From Bacteroidota bacterium (lineage in GTDB: Bacteria; Bacteroidota; Bacteroidia; Bacteroidales; Lentimicrobiaceae), in contig WSXU01000005.1 of NCBI GenBank assembly GCA_009773455.1, positions 62,001-126,000 of the forward strand: a stretch of 64,000 bases of DNA. Reading direction: 5' to 3'. The position numbers and the translations under genes were made by a program. Positions 1-64,000 of this stretch are shown here, piece after piece. The first letter of the stretch is position 1, and each line of letters starts with the position of its first letter. The notes beneath the pieces are model-generated. The model saw only the letters and a list, made by a program, of their open reading frames with translations, made no database searches and was not told the origin of the DNA.

Positions 1-1
1 T

Positions 2-676
2 ATAACCACTTTATTGCTTCTGGTTTCAGCCGGAAACCTATCGGGCCAGAATGACAATCCCCTGGTCAGAAGCGGCAATAAACAATATAAGGCAGGCAAA
101 TTCAAGGAGGCTGAGATCGATTACCGCAAAGCCATGGAATTGTCGCCGAAATCATTTAAGGGAGAATACAACCTGGGAAACTCTCTTTACAGGCAAAAAA
201 ACTGGGAAGAAGCAAGCCGCAGTTATATGAATTCAGCCAATAAAATGAAGTCCGGTGATATGGCCGGAAAGGCAGCGGCTTTCCATAACCTTGGCAATTC
301 CCTGCTGAAGGCAGAAAAATTCAGTGAGAGTGTTGAAGCCTACAAACAATCGCTCCGGCTTAATCCGGCCGATGAAGATACCCGGTATAACCTGAGTTAT
401 GCCATGCGGAAACTTCAGCAGCAACAGCAGCAACAACAGAAAAAAGATCAGAATAAGGACGACAAACAGGACAATAAGGATAAGCAAAACCAGAATCAAC
501 CCCAGGATCAGCAGAATCAGCAGCAGGACAAACAACAGCAGCAAAAGCAGCAGATCTCAAAACAGGATGCAGAACGTATGTTGCAGGCCCTGAAAAATGA
601 TGAGCAGAAAACCATTGACAAGGTAAAAAAACAAAAAGCGAAACCTGTACAGGTTCAGGTTGAAAAAGACTGGTAG
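2..676 (+). CDS. batC: TPR protein of the Bat operon (BatC-like), 5' end outside the window
   Basis: The frame is open from the first complete codon, and the first residues are the hydrophobic core of a signal peptide ending near SGQ. The true start therefore lies just upstream, and the TTG at 14 is only an internal codon. After the signal come three TPR-like helix pairs (for example YNLGNSLYRQKNWEEA and HNLGNSLLKAEKFSESVEAY). A 65-residue tail very rich in Gln, Lys, Asp and Asn follows. The next two genes encode BatD and BatE, so this is the TPR member (BatC) of the Bacteroides aerotolerance locus, probably a periplasmic or membrane-associated scaffold. Its molecular role is not established. 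The Gln-rich tail is coded by CAG/CAA runs and may vary in length between strains. Confidence 0.8.
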   Translation: MTTLLLLVSAGNLSGQNDNPLVRSGNKQYKAGKFKEAEIDYRKAMELSPKSFKGEYNLGNSLYRQKNWEEASRSYMNSANKMKSGDMAGKAAAFHNLGNSLLKAEKFSESVEAYKQSLRLNPADEDTRYNLSYAMRKLQQQQQQQQKKDQNKDDKQDNKDKQNQNQPQDQQNQQQDKQQQQKQQISKQDAERMLQALKNDEQKTIDKVKKQKAKPVQVQVEKDW

Positions 677-735
677 CTTTGCAGAATGAATCGGGTATGA
701 TTGAGCATATGATCTTATCAAAAGAAATTCATACA

Positions 736-2607
736 ATGACAGGCAAAGATATGATTAAGCATATAAAATTGTCAGCCCTGATGATGCTGCTGCTTTCCGC
801 CTTTACAGTTTCAGGGCAGAAAGTTGAATTCTCTGCTTCAGCCAGGGATGTGGTAGCTGTAGGAGACCAGTTCAGACTGGTTTTTTCGGTTAATGCCCAG
901 GCCTCCGGTTTTACAGCACCGGTGCTGAAGGACTTTGCCATCCTGGCCGGTCCCAGTCAGTCATCAAGTACCAGCATGCAGATTATTAACAATCAGGTTA
1001 CCCGGTCAATAGATTATTCATTCACCTATATACTTCAGGCATCCTCGGAGGGGACTTTTACCATCGGACCGGCATCGGTGAATGTGGATGGTAAGGTATA
1101 CAAATCGAATCCGGTTACAGTTAAGGTGGTTAAAGGTAATGCTCCGCAGCCCCGGCAGGGGTCGCAGGGGTCACAGGGTAGCCAGCAGCCTTCCGGTGAA
1201 ATCGGATCTAAGGATTTGTTTGTAAGGGCTTCGGCAAATAAATCAAATCCCTACCAGGGTGAACAGATTATCGTCACTTACAAGATATATACCAGGGTTC
1301 CGGTTGCAGAATACAGCATTACCAAAGCTCCCGGGCTCAGTGGATTCTGGACACAGGACCTGCTGAAAGACAGCAAAAACCTGAATCAGTACCGTGAAAC
1401 GGTGGATGGTTCAGAATATGTGGTTGCTGAAATAAAAAAGGATGCCATGTTTGCGCAGAAATCCGGCAAACTTGTCATTGAACCGCTTGATATGGATGTC
1501 ATTGCGCAGATACAGCGAAAAGCCGGGCGCAAACCGACCAATGATCCGTTTTTCGACAACTTCTTCAACGACAGCTTCTTTGGCAACACCTTGCAGAATG
1601 TCAAGAAAACAATAAGCTCAAATCAGCTCACCATCAACGTTAAACCTCTGCCGGAAAATGGTAAGCCACTAGGATTCAGCGGAGCTGTCGGCAATTTTAC
1701 CATCACAGCCTCCACCGACCGTACAGATTTGAAGGCCAACGACGCCATGAGTCTCAAGTTCACCGTCACCGGAAAAGGAAATGTAAAGCTGATTGAAAAA
1801 CCCGACCTGGTTTTTCCGACCGACTTTGAAGTTTATGACCCCAGGGTTACCGACAATATCAGCACCACAGCCTCCGGTGTTTCGGGTTCCCGGACTTTTG
1901 AATACCTGATTATCCCCCGGAATCCCGGCAGCTTTAAAATCAAGCCGGCATCTTTCTCCTTTTTTGATATCAATGCCGGAGTCTATAAAACCTTAAAATC
2001 TCAGGAGTTTACTGTTAATGTTGGCCGGGGTGATGGCTCTGAAGGGACTTTCACAGCCGGAGGAGACAACAAGGAAGATTTCAAACTGATTGGCAGTGAC
2101 ATCAGGTTCATCAAAACCGGAAAAATTAACCTTAAGCCCGTCAACAGCTATATTTACGGATCTGTGATGTTCTGGATGCTCATTGCTTTACCGGTAATAC
2201 TGTTTATTGTATTCCTGCTGGTATGGAAAAATGAACTTAAGAAACGGGGCAATCAGGCGCTGATGCGCAACAGGAAAGCAACCGGGATAGCACGCAAAAG
2301 GCTGAAACTGGCGCAGAAATTCCTGAAACAGGGCAGCCAGGAAGCATTCTGGTCAGAAGTATCCAATGCGCTCTGGGGGTATATGAGTGACAAATTCAAT
2401 ATCCCTAGATCCACCCTATCGATGAATTCTGTGAACGAAGCCCTGAGTGGCAAAAATGTTGACGAAGAACTGATAAAACAGTTTATCAGCATTCTTAACA
2501 ATTGCGAATATGCGAGGTTCGCCCCGGGCAACAAATCACAGGCGATGGATGAATTGTATAATCAGGCCATTGAAGTAATCACCCGGACTGAGCAGGAACT
2601 CAGGTAG
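736..2607 (+). CDS. batD: BatD family protein
   Basis: A protein of about 623 residues with a signal peptide (LMMLLLSAFTVSGQ), then a long beta-rich periplasmic part, one transmembrane segment near residue 490 (MFWMLIALPVILFIVFLLVW) and a helical cytoplasmic tail. This is the layout of BatD (oxygen-tolerance family) proteins. The frame is open from a TTG at 679, but only ATG 736 or 751 puts the signal peptide at the N-terminus; 736 is chosen and 751 is equally possible. It starts about 60 bp after the TPR gene and is followed by BatE, so the three are probably cotranscribed. The Bat proteins are thought to act with a MoxR ATPase and vWA proteins encoded upstream, outside this window. Confidence 0.88.
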   Translation: MTGKDMIKHIKLSALMMLLLSAFTVSGQKVEFSASARDVVAVGDQFRLVFSVNAQASGFTAPVLKDFAILAGPSQSSSTSMQIINNQVTRSIDYSFTYILQASSEGTFTIGPASVNVDGKVYKSNPVTVKVVKGNAPQPRQGSQGSQGSQQPSGEIGSKDLFVRASANKSNPYQGEQIIVTYKIYTRVPVAEYSITKAPGLSGFWTQDLLKDSKNLNQYRETVDGSEYVVAEIKKDAMFAQKSGKLVIEPLDMDVIAQIQRKAGRKPTNDPFFDNFFNDSFFGNTLQNVKKTISSNQLTINVKPLPENGKPLGFSGAVGNFTITASTDRTDLKANDAMSLKFTVTGKGNVKLIEKPDLVFPTDFEVYDPRVTDNISTTASGVSGSRTFEYLIIPRNPGSFKIKPASFSFFDINAGVYKTLKSQEFTVNVGRGDGSEGTFTAGGDNKEDFKLIGSDIRFIKTGKINLKPVNSYIYGSVMFWMLIALPVILFIVFLLVWKNELKKRGNQALMRNRKATGIARKRLKLAQKFLKQGSQEAFWSEVSNALWGYMSDKFNIPRSTLSMNSVNEALSGKNVDEELIKQFISILNNCEYARFAPGNKSQAMDELYNQAIEVITRTEQELR

Positions 2608-2657
2608 TTAAATAACTAACAACTAACAACTAACAACTAACAGTTGACAGTTACCAA
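2608..2657. repeat. intergenic heptamer repeat (AACTAAC type)
   Basis: About four consecutive copies of a 7-bp unit (CAACTAA) follow the batD stop codon, then degrade into CAGTTGACAGTTACCAAC. The unit is almost the same as that of the repeat between actA and actB at 17061-17120. It is non-coding and has no clear hairpin. Confidence 0.75.
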
Positions 2658-2710
2658 CTTTTGGAGAGTTATTCTGGATTGCCTGCATTTAGTCAACAAG
2701 CATTGAAAAT

Positions 2711-3466
2711 ATGAAACTGAGGTTCGTTATTGGAATTCTGTTCTTGATCGCCGGTTTTAACGTCTCTGCCGATGAGCAGACCGACATTGATAAAGCCAAC
2801 AAGGCATACATGGCCGGGTTTTACGAAAACTCGATCACCATTTATGAGAAGATTATTTCGGGTGGTATGGTTTCACCAGAGCTTTACTATAACCTGGGAA
2901 ATGCCTATTTCAAAAGCAACAACCTGCCACCGGCAATTCTCAATTATGAAAGGGCCCTGAAATTATCTCCCGGTGACGAGGATATTATTTATAACCTTGG
3001 AGTAGCCAACAGCAGGATCGTCGATAAAATTGATGTTCTGCCCGAACTTTTTTACCTCAGATGGTGGAAAAGTTTGAAAACCTGGTTTTCCCCGGACGGT
3101 TGGACATTGATGGGTATAGGGTCATTTTCGATGCTGTTCGTCCTGGCAGCACTTTTTCTCCTGTCGCGGTCTGTCTCAGGCCGGAAAGTCTTTTTTGCCG
3201 CAGGCATGGTTATTCTTATCATAAATATAACTTCCGGAATTATTGCCTTTCAGACCTACAACGAATACAGGCTTCAGAACACAGCCATTGTTTTCACCCC
3301 TACCCTGCCGGTTAAGAGCTCTCCGGATGAAACCAGCATTGATCTGTTCGTGATACACGAAGGGCTGAAAGTAACAATTATCGATAAACTTGGCGACTGG
3401 AACGAAATCAGGATCGTTAACGGAAGCAAGGGTTGGGTAAAAGCCACCAACCTCAGGCCTGTTTAA
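2711..3466 (+). CDS. batE: BatE-like TPR/SH3 membrane protein
   Basis: A 251-residue protein with a signal peptide (FVIGILFLIAGFNVSA). Two TPR units follow (residues 20-110, including YYNLGNAYFKSNNLPPAILNYERAL), then two hydrophobic segments near residues 135-185 and a C-terminal SH3-like domain (residues 190-251, ending GSKGWVKATNLRPV). TPR plus membrane hairpin plus SH3 is the usual BatE architecture. It follows batD after a 100-bp gap with heptamer repeats, on the same strand. It probably works in the envelope with the other Bat proteins; its biochemical role is unknown. Confidence 0.82.
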   Translation: MKLRFVIGILFLIAGFNVSADEQTDIDKANKAYMAGFYENSITIYEKIISGGMVSPELYYNLGNAYFKSNNLPPAILNYERALKLSPGDEDIIYNLGVANSRIVDKIDVLPELFYLRWWKSLKTWFSPDGWTLMGIGSFSMLFVLAALFLLSRSVSGRKVFFAAGMVILIINITSGIIAFQTYNEYRLQNTAIVFTPTLPVKSSPDETSIDLFVIHEGLKVTIIDKLGDWNEIRIVNGSKGWVKATNLRPV

Positions 3467-3475
3467 AACCGGGTT

Positions 3476-4414
3476 ATGATCAGAGTTGTTACCGTGATTT
3501 CCGGAATTCATTTCCTGCGCTATTTCAGGATAATCAACCAGCTCGGAATTTTCAGAGTAATCTTTCTGCTGGCTATCATCGCCTTTGTTATAAAAGCTAC
3601 GCTTCAACCCGGCATGATGGTCCTGCAATCTTTGCTGGTAGTATCGGTTGTTGTCCAGTCTCACTTCAGCAGAAAGGATTTTGTGTTGCTGAACAACCTG
3701 GGGTTAAACAACCCGGGGTACTTCATGATGCTATACCTTCTTTTTGTCAGCCCTTTCATCTTACTTTATCTGATCTGGCCCGACTTTAAAGCCCTGGGAA
3801 TCCTGATTTCAGGAACGCTGCTCACAACATTCTTTATCAATCCATTAAGGAAAGTCCGTAAATTTCAACTTCCTTCCTTCAGGTTCATACCGGCCGGATC
3901 CTGGGAATGGAGGGTCGGACTCAGGCGATATATTCCGGTTTTCGTTGCAGCTTATATTATCCCAGCGGTATTTTACCATCAGGATTATCTGTTTGCAGCA
4001 TCTGTGCTGCTGATTGCAATCACTTCAAATGCCTTCCTGATCAGCCATGAAACAGTTAATATGCTGGTGTCAGTAAAATCCTCTTCCGTTTCCTTTTTCT
4101 GGTATAAGGTTTATCTCCAGTGTGCCTTCTTTACTTTGTTTTCGCTTCCTCTGCTGATCTCTTCGCTTGTCCTTTATCCCGAAGGAATCAGACCGGTGTT
4201 GCTGCTTTTCGTCAACAGTCTTGCAGTGCAGGTGTTCGCCGTATCGCTTAAATATGCGGGCTTCAGGCCCGGTCAGATCACCCCTTACAACATGGCCATC
4301 ATATTTTTGCTGAATTTTACATTCGTTATTCCCGCCCTGTTGCCGCTTCCTGTCATCATGGCTGCTATTTTCGGCCGGAAAGCCATTTCACAATTAAAAC
4401 TCATCGCCGGATGA
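3476..4414 (+). CDS. putative ABC transporter permease (multi-pass membrane protein)
   Basis: A 312-residue protein with roughly eight hydrophobic segments and no signal peptide or catalytic motif. Its stop codon overlaps the start of the ABC ATPase gene by 4 bp (ATGA). This is translational coupling typical of an ABC permease and its ATPase, and the main reason for the call. The N-terminal part (IRVVTVISGIHFLRYFRII) recalls the Bacteroidota-specific permease-like membrane proteins that pair with such ATPases, but no named family was recognised with certainty. Transport direction and substrate are unknown. It starts 10 bp after batE and may share its transcript. Confidence 0.6.
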   Translation: MIRVVTVISGIHFLRYFRIINQLGIFRVIFLLAIIAFVIKATLQPGMMVLQSLLVVSVVVQSHFSRKDFVLLNNLGLNNPGYFMMLYLLFVSPFILLYLIWPDFKALGILISGTLLTTFFINPLRKVRKFQLPSFRFIPAGSWEWRVGLRRYIPVFVAAYIIPAVFYHQDYLFAASVLLIAITSNAFLISHETVNMLVSVKSSSVSFFWYKVYLQCAFFTLFSLPLLISSLVLYPEGIRPVLLLFVNSLAVQVFAVSLKYAGFRPGQITPYNMAIIFLLNFTFVIPALLPLPVIMAAIFGRKAISQLKLIAG

Positions 4415-5088
4415 TTACAATTCAGAACCTTGAATTCAGTTATGGCAAATCGCCGGTAATCAAAAACCTGAACTGGCAACTTGAAACAGGAAGAATTCAC
4501 GGCCTGGTAGGTCTGAACGGAGCCGGAAAGTCAACCCTGTTTAATCTGATGGCAGGCTGGCTGAAACCATTGAATGGAACAATCCTGTACAACGGAATCA
4601 GGCTTGACAGGAGCATTTGTGCATTAATGGAAACGAACCCGCAATTCTATCCTATGATCAAGGGACAGGAATACCTCGATGTTTTTAAACTCAAAAACGA
4701 CCTTTTCGATATCGAAGCATGGAATAAGATATTCAAACTTCCGCTGAATGAGGTGGTTGATAATTATTCAACAGGGATGAAAAAACGTCTTGACCTCATG
4801 GGAATCCTGGCCATGAACAGGGAAATCCTGATCCTGGATGAACCTTTCAACGGACTTGATTTTGAGGCAGTAAGGCTGTTGCAACAAGTACTTCCATTGC
4901 TTGCATCCAGGGGCAAAACCATCATCATCAGTTCCCATATCACCGAATCCCTTACCTCTGTATGTCACAGCATCAGTCTGCTCAGAAATGGTGAGATCGG
5001 GCTGAAAATTGAAAGTGAAATGTTTGGACAGATCATTGAAATGATTGATTTTCATGGAGAAATCAAAACAGAAGAATTCCCTTTTTAA
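4411..5088 (+). CDS. ABC transporter ATP-binding protein
   Basis: A single 225-residue ABC ATPase domain with every key motif: Walker A GLNGAGKST (residues 34-42), Q-loop Gln78, a signature YSTGMKKR (119-126) in place of the classical LSGGQ, Walker B ILILDEP (139-145) and an H-loop His176. STGM signatures are common in ABC-2 type exporter ATPases. Its start overlaps the stop of the membrane protein gene before it, so the two should form one transporter. The substrate cannot be read from the sequence. The following 280 bp hold no gene. Confidence 0.9.
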   Translation: MITIQNLEFSYGKSPVIKNLNWQLETGRIHGLVGLNGAGKSTLFNLMAGWLKPLNGTILYNGIRLDRSICALMETNPQFYPMIKGQEYLDVFKLKNDLFDIEAWNKIFKLPLNEVVDNYSTGMKKRLDLMGILAMNREILILDEPFNGLDFEAVRLLQQVLPLLASRGKTIIISSHITESLTSVCHSISLLRNGEIGLKIESEMFGQIIEMIDFHGEIKTEEFPF

Positions 5089-5369
5089 TATTTCAAAGTC
5101 TATTATCAAATGATTGAAAGAGAGAATCCCGGCTTTTATGCGCTCATACCATAACACGGGAAATACCCTGAATTTTTCAAACATTCTTTATCTCTGATTC
5201 CAAATAGCCTCTACGGAGTCAACGACTTAACATTTCATTCACACTTTCAACTGCATTTAATCCGGATGTTCAGCCTTCCCTTTGCTTTATGGAATGTCCT
5301 TTGGATGTCGCAGATTCATCGGTTGATAATCTGCAGTTTTTTCTTAAATTTACCCTAAATATTCCCGCC

Positions 5370-6173
5370 ATGAAAAATACCCTGATGTTGTTCTTATGTT
5401 CAGCGTTATCCATAGTGGCTTATACACAGGACTTTATACCTTCTCAGCCGGTTGGAGGCAGGCAACAGTTAAAGTATTTTATTGATCAGGAGTTGATTTA
5501 TCCTGCTGCCTTGCTTGAATCAGGAAAGGAAGGAACGGTGACGATAAAGTACATTATTGACACAAAAGGACAAATTGAACACATCAGTTTTAAAGACAGT
5601 GAATTCCCTGACTTTAACAGGGAAATACTTCGCATTTTCAGGATGACCGAATGGGAACCTGCAACATTAAGAAGCATTCCTGTAGCCGACAGCGGACACT
5701 ATGAATATGAATTCAATATCCGGAAATACAACAGATTATGCAGGCAAAGGGGGTACACTTCCCATTTTTACCCCTTTGAGCCAACCGACACTTCCGGCAT
5801 CATCCATCTGTATAAAAACCTTGAGACGGCTCCCTACCCGATTTTTACCAACGATAAGATTAATCTGGCCGGGTTCATCGCCGCCAACCTTGTATATCCG
5901 GAAGCTGCCATCAAACAAAATGTGAGTGGTGTTGTTAAGATAGCATTTGTGGTAGAACCACACGGAAGAATATCAAATACAAAGATTGTCAATTCACTTG
6001 GCGCAGGATGCAATGAGGAAGCCATAAGAATAATAAGGATCATGAAATGGATGCCCGGAACAATTAATCGCCAGGCAGTCAGGGCCAGAATGAGCATTTC
6101 AATAAATTTCAGTTTAGATCAGGGTCCTGACGGAAACTTCAATCCAAATATTAAATCCAGTTATGGAGGATAG
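5370..6173 (+). CDS. energy transducer TonB-like protein with two TonB C-terminal domains
   Basis: The frame is open from 5289, but the ATG at 5370 places a signal or anchor sequence (MKNTLMLFLCSALSIVAYTQ) at the N-terminus. Two TonB C-terminal-like domains follow in tandem. The first covers about residues 25-110 (QELIYPAALLESGKEGTVTIKYIIDTKG). The second covers about 170-260 (ANLVYPEAAIKQNVSGVVKI, then ISNTKIVNSLGAGCNEEAIRII). A proline-rich spacer and an ExbBD context are missing, so it is probably not the main TonB. Such stand-alone proteins are common in Bacteroidota. The stop overlaps the open frame of the next gene but not its probable start. Confidence 0.75.
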   Translation: MKNTLMLFLCSALSIVAYTQDFIPSQPVGGRQQLKYFIDQELIYPAALLESGKEGTVTIKYIIDTKGQIEHISFKDSEFPDFNREILRIFRMTEWEPATLRSIPVADSGHYEYEFNIRKYNRLCRQRGYTSHFYPFEPTDTSGIIHLYKNLETAPYPIFTNDKINLAGFIAANLVYPEAAIKQNVSGVVKIAFVVEPHGRISNTKIVNSLGAGCNEEAIRIIRIMKWMPGTINRQAVRARMSISINFSLDQGPDGNFNPNIKSSYGG

Positions 6174-6201
6174 TAAACCAATAAAAACCAAATTAATCTG
6201 T

Positions 6202-7095
6202 ATGCGTAAATCTTTGTTAACTCTTCTTTTATCGGCGATGGTTGCAATGGTAGCCAGTTCACAAACGGCCGATACAACCAGGCTATGGACCAAGGGCTTT
6301 AAAGCAGCCTTAACCTTCAATCAGGTTTCACTCACAAACTGGGCTGCCGGGGGTGAAAACAGTTTCGGCGGAAACTCATTTCTCAATCTGTTTGCCAACC
6401 TCAAACAAGGCAAAACAAGATGGGACAATTCACTTGACCTCGCTTACGGCATGGTGAAACTGGGCGATGCCAATCTCAGAAAAAGTGATGATAAAATCGA
6501 CTTTGTTTCAAAACTCGGTCATAACGTGATCAACAAAAATCTGTTTCTGAGTGCCAACCTGAACTTCAAGACCCAGTTCGGAAAAGGATACAACTATCCC
6601 AATGATTCGGTCCTGATTTCCAATTTTATGGCACCGGCCTACCTGATGCTTGGTCTTGGTCTTGACTATAAACCATATCCTTATTTTTCTGTTTCCTTCC
6701 TGCCATTAACCGGAAGGATGGTTATTGTGAACGACACTTCACTTTCCGTTGGCTATGGTCTTGACCCCGGCGAAACCATTAAAGGAGAATTCGGCGCTGC
6801 GCTGAAAGTTACTTTCGAAAAAGATATTTTTACCAATGTCAGCCTGAAAAGCAAACTCGACATGTTTTCCAACTACATGGACCGTCCGCAAAACATCGAC
6901 ATCAACTGGGAAGCCCTGCTGGTGCTGAAAGTCAACAAACTGATCTCCACTTATGTTGGAATTCAGACCATTTATGACCATGATATCAGGATTACAGATA
7001 AAGACGGCAAAACAGGGCCACGGACGCAATTCAAACAAACCTTCGGAATCGGATTGTCCTATTCCGTCAAGCATCTGGATGCAAGAGTCAAATAA
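6202..7095 (+). CDS. DUF3078 family outer-membrane beta-barrel protein
   Basis: The open frame begins at 6163, but ATG 6202 puts the signal peptide (MRKSLLTLLLSAMVAMVASSQ) first and avoids overlap with the TonB-like gene. The mature protein of about 280 residues begins WTKGFKAALTFNQVSLTNWAAGG. This is the recognisable opening of the DUF3078 family, with alternating hydrophobic strands and a C-terminus fitting an outer-membrane barrel. The function of the family is unknown. It is followed by mscL after 33 bp on the same strand. Confidence 0.8.
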   Translation: MRKSLLTLLLSAMVAMVASSQTADTTRLWTKGFKAALTFNQVSLTNWAAGGENSFGGNSFLNLFANLKQGKTRWDNSLDLAYGMVKLGDANLRKSDDKIDFVSKLGHNVINKNLFLSANLNFKTQFGKGYNYPNDSVLISNFMAPAYLMLGLGLDYKPYPYFSVSFLPLTGRMVIVNDTSLSVGYGLDPGETIKGEFGAALKVTFEKDIFTNVSLKSKLDMFSNYMDRPQNIDINWEALLVLKVNKLISTYVGIQTIYDHDIRITDKDGKTGPRTQFKQTFGIGLSYSVKHLDARVK

Positions 7096-7128
7096 GAATA
7101 AATCATCAAACCCTAAAAATCAGACATT

Positions 7129-7530
7129 ATGAAACTTTTAGACGAATTTAAGGCATTTGCCATGCGTGGTAATGTGATTGACCTGGCTGTTGCCGTGATC
7201 ATCGGTGGAGCCTTTGGCAAAATAGTATCCTCCTTTGTCAATGACATCCTGATGCCTCCCATCGGCTTGTTGCTCGGCGGCCTGGATTTTAAAGATCTCG
7301 TATTCACCATGAAGGAAGCAGTTGGAGAAACCCCGGCCGTTACCCTTAACTATGGTATGTTTGTCCAGAATGTGGTTGATTTTCTGATCATTGCCTTTGC
7401 CATCTTTATGGCCATCAAAGGGATGACCTCTTTTAAAAAGAAAGAGGAAGAAGCACCTGCAGCCCCCCCCGCTCCTACAAAAGATCAGGAGTTATTGTCC
7501 GAAATCCGTGACCTGCTGAAAAATAAATAA
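7129..7530 (+). CDS. mscL: large-conductance mechanosensitive channel MscL
   Basis: A 133-residue protein of the usual MscL size. The N-terminal amphipathic helix and TM1 ([31 protein letters not shown]) carry the conserved RGNVxDLAVxVIIG signature. TM2 lies at residues 75-95, and a charged cytoplasmic helix ends the protein ([12 protein letters not shown]). MscL is a homopentameric inner-membrane safety valve that opens under hypo-osmotic stress. A strong terminator follows directly. Confidence 0.97.
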
Positions 7531-7546
7531 TCGGCTCAAACAATTT

Positions 7547-7580
7547 AAAAAGCCTGTATCAGTGATGCAGGCTTTTTTTT
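7547..7580 (+). terminator. Rho-independent terminator after mscL
   Basis: A 10-bp stem, AAAAAGCCTG paired with CAGGCTTTTT, has an 11-nt loop that can pair further (ATCA/TGAT) and runs into eight T residues. It starts 16 nt after the mscL stop codon. Confidence 0.9.
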
Positions 7581-7764
7581 CGCTCTATAACGGATTTTCA
7601 GCATGGACATACCACCGCTTTACAACTTGTTATAAATAAAACGGGGTGCGGGTGATCCCATGAAAACGAAATCAAAATGCATTTCCAGACCGAAGCTTTG
7701 CCGAATCTTCTTATTTTTATGCCGGTAATTTGTCCTCCATCCTGAAATAAAAACATTGTCTGCT

Positions 7765-9366
7765 ATGCTGAAATCCTTCAAAGTCCCCAACAACATTGTC
7801 ATCGTATTCTCCATCATCATTATAGCTGCAATACTCACATGGATCGTTCCCGGGGGAAAGTATGACCGTCAGACCATCAAAGTGAACGGGGTGGAAAGAA
7901 CAGTCATCGTGAATAATACCTATAAAGCCATTGACAGCCAGCCTCAGACCTGGCAGATTTTTTCGGCCTTCTACAAGGGATTTATCAATATGTCGCACAT
8001 CATTGTATTTATCCTGATGATCGGCGGGGCATTCTGGATCATGAATGAAACAAAATCAATCGATATCGGTATCCTTTCATTCCTGCACCTGACCAAACGC
8101 TTCGAGCGATGGAAATTTGTCAGAATGCTCGGGGTCGACAATATCATCATGGCATTTATCATGATCATTTTCAGTGCCTTCGGTGCAATTTTCGGCATGG
8201 CCGAAGAAACGCTGGCTTTCACCATCATTTTTGTACAACTGGGCATCAGAATGGGATATGACTCCCTTGTTGGCATTGGATTGTGCTATTTTGCAGCCCA
8301 CATCGGCTTTGCCGGAGCCATTCTCAACCCTTTCACCATCGGCATCGCCCAGGGGCTTTCAAGTGTCCCCCTGTTTACAGGCATTGAATACCGGGTTGTT
8401 TGCTGGTTTATTTTTACCTTCCTGGCCATTGCTTTTGTACTCTGGTATGCAAGGAGGGTGAAAAAGAACCCGAAAAAATCAATCATGTTCAACGAAGATG
8501 AGTACTGGAGAAAACGGAACGAATCGGACGTGGAAACCATCCGTTACTATACGCCGAAGTCAGCGTGGATTGTTGGCGGGGTGCTTTTCATCATCATGCT
8601 TGTTTATTCCTTCTGGTTCCCTACAACCAATTTAAGGGTTGGACTGAGTACCGTCAACGGTCCGTTTATCCCGGTCTTAACAGCCGTTTATGCCATCACC
8701 AGTTTCTTTGCGCTCAGAAAGTCGCTGCACTTTTATATCCTGAACATCCTTGCATTCACCATTTTCTACCTGGTTCTGGGCGTACTTGGATATGACTGGT
8801 ATATTATGGAAATAGCAGCCTTGTTCCTGGCGATGGGCATTTTTACAGGATTTGCCGCAGAAAAGAAGAATTCGGAAATTACCAAGCTCTTCCAGGAAGG
8901 TGTGAAAGACATTGTGTCGGCGGCACTGGTGGTGGGATTCGCCGGCGGCATCATTGCCATTCTGAACGACGGACTGATCATCGATACCGTGTTGCATTCG
9001 CTGGCCAACTCGCTGAAAGGCACCGGCCAGCTGACCGCTGTTACCATTATGTACGGATTCCAGTCACTGCTCAACCTGGTAATCACCTCAGGCTCAGCCA
9101 AGGCTGCCCTGACCATCCCCATCATGGCCCAGTTTTCCGACATCATCGGACTCTCGCGCCAGGCAACGATTACAGCATTTCAGTTCGGGGCAGGTATCAC
9201 AGATATGATCGCCCCCACTTCGGGTGTCCTGATAGGTGTGTTGGGCATCGCTAAAGTTCCCTACGGCAAATGGGTGAAGTTTATCCTGCCGTTTATGCTC
9301 TTCCTTGCTTTTGTTGCTTGGTTGTTGCTGATCCCGACCGTAACCATGAAATTGAGCGGATTTTAG
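7765..9366 (+). CDS. yfcC: YfcC/DcuC-family membrane carrier
   Basis: About 533 residues with 12 or more hydrophobic segments. The opening (VPNNIVIVFSIIIIAAILTWIVPGGKYDR), the FGAIFGMAEETLAF stretch near residue 145 and the C-terminal TSGVLIGVLGIAKVPYGKW segment are typical of the YfcC branch of the anaerobic C4-dicarboxylate carrier (DcuC) superfamily. Members carry amino acids or dicarboxylates, often by exchange, but the substrate cannot be deduced. The open frame begins with a TTG at 7756; the ATG at 7765 is preferred. It stands alone, with gaps of 185 bp and 267 bp on either side. Confidence 0.85.
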   Translation: MLKSFKVPNNIVIVFSIIIIAAILTWIVPGGKYDRQTIKVNGVERTVIVNNTYKAIDSQPQTWQIFSAFYKGFINMSHIIVFILMIGGAFWIMNETKSIDIGILSFLHLTKRFERWKFVRMLGVDNIIMAFIMIIFSAFGAIFGMAEETLAFTIIFVQLGIRMGYDSLVGIGLCYFAAHIGFAGAILNPFTIGIAQGLSSVPLFTGIEYRVVCWFIFTFLAIAFVLWYARRVKKNPKKSIMFNEDEYWRKRNESDVETIRYYTPKSAWIVGGVLFIIMLVYSFWFPTTNLRVGLSTVNGPFIPVLTAVYAITSFFALRKSLHFYILNILAFTIFYLVLGVLGYDWYIMEIAALFLAMGIFTGFAAEKKNSEITKLFQEGVKDIVSAALVVGFAGGIIAILNDGLIIDTVLHSLANSLKGTGQLTAVTIMYGFQSLLNLVITSGSAKAALTIPIMAQFSDIIGLSRQATITAFQFGAGITDMIAPTSGVLIGVLGIAKVPYGKWVKFILPFMLFLAFVAWLLLIPTVTMKLSGF

Positions 9367-9633
9367 ATATCAAAGTCAATCGATTTAAAGAATCACGCAA
9401 AGCCGCAAACCCTGACTGCCGTTTTACCCGCCAGAGGAGGTCCGGCATGGACGCAATCTATTGATATTTAATATTTTAAAAATTATGATTTTGTTTTGTC
9501 AATAAGCTGGTTACCAGCTGTCCAGTAATATTTAAAAGCATATTGTGCAAGCCGTTGCGAATCAGTTGTCCGAATTACAGTTTGCCCAAAGCTGCGGGTT
9601 AACGGAAAATCACTTTTCAACAATTCATGTTCT

Positions 9634-10521
9634 ATGCAGATCCTTTCTTTTGATTTTTCAACGTTTGCAGAAACAAACCACAAAATTGTCCAGTATGTCA
9701 TAGTTGCCGTGGTCATTTCTTCCATGGCTGTTATCCTTGCACGGATTCTGCAAAAAATAATGAAGGTATACTTTGAGCGGTCAAGCCATGTACTCAGGGT
9801 TGATCCCACCAGGTATAAATTCCTTCGGAATGCTGTCAGTTTCGTGGTATTCATGCTTGCCATTACCCTGATATTCTACACTGTTCCTGAGCTGAGAACC
9901 ATCGGAATCACCCTTTTCGCCGGTGCCGGAATTTTTGCGGCCATCATTGGTTTTGCTTCGCAGGAAGCCTTTTCAAACATCATCAGCGGCATTTTCATTG
10001 TTATCTTCAAACCATTCAGGGTAGGCGACAACATCAAAATCGGCGATATCCATCAGGGGGTGGTCGAAGACATCACACTGCGGCACACGATCATCAATAA
10101 TTTCGAAAACCGTCGTATCATCATCCCGAATACGGTCATCAGTTCACAAACCATCATCAATTCAACCATTGAAGATGAAAAAGTGTGTATCTTTATTGAA
10201 GTCGGAATCAGTTTTGACAGCGATCTTGAAAAAGCCAAATCCATTCTGAGTGAAACAGTCGAAGCCCACCCAAACTGCCTCGACAACAGATCTCCGCAGG
10301 AAATCATTGAAGGTGTGCCTCAGGTGATTGTGAGGGTAATTTCCTTCGGTGAATCATCCGTCAATCTCAGGGCGTACGGCTGGGCAGCCAATACAGGGGA
10401 GGGATTTGTTATGAAATGTGATGTTTTTGAATCGCTGAAGAAGAGATTTCAGGATGGTGGAATTGAATTCCCCTATCCTCACCGGACGATTGTCTATAAA
10501 AAGATGGATGATGAAAAGTAA
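9634..10521 (+). CDS. small-conductance mechanosensitive channel, MscS family
   Basis: A 295-residue protein with three N-terminal membrane segments. TM3 is the typical Gly/Ala-rich pore helix (GAGIFAAIIGFASQEAFSNI, about residues 105-125), followed directly by the MscS beta domain (KPFRVGDNIKIG) and the mixed C-terminal domain. The length matches E. coli MscS. It is probably a homoheptameric osmotic channel. Its 3' end overlaps the start of corA by 11-14 bp, so the two are probably translated from one mRNA. Confidence 0.93.
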   Translation: MQILSFDFSTFAETNHKIVQYVIVAVVISSMAVILARILQKIMKVYFERSSHVLRVDPTRYKFLRNAVSFVVFMLAITLIFYTVPELRTIGITLFAGAGIFAAIIGFASQEAFSNIISGIFIVIFKPFRVGDNIKIGDIHQGVVEDITLRHTIINNFENRRIIIPNTVISSQTIINSTIEDEKVCIFIEVGISFDSDLEKAKSILSETVEAHPNCLDNRSPQEIIEGVPQVIVRVISFGESSVNLRAYGWAANTGEGFVMKCDVFESLKKRFQDGGIEFPYPHRTIVYKKMDDEK

Positions 10522-11596
10522 ACCAATTGTCAAAAAGTCAAACAGCATTCGCAATTATCGTAAGAAATCAGGCTTACCCCCCGGAACGCTGGTTTATACA
10601 GGTAACATCAGCAGTGATACCACTTTTGACCTCTTTAGCTATAATGCCGAAACGGTTGAACGAACCGAAACAGACAATATTGAAGAAATTTTAAAAAAAA
10701 CGGACAAGAGCAGAAACAACTGGATCAATGTCAATGGCCTGACCAACACAGACCTGATCAGCAAACTGGGCGATCACCACACTTTACACCCGCTCATGCT
10801 GGAGGACGTGCTCAATACGGAATCGGTCCCAAAAATTGAAAACTATGGCGATGTGCTTTTCATCAGCCTTAAAATGCTGAAATGGGATGATGAGCTGAAC
10901 AGCATCAATGCCGAGCAGATCAGTTTCATCGTAGGGGAAAACTACCTGCTCTCCTTTCAGGAAATTGAAGGGGATGTATTTCAGCCGGTAAGGGAAAGGC
11001 TGCTGAACGGTTTAAGTAAAGCCCGCGAAAAAAGCATTGACTTTCTGGCTTATGTGCTGATTGATAAGATTGTTGACAATTACTTTGTCATTCTCGAAAA
11101 AATTGAAGACCACATAGAATCTACTGAACTTGAACTGATCAGGGATACAGACCTGATCTCTCCCGGACATCTCATGCATCTTAAAAAGCAACTGATTCTG
11201 CTCCGGAAATATGTATATCCGCTCAGGGATGAAATCAGGAAACTGCAGCGCGACGATTCAAAACTGATCGATCGTAAAACCATCAAATACATCAATGACC
11301 TTTACGATCATCTGCAGAACATCATTCAAAACCTTGAAAGCTTCCGTGACACCATCAGCAACCTGATGGAACTCTATTCATCAACCATCTCAAACAAACT
11401 CAACAGTGTGATGAAAACACTTACAGTTGTTGGTGTGATCTTTATCCCGCTGACTTTCATCGTCGGCCTCTACGGAATGAACTTTGACTATATGCCCGAG
11501 CTCCGCTACCACTGGGGTTACCCAGCTGTGCTGACAGCGATGCTGATCATCTCCGTCGGCATGTACCTGTATATGAAATCGAGGAAATGGTTTTAG
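10511..11596 (+). CDS. corA: CorA-type magnesium/cobalt transporter
   Basis: About 361 residues with a large N-terminal cytoplasmic domain, a long helix and two C-terminal membrane helices. TM1 ends in the diagnostic GMN motif (FIVGLYGMNFDYMPEL). The C-terminus is a short basic tail (KSRKWF). The frame is open from 10454, inside the mscS gene; the adjacent ATGs at 10508 and 10511 are the realistic starts, giving a short overlap with mscS. It forms a pentameric inner-membrane divalent cation channel. A long low-complexity intergenic region follows. Confidence 0.93.
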   Translation: MKSKPIVKKSNSIRNYRKKSGLPPGTLVYTGNISSDTTFDLFSYNAETVERTETDNIEEILKKTDKSRNNWINVNGLTNTDLISKLGDHHTLHPLMLEDVLNTESVPKIENYGDVLFISLKMLKWDDELNSINAEQISFIVGENYLLSFQEIEGDVFQPVRERLLNGLSKAREKSIDFLAYVLIDKIVDNYFVILEKIEDHIESTELELIRDTDLISPGHLMHLKKQLILLRKYVYPLRDEIRKLQRDDSKLIDRKTIKYINDLYDHLQNIIQNLESFRDTISNLMELYSSTISNKLNSVMKTLTVVGVIFIPLTFIVGLYGMNFDYMPELRYHWGYPAVLTAMLIISVGMYLYMKSRKWF

Positions 11597-11609
11597 AGAA
11601 ATAATTTCG

Positions 11610-11640
11610 AATGTCTAATGTCTAATTTCTAATTTCTGAC
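11610..11640. repeat. short heptamer repeat (TCTAATG/TCTAATT)
   Basis: Four tandem 7-bp units (TCTAATG twice, TCTAATT twice, then TCTGACC) lie just after corA. They resemble in style, not in sequence, the other heptamer tracts of this window. Confidence 0.7.
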
Positions 11641-11677
11641 CTGAATACCGGTTTTGGGAGGGTAAACCGCTGGTTTT

Positions 11678-11796
11678 CCAATCCTCCAATCCTCCAATCC
11701 TCCAATCCTCCAATCCTCCAATCATCAAATCATCAAATCCTCAAATCCTCAAATCTTCAAATCCTCAAATCATCCAATCCTCAAATCCTCAAATCA
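11678..11796. repeat. intergenic minisatellite of 8-bp units (TCCAATCC / TCAAATCC)
   Basis: About 14 nearly perfect 8-bp units run from 11678 to 11796. The first five or so are TCCAATCC, and the later ones drift to TCAAATCC with ATC variants. The strand is strongly biased (pyrimidine and A, almost no G). There are no spacers as in CRISPR and no ORF spans it. It fills the gap between corA and the next gene. Confidence 0.85.
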
Positions 11797-11890
11797 AAAC
11801 CTGAATTTACAAATCTTAACATTCACATGGAACGATAATTGCAATCATTGAATGTTTTTGACTAATTTTAGGCAATCTTACACCGGCTCC

Positions 11891-12517
11891 ATGACACTCA
11901 GAAAAATCGGAATCATTTTACTCCTGCTGACGGGGATTACCACTCAGGCACAGTTTTTTGGAGAACCTTTCAGCCCGTATTCAGGAAACACAGGATTTCC
12001 GGTCAGCAATGATCTTTCATCCTCTTACCGGTTCAACCTCCGGTCCGGTGCCTTTTTCAATGCAGGTATTGGTGGAGGCAGCCTTTTCAATTCATTTGTT
12101 GCGCCTTCATTCAGCAAAGATTTAGGGAAGAAGTTCACTTTATCGGCCGGAGCAGTGATATCAAATACAACTTACAGCAATGTCAGCATGTTTAGTCCCG
12201 ACGGAGCCTTCAAACCATACTCCGGCAACCTGACCAATTTTACCCTGTTTGCAGCAGGCGCCTATCAGGTTAATGACAGACTTACGGTAACCGGATCAGC
12301 ATTTAAAACCATCAACCCGGCCTTCAATGCCAGGCTTAACCCCGATAAATTGCGTATGGATGCCCAGGGCATGAGTTTCGGTTTCGGTTATAAGGTCAGC
12401 GAGAATGTACACATCGGTGCTGAAATCAGGTACCAGCAGGGCAATAGCAATTTATATTCCCCTTATGGAATTCAGGGCAACAGTCCCTTTATGAATAACG
12501 GCGTGGTTGGATATTAG
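11891..12517 (+). CDS. small secreted protein, probably an outer-membrane beta-barrel, unknown function
   Basis: About 208 residues from ATG 11891; the open frame begins at 11852, but the later ATG puts the signal peptide (MTLRKIGIILLLLTGITTQAQ) first. The mature part is rich in Gly, Ser, Asn and Phe, with alternating strands such as FTLSAGAVISNT, DRLTVTGSAF and HIGAEIRYQ. This is the look of a small eight-stranded barrel. No family was recognised. It is flanked on both sides by low-complexity repeats. Confidence 0.6.
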   Translation: MTLRKIGIILLLLTGITTQAQFFGEPFSPYSGNTGFPVSNDLSSSYRFNLRSGAFFNAGIGGGSLFNSFVAPSFSKDLGKKFTLSAGAVISNTTYSNVSMFSPDGAFKPYSGNLTNFTLFAAGAYQVNDRLTVTGSAFKTINPAFNARLNPDKLRMDAQGMSFGFGYKVSENVHIGAEIRYQQGNSNLYSPYGIQGNSPFMNNGVVGY

Positions 12518-12551
12518 AAATGGCCGGTCGGGATTGACACACTTCGGTTGC

Positions 12552-12660
12552 GCCCACCTAATGCCTATTGCTACTGCTTACTGCTTGCTGCCCACCAATA
12601 ACATCAAACGCCCAACATCAAACGCAGAACGCCAAACGACTAACGCCCAACCCCAAACCA
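12552..12660. repeat. degenerate heptamer-like low-complexity tract
   Basis: Imperfect words of 7-8 bp built around CATCAAACGCCCA and ACGCCAAACGACTA fill the gap before yaaA. An earlier part is built on GCTTACTGCTTGCTG. The tract is almost free of G in its second half. It resembles the other repeat tracts in position and style. Confidence 0.6.
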
Positions 12661-12677
12661 TAAACTTTCTGTCCTGA

Positions 12678-13442
12678 ATGCTGATCCTGATTTCACCCAG
12701 CAAGACACTTGATTTCAAGAGCCCGGTCATCATTCCGGGTCATGCAGATCTCGAACTCATCAATTATTCAAAAAAACTTGCAGCCATACTTAAGCGAAAA
12801 TCACCCCGCGACCTGGCTTCATTGATGAATATCAGTTCAAACCTGGCTGAACTTGCCGCATTCCACTACAGCGAATGGCATTACCCTTACCCTGCCGGGA
12901 AAGCCCGTCCGGCCCTGTCGGCCTTTAAGGGCGACGTTTACGAAGGATTAAAGGCCTGGGAATTTGACGAAGAACAGCTGGCATTTGCCGGCAAACACCT
13001 GCGCATACTCTCCGGTCTATACGGATTGCTGAAACCGACCGATATGATGCTTCCCTACAGGCTTGAGATGGGCACAGCCCTTGAGGGTAAGAATTTCAAA
13101 AACCTCTATCAGTTCTGGGGTGACCGGATAACACGACAGGTAATAACAGCCATAAAAGCCTCCGGAAGCAATGTGTTGGTCAACCTGGCCTCGGATGAAT
13201 ACGCAAAAGCCATTGATTTTAAATCAACAAAAGCCAGGGTGATTACCCCTGTTTTTAACGAATTCAGGAACGGATCCTACAAGTTTATAAGTTATAATGG
13301 CAAAAGAGCCCGTGGGCTGATGACCCGGTTTGTGATCGACAGGAATATCACAGATCCGGAGCAGTTGAAACTGTTCAATATTGAAGGTTATGAATTCCTT
13401 GAGAAGGAATCGAAGGGAGATCGCTGGTTTTTTGCCAGGTAA
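12678..13442 (+). CDS. yaaA: peroxide stress protein YaaA (UPF0246)
   Basis: A 254-residue protein opening MLILISPSKTLDF, the signature of the YaaA/DUF328 family. The conserved core includes ALSAFKGDVYEGLKA, LSGLYGLLKPTDMMLPYRLEM and the C-terminal KRARGLMTRFVI. In E. coli, YaaA lowers free iron during peroxide stress and so limits Fenton damage; the fold also binds DNA. Length and ends match the family. The next frame overlaps its 3' end with a response-regulator remnant that is not part of this gene. Confidence 0.95.
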   Translation: MLILISPSKTLDFKSPVIIPGHADLELINYSKKLAAILKRKSPRDLASLMNISSNLAELAAFHYSEWHYPYPAGKARPALSAFKGDVYEGLKAWEFDEEQLAFAGKHLRILSGLYGLLKPTDMMLPYRLEMGTALEGKNFKNLYQFWGDRITRQVITAIKASGSNVLVNLASDEYAKAIDFKSTKARVITPVFNEFRNGSYKFISYNGKRARGLMTRFVIDRNITDPEQLKLFNIEGYEFLEKESKGDRWFFAR

Positions 13443-13451
13443 AAATAATTT

Positions 13452-13683
13452 CAACATCCGTCCGGACATCAAACCACCCGAAATGGACGGCTATGAAGCC
13501 AGCAGGCAGATCCGAAAAATCAGTAAAAAGGTTGTTATTATTGCGCAAACTGCACACGGTTTGTCAGGAGACAGAATTAATTCACTCGCATCGGGATGCA
13601 ACGAATATATTTCGAAACCCCTGGACCAGCATTTGTTGGTTAAACTAATCAGTAACCAGTTCAGAGCAAAAAGGATTAACCAA
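13452..13683 (+). pseudogene. remnant of a response-regulator receiver domain
   Basis: Translation in this frame gives the second half of a CheY-like receiver domain. It includes DIKPPEMDGYEASRQIR (normally DIxMPEMDG, with the phosphoacceptor Asp coded at 13465), then VVIIAQTAHGLSGDR with the conserved Thr, then GCNEYISKPLD with the conserved Lys. The first beta-alpha units with the acidic pocket are missing, there is no start codon or kinase, and the frame runs straight into low-complexity DNA. It looks like a decayed end of a hybrid histidine kinase, left after deletion next to yaaA. Confidence 0.75.
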
Positions 13684-13694
13684 GATAATCCAGT

Positions 13695-13770
13695 TCACTC
13701 TTCACTTTTTACTTTTTACTTTTTACTTTAGACTTTGAGCTTTAGACTTTGAGCTTGATGCTTGAGGTTT
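13695..13770. repeat. heptamer repeat (ACTTTTT, then GACTTTGAGCTT)
   Basis: Three to four ACTTTTT units are followed by alternating GACTTTGA and GCTTTA words. The first part is the reverse complement of the AAAAAGT repeat at 31278-31325. It lies directly after the receiver-domain remnant. Confidence 0.75.
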
Positions 13771-13820
13771 GGATTAGCTGCGCTGATCCCCCAGGGGTGG
13801 GAGCTACATGCAATTCCACG

Positions 13821-13844
13821 CATCTGCCTGCGGCAGATGTTTTT
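13821..13844 (+). terminator. hairpin with T-run on the plus strand
   Basis: An 8-bp stem CATCTGCC/GGCAGATG with a 3-nt loop is followed by TTTTT. It could end plus-strand transcription coming from yaaA and the decayed region after it. Confidence 0.6.
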
Positions 13845-13892
13845 ATATACAGGGTTCCGGGCTCAGGCAAGTCTGGCCCGGGGCCCAGTATA

Positions 13893-13920
13893 ATAAAAAT
13901 GCCCCGCTGTCGCGGGGCAT
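13893..13920 (-). terminator. Rho-independent terminator of tRNA-Ser
   Basis: On the minus strand a 9-bp GC-rich stem (ATGCCCCGC/GCGGGGCAT, 4-nt loop) begins 10 nt after the tRNA 3' end and is followed by TTTTTATTA. Confidence 0.85.
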
Positions 13921-13930
13921 CTGGAATGTA

Positions 13931-14020
13931 TGGCGGAGAGAAAGGGATTCGAACCCTTGGTACCCGTAAGAGTACAACGGTTTTCGAGACCGCCCCGTTC
14001 GACCGCTCTGGCATCTCTCC
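13931..14020 (-). tRNA. tRNA-Ser (anticodon CGA)
   Basis: Read on the minus strand, this is a 90-nt class II tRNA. The acceptor arms GGAGAGA and TCTCTCC pair fully, the discriminator is G, and CCA is encoded (TGG at 13931-13933). The anticodon stem-loop shows CGA (plus strand TCG at 13984-13986). A long variable arm (TGTACTCTTACGGGTACCA) marks it as tRNA-Ser, and the T-arm has GGTTCGAATCC. It decodes UCG. Confidence 0.96.
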
Positions 14021-14037
14021 TGGTTGAAAAGGGAGTG

Positions 14038-14045
14038 CAAAAGTA
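14038..14045 (-). promoter_or_regulatory. -7 box of the tRNA-Ser promoter
   Basis: TACTTTTG on the minus strand matches the Bacteroidota -7 consensus TAnnTTTG exactly. It lies 18 nt ahead of the tRNA 5' end, giving a leader of about 10 nt. A second match, TAATTTTG, lies a few bases further upstream. Confidence 0.65.
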
Positions 14046-14099
14046 ACAAAATTATTACGGATTGCCTGCTATAATTTATTTTAAGTTCACCAACTATCT

Positions 14100-14131
14100 T
14101 TTGGAATACTGGCATAGTTATTGAATCTTTG
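14100..14131 (+). promoter_or_regulatory. Bacteroidota-type promoter for the gene at 14215
   Basis: TTTG, a 20-bp spacer and AATCTTTG (one mismatch to TAnnTTTG) stand about 83 bp ahead of the ATG at 14215. It is divergent from the tRNA promoter. Confidence 0.6.
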
Positions 14132-14214
14132 TACTCCTGTGCCCTGAAATGGACAACGGTCTGCCATTCATTTCCGCTGAATCGCTCCGCACTGGAAATA
14201 ACCTAATCAAAGAG

Positions 14215-15024
14215 ATGATGAAAAAATTACTCTTTTTTGCCCTGCTTTTCGTTGTTTTTATTAGTAGCAGCCTGCATGCACAGGATATTATCATGAAAAA
14301 AGACAACGAACTCATCAAATGCAAAATCAAAGAGATAGGGCTTGATGAGATTAAATATATGATGCCTGAGTATTCGCAGGAGGTTGTTTTTACCGTTGAC
14401 AAAGATGACCTGGTTAAAATCATTTTTGAAAACGGCAAGGAGATGGAATTTCAGGTAAAAATGACCAATCCTGAAACATACACCGATAACAAGAAAAACA
14501 TACTCAAGATCGATTTCCTCTCACCCCTTACCGGGAATACCACTATTGCCTACGAACGTAGTCTTCGCCCCGGCCGTAGCATCGAAGCCAATCTTGGCAT
14601 TATAGGACTGGGCATTGATGCAGGTGACAGAAATGCCGGCGGGGCATTTGTAAAATTCGGTTATAAATTTATCAAGGATCCGGATTTTTACCTCAGAGGA
14701 ATGCGCTATGCCCATATTCTCAAAGGAGGCTATATCAAACCTGAAGTTGCTTTCGGCTTTTTTTCCCGTGAAGAATGGAATTATGATATTTACTATAACA
14801 ATGTAAACGAACGTGAAGACGTCTTATCAGGCACCATACAACTGGTTTTTGGCAAGCAGTGGATATTCGATAACACTTTTGCCATCGATATGTATGGAGG
14901 GGTTGGCTATGGTTTTACCACCAGTGACAATGATATTGCCTATCATTATGGCTACACCATTGCAGGAACTGATTTTCCCCTGGCTTTTTCGACCGGGCTC
15001 AAAATAGGCTGGCTGTTCAGATAG
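14215..15024 (+). CDS. secreted protein with possible beta-barrel domain, unknown function
   Basis: About 269 residues from ATG 14215 or 14218 (MMKKLLFFALLFVVFISSSLHAQ signal peptide); the frame is open from 14149 but the signal fixes the start. Residues 22-85 form a small domain (IIMKKDNELIKCKIKEIG, then VKIIFENGKE) often seen ahead of barrels in Bacteroidota. The rest has alternating strands (FVKFGYKFI, YIKPEVAFGFF, YGGVGYGFTT) and ends LKIGWLFR with a terminal aromatic-Arg. This suggests an outer-membrane protein. No named family or substrate was recognised. It is followed by a terminator and a long non-coding stretch. Confidence 0.65.
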   Translation: MMKKLLFFALLFVVFISSSLHAQDIIMKKDNELIKCKIKEIGLDEIKYMMPEYSQEVVFTVDKDDLVKIIFENGKEMEFQVKMTNPETYTDNKKNILKIDFLSPLTGNTTIAYERSLRPGRSIEANLGIIGLGIDAGDRNAGGAFVKFGYKFIKDPDFYLRGMRYAHILKGGYIKPEVAFGFFSREEWNYDIYYNNVNEREDVLSGTIQLVFGKQWIFDNTFAIDMYGGVGYGFTTSDNDIAYHYGYTIAGTDFPLAFSTGLKIGWLFR

Positions 15025-15056
15025 CTGCAGACACACAGCAGAGATTATCTTTTAAC

Positions 15057-15087
15057 CCGGCAATCACGCTTTGCCGGTTTTCCTTTT
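15057..15087 (+). terminator. terminator after the gene ending at 15024
   Basis: A 7-bp stem CCGGCAA/TTGCCGG with a 7-nt loop is followed by TTTTCCTTTTT. Confidence 0.65.
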
Positions 15088-15358
15088 TCTTTTGAAAAAA
15101 AATTATAATTAAAGATTTAGCCCATTTCTTCCAACAGGGTATTAGATAAAAATTTACTTATATGAAAACCAAATCATTACAAAGCCAAAAATTTCCAGGC
15201 ACTTGTTTAGATTGATTATAAACTAGAAAAAGTCTGTATTTTATTCTTAACTTTTTAGTGTTGATTCTGTTTGTTTGCGTAAATTCGCAAGAGCCTTAAA
15301 GTACTGAAATGGTTTATCTACGGCACTTTGTTCACTTTATAACCCGATAAGCTTTGAC

Positions 15359-15386
15359 AAAAAACAGCTGAAATTCTGTTTTTTTG
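15359..15386 (+). terminator. A/T-rich hairpin with T-run
   Basis: AAAAAACAG pairs with CTGTTTTTT across an 8-nt loop and runs into further T residues. It lies directly after a possible promoter and could end a very short transcript. Its function is uncertain. Confidence 0.45.
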
Positions 15387-15474
15387 TTTTTTTATTATAA
15401 GTCACATGGAAGGGCATTAGACAAAAATTATGGTGCTGAGCGTAAGATTGATGACTTTTGTAAATATGATTCCA

Positions 15475-15492
15475 GGCTTCATCCTTGAAGCC
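15475..15492 (+). promoter_or_regulatory. perfect 7-bp hairpin in the act leader
   Basis: GGCTTCA, TCCT loop, TGAAGCC. It precedes the terminator-like hairpin at 15512 by 20 nt, in the arrangement of a leader with two successive stems. Confidence 0.45.
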
Positions 15493-15511
15493 ATTACCAG
15501 ATCACACAGAC

Positions 15512-15546
15512 AAAAAGGCAATTACCTACCGGTAGATGCCTTTTTC
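15512..15546 (+). terminator. terminator-like hairpin just ahead of actA (possible attenuator)
   Basis: AAAAAGGCA pairs with TGCCTTTTT, and the loop contains the palindrome CTACCGGTAG (15526-15535). The T-run ends 26 nt before the actA ATG. Both strands could terminate here. No complete gene lies between it and the previous terminator, so it is more likely to act on the act transcript itself. Confidence 0.6.
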
Positions 15547-15571
15547 TGTTAGCCTTCTGAACAGAAAAAAC

Positions 15572-17059
15572 ATGATTAAGAAATACATACAGCTACAGAA
15601 TATGAACCCAACTGCAAGCAAATCCGGTTTGAGGCCGGCTGGAGTGTTACTGGCCGCGCTGTTGACCATCATTTTCTTTATCGCAGATACAGGAATTGCC
15701 AATGCCCAGAATGAGGGCAAACAATTGTTTGAGAAAAACTGCATAGTCTGCCATAAACTGGGGGGCGGTAAGCTTGTCGGCCCTGAACTTCTTGGAGTCA
15801 CCCAAAGACGTGACAAAGCCTGGATTGCCAAATTCATCCGCAACTCCAAGGAGATGATCGATGCCGGAGATCCGGTTGCAGTAAAAGTGTATGAAGAAAA
15901 CAGCAAAATCCCTATGCTGACCTTCACCAATCTGTCTGATGCGGAAATAAACAGCATTATTGACTATATTGAGAAGTGGGAGCCTGAGAAAGAAAAGGTT
16001 TTTACAGTCGACATCAATAAAAAAGAGGGATTCGCCAAAACAGAGATTCTGCGGGGTGAGAGGCTGTATTATGGTCTTATTCCATTTGAAAACGGAGGTA
16101 CAAAATCCTGTGTGTCCTGCCACAATGCCATTACAACCGACAGTCTCAACTGGAGCCCTTCGGCCATGGATCTGGCAGATGCTTTCATGGAAAAGGACGG
16201 GATGAACATCTATAAATCGATGGGCGAACCCAACTCTGATGTGATGAAAAAATCACATGCCGAATATAAACTTACCGATCAGGAAGTCTTCTATATCGCA
16301 GCTTTTCTTTCCGAATTTCACCAGGAAGGCATGACAAAACACAAGATCTTTCCTGTCAAACTCATGACTTTCCTTCTATTTGCCTTATTGATGACCCTTG
16401 CTCTGATTGATCTGATCTTTACCAAAAAGATCAAATATAAGTTCATTCACCTGATCGTGATTATTGTCGGACTCGGCGTCCACTTTAACCTTGCTGTTGT
16501 TGAAGCACAAAGCCTCAGCCGTACAAAGGACTATGCACCGGACCAGCCCATCAAGTTTTCACATAAGGTACATGCCGGAGACAATAAAACCGATTGCAAA
16601 TATTGCCATTCCACGACCGAATATGGAAAATCCGCTGGTATCCCTTCAAACAATGTCTGCCTGAACTGCCACAAGGTCGTCTTAAGCGGAAGGAATTCGG
16701 GGAAGTTCGAAATCAATAAGATACACCGGGCCGATAAATCTGGGAAACCAATTGAATGGGTTCGTGTTCACAATCTGGCCGACCACGTCTTCTTCAGCCA
16801 CGCACAGCATGTCAATGCAGGTAAAGTTGAATGTGAAAAATGCCACGGTGATGTTGCAGGAATGGACATTGTTAAGCAATTCTCGGACCTTTCAATGGGA
16901 TGGTGTATCGACTGCCACCGCACTACCAAGGTCAATTTCAAGGATAACAAGTATTATTCAAACTACCTTAAACTTCACGAAGAGCTTAAAAGTGGTAAGA
17001 TTGATTCAGTAACCGTTGAGCAGATCGGCGGACTGGATTGCATGAAATGCCACTATTAG
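15572..17059 (+). CDS. actA: alternative complex III subunit A, heptaheme cytochrome c (fused N-terminal diheme part)
   Basis: A 495-residue protein with seven CxxCH heme sites. Two are in the N-terminal half: CIVCH at residues 57-61 in a typical monoheme cytochrome c domain, and CVSCH at 180-184. Two membrane segments lie at about 265-282 and 292-314. The last part is the ActA pentaheme domain (CKYCH 342, CLNCH 363, CEKCH 421, CIDCH 445, CMKCH 490). Canonical ActA has five hemes, so this form carries an extra cytochrome module. It should pass electrons from the ActB side of the complex toward cytochrome c or the oxidase. ATG 15572 is chosen because the N-terminal anchor follows it; ATG 15602 is an alternative. 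It is the first gene of the act-sco-cox operon. Confidence 0.93.
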   Translation: MIKKYIQLQNMNPTASKSGLRPAGVLLAALLTIIFFIADTGIANAQNEGKQLFEKNCIVCHKLGGGKLVGPELLGVTQRRDKAWIAKFIRNSKEMIDAGDPVAVKVYEENSKIPMLTFTNLSDAEINSIIDYIEKWEPEKEKVFTVDINKKEGFAKTEILRGERLYYGLIPFENGGTKSCVSCHNAITTDSLNWSPSAMDLADAFMEKDGMNIYKSMGEPNSDVMKKSHAEYKLTDQEVFYIAAFLSEFHQEGMTKHKIFPVKLMTFLLFALLMTLALIDLIFTKKIKYKFIHLIVIIVGLGVHFNLAVVEAQSLSRTKDYAPDQPIKFSHKVHAGDNKTDCKYCHSTTEYGKSAGIPSNNVCLNCHKVVLSGRNSGKFEINKIHRADKSGKPIEWVRVHNLADHVFFSHAQHVNAGKVECEKCHGDVAGMDIVKQFSDLSMGWCIDCHRTTKVNFKDNKYYSNYLKLHEELKSGKIDSVTVEQIGGLDCMKCHY

Positions 17060-17060
17060 C

Positions 17061-17120
17061 AGTTAACAACTAACAACTAACAACTAACAATTAACAGTTA
17101 ACAGTTAACAGTTGAAAGTT
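17061..17120. repeat. heptamer repeat inside the act operon
   Basis: About eight 7-bp units, first AACTAAC, then drifting to AGTTAAC, sit between the actA stop and actB. The unit is nearly identical to that after batD. They lie in a 170-bp gap within an otherwise compact operon. Confidence 0.8.
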
Positions 17121-17229
17121 TTGAGGTTGATTGTTTGGTTAATAAACAGTAAAAGACCGGGAACGGAATTTTCAATAAAGAAATTAATCCACAAAAGAAA
17201 TTCAGCATCCAAATAAAAGAGGTTTTTAT

Positions 17230-20184
17230 ATGGAAAAAAAATATTGGAAGAGCACGGAAGAACTGAACAACCAGGTCGTACCAGACTACAATGAAAATCT
17301 GATCCCGGAAGGTAAGAATCTGCTTGACCTGATTGATGAAGAGATCGCACAGAAACCATCTTCGAGGCGTAATTTCCTGAAATTCTGCGGATTCAGTTTT
17401 GCAACAGCAGCCATAGCCAGCAGTTGTGAAAATCCCGTAAAAAAGGCCATCCCCTACCTCAACAAACCGGAAGATGTAACACCGGGAATGGCCAGCCATT
17501 ACGCCACCTCCTATTTTGATGGTTCGGAATACAACAGCATTCTGGTAAAGGTTAGGGATGGCCGACCAATTAAAATTGAAGGCAACACCCTTTCTGACGT
17601 CACAAAAGGTGGCACCACCGCAAGGGTTCAGGCATCGGTACTCAGCCTTTATGACGGACTTTCACGCCATAAGAGCCCGATGAAAAAAGGTGCCGACACC
17701 AACTGGGCTTCAGCGGATGCGGAAATTTCCGCTTCTCTCCGCACCATCAGTGCAGCCGGCGGCACGATCGTCCTGCTGACATCCAACATCATCAGCCCTG
17801 CCACTAAAAAACTGATCGAAGAGTTTAAGGCCGCATTCCCCGGCGTGAGACAGGTAGTTTACGATCCTGTTTCCGCTTCAGGTATTCTTATGGCTAACCG
17901 CGATTGCTACGGGCAGGCAGTGATTCCAGATTACCTTTTCGACAAGGCAGAGGTTATTGCCTCCTTCTCGGCCGATTTCCTGGGAACATGGCTCTCCCCG
18001 GTTGAATACACTGCACGATATGCGCAAAGCAGAAACCTCACCAATGGTGAAAAGAAACTATCCTATCACATCCAATTTGAAACAGGACTGACCATTACCG
18101 GAAGCAAAGCAGATAAGAGGGTTCCGGTGAAACCTTCAGAAGAAGCGGGCCTCCTGTTACAACTTTACAATGAGATTGCTGCAAAAGCCGGTCAGGCAAC
18201 CGCACCTGCCGGAGCTACACACGAAGCCATTACAGCCCTTGCCGGCCGTTTGTGGGAAAGCAAAGGTAAATCACTGGTGGTATCCGGAAGCAATGATCCG
18301 AATCAGCAGATTATGGTGAATGCCATCAACCAGCTGCTCGAAAACAATGGTGCCACCATTGGATTCGAAACACCACTGCTGACCAGGCAGGCCATTGACA
18401 ATGAAATGGAAGAACTTGTGGGCCAGATGAATGCAGGAAGCATCGGCGAACTGATACTCTGGAATGTTAATCCTGTTTACGACTATTATAAGCCCGAAGC
18501 ATTTATTTCGGGAATCGGTAAGGTGAAACTGACGGTTTCGTTTAATCCGGTGATGGATGAAACCCAGGAATACGTTGATTATATTCTGCCATCGCACCAT
18601 TTTCTGGAATCATGGGATGATGCTGAACCCAAACGCGGATTTTTCAGCCTTTCACAACCCACCATCAGACCTCTGTTCAGCACCCGCCAGCCCCAGGAAT
18701 CCCTGATGAAATGGATGGGCAAAGAAGGCGATTATTATTCCTACCTGAAGAATTTCTGGATGACCGATATTCTGAAAGCCGGTGAAACAGAATGGAAGAC
18801 TACCCTTCAGGGTGGCGTTTTTCAAAAAGAAACTCCGGCTGCAACTGCAGTTACATTGAATACTGCAATCGTTGCACCTGCTGCCCAGGCCCTTTCAGCT
18901 TCAAAAAAGAGCGACAGCATTGAAATCTCGCTTTACCAGAATCTTTCGATGGGGAACGGGATGCATACCAACAATCCATGGTTGATGGAACTTCCCGACC
19001 CGGTATCAAAAATCTGCTGGGACAACTTTGCATCTTTATCTCAGGAAACAGCCAAAGCACTCGGTGTGACTGCCGGCAATGTACTAAATATCAACGGCCT
19101 CGAAGTTCCGGTATTTCTGCAACCGGGTCAGGCCGGAGGAACCATCTCAATCGCCCTGGGATATGGACACACCCGTTTCGGAAAAGTAGCCGATGGTGTT
19201 GGTGTGAATGTATATCCGCTTGCAACATACGAAAACGGAACCCTGAGACTTTATAATGCTGCTGCCAAAGTCGAAATGACTGATCGTGAATACCAGCTTG
19301 CTACAACGCAGATGCACGGTAGCATGGAAGGCCGCCCGATTGTTCGCGAAACGGTGCTGGGCAGTTATCTTGAAAGCCCCGACGCAGGAAACGAACTTCA
19401 TGCCGAATTTGAGAAAAAACATGTAACCCTGTATAAGGAGACCGAATACAAAGGTCATCACTGGGCTATGGCCATCGACCTGAACGCCTGCACCGGCTGT
19501 AGTGCCTGTGTAATCGCCTGCCAGGCCGAGAATAACATTCCGGTAGTTGGTAAGGAAGAGGTGATGAAGACCAGGATTATGCACTGGATCCGGATCGACC
19601 GTTATTATGCCGGCGATGAAAAGAATCCGGAAGTGGTGTTCCAGCCATTGATGTGCCAGCATTGTGACAATGCCCCCTGTGAAAATGTTTGCCCGGTTTC
19701 GGCAACCAACCACAGCAGCGAAGGTCTGAACCAGATGGCTTATAACCGCTGCATCGGAACAAAATACTGCATCAACAACTGTCCGTACAAGGTTCGTCGT
19801 TTCAACTGGTTCAGGTATGCTACCAACCAGAAGTTCGACTATAACATGAACGATGATCTCAGCCGCATGGTTCTCAATCCGGATGTAACCGTCCGTGAAA
19901 GAGGAGTCGTTGAGAAATGTTCCTTGTGTGTGCAGCGCATCCAGGAGAAGAAACTGCTTGCCAAAACAGAAAACAGACCTTTACAGGATGGGGAGATTCT
20001 TCCCGCCTGCGCCCAGGGATGCCCGTCGAAAGCGATTGTTTTCGGCGATCTGAACGATCCGCAAAGCAGGGTTTCGCAATTGTTTAAAGACCCGCGTAAC
20101 TATCACCTTCTTGAGGAACTTCATACCCTTCCTAAAGTAGGCTACCTTACACTGGTCAGGAACAGTGATGAAAATAAAGCCTGA
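17230..20184 (+). CDS. actB: alternative complex III subunit B (molybdopterin-oxidoreductase-like plus Fe-S domains)
   Basis: A 984-residue fusion. Residues 44-66 hold a twin-arginine-type signal (SSRRNFLKFCGF). Residues 70-680 or so are a molybdopterin oxidoreductase-like domain, which in ActB has no cofactor. From residue 740 follows a ferredoxin-type domain with four cluster-binding groups: CTGCSACVIAC (Cys754 onward), CQHCDNAPCENVC (about 807-819), CIGTKYCINNC (about 842-852), and CSLC with CAQGCP (about 897-931). It is the peripheral Fe-S subunit of ACIII and should pass electrons between the quinol site in ActC and the hemes. Starts near ATG 17230, after the repeat. Confidence 0.96.
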   Translation: MEKKYWKSTEELNNQVVPDYNENLIPEGKNLLDLIDEEIAQKPSSRRNFLKFCGFSFATAAIASSCENPVKKAIPYLNKPEDVTPGMASHYATSYFDGSEYNSILVKVRDGRPIKIEGNTLSDVTKGGTTARVQASVLSLYDGLSRHKSPMKKGADTNWASADAEISASLRTISAAGGTIVLLTSNIISPATKKLIEEFKAAFPGVRQVVYDPVSASGILMANRDCYGQAVIPDYLFDKAEVIASFSADFLGTWLSPVEYTARYAQSRNLTNGEKKLSYHIQFETGLTITGSKADKRVPVKPSEEAGLLLQLYNEIAAKAGQATAPAGATHEAITALAGRLWESKGKSLVVSGSNDPNQQIMVNAINQLLENNGATIGFETPLLTRQAIDNEMEELVGQMNAGSIGELILWNVNPVYDYYKPEAFISGIGKVKLTVSFNPVMDETQEYVDYILPSHHFLESWDDAEPKRGFFSLSQPTIRPLFSTRQPQESLMKWMGKEGDYYSYLKNFWMTDILKAGETEWKTTLQGGVFQKETPAATAVTLNTAIVAPAAQALSASKKSDSIEISLYQNLSMGNGMHTNNPWLMELPDPVSKICWDNFASLSQETAKALGVTAGNVLNINGLEVPVFLQPGQAGGTISIALGYGHTRFGKVADGVGVNVYPLATYENGTLRLYNAAAKVEMTDREYQLATTQMHGSMEGRPIVRETVLGSYLESPDAGNELHAEFEKKHVTLYKETEYKGHHWAMAIDLNACTGCSACVIACQAENNIPVVGKEEVMKTRIMHWIRIDRYYAGDEKNPEVVFQPLMCQHCDNAPCENVCPVSATNHSSEGLNQMAYNRCIGTKYCINNCPYKVRRFNWFRYATNQKFDYNMNDDLSRMVLNPDVTVRERGVVEKCSLCVQRIQEKKLLAKTENRPLQDGEILPACAQGCPSKAIVFGDLNDPQSRVSQLFKDPRNYHLLEELHTLPKVGYLTLVRNSDENKA

Positions 20185-20227
20185 ACTTGAGAAACAGATT
20201 GTTAGTAACAGATAAAAGCTTGACTTT

Positions 20228-21613
20228 ATGTACAAAACTGATGTAAGAGGGCCGCTGATTCTGGGTGATAAAAATTACCGGCAGATCAGTGACGATGTCA
20301 TAGCCCCGATTAACCAACCCATACCCGGCTGGTGGAAAGTTGCTTTTTTCATCGCACTGCTGATGGCTATTTTCGGAGTGCTGGCACTTTACCAGACTGT
20401 TGCCGTGGGACTGGGAACCTGGGGAGTAAACAATTCCGTTGGCTGGGGATGGGAAATCATAAACTTTGTGTGGTGGATTGGTATCGGACATGCAGGAACC
20501 GCATTTTCGATATTCCTGCTGATACTCAGGCAGAAATGGAGAACATCCATCAACCGTGCCGCAGAAGCGATGACCGTTGTAGCCGTTATGTGTGCTGCCA
20601 TCTTCCCTGCCATTCACATGGGTCGTGTATGGCTCGCCTTCTTCATTTTTCCTTATCCGAACACCCGCGGATCACTCTGGGTTAATTTTAACTCTCCGCT
20701 TTTCTGGGACTTTATTGCCATCAGCGCCTACCTGCTGATTTCGGCATCGTTCTGGTATTTCGGTATGGTTCCTGATTTCGCAACCATCCGCGATAAAGCC
20801 ACGTCGAAGATCAAGAAAGCGGTTTATGGCTTCTTTGCTTTCGGTTGGACAGGTTCTTCGAGGGAATGGCTGCGCTACGAAGCGTTGAGTTATGTATTGG
20901 GTGGTATTGCAGCCGTGCTGGTTGTTTCAGTGCACTCTATCGTATCAACCGACTTTGCAGTCTCGGTTATCCCGGGCTGGCACACCACGGTATTTCCTCC
21001 ATATTTTGTGGTTGGGGCTATTTTCTCAGGCTTTGCCATGGTAATGACCCTGATGATCATTATACGCAAGATGTACAAATTCCAGGAATATGTGACGGAT
21101 TCCCATCTGAATGCCATAGCTAAAATCCTTGTGTTCGTCTCCCTGATCATGGGTACGGCCTATGCCACCGAAGTCTTTATCGGCTGGTATTCTGGAAGTG
21201 AATACGAAATGTTTACTTTCTTTAAAAACAGGGTAACGGGTGATTATGCATTTCAGTTCTGGGCAATGGTTATCTGCAATGCTTTCATTCCCCAGCTCTT
21301 TTGGTTTAAGAAAGTAAGACAAAATCTTACCATTGCCTTTATCATATCGATCTTTATAAATATTGGTATGTGGTATGAACGTTTCAACATTCTGATTACA
21401 TCACTTTCGAAAGATTACCTGCCTTCAAGCTGGACCACCTACTCCCCTACCTGGGTTGAAATCGGAATCTACATCGGAACCCTGGGACTCTTTACCATGG
21501 GTGTATTGCTGTTCTTCAAGTACATCCCGATGATTGCCATCAGTGAGGTCAAGAGTGTACTGAAGGTGACCAGTGTGAATACAAACGACCAAAAACACAT
21601 GAGCCATGAATAA
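20228..21613 (+). CDS. actC: alternative complex III subunit C (NrfD/PsrC-like)
   Basis: A 461-residue protein with about ten hydrophobic helices, of the NrfD/PsrC family. It includes the conserved stretch WWIGIGHAGTAFSIFLLILRQKWR and, in TM segments, HSIVSTDFAVSVIPGWHTT and GTAYATEVFIGWYSGSEYE. In ACIII the NrfD-like subunits ActC and ActF hold the menaquinol oxidation site and possible proton paths. It overlaps actD by 8 bp. Confidence 0.95.
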   Translation: MYKTDVRGPLILGDKNYRQISDDVIAPINQPIPGWWKVAFFIALLMAIFGVLALYQTVAVGLGTWGVNNSVGWGWEIINFVWWIGIGHAGTAFSIFLLILRQKWRTSINRAAEAMTVVAVMCAAIFPAIHMGRVWLAFFIFPYPNTRGSLWVNFNSPLFWDFIAISAYLLISASFWYFGMVPDFATIRDKATSKIKKAVYGFFAFGWTGSSREWLRYEALSYVLGGIAAVLVVSVHSIVSTDFAVSVIPGWHTTVFPPYFVVGAIFSGFAMVMTLMIIIRKMYKFQEYVTDSHLNAIAKILVFVSLIMGTAYATEVFIGWYSGSEYEMFTFFKNRVTGDYAFQFWAMVICNAFIPQLFWFKKVRQNLTIAFIISIFINIGMWYERFNILITSLSKDYLPSSWTTYSPTWVEIGIYIGTLGLFTMGVLLFFKYIPMIAISEVKSVLKVTSVNTNDQKHMSHE

Positions 21614-22133
21614 AACCAGTATCATAGGTGTATTTGATGAAGAAAATGCCCTGATGGCTGCTGTTGATCAGGTGAAGAAAGAGGGCATCGAGATCAATGA
21701 GATCTACACCCCTTACCCGATGCATGAGGTGTTGGAAGCGATGGGCAAAAAGACGAGGTTTACGTTTGCAGCTTTCCTTTACGGGTTTGCTGGCGCTTCG
21801 GGTGTGCTCGCCTTTTTATATTACACATCTGTAATCGACTGGCCGATCAACTACGGTGGAAAACCAACCAACGCCTTCCCATCTTTCATTGTGGTGACCA
21901 TTGTATTAACCATACTTACGGTTACCCTGGCCAGCCTTTTTACCTTTTCGGCAAGGGCAGCAATTTATCCTGGCAAGTCATTTATACTGCCCGATAAAAG
22001 GTCGACCGACGATAAATTTGTGATTGTATTTGATAAATCACTATTGAAAGGTGGTGCAGAAAAACTGAACGCATTGCTTTTGGAAAAAGGAGCAGTCGAA
22101 GTGTATGAAAAAGAGTTACATCCTCAAAATTAA
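21606..22133 (+). CDS. actD: alternative complex III subunit D (DUF3341)
   Basis: A 175-residue protein with the DUF3341 layout. A cytoplasmic N-terminus (IIGVFDEENALMAAVDQVKKEGIEINEIYTPYP, quoted here over two motifs) is followed by two membrane helices (about 53-75 and 95-115) and a C-terminal part ending in a short basic tail. ActD is a membrane-bound structural subunit of ACIII. Start ATG 21606 lies within the end of actC, so translation is probably coupled. Confidence 0.92.
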   Translation: MNKTSIIGVFDEENALMAAVDQVKKEGIEINEIYTPYPMHEVLEAMGKKTRFTFAAFLYGFAGASGVLAFLYYTSVIDWPINYGGKPTNAFPSFIVVTIVLTILTVTLASLFTFSARAAIYPGKSFILPDKRSTDDKFVIVFDKSLLKGGAEKLNALLLEKGAVEVYEKELHPQN

Positions 22134-22140
22134 GCGGCAC

Positions 22141-22719
22141 ATGATAATCAAGAAATCAATAACAGCCCTCACAGCAGCACTGGGAATTCTGCTCCTTGGC
22201 TCCTCGTGCGACCGCACCCGAAACGATAAAGGGTATGAGTATTTTCCGGATATGGTCCATTCATTAACTTATGAAACCTATGCTATAAACCCGGCTATGG
22301 GTGACAGCAGTGCAATGCGCCTTCCTGCAGAAAATACCATTTCACGTGAAATGATACCCTATGCCTACCCGGCGACCATCGAAGGCAGAACACTGGCAGC
22401 AGCCGAACTGGTGAACCCCCTGGAAGCAACACCCGAAAACCTGGCAAGAGGAAAGGAAATGTTTACCGTTTTCTGCCAGGGGTGTCATGGTGAACTTGGC
22501 AATGGTGATGGACACCTTTACACGAGCGGCAGATTCTCCATCAAACCGGCTTCTCTGCTTTCCGAGAAGATGCTTGCTGCGCCTGAAGGTGATATTTACC
22601 ATGTTATCAGTGTCGGATTCAATGTCATGGGTGCACACGGACACATGATCCGTCCGGCCGACCGCTGGAAAGTTGCCATGTATGTTAAGAAAGAACTGCA
22701 AAATAAAACCGTAAAATAA
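22141..22719 (+). CDS. actE: alternative complex III subunit E, monoheme cytochrome c lipoprotein
   Basis: About 192 residues from ATG 22141, which follows the actD stop by 7 bp; an upstream in-frame ATG at 22105 would overlap actD and push back the lipoprotein signal. The N-terminus has a lipobox (LLLGSSC, Cys23). The single heme site CQGCH lies at residues 112-116, in a domain with NGDGHLYTSG and the axial-type Met in GFNVMGAHGHM. ActE is the mobile or terminal heme domain of ACIII. Confidence 0.94.
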   Translation: MIIKKSITALTAALGILLLGSSCDRTRNDKGYEYFPDMVHSLTYETYAINPAMGDSSAMRLPAENTISREMIPYAYPATIEGRTLAAAELVNPLEATPENLARGKEMFTVFCQGCHGELGNGDGHLYTSGRFSIKPASLLSEKMLAAPEGDIYHVISVGFNVMGAHGHMIRPADRWKVAMYVKKELQNKTVK

Positions 22720-22729
22720 AGGAGCGGCA

Positions 22730-23893
22730 ATGGACACAAGAATTACATTTTCGAAACGCTTTCAATATGCAGCTATAGCCCTGATTATTCTGGGAGGTGC
22801 AGCTCTGGCTTACGGTTTTATTACTCAACCCGATCGGGCATGGGCTAACCTGCTGCTTAACAATTACTATTTTCTTTCATTGGCCATTGGCGCCAGTTTT
22901 TTCCTTGCGCTCCAGCACATTTCCCAATCGGGCTGGTCATCCATGTTCAAAAGGGTTCCGGAAGCAATGATGGCCTTTGTGCCCTATGCTGGTGTTATCA
23001 TGCTGCTGCTCTATTTCGGCATGCATTCGATTTATCACTGGAGTCATGAGGAAGCCCTGGCCAGCGACGCCATCATCCAGCACAAAGCACCTTATCTGAA
23101 CATTCCATTCTTTTTCATCAGGATGATCCTGTTTTTCATGGCATGGATAGTGATGACCCGGTTGCTCCGGAAGGCTTCGCTGAATGAAGACAAAACAGGT
23201 GGGATGATCAACTTTGAAAGAAGTGAACTGTTATCGAAAATTCACATTTTTCTTCTGGCAATTACCTTCTCTTTTGCCACCTTCGACTGGATTATGTCGA
23301 TCGATGTTCACTGGTTCAGCACCATCTTCTCACTCCGTAACTTTGTCGCCGCTTTCTATCACGGCACGGCAGTTATAGCCCTGATCGTTATCCTTCTTCA
23401 CCAGAAAGGATATTTCCCGGCCCTTAACAAGAGTCACCTCCTTGATTTCTCAAGGTATATTTTTATGCTCAGCATAGTCTGGGGTTACTTTACCTTCTCA
23501 CAGTTTATGCTTATATGGTATGCCAATATCCCTGAAGAAACCTCTTATTTTGCCGAACGGTGGCACAGTGGATTCAAAGTTATTTTCTATGTTAACTTTT
23601 TTATCAACTGGTTCCTGCCGTTTACCCTGATGCTTTCGCAGGTCACGAATAAAAACATTCATGTTGTGAAAGCACTGGCCATTGTTTTGCTAGCCGGACA
23701 GTACATCGATCTTTACGAACAAATTTTCCCGACCATCCTGCATGCCCCTGTGTTTGGTCTGATCGAAATAGGAACGTTTGCCGGATTTACGGGATTGTTC
23801 GTGTTTGTTTTTGGCAAAGCCCTGGCAAGTGCTGATCTGATTCCAAAAAATCATCCGTACCTGCAGGAAAGCTTACATCATCATCTGCATTGA
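22730..23893 (+). CDS. actF: alternative complex III subunit F (second quinone-type membrane subunit)
   Basis: A 387-residue protein with about ten membrane helices, related to ActC. Typical segments include SFFLALQHISQSGWSSMFKR, HSIYHWSHEEAL and TFATFDWIMSIDVHWFSTIF (written without its first residues). It starts 10 bp after actE, preceded by GGAGCGG. A His-rich C-terminus (LQESLHHHLH) is present. In ACIII, ActF lies next to ActC in the membrane. Confidence 0.94.
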   Translation: MDTRITFSKRFQYAAIALIILGGAALAYGFITQPDRAWANLLLNNYYFLSLAIGASFFLALQHISQSGWSSMFKRVPEAMMAFVPYAGVIMLLLYFGMHSIYHWSHEEALASDAIIQHKAPYLNIPFFFIRMILFFMAWIVMTRLLRKASLNEDKTGGMINFERSELLSKIHIFLLAITFSFATFDWIMSIDVHWFSTIFSLRNFVAAFYHGTAVIALIVILLHQKGYFPALNKSHLLDFSRYIFMLSIVWGYFTFSQFMLIWYANIPEETSYFAERWHSGFKVIFYVNFFINWFLPFTLMLSQVTNKNIHVVKALAIVLLAGQYIDLYEQIFPTILHAPVFGLIEIGTFAGFTGLFVFVFGKALASADLIPKNHPYLQESLHHHLH

Positions 23894-23931
23894 TTTCAAT
23901 ACCAAACCACAAAATCAATAAATCAACCACC

Positions 23932-24732
23932 ATGAAAATCAGTATAGCGGTTCTGGTACTATCATCAGTCGTCTCCATGAATCTCACGGGGCAGGTACCT
24001 GCTACCAAAGATATCAGTACGCCGCAAACTGAAATAGGTATTGATGAGCATCTGGATGAATATCTGCCCGATGATCTGACATTTATCGGTACCGACAATA
24101 AGCCCTATAACCTGAAGCAGCTGATCAACAAACCTACGGTTCTGATGTTTGTTTACTACCGTTGTCCTGGGATCTGCAGTCCGCTGATGACCAATGTCGC
24201 TGATATCATCAGCAAGACAGATCTGGTTCTCGGGAAGGATTTTCAGGTGATTACAATCAGCTTTGACAAGCGCGAAGGCACTGACCTGGCGGTGAAAAAG
24301 CGAGTCAACTATCTCAACCTGATAAAAAAACAGGTTGATGAAACCGGCTGGAATTTTTATACCGGTGACAGCCTGAACATTACAAGGGCAACCAATGCGG
24401 TTGGTTTCAGATTCAAGAAAACAGGAAACGACTTTCTCCATTCCGCAACCCTGATGATGATCAGCCCGGACGGAAAGATTACCCGTTACCTGCAGGGAAC
24501 CTATTTCCTGCCTTTTGAGTTTAAAATGGCAGTGATAGAAGCCTCCGAAGGGAAAAGTGGGCCCACCATTTTCAGGATACTTCAGTTTTGTTATTCATAC
24601 GATCCTGCAGGACAGCAATATGTGCTGAACATAACAAAAATGGCGGGGACAATAATTCTTGGATTCGGAGCAATCATATTCCTTTTCCTTGTGTTTAAAC
24701 CACGTAAAAAGATAATATCAAACAAAGAATAA
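23932..24732 (+). CDS. SCO1/SenC/PrrC-family copper chaperone
   Basis: About 266 residues with a signal peptide (MKISIAVLVLSSVVSMNLTGQ), a thioredoxin-like domain and a C-terminal membrane anchor (ILGFGAIIFLFLVF). The copper site is CPGIC (Cys78, Cys82) with the distant His170 in DFLHSATLMM, the three ligands needed by Sco proteins. It should deliver copper to, or reduce, the CuA site of the oxidase encoded just downstream. The frame also opens at 23890, overlapping actF by 4 bp, but the signal peptide favours 23932. Four bp separate it from coxI. Confidence 0.93.
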   Translation: MKISIAVLVLSSVVSMNLTGQVPATKDISTPQTEIGIDEHLDEYLPDDLTFIGTDNKPYNLKQLINKPTVLMFVYYRCPGICSPLMTNVADIISKTDLVLGKDFQVITISFDKREGTDLAVKKRVNYLNLIKKQVDETGWNFYTGDSLNITRATNAVGFRFKKTGNDFLHSATLMMISPDGKITRYLQGTYFLPFEFKMAVIEASEGKSGPTIFRILQFCYSYDPAGQQYVLNITKMAGTIILGFGAIIFLFLVFKPRKKIISNKE

Positions 24733-24736
24733 TCAA

Positions 24737-26347
24737 ATGACAGAACACACAGAACACAAGCACGAACCCAACTATCTGGAATACAGGGGTAAATATACCG
24801 GGCTTATGGGATGGCTGACTTCAACCGACCATAAGCGCATTGGGCTCATGTATTTTTACGCCATGATGACATTTTTCCTCTCTGGTGTGGTTATGGGCTT
24901 ACTGATGAAACTTGAACTGATTGCCCCCGGTGAACAGCTTATGGGTGCTCAGGCCTATAACGGGCTTTTCACCGTGCATGGACTTACAATGATTTTCCTG
25001 TTTGTTATTCCCGGGGTAGCGGCTGTTTTTGGTAACCTCTTTATGCCGATCATGATCGGTGCTAAGGATGTATCATTTCCGAGGCTCAATCTGTTCAGCT
25101 GGTACCTTTATATGATCGGAGCTGTAATCGTTCTCTCTTCGCAATTTATGGGCGACGGCCCTCCCGATACAGGCTGGACCTTTTATGCACCCTACAGTTT
25201 AAAAACGCAGACCAATGTAGTGGCTGCAGTAACCGGAGCCTTTATTCTCGGATTTTCATCGATACTTACCGGGCTTAACTTCATAGTAACCATGCACCGC
25301 CTCAGGGCGCCGGGTATGGGTTGGATGCGAATGCCCCTGTTTTGCTGGACACTTTATGGCACCGGCTGGATTCAGTTACTGGCTACCCCGGTTGTAGGTA
25401 TTACTTTCCTCATGGTGATCGCAGAGCGCATGCTTGGAATCGGATTCTTTGATCCGGCCATTGGTGGCGATCCTATTCTCTACCAGCACCTCTTCTGGAT
25501 CTACTCCCACCCGGCTGTATACATCATGATATTACCTGCCATGGGTGCCATCACTGAAATAGTCATCACTTTTTCCCGTAAGACAGTCTTTGGTTACAGC
25601 GCCATGGTAATTTCCAGTATGGCCATTGCCTTTGTAGGTTATTTCGTATGGGGTCACCACATGTACACCTCAGGAATGAGTACCACAGCACGCTGGGTAT
25701 TCTCCTTTATTACCTTTCTGGTAGCAATTCCATCTGCAATCAAGGTTTTCAACTGGACTGCCACGCTTTACAAGGGGTCGATCAATATGCAGACACCTTT
25801 CTTCTGGGCCATGGGGTTCATCTTTGTTTTCATGATCGGTGGTTTTTCAGGCCTTGTGCTTGGCTCACTCGCGACAGACATTCATGTGCACGATACCGCT
25901 TTTGTGGTTGCTCATTTCCACTATATTGTGTTTGGCGGAACCGGGTTTGCCTTCTTCGCCGCTCTTCATTACTGGTATCCGAAAATATACGGTAAAATCT
26001 ATAATGGTAAAATTGCCAACCTGGGGCTGGTTATTTTCTTTATCGGATTCAACACCCTTTATTTCCCTATGTTTATACTCGGCATAATGGGGATGCCACG
26101 CCGTTACTACGATTATCTTGAGCAATTCCACTCTTTGAATATCGTCTCTACGATAGGGTCATGGGTGATGGCAACCGGTCTTATCATTGTGATCGTAAAC
26201 CTGTTGAGGGCACGTAAAGGCTCAGGCAAGGAAATAGACAACCCATGGGATGGAAGAACCCTTGAGTGGCAGATTTCTTCTCCTCCGATCCTTGAAAACT
26301 TTGAAGAAATTCCGGTCGTTGACCATGAACCATACGATTACAAATAA
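24737..26347 (+). CDS. ctaD: cytochrome c oxidase subunit I (A2-type heme-copper oxidase)
   Basis: A 536-residue 12-TM subunit I. Metal ligands are visible: His81 (low-spin heme), His258 and Tyr262 in YSHPAVY, His307-His308 (CuB), and His393/His395 in VAHFHY (heme a3 and low-spin heme). The glutamate that follows HP in A1-type enzymes is replaced by Ala, and the YSHPxV sequence marks the A2 subtype, in which a Tyr-Ser pair serves the D channel. It reduces O2 to water and pumps protons. It is followed after 11 bp by subunit III. Confidence 0.97.
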   Translation: MTEHTEHKHEPNYLEYRGKYTGLMGWLTSTDHKRIGLMYFYAMMTFFLSGVVMGLLMKLELIAPGEQLMGAQAYNGLFTVHGLTMIFLFVIPGVAAVFGNLFMPIMIGAKDVSFPRLNLFSWYLYMIGAVIVLSSQFMGDGPPDTGWTFYAPYSLKTQTNVVAAVTGAFILGFSSILTGLNFIVTMHRLRAPGMGWMRMPLFCWTLYGTGWIQLLATPVVGITFLMVIAERMLGIGFFDPAIGGDPILYQHLFWIYSHPAVYIMILPAMGAITEIVITFSRKTVFGYSAMVISSMAIAFVGYFVWGHHMYTSGMSTTARWVFSFITFLVAIPSAIKVFNWTATLYKGSINMQTPFFWAMGFIFVFMIGGFSGLVLGSLATDIHVHDTAFVVAHFHYIVFGGTGFAFFAALHYWYPKIYGKIYNGKIANLGLVIFFIGFNTLYFPMFILGIMGMPRRYYDYLEQFHSLNIVSTIGSWVMATGLIIVIVNLLRARKGSGKEIDNPWDGRTLEWQISSPPILENFEEIPVVDHEPYDYK

Positions 26348-26358
26348 ACAACCTAAGC

Positions 26359-26979
26359 ATGGAAACAACTGCAACCCATCACGCAGATATGCACCGCGAC
26401 GACGATGCCTCGAAAATAGGCATGTGGCTGTTTATCTTCACTGAGATTCTGCTCTTCGGGGGACTCTTCATCGTATATTCTGTTTACCGGTTCAGGAATC
26501 CGGTAGCTTTTCATATCGCCCATCAGGAGCTCAGCATCACGATGGGTCTGATCAATACCATCATTCTTCTGATCAGCAGTGCCACTGTTGCCATCTCAAT
26601 TTCTGCCATACAAAAAAAAGACAGGAAGATGAGCATGATGATGCTGGGTATGACCTTGTTGTTTGCCCTTATATTCCTGGTTAACAAATACTTTGAATGG
26701 GGCGCAAAATTTGAGCATGGCATGTATCCAGGTTCAGACCTTATGACAATGCTAAGTCACGGCGATATGCTGTTTTTCAGCCTGTATTTCTTCATGACCG
26801 GGTTACATGCGGTACATATCATCGTTGGCATGGTACTGTTGTCTGTTTCCCTGTTTAAAGTAAGGAACGGAGCCATCCACAGCACCCGTTTTGTACTGCT
26901 CGAAAACAGTGGTCTTTACTGGCACCTGGTCGACCTGATCTGGATTTTCCTGTTCCCTTTGTTCTATCTCATCCATTAA
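26359..26979 (+). CDS. ctaE: cytochrome c oxidase subunit III
   Basis: A 206-residue protein with five membrane helices. Family motifs are KIGMWLFIFTEILLFGGLF near the start, NKYFEWGAKFEHG in the middle, and TGLHAVHIIVGM and YWHLVDLIWIFLFPLFYL near the end. This short form lacks the first two helices of the mitochondrial type, as in many bacteria. It stabilises proton uptake in subunit I. Confidence 0.95.
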   Translation: METTATHHADMHRDDDASKIGMWLFIFTEILLFGGLFIVYSVYRFRNPVAFHIAHQELSITMGLINTIILLISSATVAISISAIQKKDRKMSMMMLGMTLLFALIFLVNKYFEWGAKFEHGMYPGSDLMTMLSHGDMLFFSLYFFMTGLHAVHIIVGMVLLSVSLFKVRNGAIHSTRFVLLENSGLYWHLVDLIWIFLFPLFYLIH

Positions 26980-26991
26980 CCACCAGCCGTT

Positions 26992-27279
26992 ATGAGCAAA
27001 GATAATCACCACCACATCGTCGAATATAAGAACCACATCCTGGTTCTCTTTCTACTCATTGCGCTGACTGTTATTACAGTTGCCATTACCAGTGTTGAAC
27101 TCGGGCCTTACAATACAGCCGCTGCCATGGTCATTGCGTCCATCAAGGCAGCCATTGTGCTGATGTACTTTATGCACCTCAGATTCGACCAGAAAATATA
27201 CCGTTTCATGGCCACCATTGTAATACTCATCTTCTTCGCAGTGATAATTGTAACCTTTTTCGATTACTTATACAGATAA
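26992..27279 (+). CDS. ctaF: cytochrome c oxidase subunit IV
   Basis: A 95-residue protein with three membrane helices. It has a His-rich cytoplasmic start (DNHHHIVEYKNH) and the pattern IKAAIVLMYFMHLRFDQK of prokaryotic subunit IV. Thirteen bp after subunit III, six before subunit II. Confidence 0.92.
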   Translation: MSKDNHHHIVEYKNHILVLFLLIALTVITVAITSVELGPYNTAAAMVIASIKAAIVLMYFMHLRFDQKIYRFMATIVILIFFAVIIVTFFDYLYR

Positions 27280-27285
27280 AACGAT

Positions 27286-28221
27286 ATGTATTCAGGAGCT
27301 TCAAATTTTGTAACAACAACCGATACAGCCTTCTTCTTCATCATCGGCGTTTCGGTGCTTTTCCTGATCGGAATAACCGGAACTCTGCTCTGGTTTATGT
27401 ACCGTTACAACGAGAAACGCAATCCGGTCGCTACACAGATACATGGCAGCAACACCCTTGAAATTATCTGGACAGTAATACCAACAATCCTGGTAATCAT
27501 TATGTTCTTCTATGGTTGGGCAGGATACTCCCCGATGAAAAATGCGCCGAAAGATGCCATGAAAATCAAAGCCACAGCCCGGATGTGGTCATGGAGCTTT
27601 GAGTATGAAAACGGAATAAAAACCGATACGCTTTATGTACCGGTAGATAAACCCATTTCACTCAATCTTATTTCACTGGATGTGATCCACAGTTTTTATA
27701 TTCCTGCATTCAGGATAAAAGAAGACATGGTTCCCGGAAGGGGAAACAAAATCTGGTTTATTGCCCAGGAAGAAGGATCCTATGAGCTGTTCTGCACCGA
27801 ATATTGCGGATTATCTCATTCCTATATGTTCACAGAAGTGAAAGCCATGCCACAGAAGGATTTCGATGCATGGTACCTTAAGATGTCGGATACCACAAGA
27901 AAAACGGTGGCAGTTGCTGATCCGGTAGCCGAAGGTAAAAGGCTGATGGAGAAAAACGGATGCATAGTATGCCATTCGTCAGATGGAACCAAGATTATCG
28001 GCCCTTCCTACAAGGGAGTCTATGGTCATAAAATAACTGTTATCACAGATGGCAAGGAACGTGAAGTGATAGCCGACGATGAATACATCAAACGGTCGAT
28101 CTATGAGCCAGAAGCTGACATTGTCAAGGGATTTGTCAAAGGTCAGATGGTTTCATACAAAACAATCCTGAGTGATCAGGATGTGGCCAACATCATTGAA
28201 TACCTAAAAACGCTGAAATGA
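27286..28221 (+). CDS. ctaC: cytochrome c oxidase subunit II with fused cytochrome c (caa3 type)
   Basis: A 311-residue protein. Two N-terminal membrane helices (about 15-38 and 60-80) are followed by the CuA cupredoxin domain with complete ligands (His135, Cys170, Glu172, Cys174, His178, Met181, in CTEYCGLSHSYM). A C-terminal cytochrome c domain has CIVCH at 226-230 and a probable axial Met288. The fused heme makes this a caa3 enzyme that can take electrons from another cytochrome or directly from ACIII. It is unusual that subunit II comes last (order I-III-IV-II). It overlaps the next gene by 4 bp. Confidence 0.96.
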   Translation: MYSGASNFVTTTDTAFFFIIGVSVLFLIGITGTLLWFMYRYNEKRNPVATQIHGSNTLEIIWTVIPTILVIIMFFYGWAGYSPMKNAPKDAMKIKATARMWSWSFEYENGIKTDTLYVPVDKPISLNLISLDVIHSFYIPAFRIKEDMVPGRGNKIWFIAQEEGSYELFCTEYCGLSHSYMFTEVKAMPQKDFDAWYLKMSDTTRKTVAVADPVAEGKRLMEKNGCIVCHSSDGTKIIGPSYKGVYGHKITVITDGKEREVIADDEYIKRSIYEPEADIVKGFVKGQMVSYKTILSDQDVANIIEYLKTLK

Positions 28222-29090
28222 AAACCAGTTTTAAAAAACTGGTAAAGGCTTATTCCTGGCTTGGCAAATTCAGCATCTCCCTTCCTGTTGGTTTAACAAC
28301 ATTTACCGGTTATCTGCTAGGTAACAGGGGGTTTGATTTTGGTGCTATTTTTCCGGTTGCCGGAGTTTTTTTGCTGGCATCAGCTGCCTCTGCATTAAAT
28401 CAGGTTCAGGAATTCAAGGTAGACCTTAAAATGCCCCGCACCCGAAACAGGCCTATCCCTTCCGGGAAGATCAGTATGGCCGGGGCCTGGATTTTCATTC
28501 TGACCTTTTCCGTATCAGGATTATTCATCTTGTATCATTACAGCGGATTAATGGCATTTCTGCTGGGTGTAGTTAATTTTATCTGGTATAATGGTATCTA
28601 TACACCGCTGAAACGCACTACAGCCTTTGCTGTTGTGCCGGGATCGATTGTAGGTGCATTACCACCATTAATCGGATGGGTGGCTGCAGGCGGCACTATA
28701 TCCGATCCTGTAGCCATTGCCCTCGGGTTCTTTTTCTTTATCGGCCAGATACCCCATTTCTGGCTGCTGCTGCTCCGGTTCGGGCATGAATATGAAATGG
28801 CAGGATTGCAGTCACTCACTACACGGCTTAACAACATCCAGATCCGGCGCCTGACTTTTGTATGGATTGCCGCTACGGCTGCCGTTGCTTTTATGCTGCC
28901 GGGTTTCTATCGCTTTAACCACAATGCCATCATTTATATCCTGTGGGCCCTGTCTGTTCTGATGGTGATAAAATTTACCGGATTAATCAAACCATCGAAA
29001 GAGGATGTAGAGTTCAGAACATCCTTTATCCTGATCAATGTATATTACTTCTTTGTGATGGTGCTTATGTGCCTTGATGTGATTCTCTGA
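28218..29090 (+). CDS. ctaB: UbiA-family prenyltransferase, probable heme O synthase
   Basis: A 290-residue protein with about nine membrane helices of the UbiA family. Its place at the end of the cox operon and the segment MPRTRNRPIPSG (residues 72-83) point to protoheme IX farnesyltransferase. The first Asp-rich motif, normally of the form NxxxDRDxD, reads NQVQEFKVD (61-69), so two of its acidic/basic positions are changed (Glu65, Lys67). The second region is present (YTPLKRTTAFAVVPGSIVG). The role fits the need for heme A in the oxidase, but the changed motif leaves some doubt. Confidence 0.82.
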   Translation: MKTSFKKLVKAYSWLGKFSISLPVGLTTFTGYLLGNRGFDFGAIFPVAGVFLLASAASALNQVQEFKVDLKMPRTRNRPIPSGKISMAGAWIFILTFSVSGLFILYHYSGLMAFLLGVVNFIWYNGIYTPLKRTTAFAVVPGSIVGALPPLIGWVAAGGTISDPVAIALGFFFFIGQIPHFWLLLLRFGHEYEMAGLQSLTTRLNNIQIRRLTFVWIAATAAVAFMLPGFYRFNHNAIIYILWALSVLMVIKFTGLIKPSKEDVEFRTSFILINVYYFFVMVLMCLDVIL

Positions 29091-29154
29091 TCACAGAAAA
29101 TCCGGGTTATCTAATTTACAGCTTTATTCCATCAGGTTATGATGAGGTTCTGAT

Positions 29155-29799
29155 TCAGTTAATCCGGAACCTCCCGTTGCTTAAAATGATGGTATCGGTT
29201 TTGTCACCTTTCCTGGTATTGTCGTGCTCGTGAGGGCCGCCATTGGCAAACATTCCACCCCCTGATTTGGTAACAATCTTTTTCTCCAGATTCCCCCTGA
29301 TTCCGGACCCGGACATAGTTGCCATTGCACGTTTTTCATAATATACGCCCCTTAGTGTGGCCTCAAAACTGCCTTCGACCGAAGCACCGGAAACTTTCTC
29401 AATCGTAAGGGTTCCGGACAAGGATTCACCATCATGAAAAGCATGTCCCAGACCTTTTGTCTCTTCAGTATAATCAACGAGAACCCATACCCTGTCAAGG
29501 TTGGCTTTTACTTTTGCATCCGATTCCATATCATCTTCGCTAATGATCGGATAGGTGCCGGGTTTCAGGCTGTCGGTAAAATAATAGAGGCGGATCCAGA
29601 CCTGAATATCCGGGCTCACCTGAAATGCACCCAAAGCAAGGTACTCAAAGCCGGTAACCGGAATTTTCATCCTTTTGGCTTCAGCTTTCCACTCTTTCCC
29701 ATCTACTTTACATGAGATGTAATTGGGATAATCCTGGGCATGGAGCATACTTCCCATACCAGAAATGATTATAAACGCAATGATCGCCAGATTTTTCAT
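29155..29799 (-). CDS. secreted protein of unknown function
   Basis: A 214-residue protein with a signal peptide (NLAIIAFIIISGMGSMLHAQ). The mature part begins YISCKVDGKEWKAEA, with many beta strands, and resembles the DUF6252-type small secreted proteins of Bacteroidota, though this was not verified. The middle has ESLSGTLTIEKVSGASVEGSF. A GGPHEHDN segment near the C-terminus could bind metal, which is only a guess. It is convergent with the cox operon and stands alone. Confidence 0.6.
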   Translation of the reverse strand: MKNLAIIAFIIISGMGSMLHAQDYPNYISCKVDGKEWKAEAKRMKIPVTGFEYLALGAFQVSPDIQVWIRLYYFTDSLKPGTYPIISEDDMESDAKVKANLDRVWVLVDYTEETKGLGHAFHDGESLSGTLTIEKVSGASVEGSFEATLRGVYYEKRAMATMSGSGIRGNLEKKIVTKSGGGMFANGGPHEHDNTRKGDKTDTIILSNGRFRIN

Positions 29800-29974
29800 G
29801 GATTGATTATTTATAGGTTTATAAATACTTTATCAAAAAACACGCTTCCTTCAGACCGGATTCCGGAGAGTACTCAAAAACTACCCTAAGGTAGACAATA
29901 TTCGTGAATACGGAAAATGACCGGTAATAAAAGAGCTGTATATTATTTTAAACACAACGCTTCTTTAATGGCAT

Positions 29975-30002
29975 AAAAAAAGGAGCCGAAGCTCCTTTTT
30001 TT
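29975..30002 (-). terminator. bidirectional-looking terminator after the cytochrome c gene
   Basis: A perfect 12-bp stem (AAAAAAAGGAGC/GCTCCTTTTTTT) with a CGAA tetraloop lies 14 nt past the stop of the minus-strand gene at 30017. T-runs exist on both strands. Confidence 0.85.
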
Positions 30003-30016
30003 GATTTCAGCATATA

Positions 30017-30487
30017 CTACCTCGGATCAATTGGAACATTTTTAACCTCTTCAACCGTGATGAAACCACCTTTGTTGCCAAAGTTATTCAATACATAATT
30101 AATAGCAGCAACAGCTTCTTCATGGGTACCAACCTGAGGAGGCATCGGAGCAGGATATTTCACCGTTTTATTGGCAACCACTTTTAATGAACCATTCAAC
30201 ACCTGGGTAACAGCAAGTACTTTTTGGTTGAGTAGGAAATCAGATCCCACCAGTGTCGGGAATACATTCGGTATTCCCTGTCCGTTGGCCTGATGGCAAA
30301 CAATACATTTTTCCTTAAAAATCTTTTCGCCAAGGGCCATTTGTTCAGCACTAGGGCCAGCTGCTGCGGGTTCTTCGGTAACCTGGGTATCAGTACTTCC
30401 GGTTTTGTTGCCGCCGCCGCATGATGTCATCATGGCAATCCCAATCATTGAGGCAAAAGTCAATACAATGTAATTTCTGGTTTTCAT
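30017..30487 (-). CDS. class I cytochrome c lipoprotein
   Basis: A 156-residue protein with a lipobox (MMTSC, Cys23), a Gly/Ser/Thr/Glu-rich linker (about 24-45) and one cytochrome c domain. The heme site is CIVCH (61-65), followed by GQGIPNVFPTLVGSDFL, with Met in YPAPMPP as likely axial ligand. It is probably a membrane-tethered electron carrier between ACIII and an oxidase, given genes for both on each side. It has its own promoter-like -7 box and terminator. Confidence 0.9.
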   Translation of the reverse strand: MKTRNYIVLTFASMIGIAMMTSCGGGNKTGSTDTQVTEEPAAAGPSAEQMALGEKIFKEKCIVCHQANGQGIPNVFPTLVGSDFLLNQKVLAVTQVLNGSLKVVANKTVKYPAPMPPQVGTHEEAVAAINYVLNNFGNKGGFITVEEVKNVPIDPR

Positions 30488-30507
30488 AATTCAGTTTTTA
30501 GTTGAGG

Positions 30508-30515
30508 CAAAATTA
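30508..30515 (-). promoter_or_regulatory. -7 promoter box ahead of the cytochrome c gene
   Basis: TAATTTTG on the minus strand matches TAnnTTTG exactly, 20 nt ahead of the ATG. No TTTG was found at the -33 position. Confidence 0.5.
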
Positions 30516-30549
30516 TTAATAATCATTTTAAATTATCCTTAAATCCGGA

Positions 30550-31272
30550 TTATTTTTTAGGATGGCAGCAGGAATGGGCCTTTTCAACAACCGGGGTTAA
30601 AGCTTCGGCTTTGGGGCTGATGTATGGGATCCCCAGAGAAAGTCCCCTGAGTATGATCAGCACGCCCAGAATTACAATAACATAAGGTGATAACCTGTTG
30701 ATAAACACCCTTAGTTTCAGGCTGATCATGGTTCCTGCCAGTGAAACGGCAAGCATGACGGGTATGGTGCCGGCACCGAACAACGCCATATACAGCATCC
30801 CCGGAACAACATCACCGGTATTCAATGCACCAGCAACGGCAACATAAACCAGACCACAGGGAAGAACACCATTCAGCAGACCAATCCCAAACAGGGAGGC
30901 ATAGGAACTGTTGCTGAATAGTTTGCGGAACCCACCCATGACACGCGACGAAAATCCTTCAAGCAGATTGCCTGCTGAGGGGACTTTCCTGAATAACAGT
31001 GGTATGACTACATAAGCAATCATCAATGTTCCGACAATTACAGAAGTCCAGAGCTGAAAACCTGCCATATGCAGACCTTTCCCGACCAACCCGAAAATGA
31101 AACCGAGCACTACATATGTCAGGACCCGCCCTGTGTTGTAGATCAGACCACCGGTAATTCGGCGTGTCCAGTTATCGCTGCGAAGTGGCAGGGCGAGCGC
31201 TATGGGTCCGCACATACCGGCACAATGGGCGCTTCCGACCAATCCCACGAGAAATGCTGTCCAGAGAAACAT
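30550..31272 (-). CDS. SafE/DsbD-like membrane protein of the cbb3 locus
   Basis: A 240-residue protein with six membrane helices that opens FLVGLVGSAHCAGMCGPIALALPL. This Cys-containing motif is that of the sulfite exporter TauE/SafE-like (DsbD_2) proteins that often lie next to cco genes. The C-terminus ends in a Cys/His tail (EKAHSCCHPKK), a likely metal-binding site. Related proteins in cbb3 loci are linked to copper delivery or oxidase assembly; that role is inferred here from position after fixH, ccoG and ccoP. Confidence 0.82.
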   Translation of the reverse strand: MFLWTAFLVGLVGSAHCAGMCGPIALALPLRSDNWTRRITGGLIYNTGRVLTYVVLGFIFGLVGKGLHMAGFQLWTSVIVGTLMIAYVVIPLLFRKVPSAGNLLEGFSSRVMGGFRKLFSNSSYASLFGIGLLNGVLPCGLVYVAVAGALNTGDVVPGMLYMALFGAGTIPVMLAVSLAGTMISLKLRVFINRLSPYVIVILGVLIILRGLSLGIPYISPKAEALTPVVEKAHSCCHPKK

Positions 31273-31277
31273 AGAGT

Positions 31278-31325
31278 TGAAGTAAAAAGTAAAAAGTAAA
31301 AAGTAAAAAGTCTAAAGTAAAAAGT
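31278..31325. repeat. heptamer repeat (AGTAAAA)
   Basis: Six or so 7-bp units (AGTAAAA with a TCTAAAG variant) lie ahead of the SafE-like gene. The reverse complement (TTTTACT) is the unit of the tract at 13695. Confidence 0.8.
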
Positions 31326-31330
31326 TTGCC

Positions 31331-31379
31331 CGCCATTTTTCAGGCGGGTAAAAAACCTGCCTGCCTGCCTGAAAATGGA
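31331..31379. repeat. imperfect inverted repeat with CCTG tandem copies
   Basis: CCATTTTTCAGGCGGG and CCTGCCTGAAAATGG form an imperfect stem, with three tandem CCTG units (CCTGCCTGCCTG) in the right arm. It lies between the heptamer tract and fixH. Confidence 0.6.
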
Positions 31380-31482
31380 AAGAACTGAAGTTCATGCAGA
31401 AACCGTTATCTCCAACTCACAGTTGAGGGGTCTCCGGATAAAAATTCAGCACCTGTATGGTAATGCAAAATTCTACAGGCTG

Positions 31483-31935
31483 CTATTTCAGAATCCTGAC
31501 GCCTTCCTCATAATAGTATTCCTTACCATCCATCAACCAGCTGATCTTTGCAATGTATCGCCCTGCCTTAAGCTTTGAAACCGGAATGCGCTGCACCAGG
31601 CTTGTATCTATCTGAAGACTGTCGGCAAAATCAGCATCCTGATCCGAAGGCCTGAACATATAGATCTGACCTTTAACCTCTTTACCTTTCAGCTCGACAG
31701 GAAACTTCACTGTAAGTTGATCCTGTTGCTGCGATATCAGTATTTTCTCCGACAATTTCCCTGTAACGGCAATTCTGTCGATCTGTTTCTGATACTCCAG
31801 ACTTTGGGGGTAGTATTCGGTTTCCACCAGGTCAAACCGCTCCTGCAGGCTGAAATAGATCAGGGCTGCCATACTCAGCAGAAACAGACCGATAAACATG
31901 AATATTCCTGTACCCCAGTTAAATTTAAATGACAT
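31483..31935 (-). CDS. ccoH: FixH/CcoH-family cbb3 oxidase assembly protein
   Basis: A 150-residue protein with one N-terminal membrane helix (IFMFIGLFLLSMAALIYFSL) and the conserved stretch ERFDLVETEYYPQSLEYQKQIDR. A beta-rich periplasmic part (about 70-150) follows, ending KEYYYEEGVRIL. This is the FixH layout. FixH/CcoH supports assembly and stability of the cbb3 oxidase. It starts 20 bp after ccoG. Confidence 0.9.
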   Translation of the reverse strand: MSFKFNWGTGIFMFIGLFLLSMAALIYFSLQERFDLVETEYYPQSLEYQKQIDRIAVTGKLSEKILISQQQDQLTVKFPVELKGKEVKGQIYMFRPSDQDADFADSLQIDTSLVQRIPVSKLKAGRYIAKISWLMDGKEYYYEEGVRILK

Positions 31936-31955
31936 TTTATTTTTTTTAGTTTGAT

Positions 31956-33389
31956 TTAGTCATCATCCGATCCGGGATTGTTGTCCGGATCATTTGGTCC
32001 CACAAAGGTAGCCTCTATTTCATCCATTTCGCGTCCGTCGCTCATAACCTTGAATTCAACTTCGGTGAGGGACTTCTTTATTTTAGACTTTTCTATTACA
32101 AGAAGGAACGTAGCTTTTCCAACCTGCCCCTTCCCGACCACCAGAGGACCACCCATCATTTTGATGAAGCCTTCCTCATCATCGATCAGCAGATTCACCG
32201 GTAAATCCTTCCGGGTTTTATTGATAAGCCGGATAGTATAGATGTTGCTGTAATGCAAAGAATCATACTCCTGGTAAATTGAACCAGGCATCCTGAGAAT
32301 GGTTGATTCGATGTCGGTTCTGATTGAAAACAGATAGCCGATCAGAATCAGCAGACCGGTAAGTACAACAGAGTAGAAAAGAATCCTGATGTTGAATTTT
32401 AACCTGGTTCCTTCAGCTATAGACCGTTCGGAAGCATACCTGATCAGACCTTTGGGCTTGTGTACCCGCTCCATGATGTTATTACAGGCATCAATACAGG
32501 CAGTGCAATTGATGCATTCAAGCTGGGTTCCGTTCCTGATATCAATTCCGGTCGGACAAACCAAAACGCAGCTGTTGCAGTCGATGCAATCTCCCTTTGA
32601 TGCTTTTTCCCGGTCTTCAAGGGGGTTGTGCTTGGCCCTGGGCTCGCCTCTATTATAGTCATAACTGACAATAATTGAATTTCGGTCAAGTAACACACCC
32701 TGCAACCTGCCATAAGGACAAATGATGATACAAACCTGTTCGCGTAATTTTGCGAACACGAGATAATGTATTGCAGCAAAAATTAACATGCCGATAAATC
32801 CTGCCGGATTTTCGACAGGTCCGGCATTGATCAGTTCCTGTACCCGATCCATTCCGATAACATAGGCAAGGAAGAAAAATACAGTAACCAGTGATATGAG
32901 ATAAAAAATCAGGTGTTTCAGTGTTTTTCGCCAAAGTTTATCAAAATCCATAGACCGGTCATCAAGCTTTCGCTGACGGCTGTTGTTGCCTTCGATGAGA
33001 TATTCGATCTGTCTGTAAATGAATTCCATAAAAATGGTTTGCGGACAAATCCACCCGCAGAATATCCTTCCGAAAATCACAGTAAACAACACCACAAACA
33101 CAATGAATGTGATCATGGAAAGCACGAAAATGTGAAAATCCTGAGGGAAGAATACGACACCGAAAATGATGAAATGTCGTTCAAGCACATTAAAGAGCAT
33201 CAGCGGATCGCCGTTGACTTTAATGAAAGGTGTTATAAAAAAGACCAGCAGCAGCAGATAGGCAGCCAGGTTACGATAATTAAACAATCTGCCCTGCGGA
33301 CGTTTGGGATATACCCAAAGTCGCTTTCCATCCTCGGCAATGGTTGATACCCTGTCGCGAAATGATTCTTCTTCTTCAAATTCGTTCAT
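31956..33389 (-). CDS. ccoG: cbb3 oxidase accessory protein CcoG (FixG/RdxA)
   Basis: About 477 residues from the ATG at 33389 (MNEFEEEESFRDRV). The open frame reaches 33461, but that would run through a terminator hairpin. Five or so membrane helices occur (for example NLAAYLLLLVFFITPF). A polyferredoxin part at roughly residues 263-305 has CIDCNSCVLVCPTG and CINCTACIDAC. The C-terminal periplasmic domain is Ig-like. CcoG is a cupric reductase involved in copper supply to cbb3 oxidase. It lies between ccoP and fixH. Confidence 0.94.
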   Translation of the reverse strand: MNEFEEEESFRDRVSTIAEDGKRLWVYPKRPQGRLFNYRNLAAYLLLLVFFITPFIKVNGDPLMLFNVLERHFIIFGVVFFPQDFHIFVLSMITFIVFVVLFTVIFGRIFCGWICPQTIFMEFIYRQIEYLIEGNNSRQRKLDDRSMDFDKLWRKTLKHLIFYLISLVTVFFFLAYVIGMDRVQELINAGPVENPAGFIGMLIFAAIHYLVFAKLREQVCIIICPYGRLQGVLLDRNSIIVSYDYNRGEPRAKHNPLEDREKASKGDCIDCNSCVLVCPTGIDIRNGTQLECINCTACIDACNNIMERVHKPKGLIRYASERSIAEGTRLKFNIRILFYSVVLTGLLILIGYLFSIRTDIESTILRMPGSIYQEYDSLHYSNIYTIRLINKTRKDLPVNLLIDDEEGFIKMMGGPLVVGKGQVGKATFLLVIEKSKIKKSLTEVEFKVMSDGREMDEIEATFVGPNDPDNNPGSDDD

Positions 33390-33412
33390 TTCTTTAGTAA
33401 TTAGAGTAAAAG

Positions 33413-33452
33413 CAAAAACCAATGACCGTCGGGAACTTTCCCTGGTCATTGG
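33413..33452 (-). terminator. terminator-like hairpin between ccoP and ccoG
   Basis: On the minus strand CCAATGACC pairs with GGTCATTGG (9 bp). The loop contains a second stem GGGAA/TTCCC, and TTTTTGCTTTT follows. It stands 24 nt ahead of the ccoG start codon, where it could end most transcripts coming from ccoP. Confidence 0.75.
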
Positions 33453-33506
33453 CTTTAGCATGGTAATCAGATAAAATTATCATTCAATAAAAATGCCACA
33501 CAGTTA

Positions 33507-34139
33507 TCAGCCAAAAGTGTCATATTTCCTTCCCTGGGGAGCCTTCTGGTTAGCCGGATTGGTTCCCTGGAAGGTCAGAATAAAACTCAGAACCTGCTGA
33601 ATCTGAATGGGTGACAATTGATCTTTATAGGATATCATCCCCTTTGTGATGACCCCGGTGATTACCACGTTGTACAGTTCTTTCATTGACACCCGGTTAT
33701 TGGTTGAATCGCCGTGTATCCAGTACATATCCGTCATGTTCGGACCAACAAGTCCTTCGCCGAACTTTCCATGGCAGGTTACACAAATCTTGTTAAAAAT
33801 TTCCTGTCCTGCGGCCAGATCCGTTTCTGCAGTCAAAGGTACCATATTCTCAAGGTCAACCTCGATCTGAGGCATTGCTTTCTTAATGTCAGCCATTGCT
33901 GTCATTTCGTTGGTATATTCTTTCTCCTGCAGTGGCCACCAGTCAGCAAGGTGGTAGCCTACAAGGTAGACCAGCGAAAAAATGATGGTAACATAAAAAA
34001 GGTACAACCACCATTGGGGCAGTTTGTTATCCAACTCCCGGATTCCATCATATTCATGTCCTCCGAGATATCTGTCGTTGGTTAACTCATCTATTTCGGG
34101 TTCACCATGAGGCAGGTTTTTTTCTTCTGTATTGCTCAT
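33507..34139 (-). CDS. ccoP: cbb3 oxidase subunit CcoP, single-heme form
   Basis: A 210-residue protein with the CcoP N-terminal motif (YDGIRELDNKLPQWWLYLFY), one membrane helix (44-65) and one cytochrome c domain with CVTCH at residues 119-123 and Met ligand in KGMISY. CcoP usually has two heme domains in about 290-310 residues; here the C-terminal one is absent. It should take electrons from a soluble or tethered cytochrome and pass them to CcoO. Confidence 0.92.
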   Translation of the reverse strand: MSNTEEKNLPHGEPEIDELTNDRYLGGHEYDGIRELDNKLPQWWLYLFYVTIIFSLVYLVGYHLADWWPLQEKEYTNEMTAMADIKKAMPQIEVDLENMVPLTAETDLAAGQEIFNKICVTCHGKFGEGLVGPNMTDMYWIHGDSTNNRVSMKELYNVVITGVITKGMISYKDQLSPIQIQQVLSFILTFQGTNPANQKAPQGRKYDTFG

Positions 34140-34175
34140 AATCTTTGTTTTTCAATGTTTTCGATTTATGAATAC

Positions 34176-34349
34176 TCACTCTTCATCGCTATCGAGCGGC
34201 ATACGGCTCAACTCCTGATCGCGGGTTTTATTTATGGTCAGTGTGTGAACGACCATCACCACGAAAAGTAAGATAAACAGCACCAGGGCAATTATCGGAA
34301 ACCAGTAGATGCCCTCAATATCGTTAAATAAACGTGTTACAATTCCCAT
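34176..34349 (-). CDS. ccoQ: CcoQ/FixQ-like small subunit
   Basis: A 57-residue ORF with one transmembrane helix (WFPIIALVLFILLFVVMVVH, residues 16-35) followed by a charged tail (NKTRDQELSRMPLDSDEE). Size, topology and place between ccoNO and ccoP identify it as CcoQ, which stabilises the assembled cbb3 oxidase. ATG at 34349, stop at 34176. Confidence 0.85.
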   Translation of the reverse strand: MGIVTRLFNDIEGIYWFPIIALVLFILLFVVMVVHTLTINKTRDQELSRMPLDSDEE

Positions 34350-34360
34350 GTTAATCCCGT

Positions 34361-36508
34361 TTATTTGTTTTGAGAAGTTGCATTTGTTCCGGAGATATCC
34401 GTTCCCAGGCGCTGAATGTAAGCGATCAGGGCTATCACCTGTTTGTTGCTGCCAACGTCAATGCCTTCGGCTTTCAGTCCTGCGGCAATGGCCTCGGCCT
34501 GTATCTTCAGGTCATCATTGGCTTTAAGGTCGTAACCTTCAGGATAAGGCACCCCAAGCGTCTGCATCACCCTGATTTTCTTCGGTGTTGATGCAATGTC
34601 GATTTCTGCATCTGCCAGCCATGCGTATTTAGGCATAATGGTCGTGGCGTTCAATTCCTGTGGATTCATAAAATGACGGTAGTGCCAGGCATCCGGTTTA
34701 TAGTTCTTACCTGTCTTAACCCCTTCGCGCCACAAATCCGGACCGGTACGTTTTGAACCCCACTGGAACGGATGGTCATAAACATATTCACCTGCTTTGG
34801 AATACTCACCATAACGTTCGGTTTCTGACCTGAAAGGACGGATCATCTGTGAATGACAGTTGTAACAACCTTCCTTAATGTAGATATCACGTCCCTGCAA
34901 TTCGAGCGGAGAATAGGGTTTTACGCTCGAAATGGTTGGTATGTTTGATTTGATCAGGTAAGTTGGTACGATCTCGATTACTCCTCCGATAAGGATGGCA
35001 ACGATGGAGAGAATCATAAAGCGAACTGGTTTGCGCTCAAGGAAACGGTGAAATCCTTCTCCGGCTTTCATTCCGCCTTCTTTAACGAGTGCAGGAGCTT
35101 CTGCGGCTTCCATGGCGACAAACGAACCGGCTTTCACGGTTTTGGCAATATTATAGACCATCAGAATGGCACCAAGGAAATACAGAGTACCACCGAATAT
35201 CCTCATGTAGTACATTGGCATGATCTGTGAAATCACTTCCAGGAAGTTCGGATATACCAGTTCTCCGGCATCGTTGAATTGTTTGAACATTGAAGCTTCG
35301 GTCCATCCTGCCCAGTATAATGGAATTGAATAGAACAGAATTGCAAGAGTTCCCATCCAGAAATGGAGGTTAGCCAACTTCACCGAATACAGTTTGGTAT
35401 TGAACATTTTCGGGAAAAGCCAGTAAATCATACCGAATGTGAGGAAACCATTCCAGCCCAAAGCTCCGATGTGTACGTGACCAACGGTCCAGTTTGTAAA
35501 ATGGCTGATGGCATTGATGCTCTTCAGTGAAAGCATCGGTCCTTCGAATGTCGACATACCATAAGCTGTTACTGCAACCACAAAGAATTTCAATACCGGC
35601 TCTTCACGGACCTTATCCCAGGCTCCCCTGAGGGTCAGCAGGCCATTGATCATACCACCCCACGACGGAGCAATCAGCATGATTGAAAAAACGGTGCCCA
35701 GTGATTGTGCCCAGTTGGGTACCGACTGATAAAGCAGGTGGTGCGGGCCTGCCCAGATATAAAGGAAAATCAGCGCCCAGAAATGGATCACACTGAGCTT
35801 GTAAGAATAAACCGGCCTGTTGGCAGCCTTGGGCATAAAATAATACATTAATCCGAGATAAGGAGTGGTCAGGAAAAATGCCACCGCATTGTGACCATAC
35901 CACCACTGAACCAGTGCATCCTGAACTCCGGCATAAACAGGGTAACTTTTCAGGAAAGACCATGGAATCTCGATGGAGTTACCAATATGCAATACGGCAA
36001 CTGTAACGAATGTGGCAATGTAAAACCAGATGGCCACATAAATGTGTTTGACCCTTCTTTTAAGAATGGTCCACATCATGTTCCAGCCAAAGATTACCCA
36101 AACCAGGGCGATAAGGATATCGATGGGCCATTCCAGTTCAGCATATTCCTTACCGGTGGTAAAGCCAGCCAGAAGTGTCACAGCGGCCAATACGATGATG
36201 CTCTGCCATCCCCAGAAATGAAAACGGGTCATCCAGTTGCTGGCCATGCCGGTTTTCAGCAACCTTTGGAGCGAATAATAATACCCTGTGAAGATACCAT
36301 TACCCACAAAAGCAAAAATAATAGCATTGGTATGTACAGGTCGTACACGCCCGAATGTTGTGAAGGCGAGATTAAAATTAAGCGCAGGAAACACCATCTG
36401 ACAGGCGATCAGCACCCCCACAAGCATGCCTACAATGCCCCAGAAAAGTGTGGCATAGGCAAACATCTTCACAATCTTGTTGTCGTAGTAAAACTTTTGT
36501 AATTCCAT
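34361..36508 (-). CDS. ccoN: cbb3 oxidase subunits I and II fused (CcoNO)
   Basis: A 715-residue fusion. The first part (about residues 1-460) is the 12-TM CcoN with the ligand-bearing segments RVRPVHTNAIIFAF, WWYGHNAVAFFLT, GPHHLLY and FTNWTVGHVHIGALGWNGF. After a linker, the last part is CcoO: a membrane helix near 495-515 and a cytochrome c with CYNCH near residue 550 and the typical SQMIRPFRSETERYG. Fused CcoNO is common in Bacteroidota. It reduces O2 at low oxygen tension. Confidence 0.96.
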   Translation of the reverse strand: MELQKFYYDNKIVKMFAYATLFWGIVGMLVGVLIACQMVFPALNFNLAFTTFGRVRPVHTNAIIFAFVGNGIFTGYYYSLQRLLKTGMASNWMTRFHFWGWQSIIVLAAVTLLAGFTTGKEYAELEWPIDILIALVWVIFGWNMMWTILKRRVKHIYVAIWFYIATFVTVAVLHIGNSIEIPWSFLKSYPVYAGVQDALVQWWYGHNAVAFFLTTPYLGLMYYFMPKAANRPVYSYKLSVIHFWALIFLYIWAGPHHLLYQSVPNWAQSLGTVFSIMLIAPSWGGMINGLLTLRGAWDKVREEPVLKFFVVAVTAYGMSTFEGPMLSLKSINAISHFTNWTVGHVHIGALGWNGFLTFGMIYWLFPKMFNTKLYSVKLANLHFWMGTLAILFYSIPLYWAGWTEASMFKQFNDAGELVYPNFLEVISQIMPMYYMRIFGGTLYFLGAILMVYNIAKTVKAGSFVAMEAAEAPALVKEGGMKAGEGFHRFLERKPVRFMILSIVAILIGGVIEIVPTYLIKSNIPTISSVKPYSPLELQGRDIYIKEGCYNCHSQMIRPFRSETERYGEYSKAGEYVYDHPFQWGSKRTGPDLWREGVKTGKNYKPDAWHYRHFMNPQELNATTIMPKYAWLADAEIDIASTPKKIRVMQTLGVPYPEGYDLKANDDLKIQAEAIAAGLKAEGIDVGSNKQVIALIAYIQRLGTDISGTNATSQNK

Positions 36509-36523
36509 AAGCGTTTGGTTTAA

Positions 36524-36706
36524 CTAAACATTGTTTTGGTTAACACTTGAATCATTGGATTTATCACTCTCATTATCAAATAGAATTCTAACCGAAGGGG
36601 AAACATCATCGTCGTACTGACCAGATCTGACTGCCCACAAAAAAGCCAGCAAAAAGCCGGCTGCAACCAGAATACTGAAACCTATCAGGACAACAATAAC
36701 GCTCAT
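36524..36706 (-). CDS. ccoS: cbb3 oxidase assembly protein CcoS
   Basis: A 60-residue protein with one membrane helix (VLIGFSILVAAGFLLAFLWAVR) and the motif SGQYDD, both characteristic of CcoS, followed by an acidic Asn/Ser-rich tail. CcoS is needed for heme and copper insertion into CcoN. It starts the ccoS-ccoNO-ccoQ-ccoP string. Confidence 0.92.
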   Translation of the reverse strand: MSVIVVLIGFSILVAAGFLLAFLWAVRSGQYDDDVSPSVRILFDNESDKSNDSSVNQNNV

Positions 36707-36732
36707 CTGTTTAATTTAAAAATTGATTTACC

Positions 36733-36740
36733 CAAAGATA
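36733..36740 (-). promoter_or_regulatory. -7 promoter box of the cco operon
   Basis: TATCTTTG on the minus strand matches TAnnTTTG exactly, 26 nt ahead of the ccoS ATG. No clear TTTG at -33 and no clear FNR-type palindrome (TTGAT-N4-ATCAA) were seen nearby. Confidence 0.55.
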
Positions 36741-36909
36741 TAAATTCAGAAAGTAAGAAGTTCCTCCTGAAATAAATATAGAATTAATCCAAATAATTAT
36801 ATATATATTTGTTTATCAGAATACTACAGAGGTTTTGAACAAATGTCCAAAACCTCTGCCAATAAAAGATTATCAATTGAATAAAAAGTTATGCAAAAAT
36901 CTAAAAAAG

Positions 36910-39303
36910 TCAGGCCGAAACAGCCAAACCTTTCCTTTTGGCCAGTACTGTAACTGAAAGGCTTGCGAAGGCGACCACCGAAATTGAACTCAAAGGCATC
37001 AGCACAGCTGCAAAAACAGGTGATAGTAATCCCTGAACCGCAAATGAAAGTCCGACAATGTTATACATAAACGATATGCCGTAACTCATATAAACAATGT
37101 TTACCGACTTCCTGGCAAAGCCAACAAAATGATTCAGACGGCCGAATTCAGAGGACTTCAGAATAGCGTCGCAGGCCGGAGAGAAATGATAGATGTCATC
37201 GGCAATGGTGATTCCGATATCGGCTTTGATCAAAGCACCGGCATCGTTCAGCCCGTCGCCGATCATAATAACCTTCCGGCCACTGTTGGTCAGGTCATTG
37301 ATGAAATTGAGTTTATCTAAGGGCGATTGGTTAAAGTATAATGCATCGTCTGCACCGAATACCTTCACCAGATTGCTTCTTTCGGAATCGTTATCTCCTG
37401 AAATCATATACTTCTGATAACCATCGAACCCGGCAATCACCTCTTCAAGACCTTCACGGTAGGAATTTTCAAGCTTGAAGTATCCCTTCAGTTTGTGGTC
37501 GATGGAAATGTATACCGAAGAAACCCGGCTATCTTCAGGTGATTCACTGCCGGCTATAAACTTTCGTGAACCCAGCATGATGCTGTGACCTTCGAGCAAA
37601 CCCGAAATACCCATACCCGGGATTTCACGATAACCTTCAACAGTCATGTCGGCGACAGCCGGCAACCAATCGCTCACAATGACAGACAACGGATGGGTTG
37701 AATTTCTGGCAACGGATCGGATCCACTGCATCTCGCTAACGCTAAGCGGTTCACCTTCCCAGCTCACATTCATCGACCGGGAATGGGTAAGGGTGCCGGT
37801 TTTATCAAAAACCACGGTATCGGTTTTCACCAGATTTTCGATCACCCCTGTATTCTTGATATAAAACCCGTTACGCCCGAAAATCCGCATCAGATTTCCG
37901 AAAGTAAAAGGGATGGTCAGCGAGAGGGCACAGGGACAGGCAACAATAAGAATGGAAGCAAAAACATATACTGCTTTACCTATATCCTCAAATGCCCAGA
38001 AAATGAATGCCAAAGTAGCTATTGCCAGGATAACCAGCGTGAAGTAGTGGCTGACCCTGTTCACAATTGTCTGCATATTCATGCCTGTTTCTTCACCAAG
38101 GCGATCCTCATTCCAGAGCTGGGTAAGATAACTCTGTGCCACCTCTTTTACTACCTGCAGTTTGATGGCTGCGCCGGTCTGCTTTCCTCCGGCATAAACA
38201 AAATCTCCTGTTTTTTTTGACACCGGAATCGATTCGCCGGTCACAAAACTGTAGTCAATACTACCTTCTCCTTCCATCATCACTGAATCTACAGGAATCA
38301 GTTCTCCATTCCTGACAAGGATCAGATCACCCTGACGGACATCCTGCAACTGCACAAATTCCTCATTCCCATCACGTAACAAGGTCACCGCAATCGGGAA
38401 ATAAGACCTGTAATCCCTGTCAAATGACAGAGACTGGTAAGTACGGCTCTGGTACCAGCGTCCGATCAGCATAAAGAAGAGCAGACCTGCCAGTGAATCC
38501 ATATAACCGGTTCCGGAACCGCTGAAAATTTCATAACTGCTTTCCAGGAACAGAGCCAGAATACCAATGGAAAGTGGAAGATCGATGTTAATGACTTTCT
38601 TCCGCAGGCTTTTCCATGCGGAAAGGAAAAAGTCGCTGCTGCAATAGGTTATTACAGGAAGAGCTAAAATAAAGGATACAATTCCAAATGTGCCGGCCAT
38701 CAGTCGGTCAATGGCTTCCCCTCCCGGAAGATAATCAGGAAAACTCACCAGCATAATGTTTCCGAAAGCAAAACCTGCCACCCCTATCTTCATGATCATC
38801 CGGCGGTTGGCCTTCTGGTGACTGTCTTTTTTGGAGCTGTCGTAACTGATGTCCGGAATGTAATGAATGGAATGAAGTAACTCAATCAACTGCCTGAGGC
38901 TGATCTCCCCGTCATGAAAAGTGATGCTTACCTCCTTACGAACGAAATTGACATGCGAGTGCATGATACCGGGGTGCAATGTATTCAGGTTTTCGAGCAA
39001 CCAGATACAACTGCTGCAGTGAATGGCAGGAATAAATAGCTTGACCCGGGAAATTCCGCCATCGGAAAACTCAAGTAACCGGTTACTTATCTCCTGATTG
39101 TCAAGATAAGCATATCTGGTTCCGGCAGCATTTTCAGTTTCCAGGCGAATGCCGGGTGAAGGCATCATCTCATAATACCGGTTCAGCTTTTTTTCGGAGA
39201 GTATCTGGTAAACCATGCTGCATCCGTTGCAGCAAAATGGTTTCTGATCAAAAACAACAGGGTTTTTACCACATTCCTGTCCACAGTGCACACATTCAGC
39301 CAT
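36910..39303 (-). CDS. ccoI: copper-translocating P-type ATPase CcoI (FixI)
   Basis: About 797 residues from ATG 39303; the open frame begins 21 bp earlier with a non-ATG codon. The N-terminal Cys-rich domain has CVHCGQEC and CCNGC (24-28), then a metal-binding domain with CSSC (96-99). Membrane helices, the actuator TGES (355-358), the transport-site CPC (456-458), the phosphorylation site DKTGT (500-504) and STHPLS of the ATP-binding domain all appear. This is the CcoI/FixI type that exports copper to the periplasm for cbb3 assembly. It stands ahead of ccoS in the same direction with a 200-bp gap. Confidence 0.95.
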   Translation of the reverse strand: MAECVHCGQECGKNPVVFDQKPFCCNGCSMVYQILSEKKLNRYYEMMPSPGIRLETENAAGTRYAYLDNQEISNRLLEFSDGGISRVKLFIPAIHCSSCIWLLENLNTLHPGIMHSHVNFVRKEVSITFHDGEISLRQLIELLHSIHYIPDISYDSSKKDSHQKANRRMIMKIGVAGFAFGNIMLVSFPDYLPGGEAIDRLMAGTFGIVSFILALPVITYCSSDFFLSAWKSLRKKVINIDLPLSIGILALFLESSYEIFSGSGTGYMDSLAGLLFFMLIGRWYQSRTYQSLSFDRDYRSYFPIAVTLLRDGNEEFVQLQDVRQGDLILVRNGELIPVDSVMMEGEGSIDYSFVTGESIPVSKKTGDFVYAGGKQTGAAIKLQVVKEVAQSYLTQLWNEDRLGEETGMNMQTIVNRVSHYFTLVILAIATLAFIFWAFEDIGKAVYVFASILIVACPCALSLTIPFTFGNLMRIFGRNGFYIKNTGVIENLVKTDTVVFDKTGTLTHSRSMNVSWEGEPLSVSEMQWIRSVARNSTHPLSVIVSDWLPAVADMTVEGYREIPGMGISGLLEGHSIMLGSRKFIAGSESPEDSRVSSVYISIDHKLKGYFKLENSYREGLEEVIAGFDGYQKYMISGDNDSERSNLVKVFGADDALYFNQSPLDKLNFINDLTNSGRKVIMIGDGLNDAGALIKADIGITIADDIYHFSPACDAILKSSEFGRLNHFVGFARKSVNIVYMSYGISFMYNIVGLSFAVQGLLSPVFAAVLMPLSSISVVAFASLSVTVLAKRKGLAVSA

Positions 39304-39321
39304 AAGTAATAATTGCGATGG

Positions 39322-39329
39322 CAAAAATA
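39322..39329 (-). promoter_or_regulatory. -7 promoter box ahead of ccoI
   Basis: TATTTTTG on the minus strand matches TAnnTTTG exactly and lies 18 nt ahead of the ATG. Confidence 0.5.
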
Positions 39330-39477
39330 ACTTTTATTTCCTACAAGCTTTAGGAATGGTCTCCGGGTATATTAAACAAAAGTAACCAATCAGAAAAACT
39401 ACGCTTCCAACTGACAGATCATCATTTTTGGGGATGGGTGACTTTTATTGAACACATATATCAATACTGGCAGAAGC

Positions 39478-40434
39478 TTATTTTGCTTTCCTGATGCTGA
39501 AATCCCTCGACAAACTGATGGCATATGAGTACTGCGGAGTCAGTTGCTTACCCTTGTAATTCTTATACACAGGGACATCATACAACAGGGAAACATTCCA
39601 CAACCCGGCCACGACATAGGAGATTTGTGGCGTAAATACCATCAGGTGATATCCGGTATTGACTTCATTTTCTCCATCCTGCACATCTCTGCCATGAATC
39701 TCGTTGCGAAGCTGAACAATGCCAAAAAACCGCCTGGCGATTTTTTTCGAAACAAACACCGAGGTGGTAAGCAACTTACCCGTCTGATAATCGTTGACAT
39801 TGAATCCGTTATACTCAAAACGGTTAAGAATGAACGTCCGCAGGGTGAGTTGGGTAAACTCCTTACTCAGCAGCAATGACCCGGTGACTCCAAATGCATT
39901 GGTCGACGGACGCGCATCCAGTTGCAACAACGTGCCATTTTCCGCAGTAGCCGGCTGGCGTGAAAAAGGAAACTTGAACCCCACCCCTGCCGTTATCTCA
40001 ACTTCACGCACAGGATCGACATAGAGCCCGTATTTCAGCATAAAAGTGCCGTTTGCCATACCCCGTCCGTTGTGGTCGGTGAGGGCAGGATTATGAAAGT
40101 TAACCACTTTATTGATGAAATAACCGGCATCGGCCTGAAGGGTAATGCGGTGAGTCAGCCCGTATTCAAGGGTGATCCCCGTGAAATCATAATGGGCATT
40201 GTCCGACATATCCGTTTCATCATCCGAAGGTTTACTTCCCTTGTAATAAATATCGGAAAAACTATGCCGGTAGAAAGTGATTGCCCTGGCCGTTTTTTTA
40301 TTTACCAGGCCGACATGGGTAGAGGCCCCGACCGGGCTTCCGGTTGAACAACACTGGGCCATGCCGTCTTTTGCAATGCAAATCAGGGCTGAAAGCAGGA
40401 CACCGAAAAGCAGCTTATTCCACATAATTGACAT
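39478..40434 (-). CDS. outer-membrane transporter-like barrel with N-terminal CCSxGxP motif
   Basis: About 318 residues. A signal peptide (WNKLLFGVLLSALICIAKDGMAQ) is followed directly by QCCSTGSPVG, a vicinal Cys pair at the mature N-terminus. The remaining part is beta-rich, ends in alternating strands (QYSYAISLSRDFSIRKAK), and fits an outer-membrane barrel. I recall similar CCSxGxP-start proteins next to TonB receptors in Bacteroidota; the Cys pair suggests metal contact. ATG 40434 is chosen; 40440 and 40425 are alternatives. All overlap the end of the preceding lipoprotein gene, so the two are likely coupled. Confidence 0.65.
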   Translation of the reverse strand: MSIMWNKLLFGVLLSALICIAKDGMAQCCSTGSPVGASTHVGLVNKKTARAITFYRHSFSDIYYKGSKPSDDETDMSDNAHYDFTGITLEYGLTHRITLQADAGYFINKVVNFHNPALTDHNGRGMANGTFMLKYGLYVDPVREVEITAGVGFKFPFSRQPATAENGTLLQLDARPSTNAFGVTGSLLLSKEFTQLTLRTFILNRFEYNGFNVNDYQTGKLLTTSVFVSKKIARRFFGIVQLRNEIHGRDVQDGENEVNTGYHLMVFTPQISYVVAGLWNVSLLYDVPVYKNYKGKQLTPQYSYAISLSRDFSIRKAK

Positions 40435-40774
40435 ATGCATCTTTTGACGCCTGGTGGTTGGCATTGTCCTTCACTTCACAGGTAATTTTGAACTTACCGC
40501 CATGGCAGATGGTAAACATAACCTCAGGGCCGGAACCCTCAAAAATACCCAGTTCATTGTCGCATTTCCATGTATAGGTGAGGTTCTCGCCATTAACATC
40601 AGCTACAACCTTAGTCAGTTCCATGATTGCCAGAGTGTCATGCTCAACCGTCAGGCTCACAAACTCAATACTTCCTGTTTCTGCAGGCAAATCCTTTTTT
40701 TCACAACCTCCTGAAATGAATAACAACAAAAGGGAAACAGGTAATATGAGGACAGAAAAAAGTCTTTTCTTCAT
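40415..40774 (-). CDS. small lipoprotein with PKD/Ig-like domain
   Basis: A 119-residue protein with a lipobox (LLLLFISGGC) and one Ig/PKD-like domain: VVADVNGENLTYTWKCDN, then GKFKITCEVKDNANHQASKD. Two Cys (in WKC and TIC) could form a disulfide and a third is in ITC. It is 39 bp after the T9SS gene and overlaps the barrel gene. Function unknown; by position it belongs to the TonB receptor cluster. Confidence 0.7.
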   Translation of the reverse strand: MKKRLFSVLILPVSLLLLFISGGCEKKDLPAETGSIEFVSLTVEHDTLAIMELTKVVADVNGENLTYTWKCDNELGIFEGSGPEVMFTICHGGKFKITCEVKDNANHQASKDAYVNYVE

Positions 40775-40813
40775 TGGATTTAGTTTTAATTTGTTAACAT
40801 TCAGTTAAATAAA

Positions 40814-41710
40814 TTATTGACCAATGACAAATTTCCTTGTCAGAACTCCTTGCGGTGTGGATAGCTGAACAAAATAAACGCCCGGAGCCGGATTGAATTC
40901 TGCCAGATCCTCACTGAGTAAATTCGGCCCCACGACAATCTCCTTTTCAGATTGGTAAAGGATATTCCCAACAATGTCTGATATAGAAAGTTGTGCTGAA
41001 TAATCCTGTTTACTCACAAATTTTACGAACAAACGTTCGGATACAGGTGAAGGATAAACACTGAGTTCACCCTTTGCTGCCATCACATCTGTAACACCGG
41101 TGGCCATACCATCGAAACCCAGATCATCGAGCCAGATAAAGCTGTTCTTTTTGGGTGTATGACCACTGGAAGAAATAAAGACTATGGCAGTATCAGGGAC
41201 ATCCACACTCTGGTACATAAAAGGGATGGAGAAACCGGTCCACACATGAATCATCCCCGTTGTGGTTTTCCAGAGACTGGCAATGGTATCACGACGGTGA
41301 TTAACAGTATTCCATTTTGTAAGCCAGGCTGCAATGGTGGCCACATCATCGTTGTATCCCATAAACTGGTATTTACCAACCAGGCTTTCGACACGCTGGT
41401 TAAAAGGGAATCCCGATTCAGCCTGCCATGTTTCAGTATTCAACTGTCCGCTAACGATCATTCCGGGTGTAATCACACCGCCAACATCTTTGGTTGTGAG
41501 CTTAATGTAATAATCACCGGTGGCTCCGGGACTTCCCTTGATGGTGGTAAAAACACCCGATGCAGAGGTGGCTGCATTCATATTTCCCCACTGATCCGGA
41601 ATTTCATAGGATCCGGCAGAGGTCCAGCTTTCAAACCCTGAATTGGGAATCTGTGCCTGAAGGAGGCTTGTTATGGCTGCAAAAAGAACAATGAAACCAA
41701 TCTTTTTCAT
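40814..41710 (-). CDS. secreted protein with T9SS C-terminal sorting domain
   Basis: A 298-residue protein with a signal peptide (GFIVLFAAITSLLQAQ). The N-terminal part is a jelly-roll-like domain (IPNSGFESWTSAGSYEIPDQW, then FIWLDDLGFDG) similar in layout to the PCMD-type carbohydrate domains of Bacteroidota. The last 75 residues form a type A sorting domain: ELSVYPSPVSERLFVKF, then AELSISDIVGN-like strands and APGVYFVQLSTPQGVLTRKFVI. It should be exported through T9SS and held at the cell surface. It lies in the TonB receptor cluster. Confidence 0.8.
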   Translation of the reverse strand: MKKIGFIVLFAAITSLLQAQIPNSGFESWTSAGSYEIPDQWGNMNAATSASGVFTTIKGSPGATGDYYIKLTTKDVGGVITPGMIVSGQLNTETWQAESGFPFNQRVESLVGKYQFMGYNDDVATIAAWLTKWNTVNHRRDTIASLWKTTTGMIHVWTGFSIPFMYQSVDVPDTAIVFISSSGHTPKKNSFIWLDDLGFDGMATGVTDVMAAKGELSVYPSPVSERLFVKFVSKQDYSAQLSISDIVGNILYQSEKEIVVGPNLLSEDLAEFNPAPGVYFVQLSTPQGVLTRKFVIGQ

Positions 41711-41733
41711 ATGTAGAATCTGACATTGATTAA

Positions 41734-41741
41734 CAAAAATA
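41734..41741 (-). promoter_or_regulatory. -7 promoter box ahead of the T9SS gene
   Basis: TATTTTTG on the minus strand matches TAnnTTTG exactly, 23 nt ahead of the ATG at 41710. It indicates that the last three genes of the cluster can be transcribed on their own. Confidence 0.5.
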
Positions 41742-41767
41742 GTTTATTTCAGGCTAAAAATCACGAA

Positions 41768-44071
41768 TCACTTTATAGAATACCTGAACCCGGCATAAAC
41801 CGTTGCTCCGACTAGCGGCCCCCAGACCATTGAGGTATCAAAATGTGTATGGTATGGCGCAAACGCTTCTGTTACAGGATCTTTCTGAGTGAAATTTGTC
41901 AGGTTTTCTCCTCCGAGATACACCTCGAAATGCTTGAATTTCCGGGTAACCTGAGCCATCAACTGCACATAGGCAGGTGAATATGAGCCGCGTTGCAGAA
42001 ATGAAGGCATCTTTCGCGTATCAGGGATTCGTGCCCTGCCGATAAACTGTGAAGTCAGGTCGAATTTCCACTTTTCGAAACGGGTAGCATAATTGAGGGA
42101 AACGATTCCCTTGTAGGCATTGACCATGGGTTTCTGCCTGAGTTCACCATTGATCGTCGTCTTCACATCACTTACCCTGAAGGCAGTCAGTACTGAAAGT
42201 CGCTCAACAGGTTCAAAAGTGAACTGTAACATATAGCTGTTGGCAAATGACCTGCCATCAAGGTTGTAGAAAAATACATCCGAAGGAATACTGTCAAGAT
42301 CAGCGATGACCTGACTTATAAAATCAGTGCGGTAGGCTTCAGCATCAATCTGGGCATCACGGCCGAATAATTTGAAATCATGGGTCAGACTGATACCGAA
42401 ATTCCAGGCTTCCTCCTGCTTGAGATCCGTGGCAAGATGAATTACACGCTGGCTGGCCATGATGGAGAAATTCTCAGCAAACAGATTTGCAGACCGATAA
42501 CCCTTTCCGGCCGACGCCCTTAACATTGTACCATGGTGAATTTCGTACTTCAGATGGAACCTGGGCGTAAAAAAAAGTCCATATTTGTTGTGATGGTCAG
42601 CGCGGATACCACCAATCAGGGTAAGATGCTCCAAGGGAGTCCAGTTATACTCAAGATAAGCCCCGGGCACCATTTCGTTCCGGTCCATAACATAGGTGGT
42701 ATCGGTAAAATGATGAACTGTCAGCAGGGTATCGTTGGGCAGGGAAACATCCATAACACCCAGTTCCTGGTAAAGAAACGTAAAATCACGCCTGAAATAA
42801 TCCTCATTATAGTCATCGTAAATAAAACTGAACCCTGTTGTTATGCGGTGTTTCTCATTTCCGGCAATGGCATCCTGGTACTTATTGTTACCGAAAAACC
42901 CCTCCTGTGAATGATAAATTCCTGAAACAATTATTGCCACACTCCTGTAATTATTCAGGATAATCCCGTTCTTCCAGAAACTCTCGAGCCGCTTAGTTTT
43001 CAACTTAAAACCATAGGTTTCAGTCAGGTTGCTGATTTTTTCAACATCAGGGTTGTAGGTATCAGGATCAAAATCCATGTATCCGCCTTCACGCGATTCG
43101 TCGAGATACTTTATCAGAAACCTGGAATCGTATTTCCCCGGGACATCGTAATCCCACCGGTTGATAAAATTGAACGTAGTCAGCTTTGGGATATCCATAA
43201 ACTGGTCGTCGTTTTTATCAAAAGAGTTGCGAAAAGTACTGGCATGACCCATGACCATGGTACTCAGGCGATCGTTCAGCCTGGTTCCCGAATTGAAATT
43301 GGCTTCAAGCCGGCCATGCTGGTTTGCAAACACATTCAGAAACAGTTTCTCACTTTCGGCGGGTTTCTTATACTCAACATTGATCAGCCCGGTGGTGGAT
43401 TCATAACCATTCATAACAGACGAAGCACCTTTGGAAACACTGATAGACTGCATCCAGGGCCCCGGAATATACCCAAGTCCAAAGGTAGATCCCAGGCCTC
43501 GGAGCAGGGGTACATTTTCAGAAATAATCTGGCTGTAGATTCCTGATAAACCAAGCATCTGTATCTGCTTGGCCCCTGAAATCGCATCGGCATACATTAC
43601 ATCAACAGAAGAATTGGTTTCAAAACTCTCTGAAAGATTGCAGCAGGCTGCCCTGGTGAGTTCATTGCTGGTGATTACCTGCACCTTTCTAGGATCGAGT
43701 TGTGAAATAAAGGAAGTGCCGATCCTGTCTTTTATCTCGACTTCACTGAGTTCACTGGATGTTTCCGTGAGGATGATTTCCAGCTTTTTCTTACCATCTA
43801 CTTGAACGGTATCGGTCTTATAACCCAATGAACTTACTACCAGCAAATAGTCGGAAATGCCTTTCTGCGACAGGCTGAATTTCCCCGAAGCATCGGTACT
43901 TGTGCCTGTTGTTGTTCCTGCCCAGTGAATATTGGCACCAGGCAAACCGATGGATTTGCCATTTGCATCCGTCACATAAACTTTTCCGGATATGGTTTGG
44001 GCCAGGCTATTCTCAGCCATAAGGATACCCAGCAGGCAGCAGAAAATCAGTGTGATATTTTTTATGTACAT
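41768..44071 (-). CDS. TonB-dependent outer-membrane receptor (possible metal receptor)
   Basis: About 767 residues from ATG 44071. A signal peptide (TLIFCCLLGILMAENSLAQ) is followed by a carboxypeptidase-like regulatory domain (TISGKVYVTDANGKSIGLPG), a plug and a 22-strand barrel ending YAGFRYSIK. The plug has the vicinal Cys pair in TRAACCNLSESFETN. This receptor type with an ACCNLSESFE plug is, as I recall, found near heavy-metal and copper genes. It stands after an HYC_CC_PP gene and ahead of ccoI. Copper or another thiophilic metal, free or chelated, is the favoured ligand, but this is inference. Confidence 0.9.
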   Translation of the reverse strand: MYIKNITLIFCCLLGILMAENSLAQTISGKVYVTDANGKSIGLPGANIHWAGTTTGTSTDASGKFSLSQKGISDYLLVVSSLGYKTDTVQVDGKKKLEIILTETSSELSEVEIKDRIGTSFISQLDPRKVQVITSNELTRAACCNLSESFETNSSVDVMYADAISGAKQIQMLGLSGIYSQIISENVPLLRGLGSTFGLGYIPGPWMQSISVSKGASSVMNGYESTTGLINVEYKKPAESEKLFLNVFANQHGRLEANFNSGTRLNDRLSTMVMGHASTFRNSFDKNDDQFMDIPKLTTFNFINRWDYDVPGKYDSRFLIKYLDESREGGYMDFDPDTYNPDVEKISNLTETYGFKLKTKRLESFWKNGIILNNYRSVAIIVSGIYHSQEGFFGNNKYQDAIAGNEKHRITTGFSFIYDDYNEDYFRRDFTFLYQELGVMDVSLPNDTLLTVHHFTDTTYVMDRNEMVPGAYLEYNWTPLEHLTLIGGIRADHHNKYGLFFTPRFHLKYEIHHGTMLRASAGKGYRSANLFAENFSIMASQRVIHLATDLKQEEAWNFGISLTHDFKLFGRDAQIDAEAYRTDFISQVIADLDSIPSDVFFYNLDGRSFANSYMLQFTFEPVERLSVLTAFRVSDVKTTINGELRQKPMVNAYKGIVSLNYATRFEKWKFDLTSQFIGRARIPDTRKMPSFLQRGSYSPAYVQLMAQVTRKFKHFEVYLGGENLTNFTQKDPVTEAFAPYHTHFDTSMVWGPLVGATVYAGFRYSIK

Positions 44072-44184
44072 GGTTTTGATTTTACAGTTTTTTTTTACAG
44101 AGGACAATGATTAACCGGATTGCATTCAGACAGCGAAGGCTGATTGAATGACAAGCGGAACAGGAAAGAGATCAGCTCTTTCTG

Positions 44185-44670
44185 TTAACTGTAAATACTG
44201 TAGGGAATCCGCTGCTGGGAAAGGAAAAGCACCAGTTCACGACCCGCTTTGGGTGGCGGCCTGAACCTGAAATCAAAAACATGAATATTATCCTTTTCAC
44301 AAACAGGCTGAACAGCATTGTTTATGTCTGCTATAACCATAGCGGGCTGAAGCAGTGTTACCGGAAAGGAAAAAGTAACCGGATATTCGAGACTGAGCCT
44401 GGAGAAAAATGAAATGTTTGAACAGCAACTCTTTTTTTGCAGAGCAGGCTTACTTTCTGATAGAGGATGTTTTGTAACTGGTAAATCACATTTACAACCA
44501 CAGGAAGCTGGCTTCTGCAAACCAAGTTCTGTATAAAAAGCAATGCCTGACAGGTTACCGTTGCAATAATGCGCCTTATACGACAAGCCGGTAGTGCCTG
44601 CAAATACAATCATTGAAAGAACAATGAGTATTACACTGCCTGCAAAATCACGTAAGCGCTTTCTGCTCAT
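44185..44670 (-). CDS. HYC_CC_PP family protein
   Basis: About 161 residues from ATG 44670. The open frame extends to a TTG at 44712, but a -7 box covers that position, so 44670 is preferred. One N-terminal membrane helix (VILIVLSMIVFAGTTGLSY) is followed by the three family hallmarks: HYC (in AHYCNG), CC (in KKSCCSN) and PPP (in RFRPPPKAG). It also has CGCKC. HYC_CC_PP proteins are small Bacteroidota proteins of unknown function found beside TonB receptors and heavy-metal genes. The ten or so Cys suggest a metal-binding role. Confidence 0.85.
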   Translation of the reverse strand: MSRKRLRDFAGSVILIVLSMIVFAGTTGLSYKAHYCNGNLSGIAFYTELGLQKPASCGCKCDLPVTKHPLSESKPALQKKSCCSNISFFSRLSLEYPVTFSFPVTLLQPAMVIADINNAVQPVCEKDNIHVFDFRFRPPPKAGRELVLFLSQQRIPYSIYS

Positions 44671-44709
44671 CTGAATCTGACCAATTTTCAGGTTAATCTT
44701 TTTCCCCTG

Positions 44710-44717
44710 CAAAAGTA
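44710..44717 (-). promoter_or_regulatory. -7 box of the TonB receptor cluster promoter
   Basis: TACTTTTG on the minus strand matches TAnnTTTG exactly, 40 nt ahead of ATG 44670. The start site it implies (near 44703) lies downstream of the TTG at 44712, which rules that codon out. Confidence 0.6.
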
Positions 44718-44975
44718 ATCCATTTATTAAGATGGTTGAGGTTTCCGGCCATTAATGTTCTGATAGAAATTTTAATCCCTGAATTCTCTATATAAGTCCA
44801 TTCTACCTTACAAACACGGATCGGCTGAAACTGTTTGTGTTCATTCAGCCCTGTTGACCAGTGATTCCAGAAGGTCTGTTCAAAAAATACTATACACGAT
44901 CACTGCATCGGGATGGGAATTACCTGAAAGGCCGATGGATTTGTTTCCGAAAAAGACAACTATGAGATCTGAAAC

Positions 44976-45000
44976 AAAAAAATGGGGCTAATTGCCCCAT
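44976..45000 (-). terminator. terminator after the gene at 45087
   Basis: On the minus strand ATGGGGC pairs with GCCCCAT over a 5-nt loop and is followed by seven T residues. Confidence 0.8.
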
Positions 45001-45086
45001 TCCTTCCTATAAATCCTATCACATCTATATAACCTATGAACTAAGGTAAAACGACCCCCCGGCCATAATTAATGAAACAAATGAAT

Positions 45087-45665
45087 CTAATTTATAGGAG
45101 TGTAAACAATAGTAAGAAGTTCGCCCGATTTACCAACCTTTACCGGACAGTTATCTATGATACTATTGGCATTGTCTGAAGGAATATTAGATGTAACGGT
45201 TACCACAACATTACCACAATTACAATCAGCTAAGTCTTTAATTTTTTTACTGGATACCCATACGCCCTGGTTGTTACTATTAACACCCTGATATTCATAG
45301 ATATACTTATTATTTAGTGCGATGTTATTCAGATAATCACAGGCAAATTTGATTTTTTCCTGTGCGGCAACAGTGATGTATTTATCGTTGATACCGTTTG
45401 CATCGAATTCATAGATGTGTGCAACATTTAACTGATTCTTGTTATCAGATTTCACACAATAATAAACAAGGCGATCCGGAGTAAGAATTCTTTCCCAGTA
45501 TTCAGTTTCACTGTAGTTGTTGAAACGTGAATATTCCATCTTGATCAGGGTAGTGTCGAGGCCCATCATCAGACCCGGGCTTTTTTCGGTTCTTGTGTTT
45601 TTTGTCTGAGCGTTGCTGATCATTACCGATAATAAGATCCCTAAAATTAAAGTAGCTTTTTTCAT
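45087..45665 (-). CDS. secreted protein of unknown function
   Basis: A 192-residue protein with a signal peptide (KATLILGILLSVMISNAQ). The mature part is mixed, with the stretches EYWERILTPDRLVYYCVK and EKIKFACDYLNNIALNNKY, and a C-terminus with DCNCGNVVVTVTS and NCPVKVGK. Five Cys are present. No family was recognised. It has its own promoter and terminator, so it is a single-gene unit. Confidence 0.6.
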   Translation of the reverse strand: MKKATLILGILLSVMISNAQTKNTRTEKSPGLMMGLDTTLIKMEYSRFNNYSETEYWERILTPDRLVYYCVKSDNKNQLNVAHIYEFDANGINDKYITVAAQEKIKFACDYLNNIALNNKYIYEYQGVNSNNQGVWVSSKKIKDLADCNCGNVVVTVTSNIPSDNANSIIDNCPVKVGKSGELLTIVYTPIN

Positions 45666-45806
45666 GGCTTTATCCTTTTACTTTTTTTGTTTCCTTTTTT
45701 TTCTTTTCACCGGTTTACCGGTTTGTTTTTCCAGTTTTCCTTTGTCTTCCCCCCGGATGATTTCTGGTCGCTGGGATGCAGGATCAGATTCGTAAATCCT
45801 ACGAGA

Positions 45807-45837
45807 CAAAAGTACGTCGCCCTGCAAGGCAGCGCAA
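45807..45837 (-). promoter_or_regulatory. complete Bacteroidota-type promoter
   Basis: On the minus strand TTG, a 20-bp spacer and TACTTTTG (exact TAnnTTTG). It drives the secreted-protein gene that starts at 45665. Confidence 0.65.
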
Positions 45838-45948
45838 TTCGTTTAAATACTACTTTTATGAAAACGGGGGAGTAAAAAGGGATAGGTAAAAATACCTACC
45901 ATGTCCATGAAGAGTGGAAATAGTGAAATCAGTGGTTAAAAATAACAA

Positions 45949-45984
45949 AAAAACGGATCAACCTTAATCGTTGATCCGTTTTTA
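45949..45984 (-). terminator. terminator of the second TonB receptor cluster
   Basis: A perfect 14-bp stem, AAAAACGGATCAAC with GTTGATCCGTTTTT, has a 7-nt loop. On the minus strand it ends in a T-run, 20 nt after the stop at 46004. Confidence 0.88.
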
Positions 45985-46003
45985 TTCTAAAAGTTTTAAA
46001 GCA

Positions 46004-47023
46004 CTACATATCTGATAGTTGCATAAATTTTACTTCATTCAGACACCTGATTGAGCGGTCAGAGAAAAAATCGGCTGCCGGGTATAAAAGGAAGGCACCC
46101 TGCTTCTTTACCCCGCTCATAGGGACAATCAGCACTTCAGCCTGGTCGTTCCGGTTGAATATTTCGCTGTAAGTAAATACCGCACGGTATCCATCAGGTG
46201 CCGAGACTACAAATAACCCGGTTTTCAGATTTTCTCCGGACATCTTATAGATATCCGCAGAAAAATCTTTCAGCATTACTCCCCTGAAAGGTGTAGTTCC
46301 GTGAATTCCGGTTCCACGGCCGTAAAAAACCGAACCATAAGAAACCTGATTTCCTTCCAGCCCGCCATCTGAAATGCTTTTCCTGAGCTGGTCACGGTCG
46401 GAGAATTTAAGTTCACCGGCATACATATCCGGGATATTCCTGTCTACTTTATAATTCAGTGTTGATGACCGGATGGTAATTTTCACCGGGCTGCTGATGT
46501 TACGTTCAGTATAAAGATCTGAAGCCACCACCAGCTTTGAAACAGCCGGAAGCGGCCATAGTTCTTTGGTCTTGGAAGGAACGATACGACGGACTTTTGA
46601 GGCAATGATAATCTCATGCCGATGGATGGGGTAGTAGAGTTCCCCCCAACTGATAACTGCTTTCTCTCCTGCTGCATTCTCTATCACAACAAAGAGATCG
46701 ATGATCGGGGCAAACTCAGCTTCATTCTTCTTCTTCAGAACAACACGATCAAGGATATCGTAAAGTGAATAACCTTCGTATTGATATGATCCGACAAAAG
46801 TGCCGTTTTTGCCATCGAATAATGTTTCTTTCACTACAATCTGACGCAGGGGCAGTGCTGAAAAATCAACCGTCCCCGGATTCCCGATTTCGCCCTCGAG
46901 GGTTAATGCCGACATTACCAGATCTGCTTGCGGAGCATCATCATAAAAATCATTGGTTTGGGCATTAACTGCCTGATAAAAAAGAAGCGATAAAGCCGTG
47001 AGGCAAAAAACAGTTTTCTTCAT
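46004..47023 (-). CDS. secreted tandem molybdopterin-oxidoreductase-like fold, no catalytic cysteine
   Basis: A 339-residue protein with a signal peptide (TVFCLTALSLLFYQAVNAQ). It has two similar halves. The first (about 38-185) has LTLEGEIGNPGTVDFSALPL, YEGYSLYDILD and LFVVIENAAGEKAVISWGEL. The second (about 230-325) has TTPFRGVMLKDF and LFVVSAPDGYRAVFTYSEIF. Both resemble the sulfite-oxidase-type molybdopterin domain (PF00174). Only two Cys exist, one in the signal peptide and one near the C-terminus, so neither half has a Cys to bind molybdenum. It is therefore more likely a ligand-binding protein than a Mo enzyme. It lies 12 bp after the TonB receptor, in one operon with it. Confidence 0.7.
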   Translation of the reverse strand: MKKTVFCLTALSLLFYQAVNAQTNDFYDDAPQADLVMSALTLEGEIGNPGTVDFSALPLRQIVVKETLFDGKNGTFVGSYQYEGYSLYDILDRVVLKKKNEAEFAPIIDLFVVIENAAGEKAVISWGELYYPIHRHEIIIASKVRRIVPSKTKELWPLPAVSKLVVASDLYTERNISSPVKITIRSSTLNYKVDRNIPDMYAGELKFSDRDQLRKSISDGGLEGNQVSYGSVFYGRGTGIHGTTPFRGVMLKDFSADIYKMSGENLKTGLFVVSAPDGYRAVFTYSEIFNRNDQAEVLIVPMSGVKKQGAFLLYPAADFFSDRSIRCLNEVKFMQLSDM

Positions 47024-47035
47024 TTGGGATTCTGG

Positions 47036-49393
47036 TTAAAGATGATAGGCAATCTCAGCAGAAATGAATCTGCCGGGGCAAACAGCATACTTGCTGTCAT
47101 AATATTTTACGTTCAGTAAGTTCTGAATGCTGAAAGAGGCTTTAAAATGTCTAAGAAAAGATTTTGAAAGCTTGAGGTCTACCGTTGTGTAACCGGGATA
47201 CCTGTCCGAAAGCAGGATTTCATCAACCGTATTCTGATCATTGATATACATTGGACCGGAATAACGTACAAACAGCCCTGTGTTTAAAATCCTGTTACTC
47301 CAGGTGGCACCACAGCTGAAGATATGGGCCGGTACATCGGTCAGGTAGTTTCCCGACAGATCAATGGTATCATTGTTGGAAATCTTGCTGTAATTCAGGA
47401 TCACTGAATGTGAATAGGCATAATTGGCAAAAATGCTCAGGTCAGTCAGAATGTCGTAACGCACTTCTGACTCAGCTCCATAGATCTCAACTTCACTGAT
47501 GTTAGCCCTGATAAAGATTGGACGATCTCCGAAACCCATATCGATGGTTTGGCCATTGCTGACATAATACTGAAAATCTCTGCCTCTGGAATAGAACAGT
47601 GAGGCGGAGAAAAATGCATTCTCAACCGGCTTGAGATCAAACCCTGTCTCATAATTACTCAGGTACTCGGGTTTAAGGGCAGGGTTGGCTATTTTGAATC
47701 CTCCTTTGATCCTGCCTGAGCGACATAGATCATCCAATACCGAAGCACGGAATCCACGCGAAAACATGGCATAAACCCGGTTGTTCTTATTCCACTTGTA
47801 TTGAGCTGAAAGCCTGGGGCTGAATGCATTCCGGTTCTGTACCGGCATCTCCGGAGCCTGATACCCCGACATAAATGCCGTTTCCATTGTCGGATCCTGA
47901 ATGCGGAACGATCCGTCATAGAAAGTTGCCATATCGTATCTTAACCCGGCTATGATCCTGAGCCTGTCGCCGATCAGGCTGATCTCATCCTGGGCAAACA
48001 AAGCCCAGGTGTTCATTTTACCTTCATTGTAGACTATATCGGTTGACGTGTAATACTTATCGTAGGCATCAACACTGCCGTTTTTAAAATCAAAGCCCCC
48101 GGTGAGCTGCTGTGATTTGCCGGCCTGCCTGCTGAAGGTAGTCATCCAGCCGTAATCGCGGCGGGTTGATAGCACCTCGTACCAGGTATAATCATCCTTA
48201 AGGTATTCGTTCACCTTTTTATAATCCTCATTCAATATGTATAAAGATGAAACGGCATTGACCGTTCCGATTTTACCCCTGTAATTCAGGGTCACTCCCC
48301 ATGAATCGTGATCGGTGGTATTCCCTTCCGGCTGATAAACCTTCTCGCCGGTTCCGCGACGGTCATTGTAATAGTTTACGGAGGCCTCTATTGTATGCTT
48401 ACTGCCCAGGTTTAAACCGGTCTTCAGGTTTGCGCCGGTCTCACGCATATCTGATTTTATGATGTATGGATTGGCTTTTACATCGGCTTCGCTTTGGGTG
48501 ATGTAACCATCGCTGATTTTAAAAAAGGAATTCAGCATCCAGAAGAAGCTGTTTTTGCTGTTTTCCAGGTTTTTAACTCCTCCGGCATTCATCCTCGCCC
48601 CACGGGTATGAAATGAGCCCACTTCCAGCGAAGCCCTGAGAAACAGAGGAGTTTCGGGTTTGCCTGAAATAATGTTGATAATTCCACCCATGGCATTCCC
48701 GCCATACAAGGCCGACCCTGCCCCCTTGATGATTTCAATTTTTCTGACAGAATTCACATCCACCAGGTTCCAGTCGACGGTACCTCCGTCAGACTTGTTC
48801 AACGGCACTCCGTCGAGCAGAACAAGGACCCTGCCCTGCTCCTTACCACTTAAACCCCTCATCATCACATTCGCCTTGGTACTGAAGATACCGAAAGGCC
48901 GGTTGTAATTGATTCCCGGGGCGTATTTCAGCGCTTCGTCAATGTTCTGAACCGGAATATTACCTAACTGCCGGGGAGAAATCAGGTTGACCCTGACAGG
49001 GGTATTCAGCATGCTGTTGTCGGTCCTGGTGGCAGTCACAACCACCTCATCAACCAAAACCGGAAGAGGAAGCAGTGAGATCTCGGGAAGGTTGTTATCG
49101 CCCGGTAAAAGCCTTAAACTTATTGTCCGGGGCTCATACCCCAGGTAGCTGACCACGATTCTGACTGAGTCTGACTTCAGTCCGCACAGCCTGAAACTGC
49201 CATGCTTATCGGTAATCGTCCCCTTCCCTGCTGCAAGGCTTATGTTGGCTTCACCGACCGGCCTACCGGATTGTTTTGCCGTTACCTTTCCGCTGAGGCA
49301 GGATTGGCTTTTCACAGAAAGAGAAGCCAGAAAAAATATCAAAAACAGGGCAATCAATCCCGGGAGCCGGGTTTTGCCGGGTAATTTTCTCAT
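47036..49393 (-). CDS. TonB-dependent outer-membrane receptor
   Basis: A 785-residue receptor with a signal peptide (LIALFLIFFLASLSVKSQ), a carboxypeptidase-like domain (CLSGKVTAKQSGRPVGEANI, about 31-110), a plug with a TonB-box-like LVDEVVVTATR and GGNAMGGIINIISG, and a barrel ending in an aromatic-His (AEIAYHL). Its start overlaps the stop of the lipoprotein gene before it by 4 bp. It has the look of siderophore/cobalamin-type receptors rather than SusC. The ligand is unknown; the neighbouring lipoproteins and molybdopterin-like fold presumably belong to the same uptake system. Confidence 0.92.
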   Translation of the reverse strand: MRKLPGKTRLPGLIALFLIFFLASLSVKSQSCLSGKVTAKQSGRPVGEANISLAAGKGTITDKHGSFRLCGLKSDSVRIVVSYLGYEPRTISLRLLPGDNNLPEISLLPLPVLVDEVVVTATRTDNSMLNTPVRVNLISPRQLGNIPVQNIDEALKYAPGINYNRPFGIFSTKANVMMRGLSGKEQGRVLVLLDGVPLNKSDGGTVDWNLVDVNSVRKIEIIKGAGSALYGGNAMGGIINIISGKPETPLFLRASLEVGSFHTRGARMNAGGVKNLENSKNSFFWMLNSFFKISDGYITQSEADVKANPYIIKSDMRETGANLKTGLNLGSKHTIEASVNYYNDRRGTGEKVYQPEGNTTDHDSWGVTLNYRGKIGTVNAVSSLYILNEDYKKVNEYLKDDYTWYEVLSTRRDYGWMTTFSRQAGKSQQLTGGFDFKNGSVDAYDKYYTSTDIVYNEGKMNTWALFAQDEISLIGDRLRIIAGLRYDMATFYDGSFRIQDPTMETAFMSGYQAPEMPVQNRNAFSPRLSAQYKWNKNNRVYAMFSRGFRASVLDDLCRSGRIKGGFKIANPALKPEYLSNYETGFDLKPVENAFFSASLFYSRGRDFQYYVSNGQTIDMGFGDRPIFIRANISEVEIYGAESEVRYDILTDLSIFANYAYSHSVILNYSKISNNDTIDLSGNYLTDVPAHIFSCGATWSNRILNTGLFVRYSGPMYINDQNTVDEILLSDRYPGYTTVDLKLSKSFLRHFKASFSIQNLLNVKYYDSKYAVCPGRFISAEIAYHL

Positions 49394-50331
49394 TGTTGTA
49401 TCTTAACAGCAATTTCAATGGTGCCGTTTCCGGCTTCATCGGCCCTGATCACTTTGATCAGACCATATTTTCCTTCCATCGTTTTAAAAGGCACGATTTT
49501 ACCTGTGTAACAGTACTTACAGTTTCCACTCACCTTTTCGGGCTTATAGGCTGTAATCAGCAGACTATCGTTCATCGCAGCATCAAAACTCTCTGTACTG
49601 ACAAGGTTGTTGTCTGTTGACAGATAATCGTAAAGGGTATTGTTTTTTGTACCCCATCCTGCCAGTTGGGGATAATAACCTACTGCAGCTGTATAACCGG
49701 GGCAGGTCAGCGACGGCGAAGGCAATCCGGATGTCACATAATAATAACCGAGAATATCTATTGTGCCTTCTTTGCCGGCCACCGTTGATTCATCATAAAC
49801 CAGTCCTTGATCCACATCCACAAAATGTCCCTGACTGTGATTGTCCTGAAAACCGAAAACAACTGACGGGAAGTAGCTGATGGGACCGTATGCACTGCCC
49901 GAACCTTTGCTTATCCTGAGCGAACTGATGGCTGTAACGCGGTCGGCATTCATCACCATAACATTCCAGATCTCAACAGCGGAGGTATCCTTGGCAAAAA
50001 TATAGTCAGCATCCAGTCCTTCGCTGTTGGCATATAGTCCCCTGTCTAACTGAGTAACCGTATCGTTTCCGGTGATCCGATCAATTCTTATATAGGTCAA
50101 AGGGGCTCCGGCTCCAGAAGCAAGCACCCCGATACGGATGGTTCCTCCAACCGGAATAGCTGCATTATCAGGCGTATATGTCTGTCCGGTTTTGAGAATC
50201 AGTGAAGTTTTATGAATGCCTTCATCCTTTGAGCAGGCGCTCAGCAGTAAAAGGGCTGAAAACAGAAAAAGCCACACCACCGGAATGAGGTGGAGTGGCT
50301 TTCCCTTTACCATACCGATGTATGAAATCAT
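49390..50331 (-). CDS. lipoprotein, paralog of the next upstream gene
   Basis: A 313-residue lipoprotein (LLLLSACSKDEG lipobox; ATG 50313 is an alternative start that shortens the leader). It begins with an Ig-like part (AIPVGGTIRIGVLASG) and ends with a domain closing GKYGLIKVIRADEAGNGTIEI. It matches the neighbouring lipoprotein in order of motifs: GFQDNHSQG with GAQDNVTVQ, FDAAMNDSLL with FDAVQNDAIV, and the end motif. A CKYC pair near residue 270 is unique to this copy. No family was recognised. It is coupled to the TonB receptor by a 4-bp overlap. Confidence 0.7.
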   Translation of the reverse strand: MISYIGMVKGKPLHLIPVVWLFLFSALLLLSACSKDEGIHKTSLILKTGQTYTPDNAAIPVGGTIRIGVLASGAGAPLTYIRIDRITGNDTVTQLDRGLYANSEGLDADYIFAKDTSAVEIWNVMVMNADRVTAISSLRISKGSGSAYGPISYFPSVVFGFQDNHSQGHFVDVDQGLVYDESTVAGKEGTIDILGYYYVTSGLPSPSLTCPGYTAAVGYYPQLAGWGTKNNTLYDYLSTDNNLVSTESFDAAMNDSLLITAYKPEKVSGNCKYCYTGKIVPFKTMEGKYGLIKVIRADEAGNGTIEIAVKIQQ

Positions 50332-50334
50332 GGG

Positions 50335-51216
50335 TTATTTCTGAACTTTTATGGCGATTTCAAGGGTGCCTGTTTCTGCACCGGTCACTTCAATAACCTT
50401 AAGTAGACCATATTTACCATTCTGGAGTTTAAAGCAATACACATCACCTGCGGTCAACACCTTGGCTTTTCTGAAATCGGCGTCGGTATCATACGAATCC
50501 AGCACGATGGCATCGTTCTGAACTGCGTCAAACTGGGCAGCTGTCAGGGATGTTTTTACAAACCAGGTCAGGTTTTTTGTCGTGTAATTCTCAGGGGAGG
50601 TTGCTCCGGTAAATACGCCTGTAATGCCGGTTCCGGGTGAAGCAAGCGACATCATGTTCTGAGAGGTTGCTGTGTTTTCATAGAAACAGAACATGTCGAT
50701 TTTTTCCTGATTGTTGAAGGCTTCAGCCTGAAAGTATCTTGTGGCACTGTGGTTGTCGAGCGAAAGGAAGCTCTGTACCGTTACATTATCCTGGGCACCC
50801 ATCAGCACGGTTACATAGGAATCAAGTTCACCGAAAGCACCGGTAATGGTAATGGTTTCTTCCTTTTTGTTACCTGCGATATCGGTAGCGGTAAATTTCC
50901 ATACATCCTCTGCATTGGTGCCTTTGATCGAATAGAAGTCAAACGTAAAGCTTGATGTATTGATGGTAGAGTCGAGTAAGGTTTCATCATTGGCTTTGAT
51001 TTCAAACTTCACGATGTTGTCGGAACCATTCCCCTGGAGGATAATGCCAAACCTTAAGGTGTCACCGTATGCTGCGGTTGTATTACCGGTTACATAACCA
51101 TCAATCTGATTGAATGCAACCGTTGGAAGTGAAGGCTCTTCCTCGTCTTTTGAACAACTGGTAAACATCAGTCCTGTAAACAGGATCATTCCTGATAAAA
51201 ATAAAATCTTTTTCAT
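50335..51216 (-). CDS. lipoprotein, first gene of the second TonB receptor cluster
   Basis: A 293-residue lipoprotein (GLMFTSCSKDEEEP lipobox). The N-terminal Ig-like part (AYGDTLRFGIILQGNGSDNIVKFEIKA, read in two motifs) is followed by ENTATSQNMMSLASPGTG and a C-terminal part ending GKYGLLKVIEVTGAETGTLEI. It is a tandem paralog of the next gene, from which it is separated by 3 bp. Probably surface- or periplasm-facing partner of the receptor. A complete promoter precedes it. Confidence 0.7.
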   Translation of the reverse strand: MKKILFLSGMILFTGLMFTSCSKDEEEPSLPTVAFNQIDGYVTGNTTAAYGDTLRFGIILQGNGSDNIVKFEIKANDETLLDSTINTSSFTFDFYSIKGTNAEDVWKFTATDIAGNKKEETITITGAFGELDSYVTVLMGAQDNVTVQSFLSLDNHSATRYFQAEAFNNQEKIDMFCFYENTATSQNMMSLASPGTGITGVFTGATSPENYTTKNLTWFVKTSLTAAQFDAVQNDAIVLDSYDTDADFRKAKVLTAGDVYCFKLQNGKYGLLKVIEVTGAETGTLEIAIKVQK

Positions 51217-51268
51217 TGGAGCTGGTTGGTTTAAATAATTCGTTTAGAATACTAATTCATATCGGCGG

Positions 51269-51299
51269 CAAAAATATGACAACTATCTTTAAAATCAAT
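51269..51299 (-). promoter_or_regulatory. complete Bacteroidota-type promoter of the second TonB receptor cluster
   Basis: On the minus strand ATTG, a 19-bp spacer and TATTTTTG (exact TAnnTTTG). The implied leader is about 45 nt. It is the best -33/-7 match in the window. Confidence 0.75.
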
Positions 51300-51366
51300 G
51301 ATCAGATAAACTTTAGATTGATTCTAAAGTAATATATGGATGAAAGGTCTTCCTCAAAAAGGTAAA

Positions 51367-52299
51367 TTACCGGACGATGAATTTCGCAGATGCGGAGAAA
51401 CCGGATGAATTAACAGAAAGAAAATAGATGCCGGGTTTAAGGTTTGCCCTGATTTCTGATTCAGATTGACCGGCAGAAAGGTTTTCCTGTTCCATTATCC
51501 TGCCCATGGCATCAAAAATGAACAGAACACCATTATTTGCTAACGGGGAAAACCGGACTTTGGCTTTATCAACAACGGGATCGGGAAAGATCAACAGTTC
51601 TGCACCGGAATTGACGGGTTTTGTATCCACGTTAACGGTCAGGTCGCATGTACCTCCGCTTTCATTCCATACAGGTTCTCCACTTTCGGCGTAGCACACC
51701 AGATACCAGATCGGCTCAAACATCTGGATCGGCTCAATCGGCCCTGTATTGCTTCCAATACCTTCAATGATGTAAGTAGCGGAAGGACCGTTGTACCCTT
51801 CTATGAACATCCGGCGGCGTGGAATATTATTGATGACAACCGTGTCGACGTTTGTTACCACCATCCCTTCAATGTAATTATTAAAGGTGATGGGCAGCGG
51901 GTCGCCCGGATTCAGGCTGAAGTCGTACAGCAATGATTCCTGCATTGCGTCCGATCCTCCGTTATAATACCAACGGCTGCCTTCTTCACGGATGGCTCCA
52001 GAAAAAACCCAGGAATAATAAAGATGATTGTAGGATTCTCCGGCAAAAAAATCTTCCGCCCATGAATGTCCGCCTTTGTATAATTTATGGTACATCAGAT
52101 CATTCATTACAGTATCCCCATTGAAGGTGTACCTGTAATGATCGTGTGTAAAAAAAGTACCTCCTGAGCCGTTGTCGTTGATGTAGTTAACCCTCCAGGC
52201 TCCGGATGAATCGTTCAATGAAGACATGCTTCCCTGTGAAAATGAGGTTTGACAGGTAAAAAGCACGATTATAAGGCAACCATAGTATTTCTTGTCCAT
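51367..52299 (-). CDS. secreted protein with T9SS C-terminal sorting domain
   Basis: About 310 residues from ATG 52299; the frame is open further upstream but the signal peptide (YYGCLIIVLFTCQTSFSQG) fixes the start. The N-terminal part is unrecognised (HDHYRYTFNGDTVMNDLMYHKLY, read in parts). The last 75 residues are a type A sorting domain: ELLIFPDPVVDKAKVRF, LFIFDAMGR and LKPGIYFLSVNSSG, ending FIVR. It should be secreted by T9SS. It stands alone between the lipoprotein and GT39 genes. Confidence 0.78.
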   Translation of the reverse strand: MDKKYYGCLIIVLFTCQTSFSQGSMSSLNDSSGAWRVNYINDNGSGGTFFTHDHYRYTFNGDTVMNDLMYHKLYKGGHSWAEDFFAGESYNHLYYSWVFSGAIREEGSRWYYNGGSDAMQESLLYDFSLNPGDPLPITFNNYIEGMVVTNVDTVVINNIPRRRMFIEGYNGPSATYIIEGIGSNTGPIEPIQMFEPIWYLVCYAESGEPVWNESGGTCDLTVNVDTKPVNSGAELLIFPDPVVDKAKVRFSPLANNGVLFIFDAMGRIMEQENLSAGQSESEIRANLKPGIYFLSVNSSGFSASAKFIVR

Positions 52300-52498
52300 A
52301 TTTTTCACAATTAACGGGTTAGACCATAATGCAACTATAGCAGGAATTCCGTCAAAAAGAAACTCCGCAAAATACAGACACCGGTTAGCAGTTAAAGTTG
52401 CTTGTAAATTGTCCTGCAAAGGTCATGTAGTCAGACCATTTGCAAAGTGAAACAGACATGGAGAATTCCTGGACATGTAGTCATCACAGGTAAACGAT

Positions 52499-53953
52499 TC
52501 ATTTTGGTTCATATACCCGGATGTTGAGCATTTCCGGATAGCATTGACGCTCAGTCTGCCGGTAAACAGAATCGAGCAACCCGAAAACATCCTCCCCCGG
52601 GTTGGCTTCTCCGTCCTGAAGGTAAATGACCCTTTTCCCCGGATTTGCGGCCATTATGGAACGGACATGCTGAATCCCCCAAACGCTGAATATCTGCTTC
52701 TTTGCAAGGTTTTCATTAAATTCCCCATAGTTCTCAAATATCTCACGGTCATAATGATAGGCAAACATAACATCAGACCATTTCGGAAACAGAATGACTA
52801 TACTGCCTGTATCTTCATTTTTCTTTACAAACCCAACAGAATTCTTCCATTCACGGTGGCCGAAATCATCGGGAAGAACCCTGAGGTGAGCAAACATAAA
52901 GCCAAGTATTAGCATGGCAGCCATAGGTTTAAGATATCTGTCTCCCTGGAAGAGCATCTCAGTGATAGCCCCGATGGTCAGGAAAAATCCGATGGTATTG
53001 AACAATACATAACGGCTGTTGAAAACCGGAATACTGGAAGACACATAATACATGACCGTGTAAGGAACAATCCACCAAAGAAACAGAACCAGAATTCCAC
53101 GGTCAGGCTTTTCCTTTTTTTTCATGATCAGTAAAAACAGAGAAAACAAAAGGCCGGCTGCCAGGATATAAATCAATACCCTGTATACTTCTTTGTGATT
53201 AAGAAAAAGATACAATTGCTCCTTGAATTCGTGAGGGCCGGGAGCTTTTAGCCATGTCCCCTGGCTCGATACTTTAAACTGCCTGACAACCAGTGGTATC
53301 ATAGGAATAAATCCCAGAATTGTAACCAGAGATGGGATCATAAACCTGTAGAACATCCTCATGTTTCTCACCTGAATAAAAGAGGATAAAAATTGGGAGA
53401 AAACAACAAACCATCCGAAATAGTGCGAATAAACCAGGATGAGATTTGAAACAACCAGTCCGATAATGGCTCCTTTGCCTTTTTCTTTCTGTGCAAAAAG
53501 AAGGTAAAAGTATAGCGAAGAAGCCGTCGCCAGGGAGAATAATGCGTATGTCCGTGCTTCAAGGCCATGGAAGAAATGGTATCCTGATAATATAAAAAGT
53601 CCTGATCCGATGATGCCTGTCCACAAACCAAAGAACTTTTTACCTGTATAATAGAGAAAAAGAATGGTGATTGAGTTAAATAACAGGGGCAGAAATCTGA
53701 CCGACATGGTACTGATACCAAACAGTTTAATCCAGAAATGAAGCAGGATCATGAAGAATGGTGGATTTGGCTCCCCTTCAGCCGGAATTCTTATGATTTC
53801 AGCCAGGGATTTCTGCGCATTGAATACGGTAAAGGGTTCGTCAAGACAAAGGTCCCGATGGTTGATAAAGGCAAATTTCCAGGCAAAGCCAAGGATAAAA
53901 AGCGCTACAGGAAGGTAAACAACAAATAATTTACTGTTCAGATCGGTTCTCAT
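52499..53953 (-). CDS. GT39/ArnT-type membrane glycosyltransferase
   Basis: About 484 residues from ATG 53953 (an upstream ATG at 53962 is also possible). It has roughly ten membrane helices. The N-terminal periplasmic loop holds LCLDEPFTVFNAQ, where the Asp-Glu pair is the catalytic mark of GT39/PMT-type enzymes, and PNPPFFMILLHFWIKLFG. A C-terminal soluble part ends NIRVYEPK. These enzymes move a sugar from a polyprenyl-phosphate donor to a lipid, protein or other acceptor in the periplasm. The acceptor is unknown. Confidence 0.85.
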   Translation of the reverse strand: MRTDLNSKLFVVYLPVALFILGFAWKFAFINHRDLCLDEPFTVFNAQKSLAEIIRIPAEGEPNPPFFMILLHFWIKLFGISTMSVRFLPLLFNSITILFLYYTGKKFFGLWTGIIGSGLFILSGYHFFHGLEARTYALFSLATASSLYFYLLFAQKEKGKGAIIGLVVSNLILVYSHYFGWFVVFSQFLSSFIQVRNMRMFYRFMIPSLVTILGFIPMIPLVVRQFKVSSQGTWLKAPGPHEFKEQLYLFLNHKEVYRVLIYILAAGLLFSLFLLIMKKKEKPDRGILVLFLWWIVPYTVMYYVSSSIPVFNSRYVLFNTIGFFLTIGAITEMLFQGDRYLKPMAAMLILGFMFAHLRVLPDDFGHREWKNSVGFVKKNEDTGSIVILFPKWSDVMFAYHYDREIFENYGEFNENLAKKQIFSVWGIQHVRSIMAANPGKRVIYLQDGEANPGEDVFGLLDSVYRQTERQCYPEMLNIRVYEPK

Positions 53954-54039
53954 GCAAAACAAAAAAGAAATAAAATCGGGATATGATATAAAGCGCCAGT
54001 CAGGGACAAAACTGTTTTTTCCGCAACAACTATTATAAG

Positions 54040-54047
54040 CAAAGCTA
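54040..54047 (-). promoter_or_regulatory. -7 promoter box ahead of the GT39 gene
   Basis: TAGCTTTG on the minus strand matches TAnnTTTG exactly, about 87 nt ahead of the ATG. Confidence 0.4.
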
Positions 54048-54248
54048 AAAAAAAACAGAAGACAAGCATTCGACTTGAGTGTACCCGATTTCCATATTCA
54101 GGTATTTTGACTGTTCAGTGCTGCCGGATGGTACTTCCGGTAGGTTATTTTATTGTTAAAATAATGATTTCCAGCGCAAATTAACCTGTCAAATGAACAA
54201 AAATTAATAAATCTACTTATATTTACCTTCATTAATATTCCCGGGACC

Positions 54249-54749
54249 ATGAATAAACATTTATTTCAGGTAGCTTTTTTGGTATTCAGTTTACTTGTGA
54301 CTTCATGCGAACAGTTTAATATACGTGATGGTTCATCAGAAAATCTGGACACACTGAGGCTCGATCAGAAACAAACCCTGAACAATCAGGATAACGATTT
54401 GAAACTAGCGAATGTCAGAAGATTTATAGGTAAACGTCCGTCTGAAGTCAAGCTCTGGGACACCGAACCCCTTAGCTCAGATTTGCATCGTATTCTTGGT
54501 AATGAGTATTCAGCATTTGTAGAACTTATGAAAAACGCCTCCCCGCTTAAGGAGGAAAAACTGATTTACTGTATTGGCTCGCATCCCGATTTATCAAGAA
54601 TAGGTTTTGGTTATATCATCATTGATCCGGATAAAAACCTGATTCGTGCAGGTATGGTCAAACCCGGAAAACACTACGTATACGGGGCAAAATCGAATGA
54701 AATAGGAACACCTGCAGAAATAGAGCGGAAGTGTAAAACCATCCTTTAA
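54249..54749 (+). CDS. lipoprotein of unknown function
   Basis: A 166-residue protein with a lipobox (VFSLLVTSCEQF). The mature part has RRFIGKRPSEVKLWDTEPLS and LGNEYSAFVELMKNASPL, then a beta-rich part FGYIIIDPDKNLIRAGM. No family was recognised. It lies in the gap between the divergent GT39 gene and acs, on the same strand as acs. Confidence 0.6.
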   Translation: MNKHLFQVAFLVFSLLVTSCEQFNIRDGSSENLDTLRLDQKQTLNNQDNDLKLANVRRFIGKRPSEVKLWDTEPLSSDLHRILGNEYSAFVELMKNASPLKEEKLIYCIGSHPDLSRIGFGYIIIDPDKNLIRAGMVKPGKHYVYGAKSNEIGTPAEIERKCKTIL

Positions 54750-54796
54750 CCATTTCAGGCCCAACTTTCTTTTTTCAGGCAAACAACCTGCCGCTT

Positions 54797-54828
54797 CATG
54801 TGTTTACAATGAAAACCGTAAACACATG
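54797..54828 (+). promoter_or_regulatory. perfect 11-bp inverted repeat over the acs start codon
   Basis: CATGTGTTTAC (54797-54807) and GTAAACACATG (54818-54828) are perfect inverted repeats with a 10-nt spacer. The right arm ends in the acs ATG. In mRNA this would form an 11-bp stem that hides the start codon; in DNA it would be a palindromic operator. A short ORF (ATG 54809, 10 codons, stop at 54841) begins in the loop in another frame. Confidence 0.7.
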
Positions 54829-56727
54829 GACAAGCAGGTAAGCACGCTTAAGAAAAGCTATGAGCCCTCGAAAGAGGTCAAAAAACATTCAATCATTAAG
54901 GATTACGAGAAAGTTTACCAGGAATCGGTCAATGACCGTGAAACTTTTTGGGCAGGAGAAGCCAAAAAACTCGAATGGTACAGAAAATGGGATAAAGTTC
55001 TGGATGACACCAACCATCCTTTTTATGAATGGTTTACCGGAGGGAAAATCAACATCATTCATAATGCCCTTGACCGACACCAGAAAAATGCCACCCGGAA
55101 TAAGCTTGCCATCATTTGGGAAGGTGAACCGGGCGATGTCCGTACCTTTTCCTACCATGCGCTGAACCGGGAAGTTTCAAAATTTGCCAATATCCTCAGG
55201 TCGATGGGTGCAAAACCCGGTGAAGTGATTACCATATATATGCCTCAGATTCCTGAAATTATCATCGCCATGCTTGCCTGTGCCAAAATCGGGGCCATTC
55301 ACAGTGTGGTTTACGGTGGTTTCAGTGTTGAAGCGCTGGCAGAAAGAATTGAAGATGCCAACAGCCGCATTCTGATTACGGCTGATGGTGGTTTCAGGAG
55401 GGGTAAAGCAACTGCGTTAAAAAATATCGCCAATGAGGCGATGAAGCGTTCTCCGACCATTGAAGTATGTATTACGGTAAAAAGAACGGGTGAAGAGTGC
55501 TATATGGAAAACGACCGGGATTTCTGGTATCATGACCTGATGTCGATGCCGCTGGCCTGCACCAACTGCTACACGGAGGAAACCGATGCAGAGGATCCGC
55601 TGTTTATCCTTTATACTTCGGGAACTACAGGCAAACCCAAAGGCCTTGTTCACACCCACGGAGGATACAGCGTATACACAGCCACTACCTTCAGGTATGT
55701 ATTTGACATCAGGCCTGAAGACCGTTTCTGGTGTGCTGCCGATCCGGGATGGATTACAGGTCACAGCTACATGGTTTATGGCCCGCTGATCAACGGGGCA
55801 ACCATCATGATGTATGAAGGTGCACCCAACCATCCTTATCCCAACAGGTGGTGGCAGATGATAGAAAAATATGGAATCAACATCCTCTACACCTCCCCCA
55901 CTGCCATCAGGGGTTTGATGCGCTTTGGCTCAAGCTGGGCCGACAGGCATAACCTGAGCTCACTTCGTTTGCTGGGCTCCGTAGGCGAACCGATCAATCC
56001 GGAAGCCTGGAAATGGTATTATGAAGTTATCGGAAAAGGAAGATGCCCGATAATGGATACCTGGTGGCAAACCGAAACAGGCGGGCACATGATTACCCCC
56101 CTGCCATCGATGATGCTTAAACCGGGCTCCGCAGCCAAGCCATTCTTTGGCAATGAAATGGCCATAGTGGATGATGCAGGTAAAGAGGTAATGACCGGTG
56201 AAGAAGGCAACCTTGTTATTAAAAACCCCTGGCCGGGTATGGCCAGAACCATTCTGGGCGATCCTGACCGATATGTTGAGAAATATTGGGAGAAATATAA
56301 AAGCCAGAAATGGTATCTGGCCGGTGATTCTGCCAGAAAGGATGAAGACGGGTATTACTGGATCATCGGACGCATCGATGATGTAATCAAAGTCAGCGGA
56401 TACAGGCTTGGGTCAGCCGAGATCGAAAGTGCCCTTGTCAGTCACCCGGCTGTAACGGAAGCTGCCGCCATCGGCCTTCCCGATGAACTCCGCGGGAACA
56501 TCATTCACGCAACTGTGATCCTGAGGCAGGGATTTGAAGCCGGCGACAAACTGGCGGAAGAACTGAAAAGTCATGTAGAAAGGGAAATCGGCCCCATAGC
56601 AAGGCCCTCCTTCCTGGTTTTTGCCGAAAGCCTGCCCAAAACAAGAAGCGGGAAAATCATGCGCAGGGTATTGAAAGCCAGGGCACTTGGACAGGAAACA
56701 GGAGACATTTCAACACTCGAGGAATAG
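54826..56727 (+). CDS. acs: acetyl-CoA synthetase (AMP-forming)
   Basis: A 633-residue enzyme, close to the usual 640-650. Motifs in order: the Acs N-terminal domain (FWAGEAKKLEWYRKWDKV), the P-loop YTSGTTGKPKG, the active-site segment DTWWQTETGGHMITPLP, the hinge region SGYRLGSAEIE and the C-terminal PKTRSGKIMRR with the acetylatable Lys610. It makes acetyl-CoA from acetate, ATP and CoA through acetyl-AMP. An earlier start was not found. The start codon lies in a perfect inverted repeat. Confidence 0.97.
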   Translation: MDKQVSTLKKSYEPSKEVKKHSIIKDYEKVYQESVNDRETFWAGEAKKLEWYRKWDKVLDDTNHPFYEWFTGGKINIIHNALDRHQKNATRNKLAIIWEGEPGDVRTFSYHALNREVSKFANILRSMGAKPGEVITIYMPQIPEIIIAMLACAKIGAIHSVVYGGFSVEALAERIEDANSRILITADGGFRRGKATALKNIANEAMKRSPTIEVCITVKRTGEECYMENDRDFWYHDLMSMPLACTNCYTEETDAEDPLFILYTSGTTGKPKGLVHTHGGYSVYTATTFRYVFDIRPEDRFWCAADPGWITGHSYMVYGPLINGATIMMYEGAPNHPYPNRWWQMIEKYGINILYTSPTAIRGLMRFGSSWADRHNLSSLRLLGSVGEPINPEAWKWYYEVIGKGRCPIMDTWWQTETGGHMITPLPSMMLKPGSAAKPFFGNEMAIVDDAGKEVMTGEEGNLVIKNPWPGMARTILGDPDRYVEKYWEKYKSQKWYLAGDSARKDEDGYYWIIGRIDDVIKVSGYRLGSAEIESALVSHPAVTEAAAIGLPDELRGNIIHATVILRQGFEAGDKLAEELKSHVEREIGPIARPSFLVFAESLPKTRSGKIMRRVLKARALGQETGDISTLEE

Positions 56728-56818
56728 ACCATCATTGTTTAAAACCACTTCAATTGTCAACATTAATTGTCTATTTTTACAAGGTTAATTATTTCCAACT
56801 TCCGAAAAATCTCAAACC

Positions 56819-57163
56819 ATGAAAAAAGTACTTTTTCTTGCAATTTCATTGACAATCCTGGCTGCCTGTAACAGCACTGTGTCAGATAAAACCGGCGAAT
56901 CTAAAAAAGAGGTAAATGTAGCTGCCGTAAAAACCATCGAACTCCGTGTTACCGGAATGACCTGTGAAGGATGTGAAAATACGGTTAAAGAAGCTGTAAA
57001 CAATGTCAAAGGGGTTACCTCATCTGAAGCTTCCTTTACTGCAGAAATTGCAAAAATCAGCTATGACACCACACTGACCAATCAGGAGAAACTTTCATCG
57101 GTTATCAACGATCTGGGCTACAAGGTTGAAGGTCTGGCGGTTAATGCTGTGCCGGAAAAATAG
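56819..57163 (+). CDS. lipoprotein with heavy-metal-associated (HMA) domain
   Basis: A 114-residue protein with a lipobox (LTILAAC, Cys17), a short linker and one HMA domain (about 38-106). The metal site GMTCEGC has Cys49 and Cys52. HMA domains bind Cu(I) or other soft metals. The combination of a lipoprotein signal with one HMA domain suggests a periplasmic copper chaperone or sensor. It lies 92 bp after acs and is followed by a strong terminator. Confidence 0.88.
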   Translation: MKKVLFLAISLTILAACNSTVSDKTGESKKEVNVAAVKTIELRVTGMTCEGCENTVKEAVNNVKGVTSSEASFTAEIAKISYDTTLTNQEKLSSVINDLGYKVEGLAVNAVPEK

Positions 57164-57252
57164 TATGCTATGGTCCATATCCTTGCAGGATCCATTCAGA
57201 CATTGAATTGGCATCACTGAATTGATTTAACCTATCCTGATTAACAGGAATT

Positions 57253-57290
57253 ATCCCGGAAACACAAACCTGGTTTCCGGGATTTCTTTT
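57253..57290 (+). terminator. Rho-independent terminator after the HMA lipoprotein
   Basis: A perfect 11-bp stem ATCCCGGAAAC/GTTTCCGGGAT with a 9-nt loop is followed by TTCTTTT. Confidence 0.88.
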
Positions 57291-57512
57291 ATCAACCCAC
57301 AAACATGGAAATACTCAATTTTTAAGATTTGTATCAGGACTGAATCAGGTAACCGGAATCCTGATGTGTTATTGACTTCTTGAAAATATTATATAACTAT
57401 TTGATATAAAGCGATATACAAAATTTTTATACATCATCCATTCGCAAACTATAAAAATATAAAAACAGCATTCTAAATTAGGACCTGACTGAAAAGGTTC
57501 TTTGTTTATAGC

Positions 57513-57520
57513 TAATTTTG
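57513..57520 (+). promoter_or_regulatory. -7 promoter box of the cyd operon
   Basis: TAATTTTG matches TAnnTTTG exactly, 20 nt ahead of the first gene. Confidence 0.55.
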
Positions 57521-57539
57521 AAAGCTGAAAACAGCTCCG

Positions 57540-57758
57540 ATGAAAAGCAATATTATCAGCCGTATTTTCCGGTTCTACTACGAAGGTTTTAAAAGTATGA
57601 CCATCGGGCGCACGCTCTGGGCCATCATTCTGATCAAACTGTTCATCATGTTTGCCATTCTTAAGGTCTTCTTCTTCCCTGACTTTCTGAATACAAAATT
57701 CAGCACCGATGAAGACCGGAGTGACTATGTCATCGAACAATTAACCCATCCAAAATAA
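57540..57758 (+). CDS. DUF4492 protein, first gene of the cyd operon
   Basis: A 72-residue protein with the DUF4492 signature (RIFRFYYEGFKSMTIGRTLW) and one hydrophobic segment (AIILIKLFIMFAILKVFFF). Small DUF4492 genes stand ahead of cydA in many Bacteroidota and Campylobacterota. A role in assembly or stability of cytochrome bd is inferred from this association. Confidence 0.85.
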   Translation: MKSNIISRIFRFYYEGFKSMTIGRTLWAIILIKLFIMFAILKVFFFPDFLNTKFSTDEDRSDYVIEQLTHPK

Positions 57759-57764
57759 CAAAGT

Positions 57765-59324
57765 ATGTATGAAAATTTTGATTATTCACTGATCGATTGG
57801 TCGAGAGCGCAGTTTGCCCTCACAGCCATGTATCACTGGATATTCGTCCCATTGACCCTGGGCCTGGGGTTTATACTGGCCATCATGGAATCCATCTATG
57901 TTAGAACAGGTGATCCGGAGTGGAAAAGGATTACCAAATTCTGGATGACGATATTCGGGATCAACTTCGCCATTGGGGTTGCTACCGGCATCATCCTTGA
58001 ATTCGAATTCGGCACCAACTGGTCGAACTATTCCTGGTTTGTAGGTGATATTTTCGGAGCACCCCTGGCCATTGAAGGCATTATGGCTTTCTTTCTGGAG
58101 TCTACATTCATCGCGGTGATGTTTTTTGGCTGGAACAAAGTCAGCAAGAACTTCCACCTGTTATCTACCTGGCTGGTTGCTTTCGGAGCCAGCCTTTCTG
58201 CGCTGTGGATCCTTGTTGCAAATGCCTGGATGCAGATGCCGGTAGGCATGAAATTTAACCCGGATACAGCCCGCAACGAAATGAATAACTTCTGGGAGGT
58301 ACTGCTCTCGCCGATGGCCGTCAGTAAGTTCACTCATACCATTGCCTCCTCCTATCTGCTGGCAGCTATTGTGGTAATCGGAATCAGTTCCTGGTTCCTT
58401 CTGAAGAAACGGCACCTGGTTTTTGCCAAACGCAGCATGGTGGTTGCCGCGGTTTTCGGTATCGTAACTTCCTTGTTTACTATATTAACCGGTGATTACA
58501 GTGCCAAAGTTATTGCCAAACACCAGCCCATGAAGTTCGCTGCTTTCGAGGGACTTTCAGTAGGTATGCGGGGTGCACCGCTGGTAGCCCTTGGCATTGT
58601 TTCTTCATCACCCGATGATCCGAATAATGAGAATGTCAAGGATTTTGCCTTTAAAATTGAGATCCCGAATTTCCTCTCATACATGGCTTTTCAGGATTTC
58701 AACGCCTTTATTCCCGGGGTAAAGGACCTGATGGAAGGCAACGAAGAGCATGGAATTATGTCAGCTGCCGAAAAAATTGTCAGGGGAAGGCTGGCAATCA
58801 ATGCCCTTGCCGATTACAAAGCCGCCCGTAAGGCCGGCGATGAGGTCAAACAGGCAGAAGCACAGCAAGTTCTTGACGAAAACTTCAGATATTTCGGATA
58901 CGGCTACTTTGAGAACAATCCGCAGGGCCTTCTGCCAAACCTGCCACTGACCTTCTACAGTTTTCACATTATGGTAATGCTTGGCTTCTGGTTCCTTGTT
59001 TTTTTTGCACTGATACTCCTTCTGGTATATAAAAACAGGATATCTACTTCCCGATTCTGGCTGAGAATTGCGATTCTGAATATCCCCCTGGCCTATATAG
59101 CTTCACAGTCAGGCTGGATAACTGCTGAGATGGGCCGGCAACCCTGGGTTATCCAGGATCTGATGCCAACCATGGCTGCTGTATCGAAACTCGACAGCGG
59201 CGCAGTGGTTGTCACCTTTGTACTTTTCGCCCTGATCTTCACTTCACTGCTGATCGCGGAATTAAAAATTATGTTCAGGCAAATCAAGAACGGACCAAAA
59301 CCAGGAGGAAATGACCATGTTTGA
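57765..59324 (+). CDS. cydA: cytochrome bd quinol oxidase subunit I
   Basis: A 519-residue CydA with about nine membrane helices. The opening SRAQFALTAMYHWIFVPLTLG has the heme ligand His24. SKFTHTIASSYL holds a second His ligand. The quinol-binding Q-loop region (residues 255-340) is present, and the C-terminal EMGRQPWVIQ motif is intact. It oxidises quinol and reduces O2 with high affinity, without proton pumping. It starts 6 bp after DUF4492 and overlaps cydB by 14 bp. Confidence 0.96.
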   Translation: MYENFDYSLIDWSRAQFALTAMYHWIFVPLTLGLGFILAIMESIYVRTGDPEWKRITKFWMTIFGINFAIGVATGIILEFEFGTNWSNYSWFVGDIFGAPLAIEGIMAFFLESTFIAVMFFGWNKVSKNFHLLSTWLVAFGASLSALWILVANAWMQMPVGMKFNPDTARNEMNNFWEVLLSPMAVSKFTHTIASSYLLAAIVVIGISSWFLLKKRHLVFAKRSMVVAAVFGIVTSLFTILTGDYSAKVIAKHQPMKFAAFEGLSVGMRGAPLVALGIVSSSPDDPNNENVKDFAFKIEIPNFLSYMAFQDFNAFIPGVKDLMEGNEEHGIMSAAEKIVRGRLAINALADYKAARKAGDEVKQAEAQQVLDENFRYFGYGYFENNPQGLLPNLPLTFYSFHIMVMLGFWFLVFFALILLLVYKNRISTSRFWLRIAILNIPLAYIASQSGWITAEMGRQPWVIQDLMPTMAAVSKLDSGAVVVTFVLFALIFTSLLIAELKIMFRQIKNGPKPGGNDHV

Positions 59325-60474
59325 AACATTCACAATACTCACCCTGCAGCAATACTGGTGGATCATCATCTCCATCCTGGCCAGCCTCCTTGTTTTTCTG
59401 ATGTTTGTGCAGGGCGGTCAAATGCTGATATACACCCTGGGAAAGACGGAAACAGAAAGGAACCTGATCGTTAACACCCTGGGACGTAAATGGGAACTTA
59501 CCTTTACTACCCTGGTCACATTCGGGGGCGCGTTTTTTGCCTCTTTCCCGTTGTTTTATTCAACGAGTTTCGGTGGTGCCTACTGGGTATGGATGGCCAT
59601 CCTTTTTGCCTTTATTATTCAGGCCATATCCTACGAGTACCGGAGCAAACCGGACAACTTCCTCGGGAAACGGACCTTTGAGGTATTTCTGTTCATCAAT
59701 GGTGCGCTTGCAACCATACTGATCGGGACTGCCGTCGGAACATTCTTCAACGGCAGCATGTTTTCGGTCGACAAACTGAATCTGACGCACATCTATGACT
59801 CAGCCATTTCACGCTGGGAAACACCCTTCCACGGCCTTGAAGCAGTCCTGAATCCTCACAATGTCGCCCTTGGACTTGCCGTGTTTTTCCTTGCAAGGAT
59901 TCTGGGTATTTTGTACATAGTCAACAGTGTGAATAATGAAAATATCTTCAGCCGGGCACGTAAACAAATGTATTATAACGGGGTCCCGTTCCTGGTTTTC
60001 TTCCTGTATTTTATAACTGCCCTGCTGCTGAAAGAAGGGTTTGCCTACAGTCCTGGAACCGGTGAAATCTTTATGGAACCATACAAATACCTGCACAACT
60101 TTATTCAGATGCCGCTTGTTCTGTTGCTGTTTCTGGCAGGCGTTGTACTTGTTCTTGCCGGAATCGTCCTGTTCCTGTACAGGAAAAGCGATAAAGGCAT
60201 CTGGTACTCTGGTGCAGGCACTGTACTGACTGTGCTGACGCTATTCCTGGTGGCCGGGTTAAACAACACGGCATTCTATCCTTCTACCTTCAACCTGCAG
60301 CACTCACTCACCATCGAAAACAGCTCTTCGAGCCATTACACTTTAACAGCCATGAGCTATGTTTCGCTATTTGTACCAGTAGTGATTGGCTATATCTTCC
60401 TGGTTTGGAAATCGATCAATAACAAACCCATTGAAGCCGGTGACCTGGACGATGATCAGACACACGTTTACTAA
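59311..60474 (+). CDS. cydB: cytochrome bd quinol oxidase subunit II
   Basis: A 387-residue CydB with eight or nine membrane helices. Motifs include LQQYWWIIISILASLLVFLMFVQGG (read in parts), NTLGRKWELTFTTLVTFGGAFFASFPLFY and FHGLEAVLNPHNVALGLAVF. It starts within the end of cydA. CydB pairs with CydA to form the oxidase. The C-terminus is acidic. Confidence 0.95.
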   Translation: MTMFETFTILTLQQYWWIIISILASLLVFLMFVQGGQMLIYTLGKTETERNLIVNTLGRKWELTFTTLVTFGGAFFASFPLFYSTSFGGAYWVWMAILFAFIIQAISYEYRSKPDNFLGKRTFEVFLFINGALATILIGTAVGTFFNGSMFSVDKLNLTHIYDSAISRWETPFHGLEAVLNPHNVALGLAVFFLARILGILYIVNSVNNENIFSRARKQMYYNGVPFLVFFLYFITALLLKEGFAYSPGTGEIFMEPYKYLHNFIQMPLVLLLFLAGVVLVLAGIVLFLYRKSDKGIWYSGAGTVLTVLTLFLVAGLNNTAFYPSTFNLQHSLTIENSSSSHYTLTAMSYVSLFVPVVIGYIFLVWKSINNKPIEAGDLDDDQTHVY

Positions 60475-60490
60475 CCAAGATAAAACTGAA

Positions 60491-60631
60491 ATGATGTACT
60501 TCGATAAAATATTGTGGTTACTGGCATGGCCAGCCATGATCGCCCTCTCCTGGTTCCTGGTTATTCAGACCATCAGAAAGTTTGACACTCAGATAAAAAA
60601 TGATCCGCTGGGAGAAGATACCAATCCCTGA
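60491..60631 (+). CDS. small single-TM protein, CydX-like
   Basis: A 46-residue ORF starting with ATG ATG 16 bp after cydB. One transmembrane helix (ILWLLAWPAMIALSWFLVIQTI) is followed by a short charged tail (RKFDTQIKNDPLGED). The position and size fit the CydX/CydS type of accessory subunit of cytochrome bd. Sequence similarity to known CydX was not checked. Confidence 0.68.
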   Translation: MMYFDKILWLLAWPAMIALSWFLVIQTIRKFDTQIKNDPLGEDTNP

Positions 60632-60703
60632 CTTTTTAAAGGGATGCAAATAATGATGGTGCAGACCTGCGCATTTCAATCACATCAGTCAAACATGGTT
60701 TGT

Positions 60704-60745
60704 AAAGAAAAGAAGCTGACTTTGACCTGCTTCTTTTCTTTATTT
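60704..60745 (+). terminator. terminator of the cyd operon
   Basis: A perfect 13-bp stem AAAGAAAAGAAGC/GCTTCTTTTCTTT with a 12-nt loop, 72 nt after the CydX-like stop, followed by TATTTTA. Confidence 0.82.
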
Positions 60746-60795
60746 TACCTGCATATAAACTGATTTTAACTGATTTAATAATTACCGGAAACCAT

Positions 60796-60803
60796 TACAT
60801 TTG
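60796..60803 (+). promoter_or_regulatory. -7 promoter box of the large secreted-protein gene
   Basis: TACATTTG matches TAnnTTTG exactly, 31 nt ahead of the ATG at 60834. Confidence 0.55.
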
Positions 60804-60833
60804 CCCTGATTTTCCATTCAATATTAAACTTTC

Positions 60834-63800
60834 ATGAAAATGACCAGGTACACACGACTTGCATTTCTCCTATTGCTGGCATCAACAACCTTTTCGCTGA
60901 AAGCGCAGCAATACCCGACCACTACACCTCAGGATTCTGCCTCGCATCCTTACTGGATCAATATGATGCAGGATCAGGATGCAAGCTTCACTGCCACACA
61001 GAAGGCTTTCAATAACTTTTGGGCTGGTCGTGAAATAACTAAAGGTAGCGGATATAAACCTTTCAAACGCTGGGAATACATGATGGGTCTCCGCATTAAG
61101 CCTGATGGCAGCAAGCCCGCGCCTGATCAAAGTTTAAAAGCCTATAATGCTTATATGGAATCCCATCCGAACCGTTCAATCAGCGGTGACTGGACACCTC
61201 TGGGCCCTTTTACTGTACCTTCGGGTTATAACGGTTACCGTGGACTCGGACGCGTCAATGCCATTGCCTTCCATCCTTCAAACCCCGACAGGATCTATAT
61301 CGGAGCCCCGGCCGGTGGCCTCTGGATGTCGGACGATCATGGCCTTACCTGGAGCAATACCACCGATACCCTTCCCACACTTGGTGTTTCAGCCATCCTG
61401 GTCGACCATACAAATCCGGAAGTCATCTATATGGGAACCGGCGACAGGGATGCCGGCGACGCTTCCGGTCTGGGAGTATGGAAAAGTTACGATGATGGAC
61501 AAACCTGGGCGCCTTACAACGGTGACATGGGAACCAGCACTGTTTCAAGGCTGATCATGCATCCGGCAAACAACAACATCGTTTTTGCCGCAACCGCGGG
61601 TGGTATTTACAAGACACTCGACGGTGGACTAACCTGGACCAAAAAAGCCAATGGTACATTTAAAGATATTGTATACAAACCCGGGAATCCTGATGTTATT
61701 TATGCTACTTCCAACGGCACTTTTTATAAATCTACCGATGGCGGTGAGACTTTTGCACAGGGTGCAACCGGCCTTCCCTCAGGGGCCAGGGGAGCCATAG
61801 CCGTTACACCGGCAAATCCGGAAATAGTTTATGTATTCCTTACCAACGACGATTCCTTCAAAGGACTCTACCGCTCAATGGACGGCGGCATCAGTTTTGA
61901 AGTGCGGTCAACCTCTCCCAACATCATGAGTTGGGATTGCAGTGGCGGCAGCGGCGGCCAGGCCTGGTACGACCTTGATGTCGCAGCTGATCCGCTGAAT
62001 CCGGAAATCATTTACGGAGGTGGGGTTAACTGCTTCAAATCAACAGACGGAGGGATTACATGGAATATCCGCTCGCACTGGTATGGCGGGTGTAGCGTAC
62101 AGTCTGTTCATGCCGACCTTCATGTGCTTGAGTATTCCCCGTTGACAGGCAGATTGTTTGCAGGTAACGATGGCGGGGTTTACTGGACTGAAAACGGCGG
62201 AGTAAACTGGACTGAAATCAGCAATGGTCTGGTAATCAGTCAGGCATACAAGATTGGGCAAAGTGCCACCAACAGGGATTTTGTCATCAATGGCTACCAG
62301 GACAACGGAACCTCCACCTGGACAGGGACTGAATGGCTGGCCGTGGGCGGCGGCGACGGCATGGAATGTGCCTTTGACCCCACCGACGATCGTTACAGCT
62401 ACTCAACCGTTTATTATGGTGCCATGAACCGTATCTTTAACCATTCTGCACAGGGTCAGATCGCAGGGGAAGGCTCAAACGGAATTACTGAAGGAGGTGC
62501 ATGGGTAACTCCTTTCGTGATCGATCATTATGACGGGAACACCATGTTCATCGGTTACAAGAACATCTGGCGGAGTAAAAACATCAAAGCATCCAATACC
62601 TCTTCGGTAAGCTGGACCAAGATATCTGAAATCAACAGCAACAACTTCAGTGTGATGGCGCAGTCCTGGGCCAACACCGATATCCTTTACGCGGCAAGCG
62701 GGAATAAATTATACCGTTCCGACAACGTGAAAGATGTGTCTGTTACCTGGATCACCCTCACAGGCAGCCTGCCTGTGGGCAATACCATCACCGCTCTTGA
62801 AACCAGTTTTACCGATGAAAATGTCGTTTTCATTGTGCAGCAGAACCGTGTTTTCAGATCGGCAGACAAGGGAATCACCTGGACAGAACTAACCGGCACA
62901 CTTCCCGACGTGCAGATGAACACGCTGGCAAATTACCGTCACAGCCCGGAAGGTTTGTACCTGGGAACCGATATAGGAATTTTCTACCGCGACAACACCA
63001 TGACCGACTGGATTCTTTTCTCTGACGGTTTCCCGGCCTCAGCCAGGGTGACTGAACTTGAGATATTCCTTGATCCGGCCGGACAGCAGGGCGATGTAAT
63101 CAGGGCTGGTACCTATGGCCGCGGATTGTGGGAATCACCCATGCATTTTTCGACGCCCTCAGCCGACTTTGTTGCCAGTGAAACCATTGTCCCCATAGGC
63201 TGCCCTGTCGATTTTACAGATATGACCTCCGGTATCCCCTATCAATGGAACTGGACTTTTGAAGGTGCTGAAACAGCTACATCCACTGAGCAGAATCCTA
63301 CCGGAATTGTCTGGAGTGTTCCCGGCGAATATACAATATCACTCGAGGCCTCCAATCCTGCCGGTACCGATATTGAAACGAAATCAGCCTATATCGTGGT
63401 CAGCGATACCCTGCTCCCCCGGGTCAGCTTTACATCTGACAACAGAATCTTCTGTTCCGGTCCGGCTACAGTAAAGTTCACCGACCTTTCAGACTTCTGC
63501 CCGTCATCATGGCAATGGGAGTTCAGTCCGGGCAATGTCACATTCACCAATGGCACTTCAGCTACCTCACAAAACCCCGAAGTCATCTTCAACGGACCGG
63601 ATAACTACATGGTTACATTAACAGCCACCAACGTAAACGGCTCCCGGAGCCTGACCATCCCCAACTATGTCCTCTTTGGCGGCATGTCGCTCCCGTTCAG
63701 CGAAGACTGGGAGTCAGCCGATCTTTCATCAAACGGCTGGGAAGTCATCAACCCCGACAATAAGAAAACATGGGAAATCAGCGCGGTTCAGGGCAATGCA

Positions 63801-64000
63801 CCCGGAAATACAGCCATCCGGATGGATTACTTCAATTACATTGTGGCCCCGGGCCCGCTCGATCAGCTGATTTCACCAGCAATGAACCTGACAGGTTACA
63901 ATTCAGCCTTCCTTACTTTCGAGCATGCTTATTGCAAACGTTATTCGCAGATCACCGACTCACTCAATATCCTGGTCTCTGAGGATTGTGGCGCCACCTG
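60834..64000 (+). CDS. large secreted beta-propeller/PKD protein (T9SS-type), 3' end outside the window
   Basis: The frame starting with ATG 60834 stays open to the last base, giving more than 1,055 residues. A signal peptide (LAFLLLLASTTFSLKAQ) precedes at least eight Asp-box/BNR-like blades, seen as repeated GLTW, GGLTW, GGETF and GGITW turns between about residues 160 and 700. Two PKD-like domains follow (WNWTFEGAET and WQWEFSPGNV regions, about 775-940). The last part resembles a cleaved-adhesin-type jelly roll (SLPFSEDWESADLSSNGWEV). Such proteins usually end in a T9SS sorting domain, which would lie beyond the window. Role unknown: surface binding or glycan hydrolysis are options. Confidence 0.85.
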   Translation, partial: MKMTRYTRLAFLLLLASTTFSLKAQQYPTTTPQDSASHPYWINMMQDQDASFTATQKAFNNFWAGREITKGSGYKPFKRWEYMMGLRIKPDGSKPAPDQSLKAYNAYMESHPNRSISGDWTPLGPFTVPSGYNGYRGLGRVNAIAFHPSNPDRIYIGAPAGGLWMSDDHGLTWSNTTDTLPTLGVSAILVDHTNPEVIYMGTGDRDAGDASGLGVWKSYDDGQTWAPYNGDMGTSTVSRLIMHPANNNIVFAATAGGIYKTLDGGLTWTKKANGTFKDIVYKPGNPDVIYATSNGTFYKSTDGGETFAQGATGLPSGARGAIAVTPANPEIVYVFLTNDDSFKGLYRSMDGGISFEVRSTSPNIMSWDCSGGSGGQAWYDLDVAADPLNPEIIYGGGVNCFKSTDGGITWNIRSHWYGGCSVQSVHADLHVLEYSPLTGRLFAGNDGGVYWTENGGVNWTEISNGLVISQAYKIGQSATNRDFVINGYQDNGTSTWTGTEWLAVGGGDGMECAFDPTDDRYSYSTVYYGAMNRIFNHSAQGQIAGEGSNGITEGGAWVTPFVIDHYDGNTMFIGYKNIWRSKNIKASNTSSVSWTKISEINSNNFSVMAQSWANTDILYAASGNKLYRSDNVKDVSVTWITLTGSLPVGNTITALETSFTDENVVFIVQQNRVFRSADKGITWTELTGTLPDVQMNTLANYRHSPEGLYLGTDIGIFYRDNTMTDWILFSDGFPASARVTELEIFLDPAGQQGDVIRAGTYGRGLWESPMHFSTPSADFVASETIVPIGCPVDFTDMTSGIPYQWNWTFEGAETATSTEQNPTGIVWSVPGEYTISLEASNPAGTDIETKSAYIVVSDTLLPRVSFTSDNRIFCSGPATVKFTDLSDFCPSSWQWEFSPGNVTFTNGTSATSQNPEVIFNGPDNYMVTLTATNVNGSRSLTIPNYVLFGGMSLPFSEDWESADLSSNGWEVINPDNKKTWEISAVQGNAPGNTAIRMDYFNYIVAPGPLDQLISPAMNLTGYNSAFLTFEHAYCKRYSQITDSLNILVSEDCGAT

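What the first reader, a model, noticed from the sequence alone, without database searches (positions are those of the whole stretch)
39478..44717. TonB receptor cluster with Cys-pair proteins next to the cbb3 copper genes
HYC_CC_PP protein, a TonB receptor with ACCNLSESFE in its plug, a T9SS protein, a lipoprotein and a barrel opening QCCSTGSP all read toward the copper ATPase gene ccoI. Vicinal Cys in four or so of the products and the link to ccoI suggest outer-membrane uptake of copper (or another soft metal) for the oxidases. A dedicated outer-membrane copper import route for cbb3 assembly is, to my knowledge, not established in Bacteroidota.
Basis: partly seen in the sequence, partly recalled or inferred. 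Interest (0 to 1): 0.65.

Follow-up and report, generated by a model that had tools for sequence, protein, structure and literature searches.

The report
Bacteroidota outer-membrane copper receptor module
This is a real gene cluster built on a widespread Bacteroidota outer-membrane uptake module, most likely for copper, whose receptor is in some species fused to a copper-chaperone-like domain; its place beside the cbb3 oxidase genes looks peculiar to this genome.

Summary
The genes are there, but they split in two. (1) HYC_CC_PP protein plus a TonB receptor with an invariant Cys-Cys in its plug is a conserved Bacteroidota pair. Its usual third member, absent beside this receptor, is an exported HMA-domain (copper-chaperone-like) protein: near the receptor in 87 and fused to its N-terminus in 17 of 151 receptors. 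The window's genome carries such an HMA gene on another contig. Some copies sit beside CopA-type Cu ATPases, an HMBD protein or multicopper oxidases. (2) The PKD-lipoprotein/barrel genes are a separate, usually unlinked pair; the barrel's 'QCC' is not conserved (9 of 20). The ccoI link looks local: 1 of 32 genomes with both places listed has receptor and ccoNO on one contig, 0 of 12 anchored ccoI regions show the receptor family, and 76 of 147 receptor genomes have no COX1 match. So the copper/soft-metal half of the reading is supported, the cbb3-dedicated half is not. Copper TonB receptors serving oxidases are known in Proteobacteria (CrtA, TccA). New here: an apparently unstudied Bacteroidota family with a receptor-fused chaperone domain. 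Import is inferred, not shown.

The parts
44185..44712 (-). HYC_CC_PP family protein (likely starts at ATG 44670); N-terminal membrane helix or signal, Cys-rich
   Evidence: NF047658 31.3 bits, cut-off 28; HYC-type gene at -3..-1 of the receptor in 101 of 107 unique loci; C50, C97 invariant in 48 aligned; AlphaFold2 model poor, pLDDT 69.4
44710..44717 (-). promoter-like box TACTTTTG upstream of HYC
   Evidence: TANNTTTG match; the consensus is recalled, function not tested
41768..44107 (-). TonB-dependent receptor, CarbopepD_reg_2 + plug + barrel (likely starts at ATG 44071)
   Evidence: Pfam; AlphaFold2 model pLDDT 77.9, pTM 0.72; ordinary TonB-receptor fold
43640..43645 (-). codons of the vicinal Cys pair C155-C156 in the plug (ACCNLSESFE)
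   Evidence: invariant in 26/26; motif in 60/61 and 20/20
41734..41741 (-). promoter-like box TATTTTTG between receptor and T9SS gene
   Evidence: sequence
40814..41710 (-). T9SS-sorted secreted protein (PCMD similarity below cut-off), no Cys
   Evidence: Por_Secre_tail, TIGR04183; homologue near the barrel in 2 of 20 barrel loci, L206 and L209
40415..40774 (-). PKD-domain lipoprotein, partner of the barrel
   Evidence: PF00801; homologue immediately upstream of the barrel in 17 of 24 barrel loci
39478..40464 (-). predicted outer-membrane barrel opening QCCSTGSP; separate accessory, usually unlinked to the receptor
   Evidence: no Pfam/NCBIfam match; homologues in 57 of 247 genomes; listed within 3.4 kb of a receptor in 5 of 46 genomes with both listed
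39322..39329 (-). promoter-like box TATTTTTG 19 bases upstream of the likely ccoI ATG (39303); a second, TACTTTTG, at 39377-39384
   Evidence: sequence
36910..39324 (-). ccoI (FixI-type Cu ATPase); neighbour, not part of the module
   Evidence: PF12156, PF00122, PF00702; 12 anchored ccoI regions of other genomes lack the receptor family

Best explanation
HYC_CC_PP + TonB receptor (+ exported HMA protein, in the window's genome encoded elsewhere) is a general copper-acquisition module of Bacteroidota. The receptor takes copper, as ion or small chelate, across the outer membrane with TonB energy. The Cys-Cys at the start of the plug and the Cys-rich HYC protein pass it to a periplasmic HMA domain (CxxC), which is sometimes built into the receptor's own N-terminus. 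From that pool copper serves whatever the cell has, including oxidases where present; it is not dedicated to cbb3. The T9SS/PKD/barrel genes are an accessory found beside the receptor in a few lineages. Shown: gene association, fusion, conserved Cys, distribution. Inferred: that the metal is copper, that the direction is inward, and the hand-off order.
For: HMA fused to the receptor N-terminus in 17 of 151 receptors, needing at least 4 changes on a FastTree tree, 3 forced by starred branches; confirmed by Pfam in single open frames (HMA 31.1 and 27.6 bits over the 24.8 cut-off in L149 and L113) and present on contigs of 2.6-4.8 Mb (L251, L253, L254, L256, L257). HMA gene near (within 3 ORFs, same strand) in 87 of 151, 64 of them-type hits at position +1 and at most 7 at any other position in the earlier count. 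HYC at -3..-1 in 101 of 107 unique loci. The window's genome holds a module-type HMA protein at contig C34, 138.3 bits against a module median of 120.1. P1B ATPases with CPCALGLATP lie within 5 ORFs of the receptor in 6 loci; the three of them scanned pass the curated cut-off of TIGR01511, copper-translocating (594.7, 615.1, 603.3 against 397). Also multicopper oxidase domains in L098 and L147 and an HMBD protein in L125, and a YHS metal domain in place of HMA in L262. The HMA profile's best solved relatives are mostly copper ATPase domains and CopZ.
Against: No expression, binding or metal data. Copper-export genes as neighbours fit tolerance as well as uptake. MerP and Zn-ATPase domains also match the HMA profile, and one of that profile's 12 rows is the off-module window lipoprotein. 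47 of 151 receptors have no HMA nearby, the window's own among them. 76 of 147 receptor-bearing genomes lack a COX1 match, so the need for copper there is unexplained (draft incompleteness was not corrected for). OprC's CxxxM motif is absent at the Cys pair. The six ATPase loci come from only about three lineages. The HMA/HYC models were trained on part of the loci in which they were counted.
Confidence: 0.58

Rival explanations
1. The module is about copper, but for tolerance, sequestration or sensing at the outer membrane and periplasm rather than nutrition: receptor and HMA capture or report copper in concert with CopA and CueO-like oxidases.
For: Neighbours in some loci are export/detox genes: CopA-type ATPase in 6 loci, CueO-like oxidase in L098, HMBD protein in L125, small proteins with an N-terminal CxxC segment and, in the one scanned, an AraC-type domain. 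Module present in genomes without COX1 matches, e.g. Bacteroides ihuae (L146; COX1 did not ring in that species' control genome).
Against: A TonB receptor fused to a periplasmic chaperone domain points inward (inference from what is known of TonB receptors).
Confidence: 0.2
2. The module takes up another soft metal (zinc, or a thiolate/metal chelate) with the same chain of Cys ligands.
For: HMA domains can bind Zn, Cd and Hg (general knowledge); MerP and a zinc ATPase domain are among the HMA profile's matches.
Against: The three linked ATPases that were scanned score as copper type over the curated cut-off; multicopper oxidases occur beside it in two loci.
Confidence: 0.13
3. One reading: an outer-membrane copper import route dedicated to cbb3 assembly.
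For: In this genome the receptor lies in a region holding caa3, cbb3 and bd oxidase genes. Weak co-occurrence of receptor and ccoNO, 36 of 49 against 111 of 198, Fisher p = 0.034, not corrected for relatedness.
Against: Same contig in 1 of 32 genomes with both places listed; no receptor-family gene or HYC near ccoI in 12 anchored neighbourhoods, 8 more fetched could not be anchored; genus mates G124 and G222 carry HYC-receptor-HMA in other places, G222 with its ccoNO on another contig and G124 with no ccoNO match; 111 of 147 receptor genomes have no ccoNO match.
Confidence: 0.05
4. The T9SS protein, PKD lipoprotein and barrel form one functional machine with the receptor.
For: A barrel homologue is listed within 3.4 kb of a receptor in 5 of 46 genomes with both listed, about 0.15 expected on a crude estimate; the nearest relative of the window's receptor, L033, has PKD lipoprotein and barrel behind the receptor too.
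Against: In the other 41 genomes no listed barrel lies near a listed receptor; the second-nearest relative L034 lacks the pair; 20 barrel loci fetched from elsewhere carry no HYC or HMA within 6 kb (chosen among barrels away from the receptor, so this only shows that the pair stands alone there).
Confidence: 0.15

Closest known systems
CrtA of Bordetella pertussis and Pseudomonas aeruginosa (PMC12914433; abstract, outline and passages seen)
   Same: TonB-dependent copper importer; some of its operons are reported with ScoI and PCuAC genes; linked to respiratory oxidases
   Different: Reported mostly in beta- and gamma-Proteobacteria, with an essential invariant His; no HMA domain is mentioned in what I saw. 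Here the receptor is in Bacteroidota, CarboxypepD-type, with plug Cys-Cys, and common in genomes without COX1 match
TccA of Caulobacter vibrioides (PMC12617631; abstract, outline and passages seen)
   Same: TonB receptor needed for copper supply to an oxidase
   Different: Reported as specific for aa3 oxidase, predicted His-His site; no HMA/HYC partners mentioned in what I saw
OprC, and the OprC-like receptor BZARG_1494 proposed in Bizionia argentinensis (PMC11213822 section 12 part 1)
   Same: Copper TonB receptor; the Bizionia gene is listed three locus numbers from CcoG, with a P-type ATPase and NosL nearby in the list
   Different: OprC motif CxxxM-HxM; here no Met four residues after either plug Cys in 26 of 26
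HYC_CC_PP family NF047658 and 'heavy-metal-associated domain-containing protein' of NCBI annotation
   Same: These are the module's partners, already named as families
   Different: The annotation seen gives no function and no grouping with the receptor
XusA of Bacteroides thetaiotaomicron (9gbc; name)
   Same: Best solved relative of the receptor profile, 71 bits over residues 18-239
   Different: Siderophore transporter by its entry title; no Cys pair at the aligned place

Membership tests
TonB-dependent receptor | plug and TonB-receptor barrel domains | tested here: met
   PF07715 and PF00593 over cut-off; ordinary TonB-receptor fold, best Z 34.6 to Cir
HYC_CC_PP (NF047658) | score over the curated cut-off of 28 bits | tested here: met
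   31.3 bits
HYC-receptor-HMA module (defined here) | HYC upstream, receptor with plug Cys-Cys | tested here: met
HYC-receptor-HMA module (defined here) | HMA protein near or fused | tested here: not met
   absent beside the window receptor, but a module-type HMA protein is encoded on contig C34 of the same genome; 46 other receptors of 151 also have none nearby
OprC-type copper receptor | CxxxM ... HxM copper site | tested here: not met
   positions +4 from C155 and C156 are S/A/G and E in alignment A1; the HxM half was not examined
OprC-type copper receptor | sequence or fold relationship closer than to other TonB receptors | tested here: inconclusive
   OprC ranks 29 and lower in Foldseek, level with many receptors; not among the 50 rows; no OprC among the sequence matches
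CrtA family | invariant His, ScoI/PCuAC genes in the operon | not tested
   CrtA sequences were not compared and PCuAC genes were not searched for
cbb3-dedicated copper uptake | conserved linkage to cco genes and absence without cbb3 | tested here: not met
   1 of 32 on one contig; 111 of 147 receptor genomes without ccoNO match; 0 of 12 anchored ccoI regions
TonB-dependent copper importer (function) | copper binding and import | not testable with these tools
   needs metal measurements

The most novel reading that the evidence does not exclude
A phylum-wide class of TonB receptors hands its metal directly from a Cys-Cys in the plug to an HMA metallochaperone domain, as a separate periplasmic protein or fused to the receptor itself: a 'receptor with its own chaperone'. 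Its presence in anaerobic Bacteroidota without heme-copper oxidases would mean an unrecognised copper requirement or copper-scavenging strategy there.
Probability: 0.42. Interest if true: 0.76.

Novelty: new variant of a known kind. Interest (0 to 1): 0.55.

Why it matters
Copper entry across the outer membrane is poorly known, and the shown receptors that I found are proteobacterial. This family matches in 147 of 247 genomes of the window's order and scores high in 77 of 296 genomes of a phylum sample, and occurs in Bacteroides and Phocaeicola records. The natural HMA fusion gives a one-protein system for testing how a TonB receptor passes a toxic metal to a chaperone, and its presence in genomes without COX1 matches makes the question 'what do anaerobic Bacteroidota want copper for?' testable.

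Tried and rejected
cbb3-dedicated uptake: rejected as a general rule. Barrel 'QCC' as a metal motif: rejected (9 of 20). PKD lipoprotein and T9SS protein as metal proteins: no vicinal Cys. OprC type: CxxxM absent. The HMA lipoprotein at 56819-57163 as the missing partner: set aside, because it scores 64.1 bits with the module model against 138.3 for the C34 protein and lacks the terminal Cys-Cys. A TonB receptor directly upstream of ccoI in L189 (G196) looked like a parallel case; it is only 26% like ours, and I see no vicinal Cys in its printed sequence. The ATPase upstream of HYC in L279 shows no CPC motif in the part held. Structure of HYC: too poor to use, not searched. Fold search of the receptor: uninformative on ligand. 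sigma-70/terminator scan: fewer sites than in shuffles. Pfam, NCBIfam and PDB searches for the barrel: nothing of use. Literature searches for the HYC name and for receptor + HMA or copper found nothing on this module among what was listed; only the held open-access library was searched, and most listed papers were seen as listings only. Iron-stimulon and zinc papers (PMC10434189, PMC11960050; passages only) named no member that I could recognise.

Counting cautions: loci were selected partly on CCNL[SA]ESF, so Cys-pair counts use other loci. The 1e-80 phylum count (111 of 296) includes weaker rows of a sister group: L266, L267, L269 and L270, fetched from it, showed no HYC or HMA tag (the Cys motif was printed as missing for L266 and L267 before the script stopped, and was not printed for the other two; L268 could not be anchored), so only the 77 genomes at 538 bits or more are used. 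Five duplicate loci were dropped. The 20 ccoI regions are 20 of 49 ccoNO genomes, picked for score and contig length; 8 had no recognisable ccoI in the stretch. The 20 barrel loci were picked among high-scoring barrels not already seen beside a receptor. The 60 loci are 60 of 147 receptor genomes (the 40 and 20 more). The third genus mate, G005, was not fetched. Absence of COX1 or ccoNO was not corrected for genome incompleteness, and no association test except the fusion count used a tree.
Full report
Observation. Pfam and NCBIfam identify the TonB receptor, the T9SS signal, a PKD domain in the lipoprotein and HYC_CC_PP; the barrel has no family. Downstream lie ccoI, ccoNO, ccoP, ccoG, ccoH, a DsbD-like gene and a cytochrome c. 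Vicinal cysteines are in three mature products, not four.

The conserved unit is different from the one described. The receptor was searched in 247 genomes of the order (147 with a match at 1e-40) and neighbourhoods were fetched. What recurs is HYC_CC_PP, then receptor, then a small exported protein with an HMA domain. Among 107 unique loci with genes on both sides, an HYC-type gene is within three genes upstream in 101, a small HMA gene within three genes downstream in 62, both in 60; 6 have no HYC within five genes upstream and 38 no small HMA within five genes. In the earlier clustering of 120 loci, HMA-type ORFs number 64 at position +1 and at most 7 at any other. In a count of 60 loci with known COX1 status, HYC is near in 54 and HMA near or fused in 44. 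As controls, 20 barrel loci away from the receptor and 12 anchored ccoI loci carry no HYC and no small HMA gene nearby. The models were built on part of the module loci, so Pfam was used as an independent check on examples.

Fusion. In 17 of 151 receptors the HMA domain, with its signal peptide and CxxC, is the N-terminus of the receptor itself, before the carboxypeptidase-like and plug domains. Named cases include Ferruginibacter, Segetibacter, Pinibacter and Phaeodactylibacter records. Pfam finds HMA, CarbopepD_reg_2, Plug and barrel in one frame in L149 and L113, all over the cut-offs; in L251 and L252 HMA is matched but below its cut-off (23.9 and 19.6 against 24.8). On a FastTree tree the trait needs at least four changes, three forced by starred branches. 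This is the strongest evidence that receptor and HMA act together in the periplasm.

The window's case. The receptor here has no HMA neighbour, but the same genome encodes a module-type HMA protein on contig C34 (123 aa, 138.3 bits, CxxC and terminal Cys-Cys). Genus mates G124 and G222 have HYC-receptor-HMA together and in other places; the third, G005, was not fetched. In the window the place behind the receptor is taken by the T9SS gene and the PKD lipoprotein/barrel pair. That pair is a module of its own: a PKD homologue directly precedes the barrel in 17 of 24 barrel loci, and barrel homologues occur in 57 of 247 genomes. They are listed within 3.4 kb of a receptor in 5 of 46 genomes that have both listed, where about 0.15 is expected on a crude estimate, so the association is real but occasional; the window's nearest relative L033 has it and the next, L034, has not.

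Metal. Copper is the best guess. P1B ATPases with CPCALGLATP lie within five genes in 6 loci (two Bacteroides, three Dyadobacter, one Sphingobacteriales record, so about three lineages); the three scanned with NCBIfam pass the curated cut-off for copper-translocating ATPases. Multicopper oxidase domains (L098, L147) and an HMBD protein (L125) occur beside it; small proteins with an N-terminal CxxC segment recur, and the one scanned has an AraC-type DNA-binding domain; a YHS metal domain stands in for HMA in L262. The HMA profile's best solved relatives are copper ATPase domains and CopZ, with MerP and zinc ATPase domains further down (one of its 12 rows is the off-module window lipoprotein). 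These neighbours are largely export genes, so uptake is inferred from the receptor type, not shown.

Not cbb3-specific. ccoNO matches 49 of 247 genomes; 36 of these have the receptor, but 111 receptor genomes have no ccoNO match (Fisher p = 0.034 without correction for relatedness). Of 32 genomes with both places listed (of 36 with both), only the window's has them on one contig. Of ccoI regions fetched from 20 genomes, 12 could be anchored and none shows the receptor family or HYC. COX1 of any kind matches 112 of 247; 76 of 147 receptor genomes have no match (p = 0.30). HMA is kept in 30 of 40 COX1-bearing and 14 of 20 COX1-free receptor loci (p = 0.76). Bacteroides ihuae has HYC-receptor-HMA-CopA (L146), while COX1 did not ring in the control genome of that species. 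In this genome the receptor does sit in a region with alternative complex III, SCO1, caa3, cbb3 and bd genes, so local use by oxidases remains possible.

Known systems. TonB-dependent copper receptors serving oxidases are reported in Proteobacteria: CrtA (PMC12914433) and TccA (PMC12617631); I saw abstracts, outlines and passages. In Bacteroidota an OprC-like receptor was proposed in Bizionia (PMC11213822, section 12 part 1). The present family lacks OprC's CxxxM at the plug cysteines and is not specially close to OprC in fold. No paper on this HYC-receptor-HMA module turned up in the searches of the held library.

Verdict. The thing worth following is the Bacteroidota HYC/TonB-receptor/HMA module with its natural receptor-chaperone fusion.

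Noticed in passing
window 56819-57163 (+): Exported HMA-domain lipoprotein upstream of cytochrome bd genes (57765-60474); less like the module HMA proteins (64.1 bits).
   Followed up: partly
window 15536-39324 and 57765-60474: One region holds alternative complex III, SCO1, caa3, cbb3 and bd oxidase genes.
   Followed up: partly
window 39478-40774: PKD lipoprotein + barrel is a recurrent two-gene pair in the order, with mature barrel starting QC[CFL]; function unknown.
   Followed up: partly
window 46004-51216 (-): A second TonB receptor (nearest NCBIfam model heme type, below cut-off) with a secreted protein and two probable lipoproteins.
   Followed up: no
L262:10717-11061: YHS/TRASH-type metal domain protein takes the place of HMA behind the receptor.
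   Followed up: partly
L266, L267, L269, L270: Sister receptors matched by the profile in the weaker rows, without HYC or HMA tags nearby; Cys motif missing in the two for which it was printed.
   Followed up: partly
L153 (NZ_OY725762.1): A Parabacteroides 'plasmid' record carries the module beside smpB, metH and ftsK, so it may be chromosomal sequence.
   Followed up: no
L098, L124, L125, L127, L133: Small proteins with an N-terminal CxxC segment like HMA (AraC-type domain in the one scanned, L133) sit within two genes of the receptor.
   Followed up: partly
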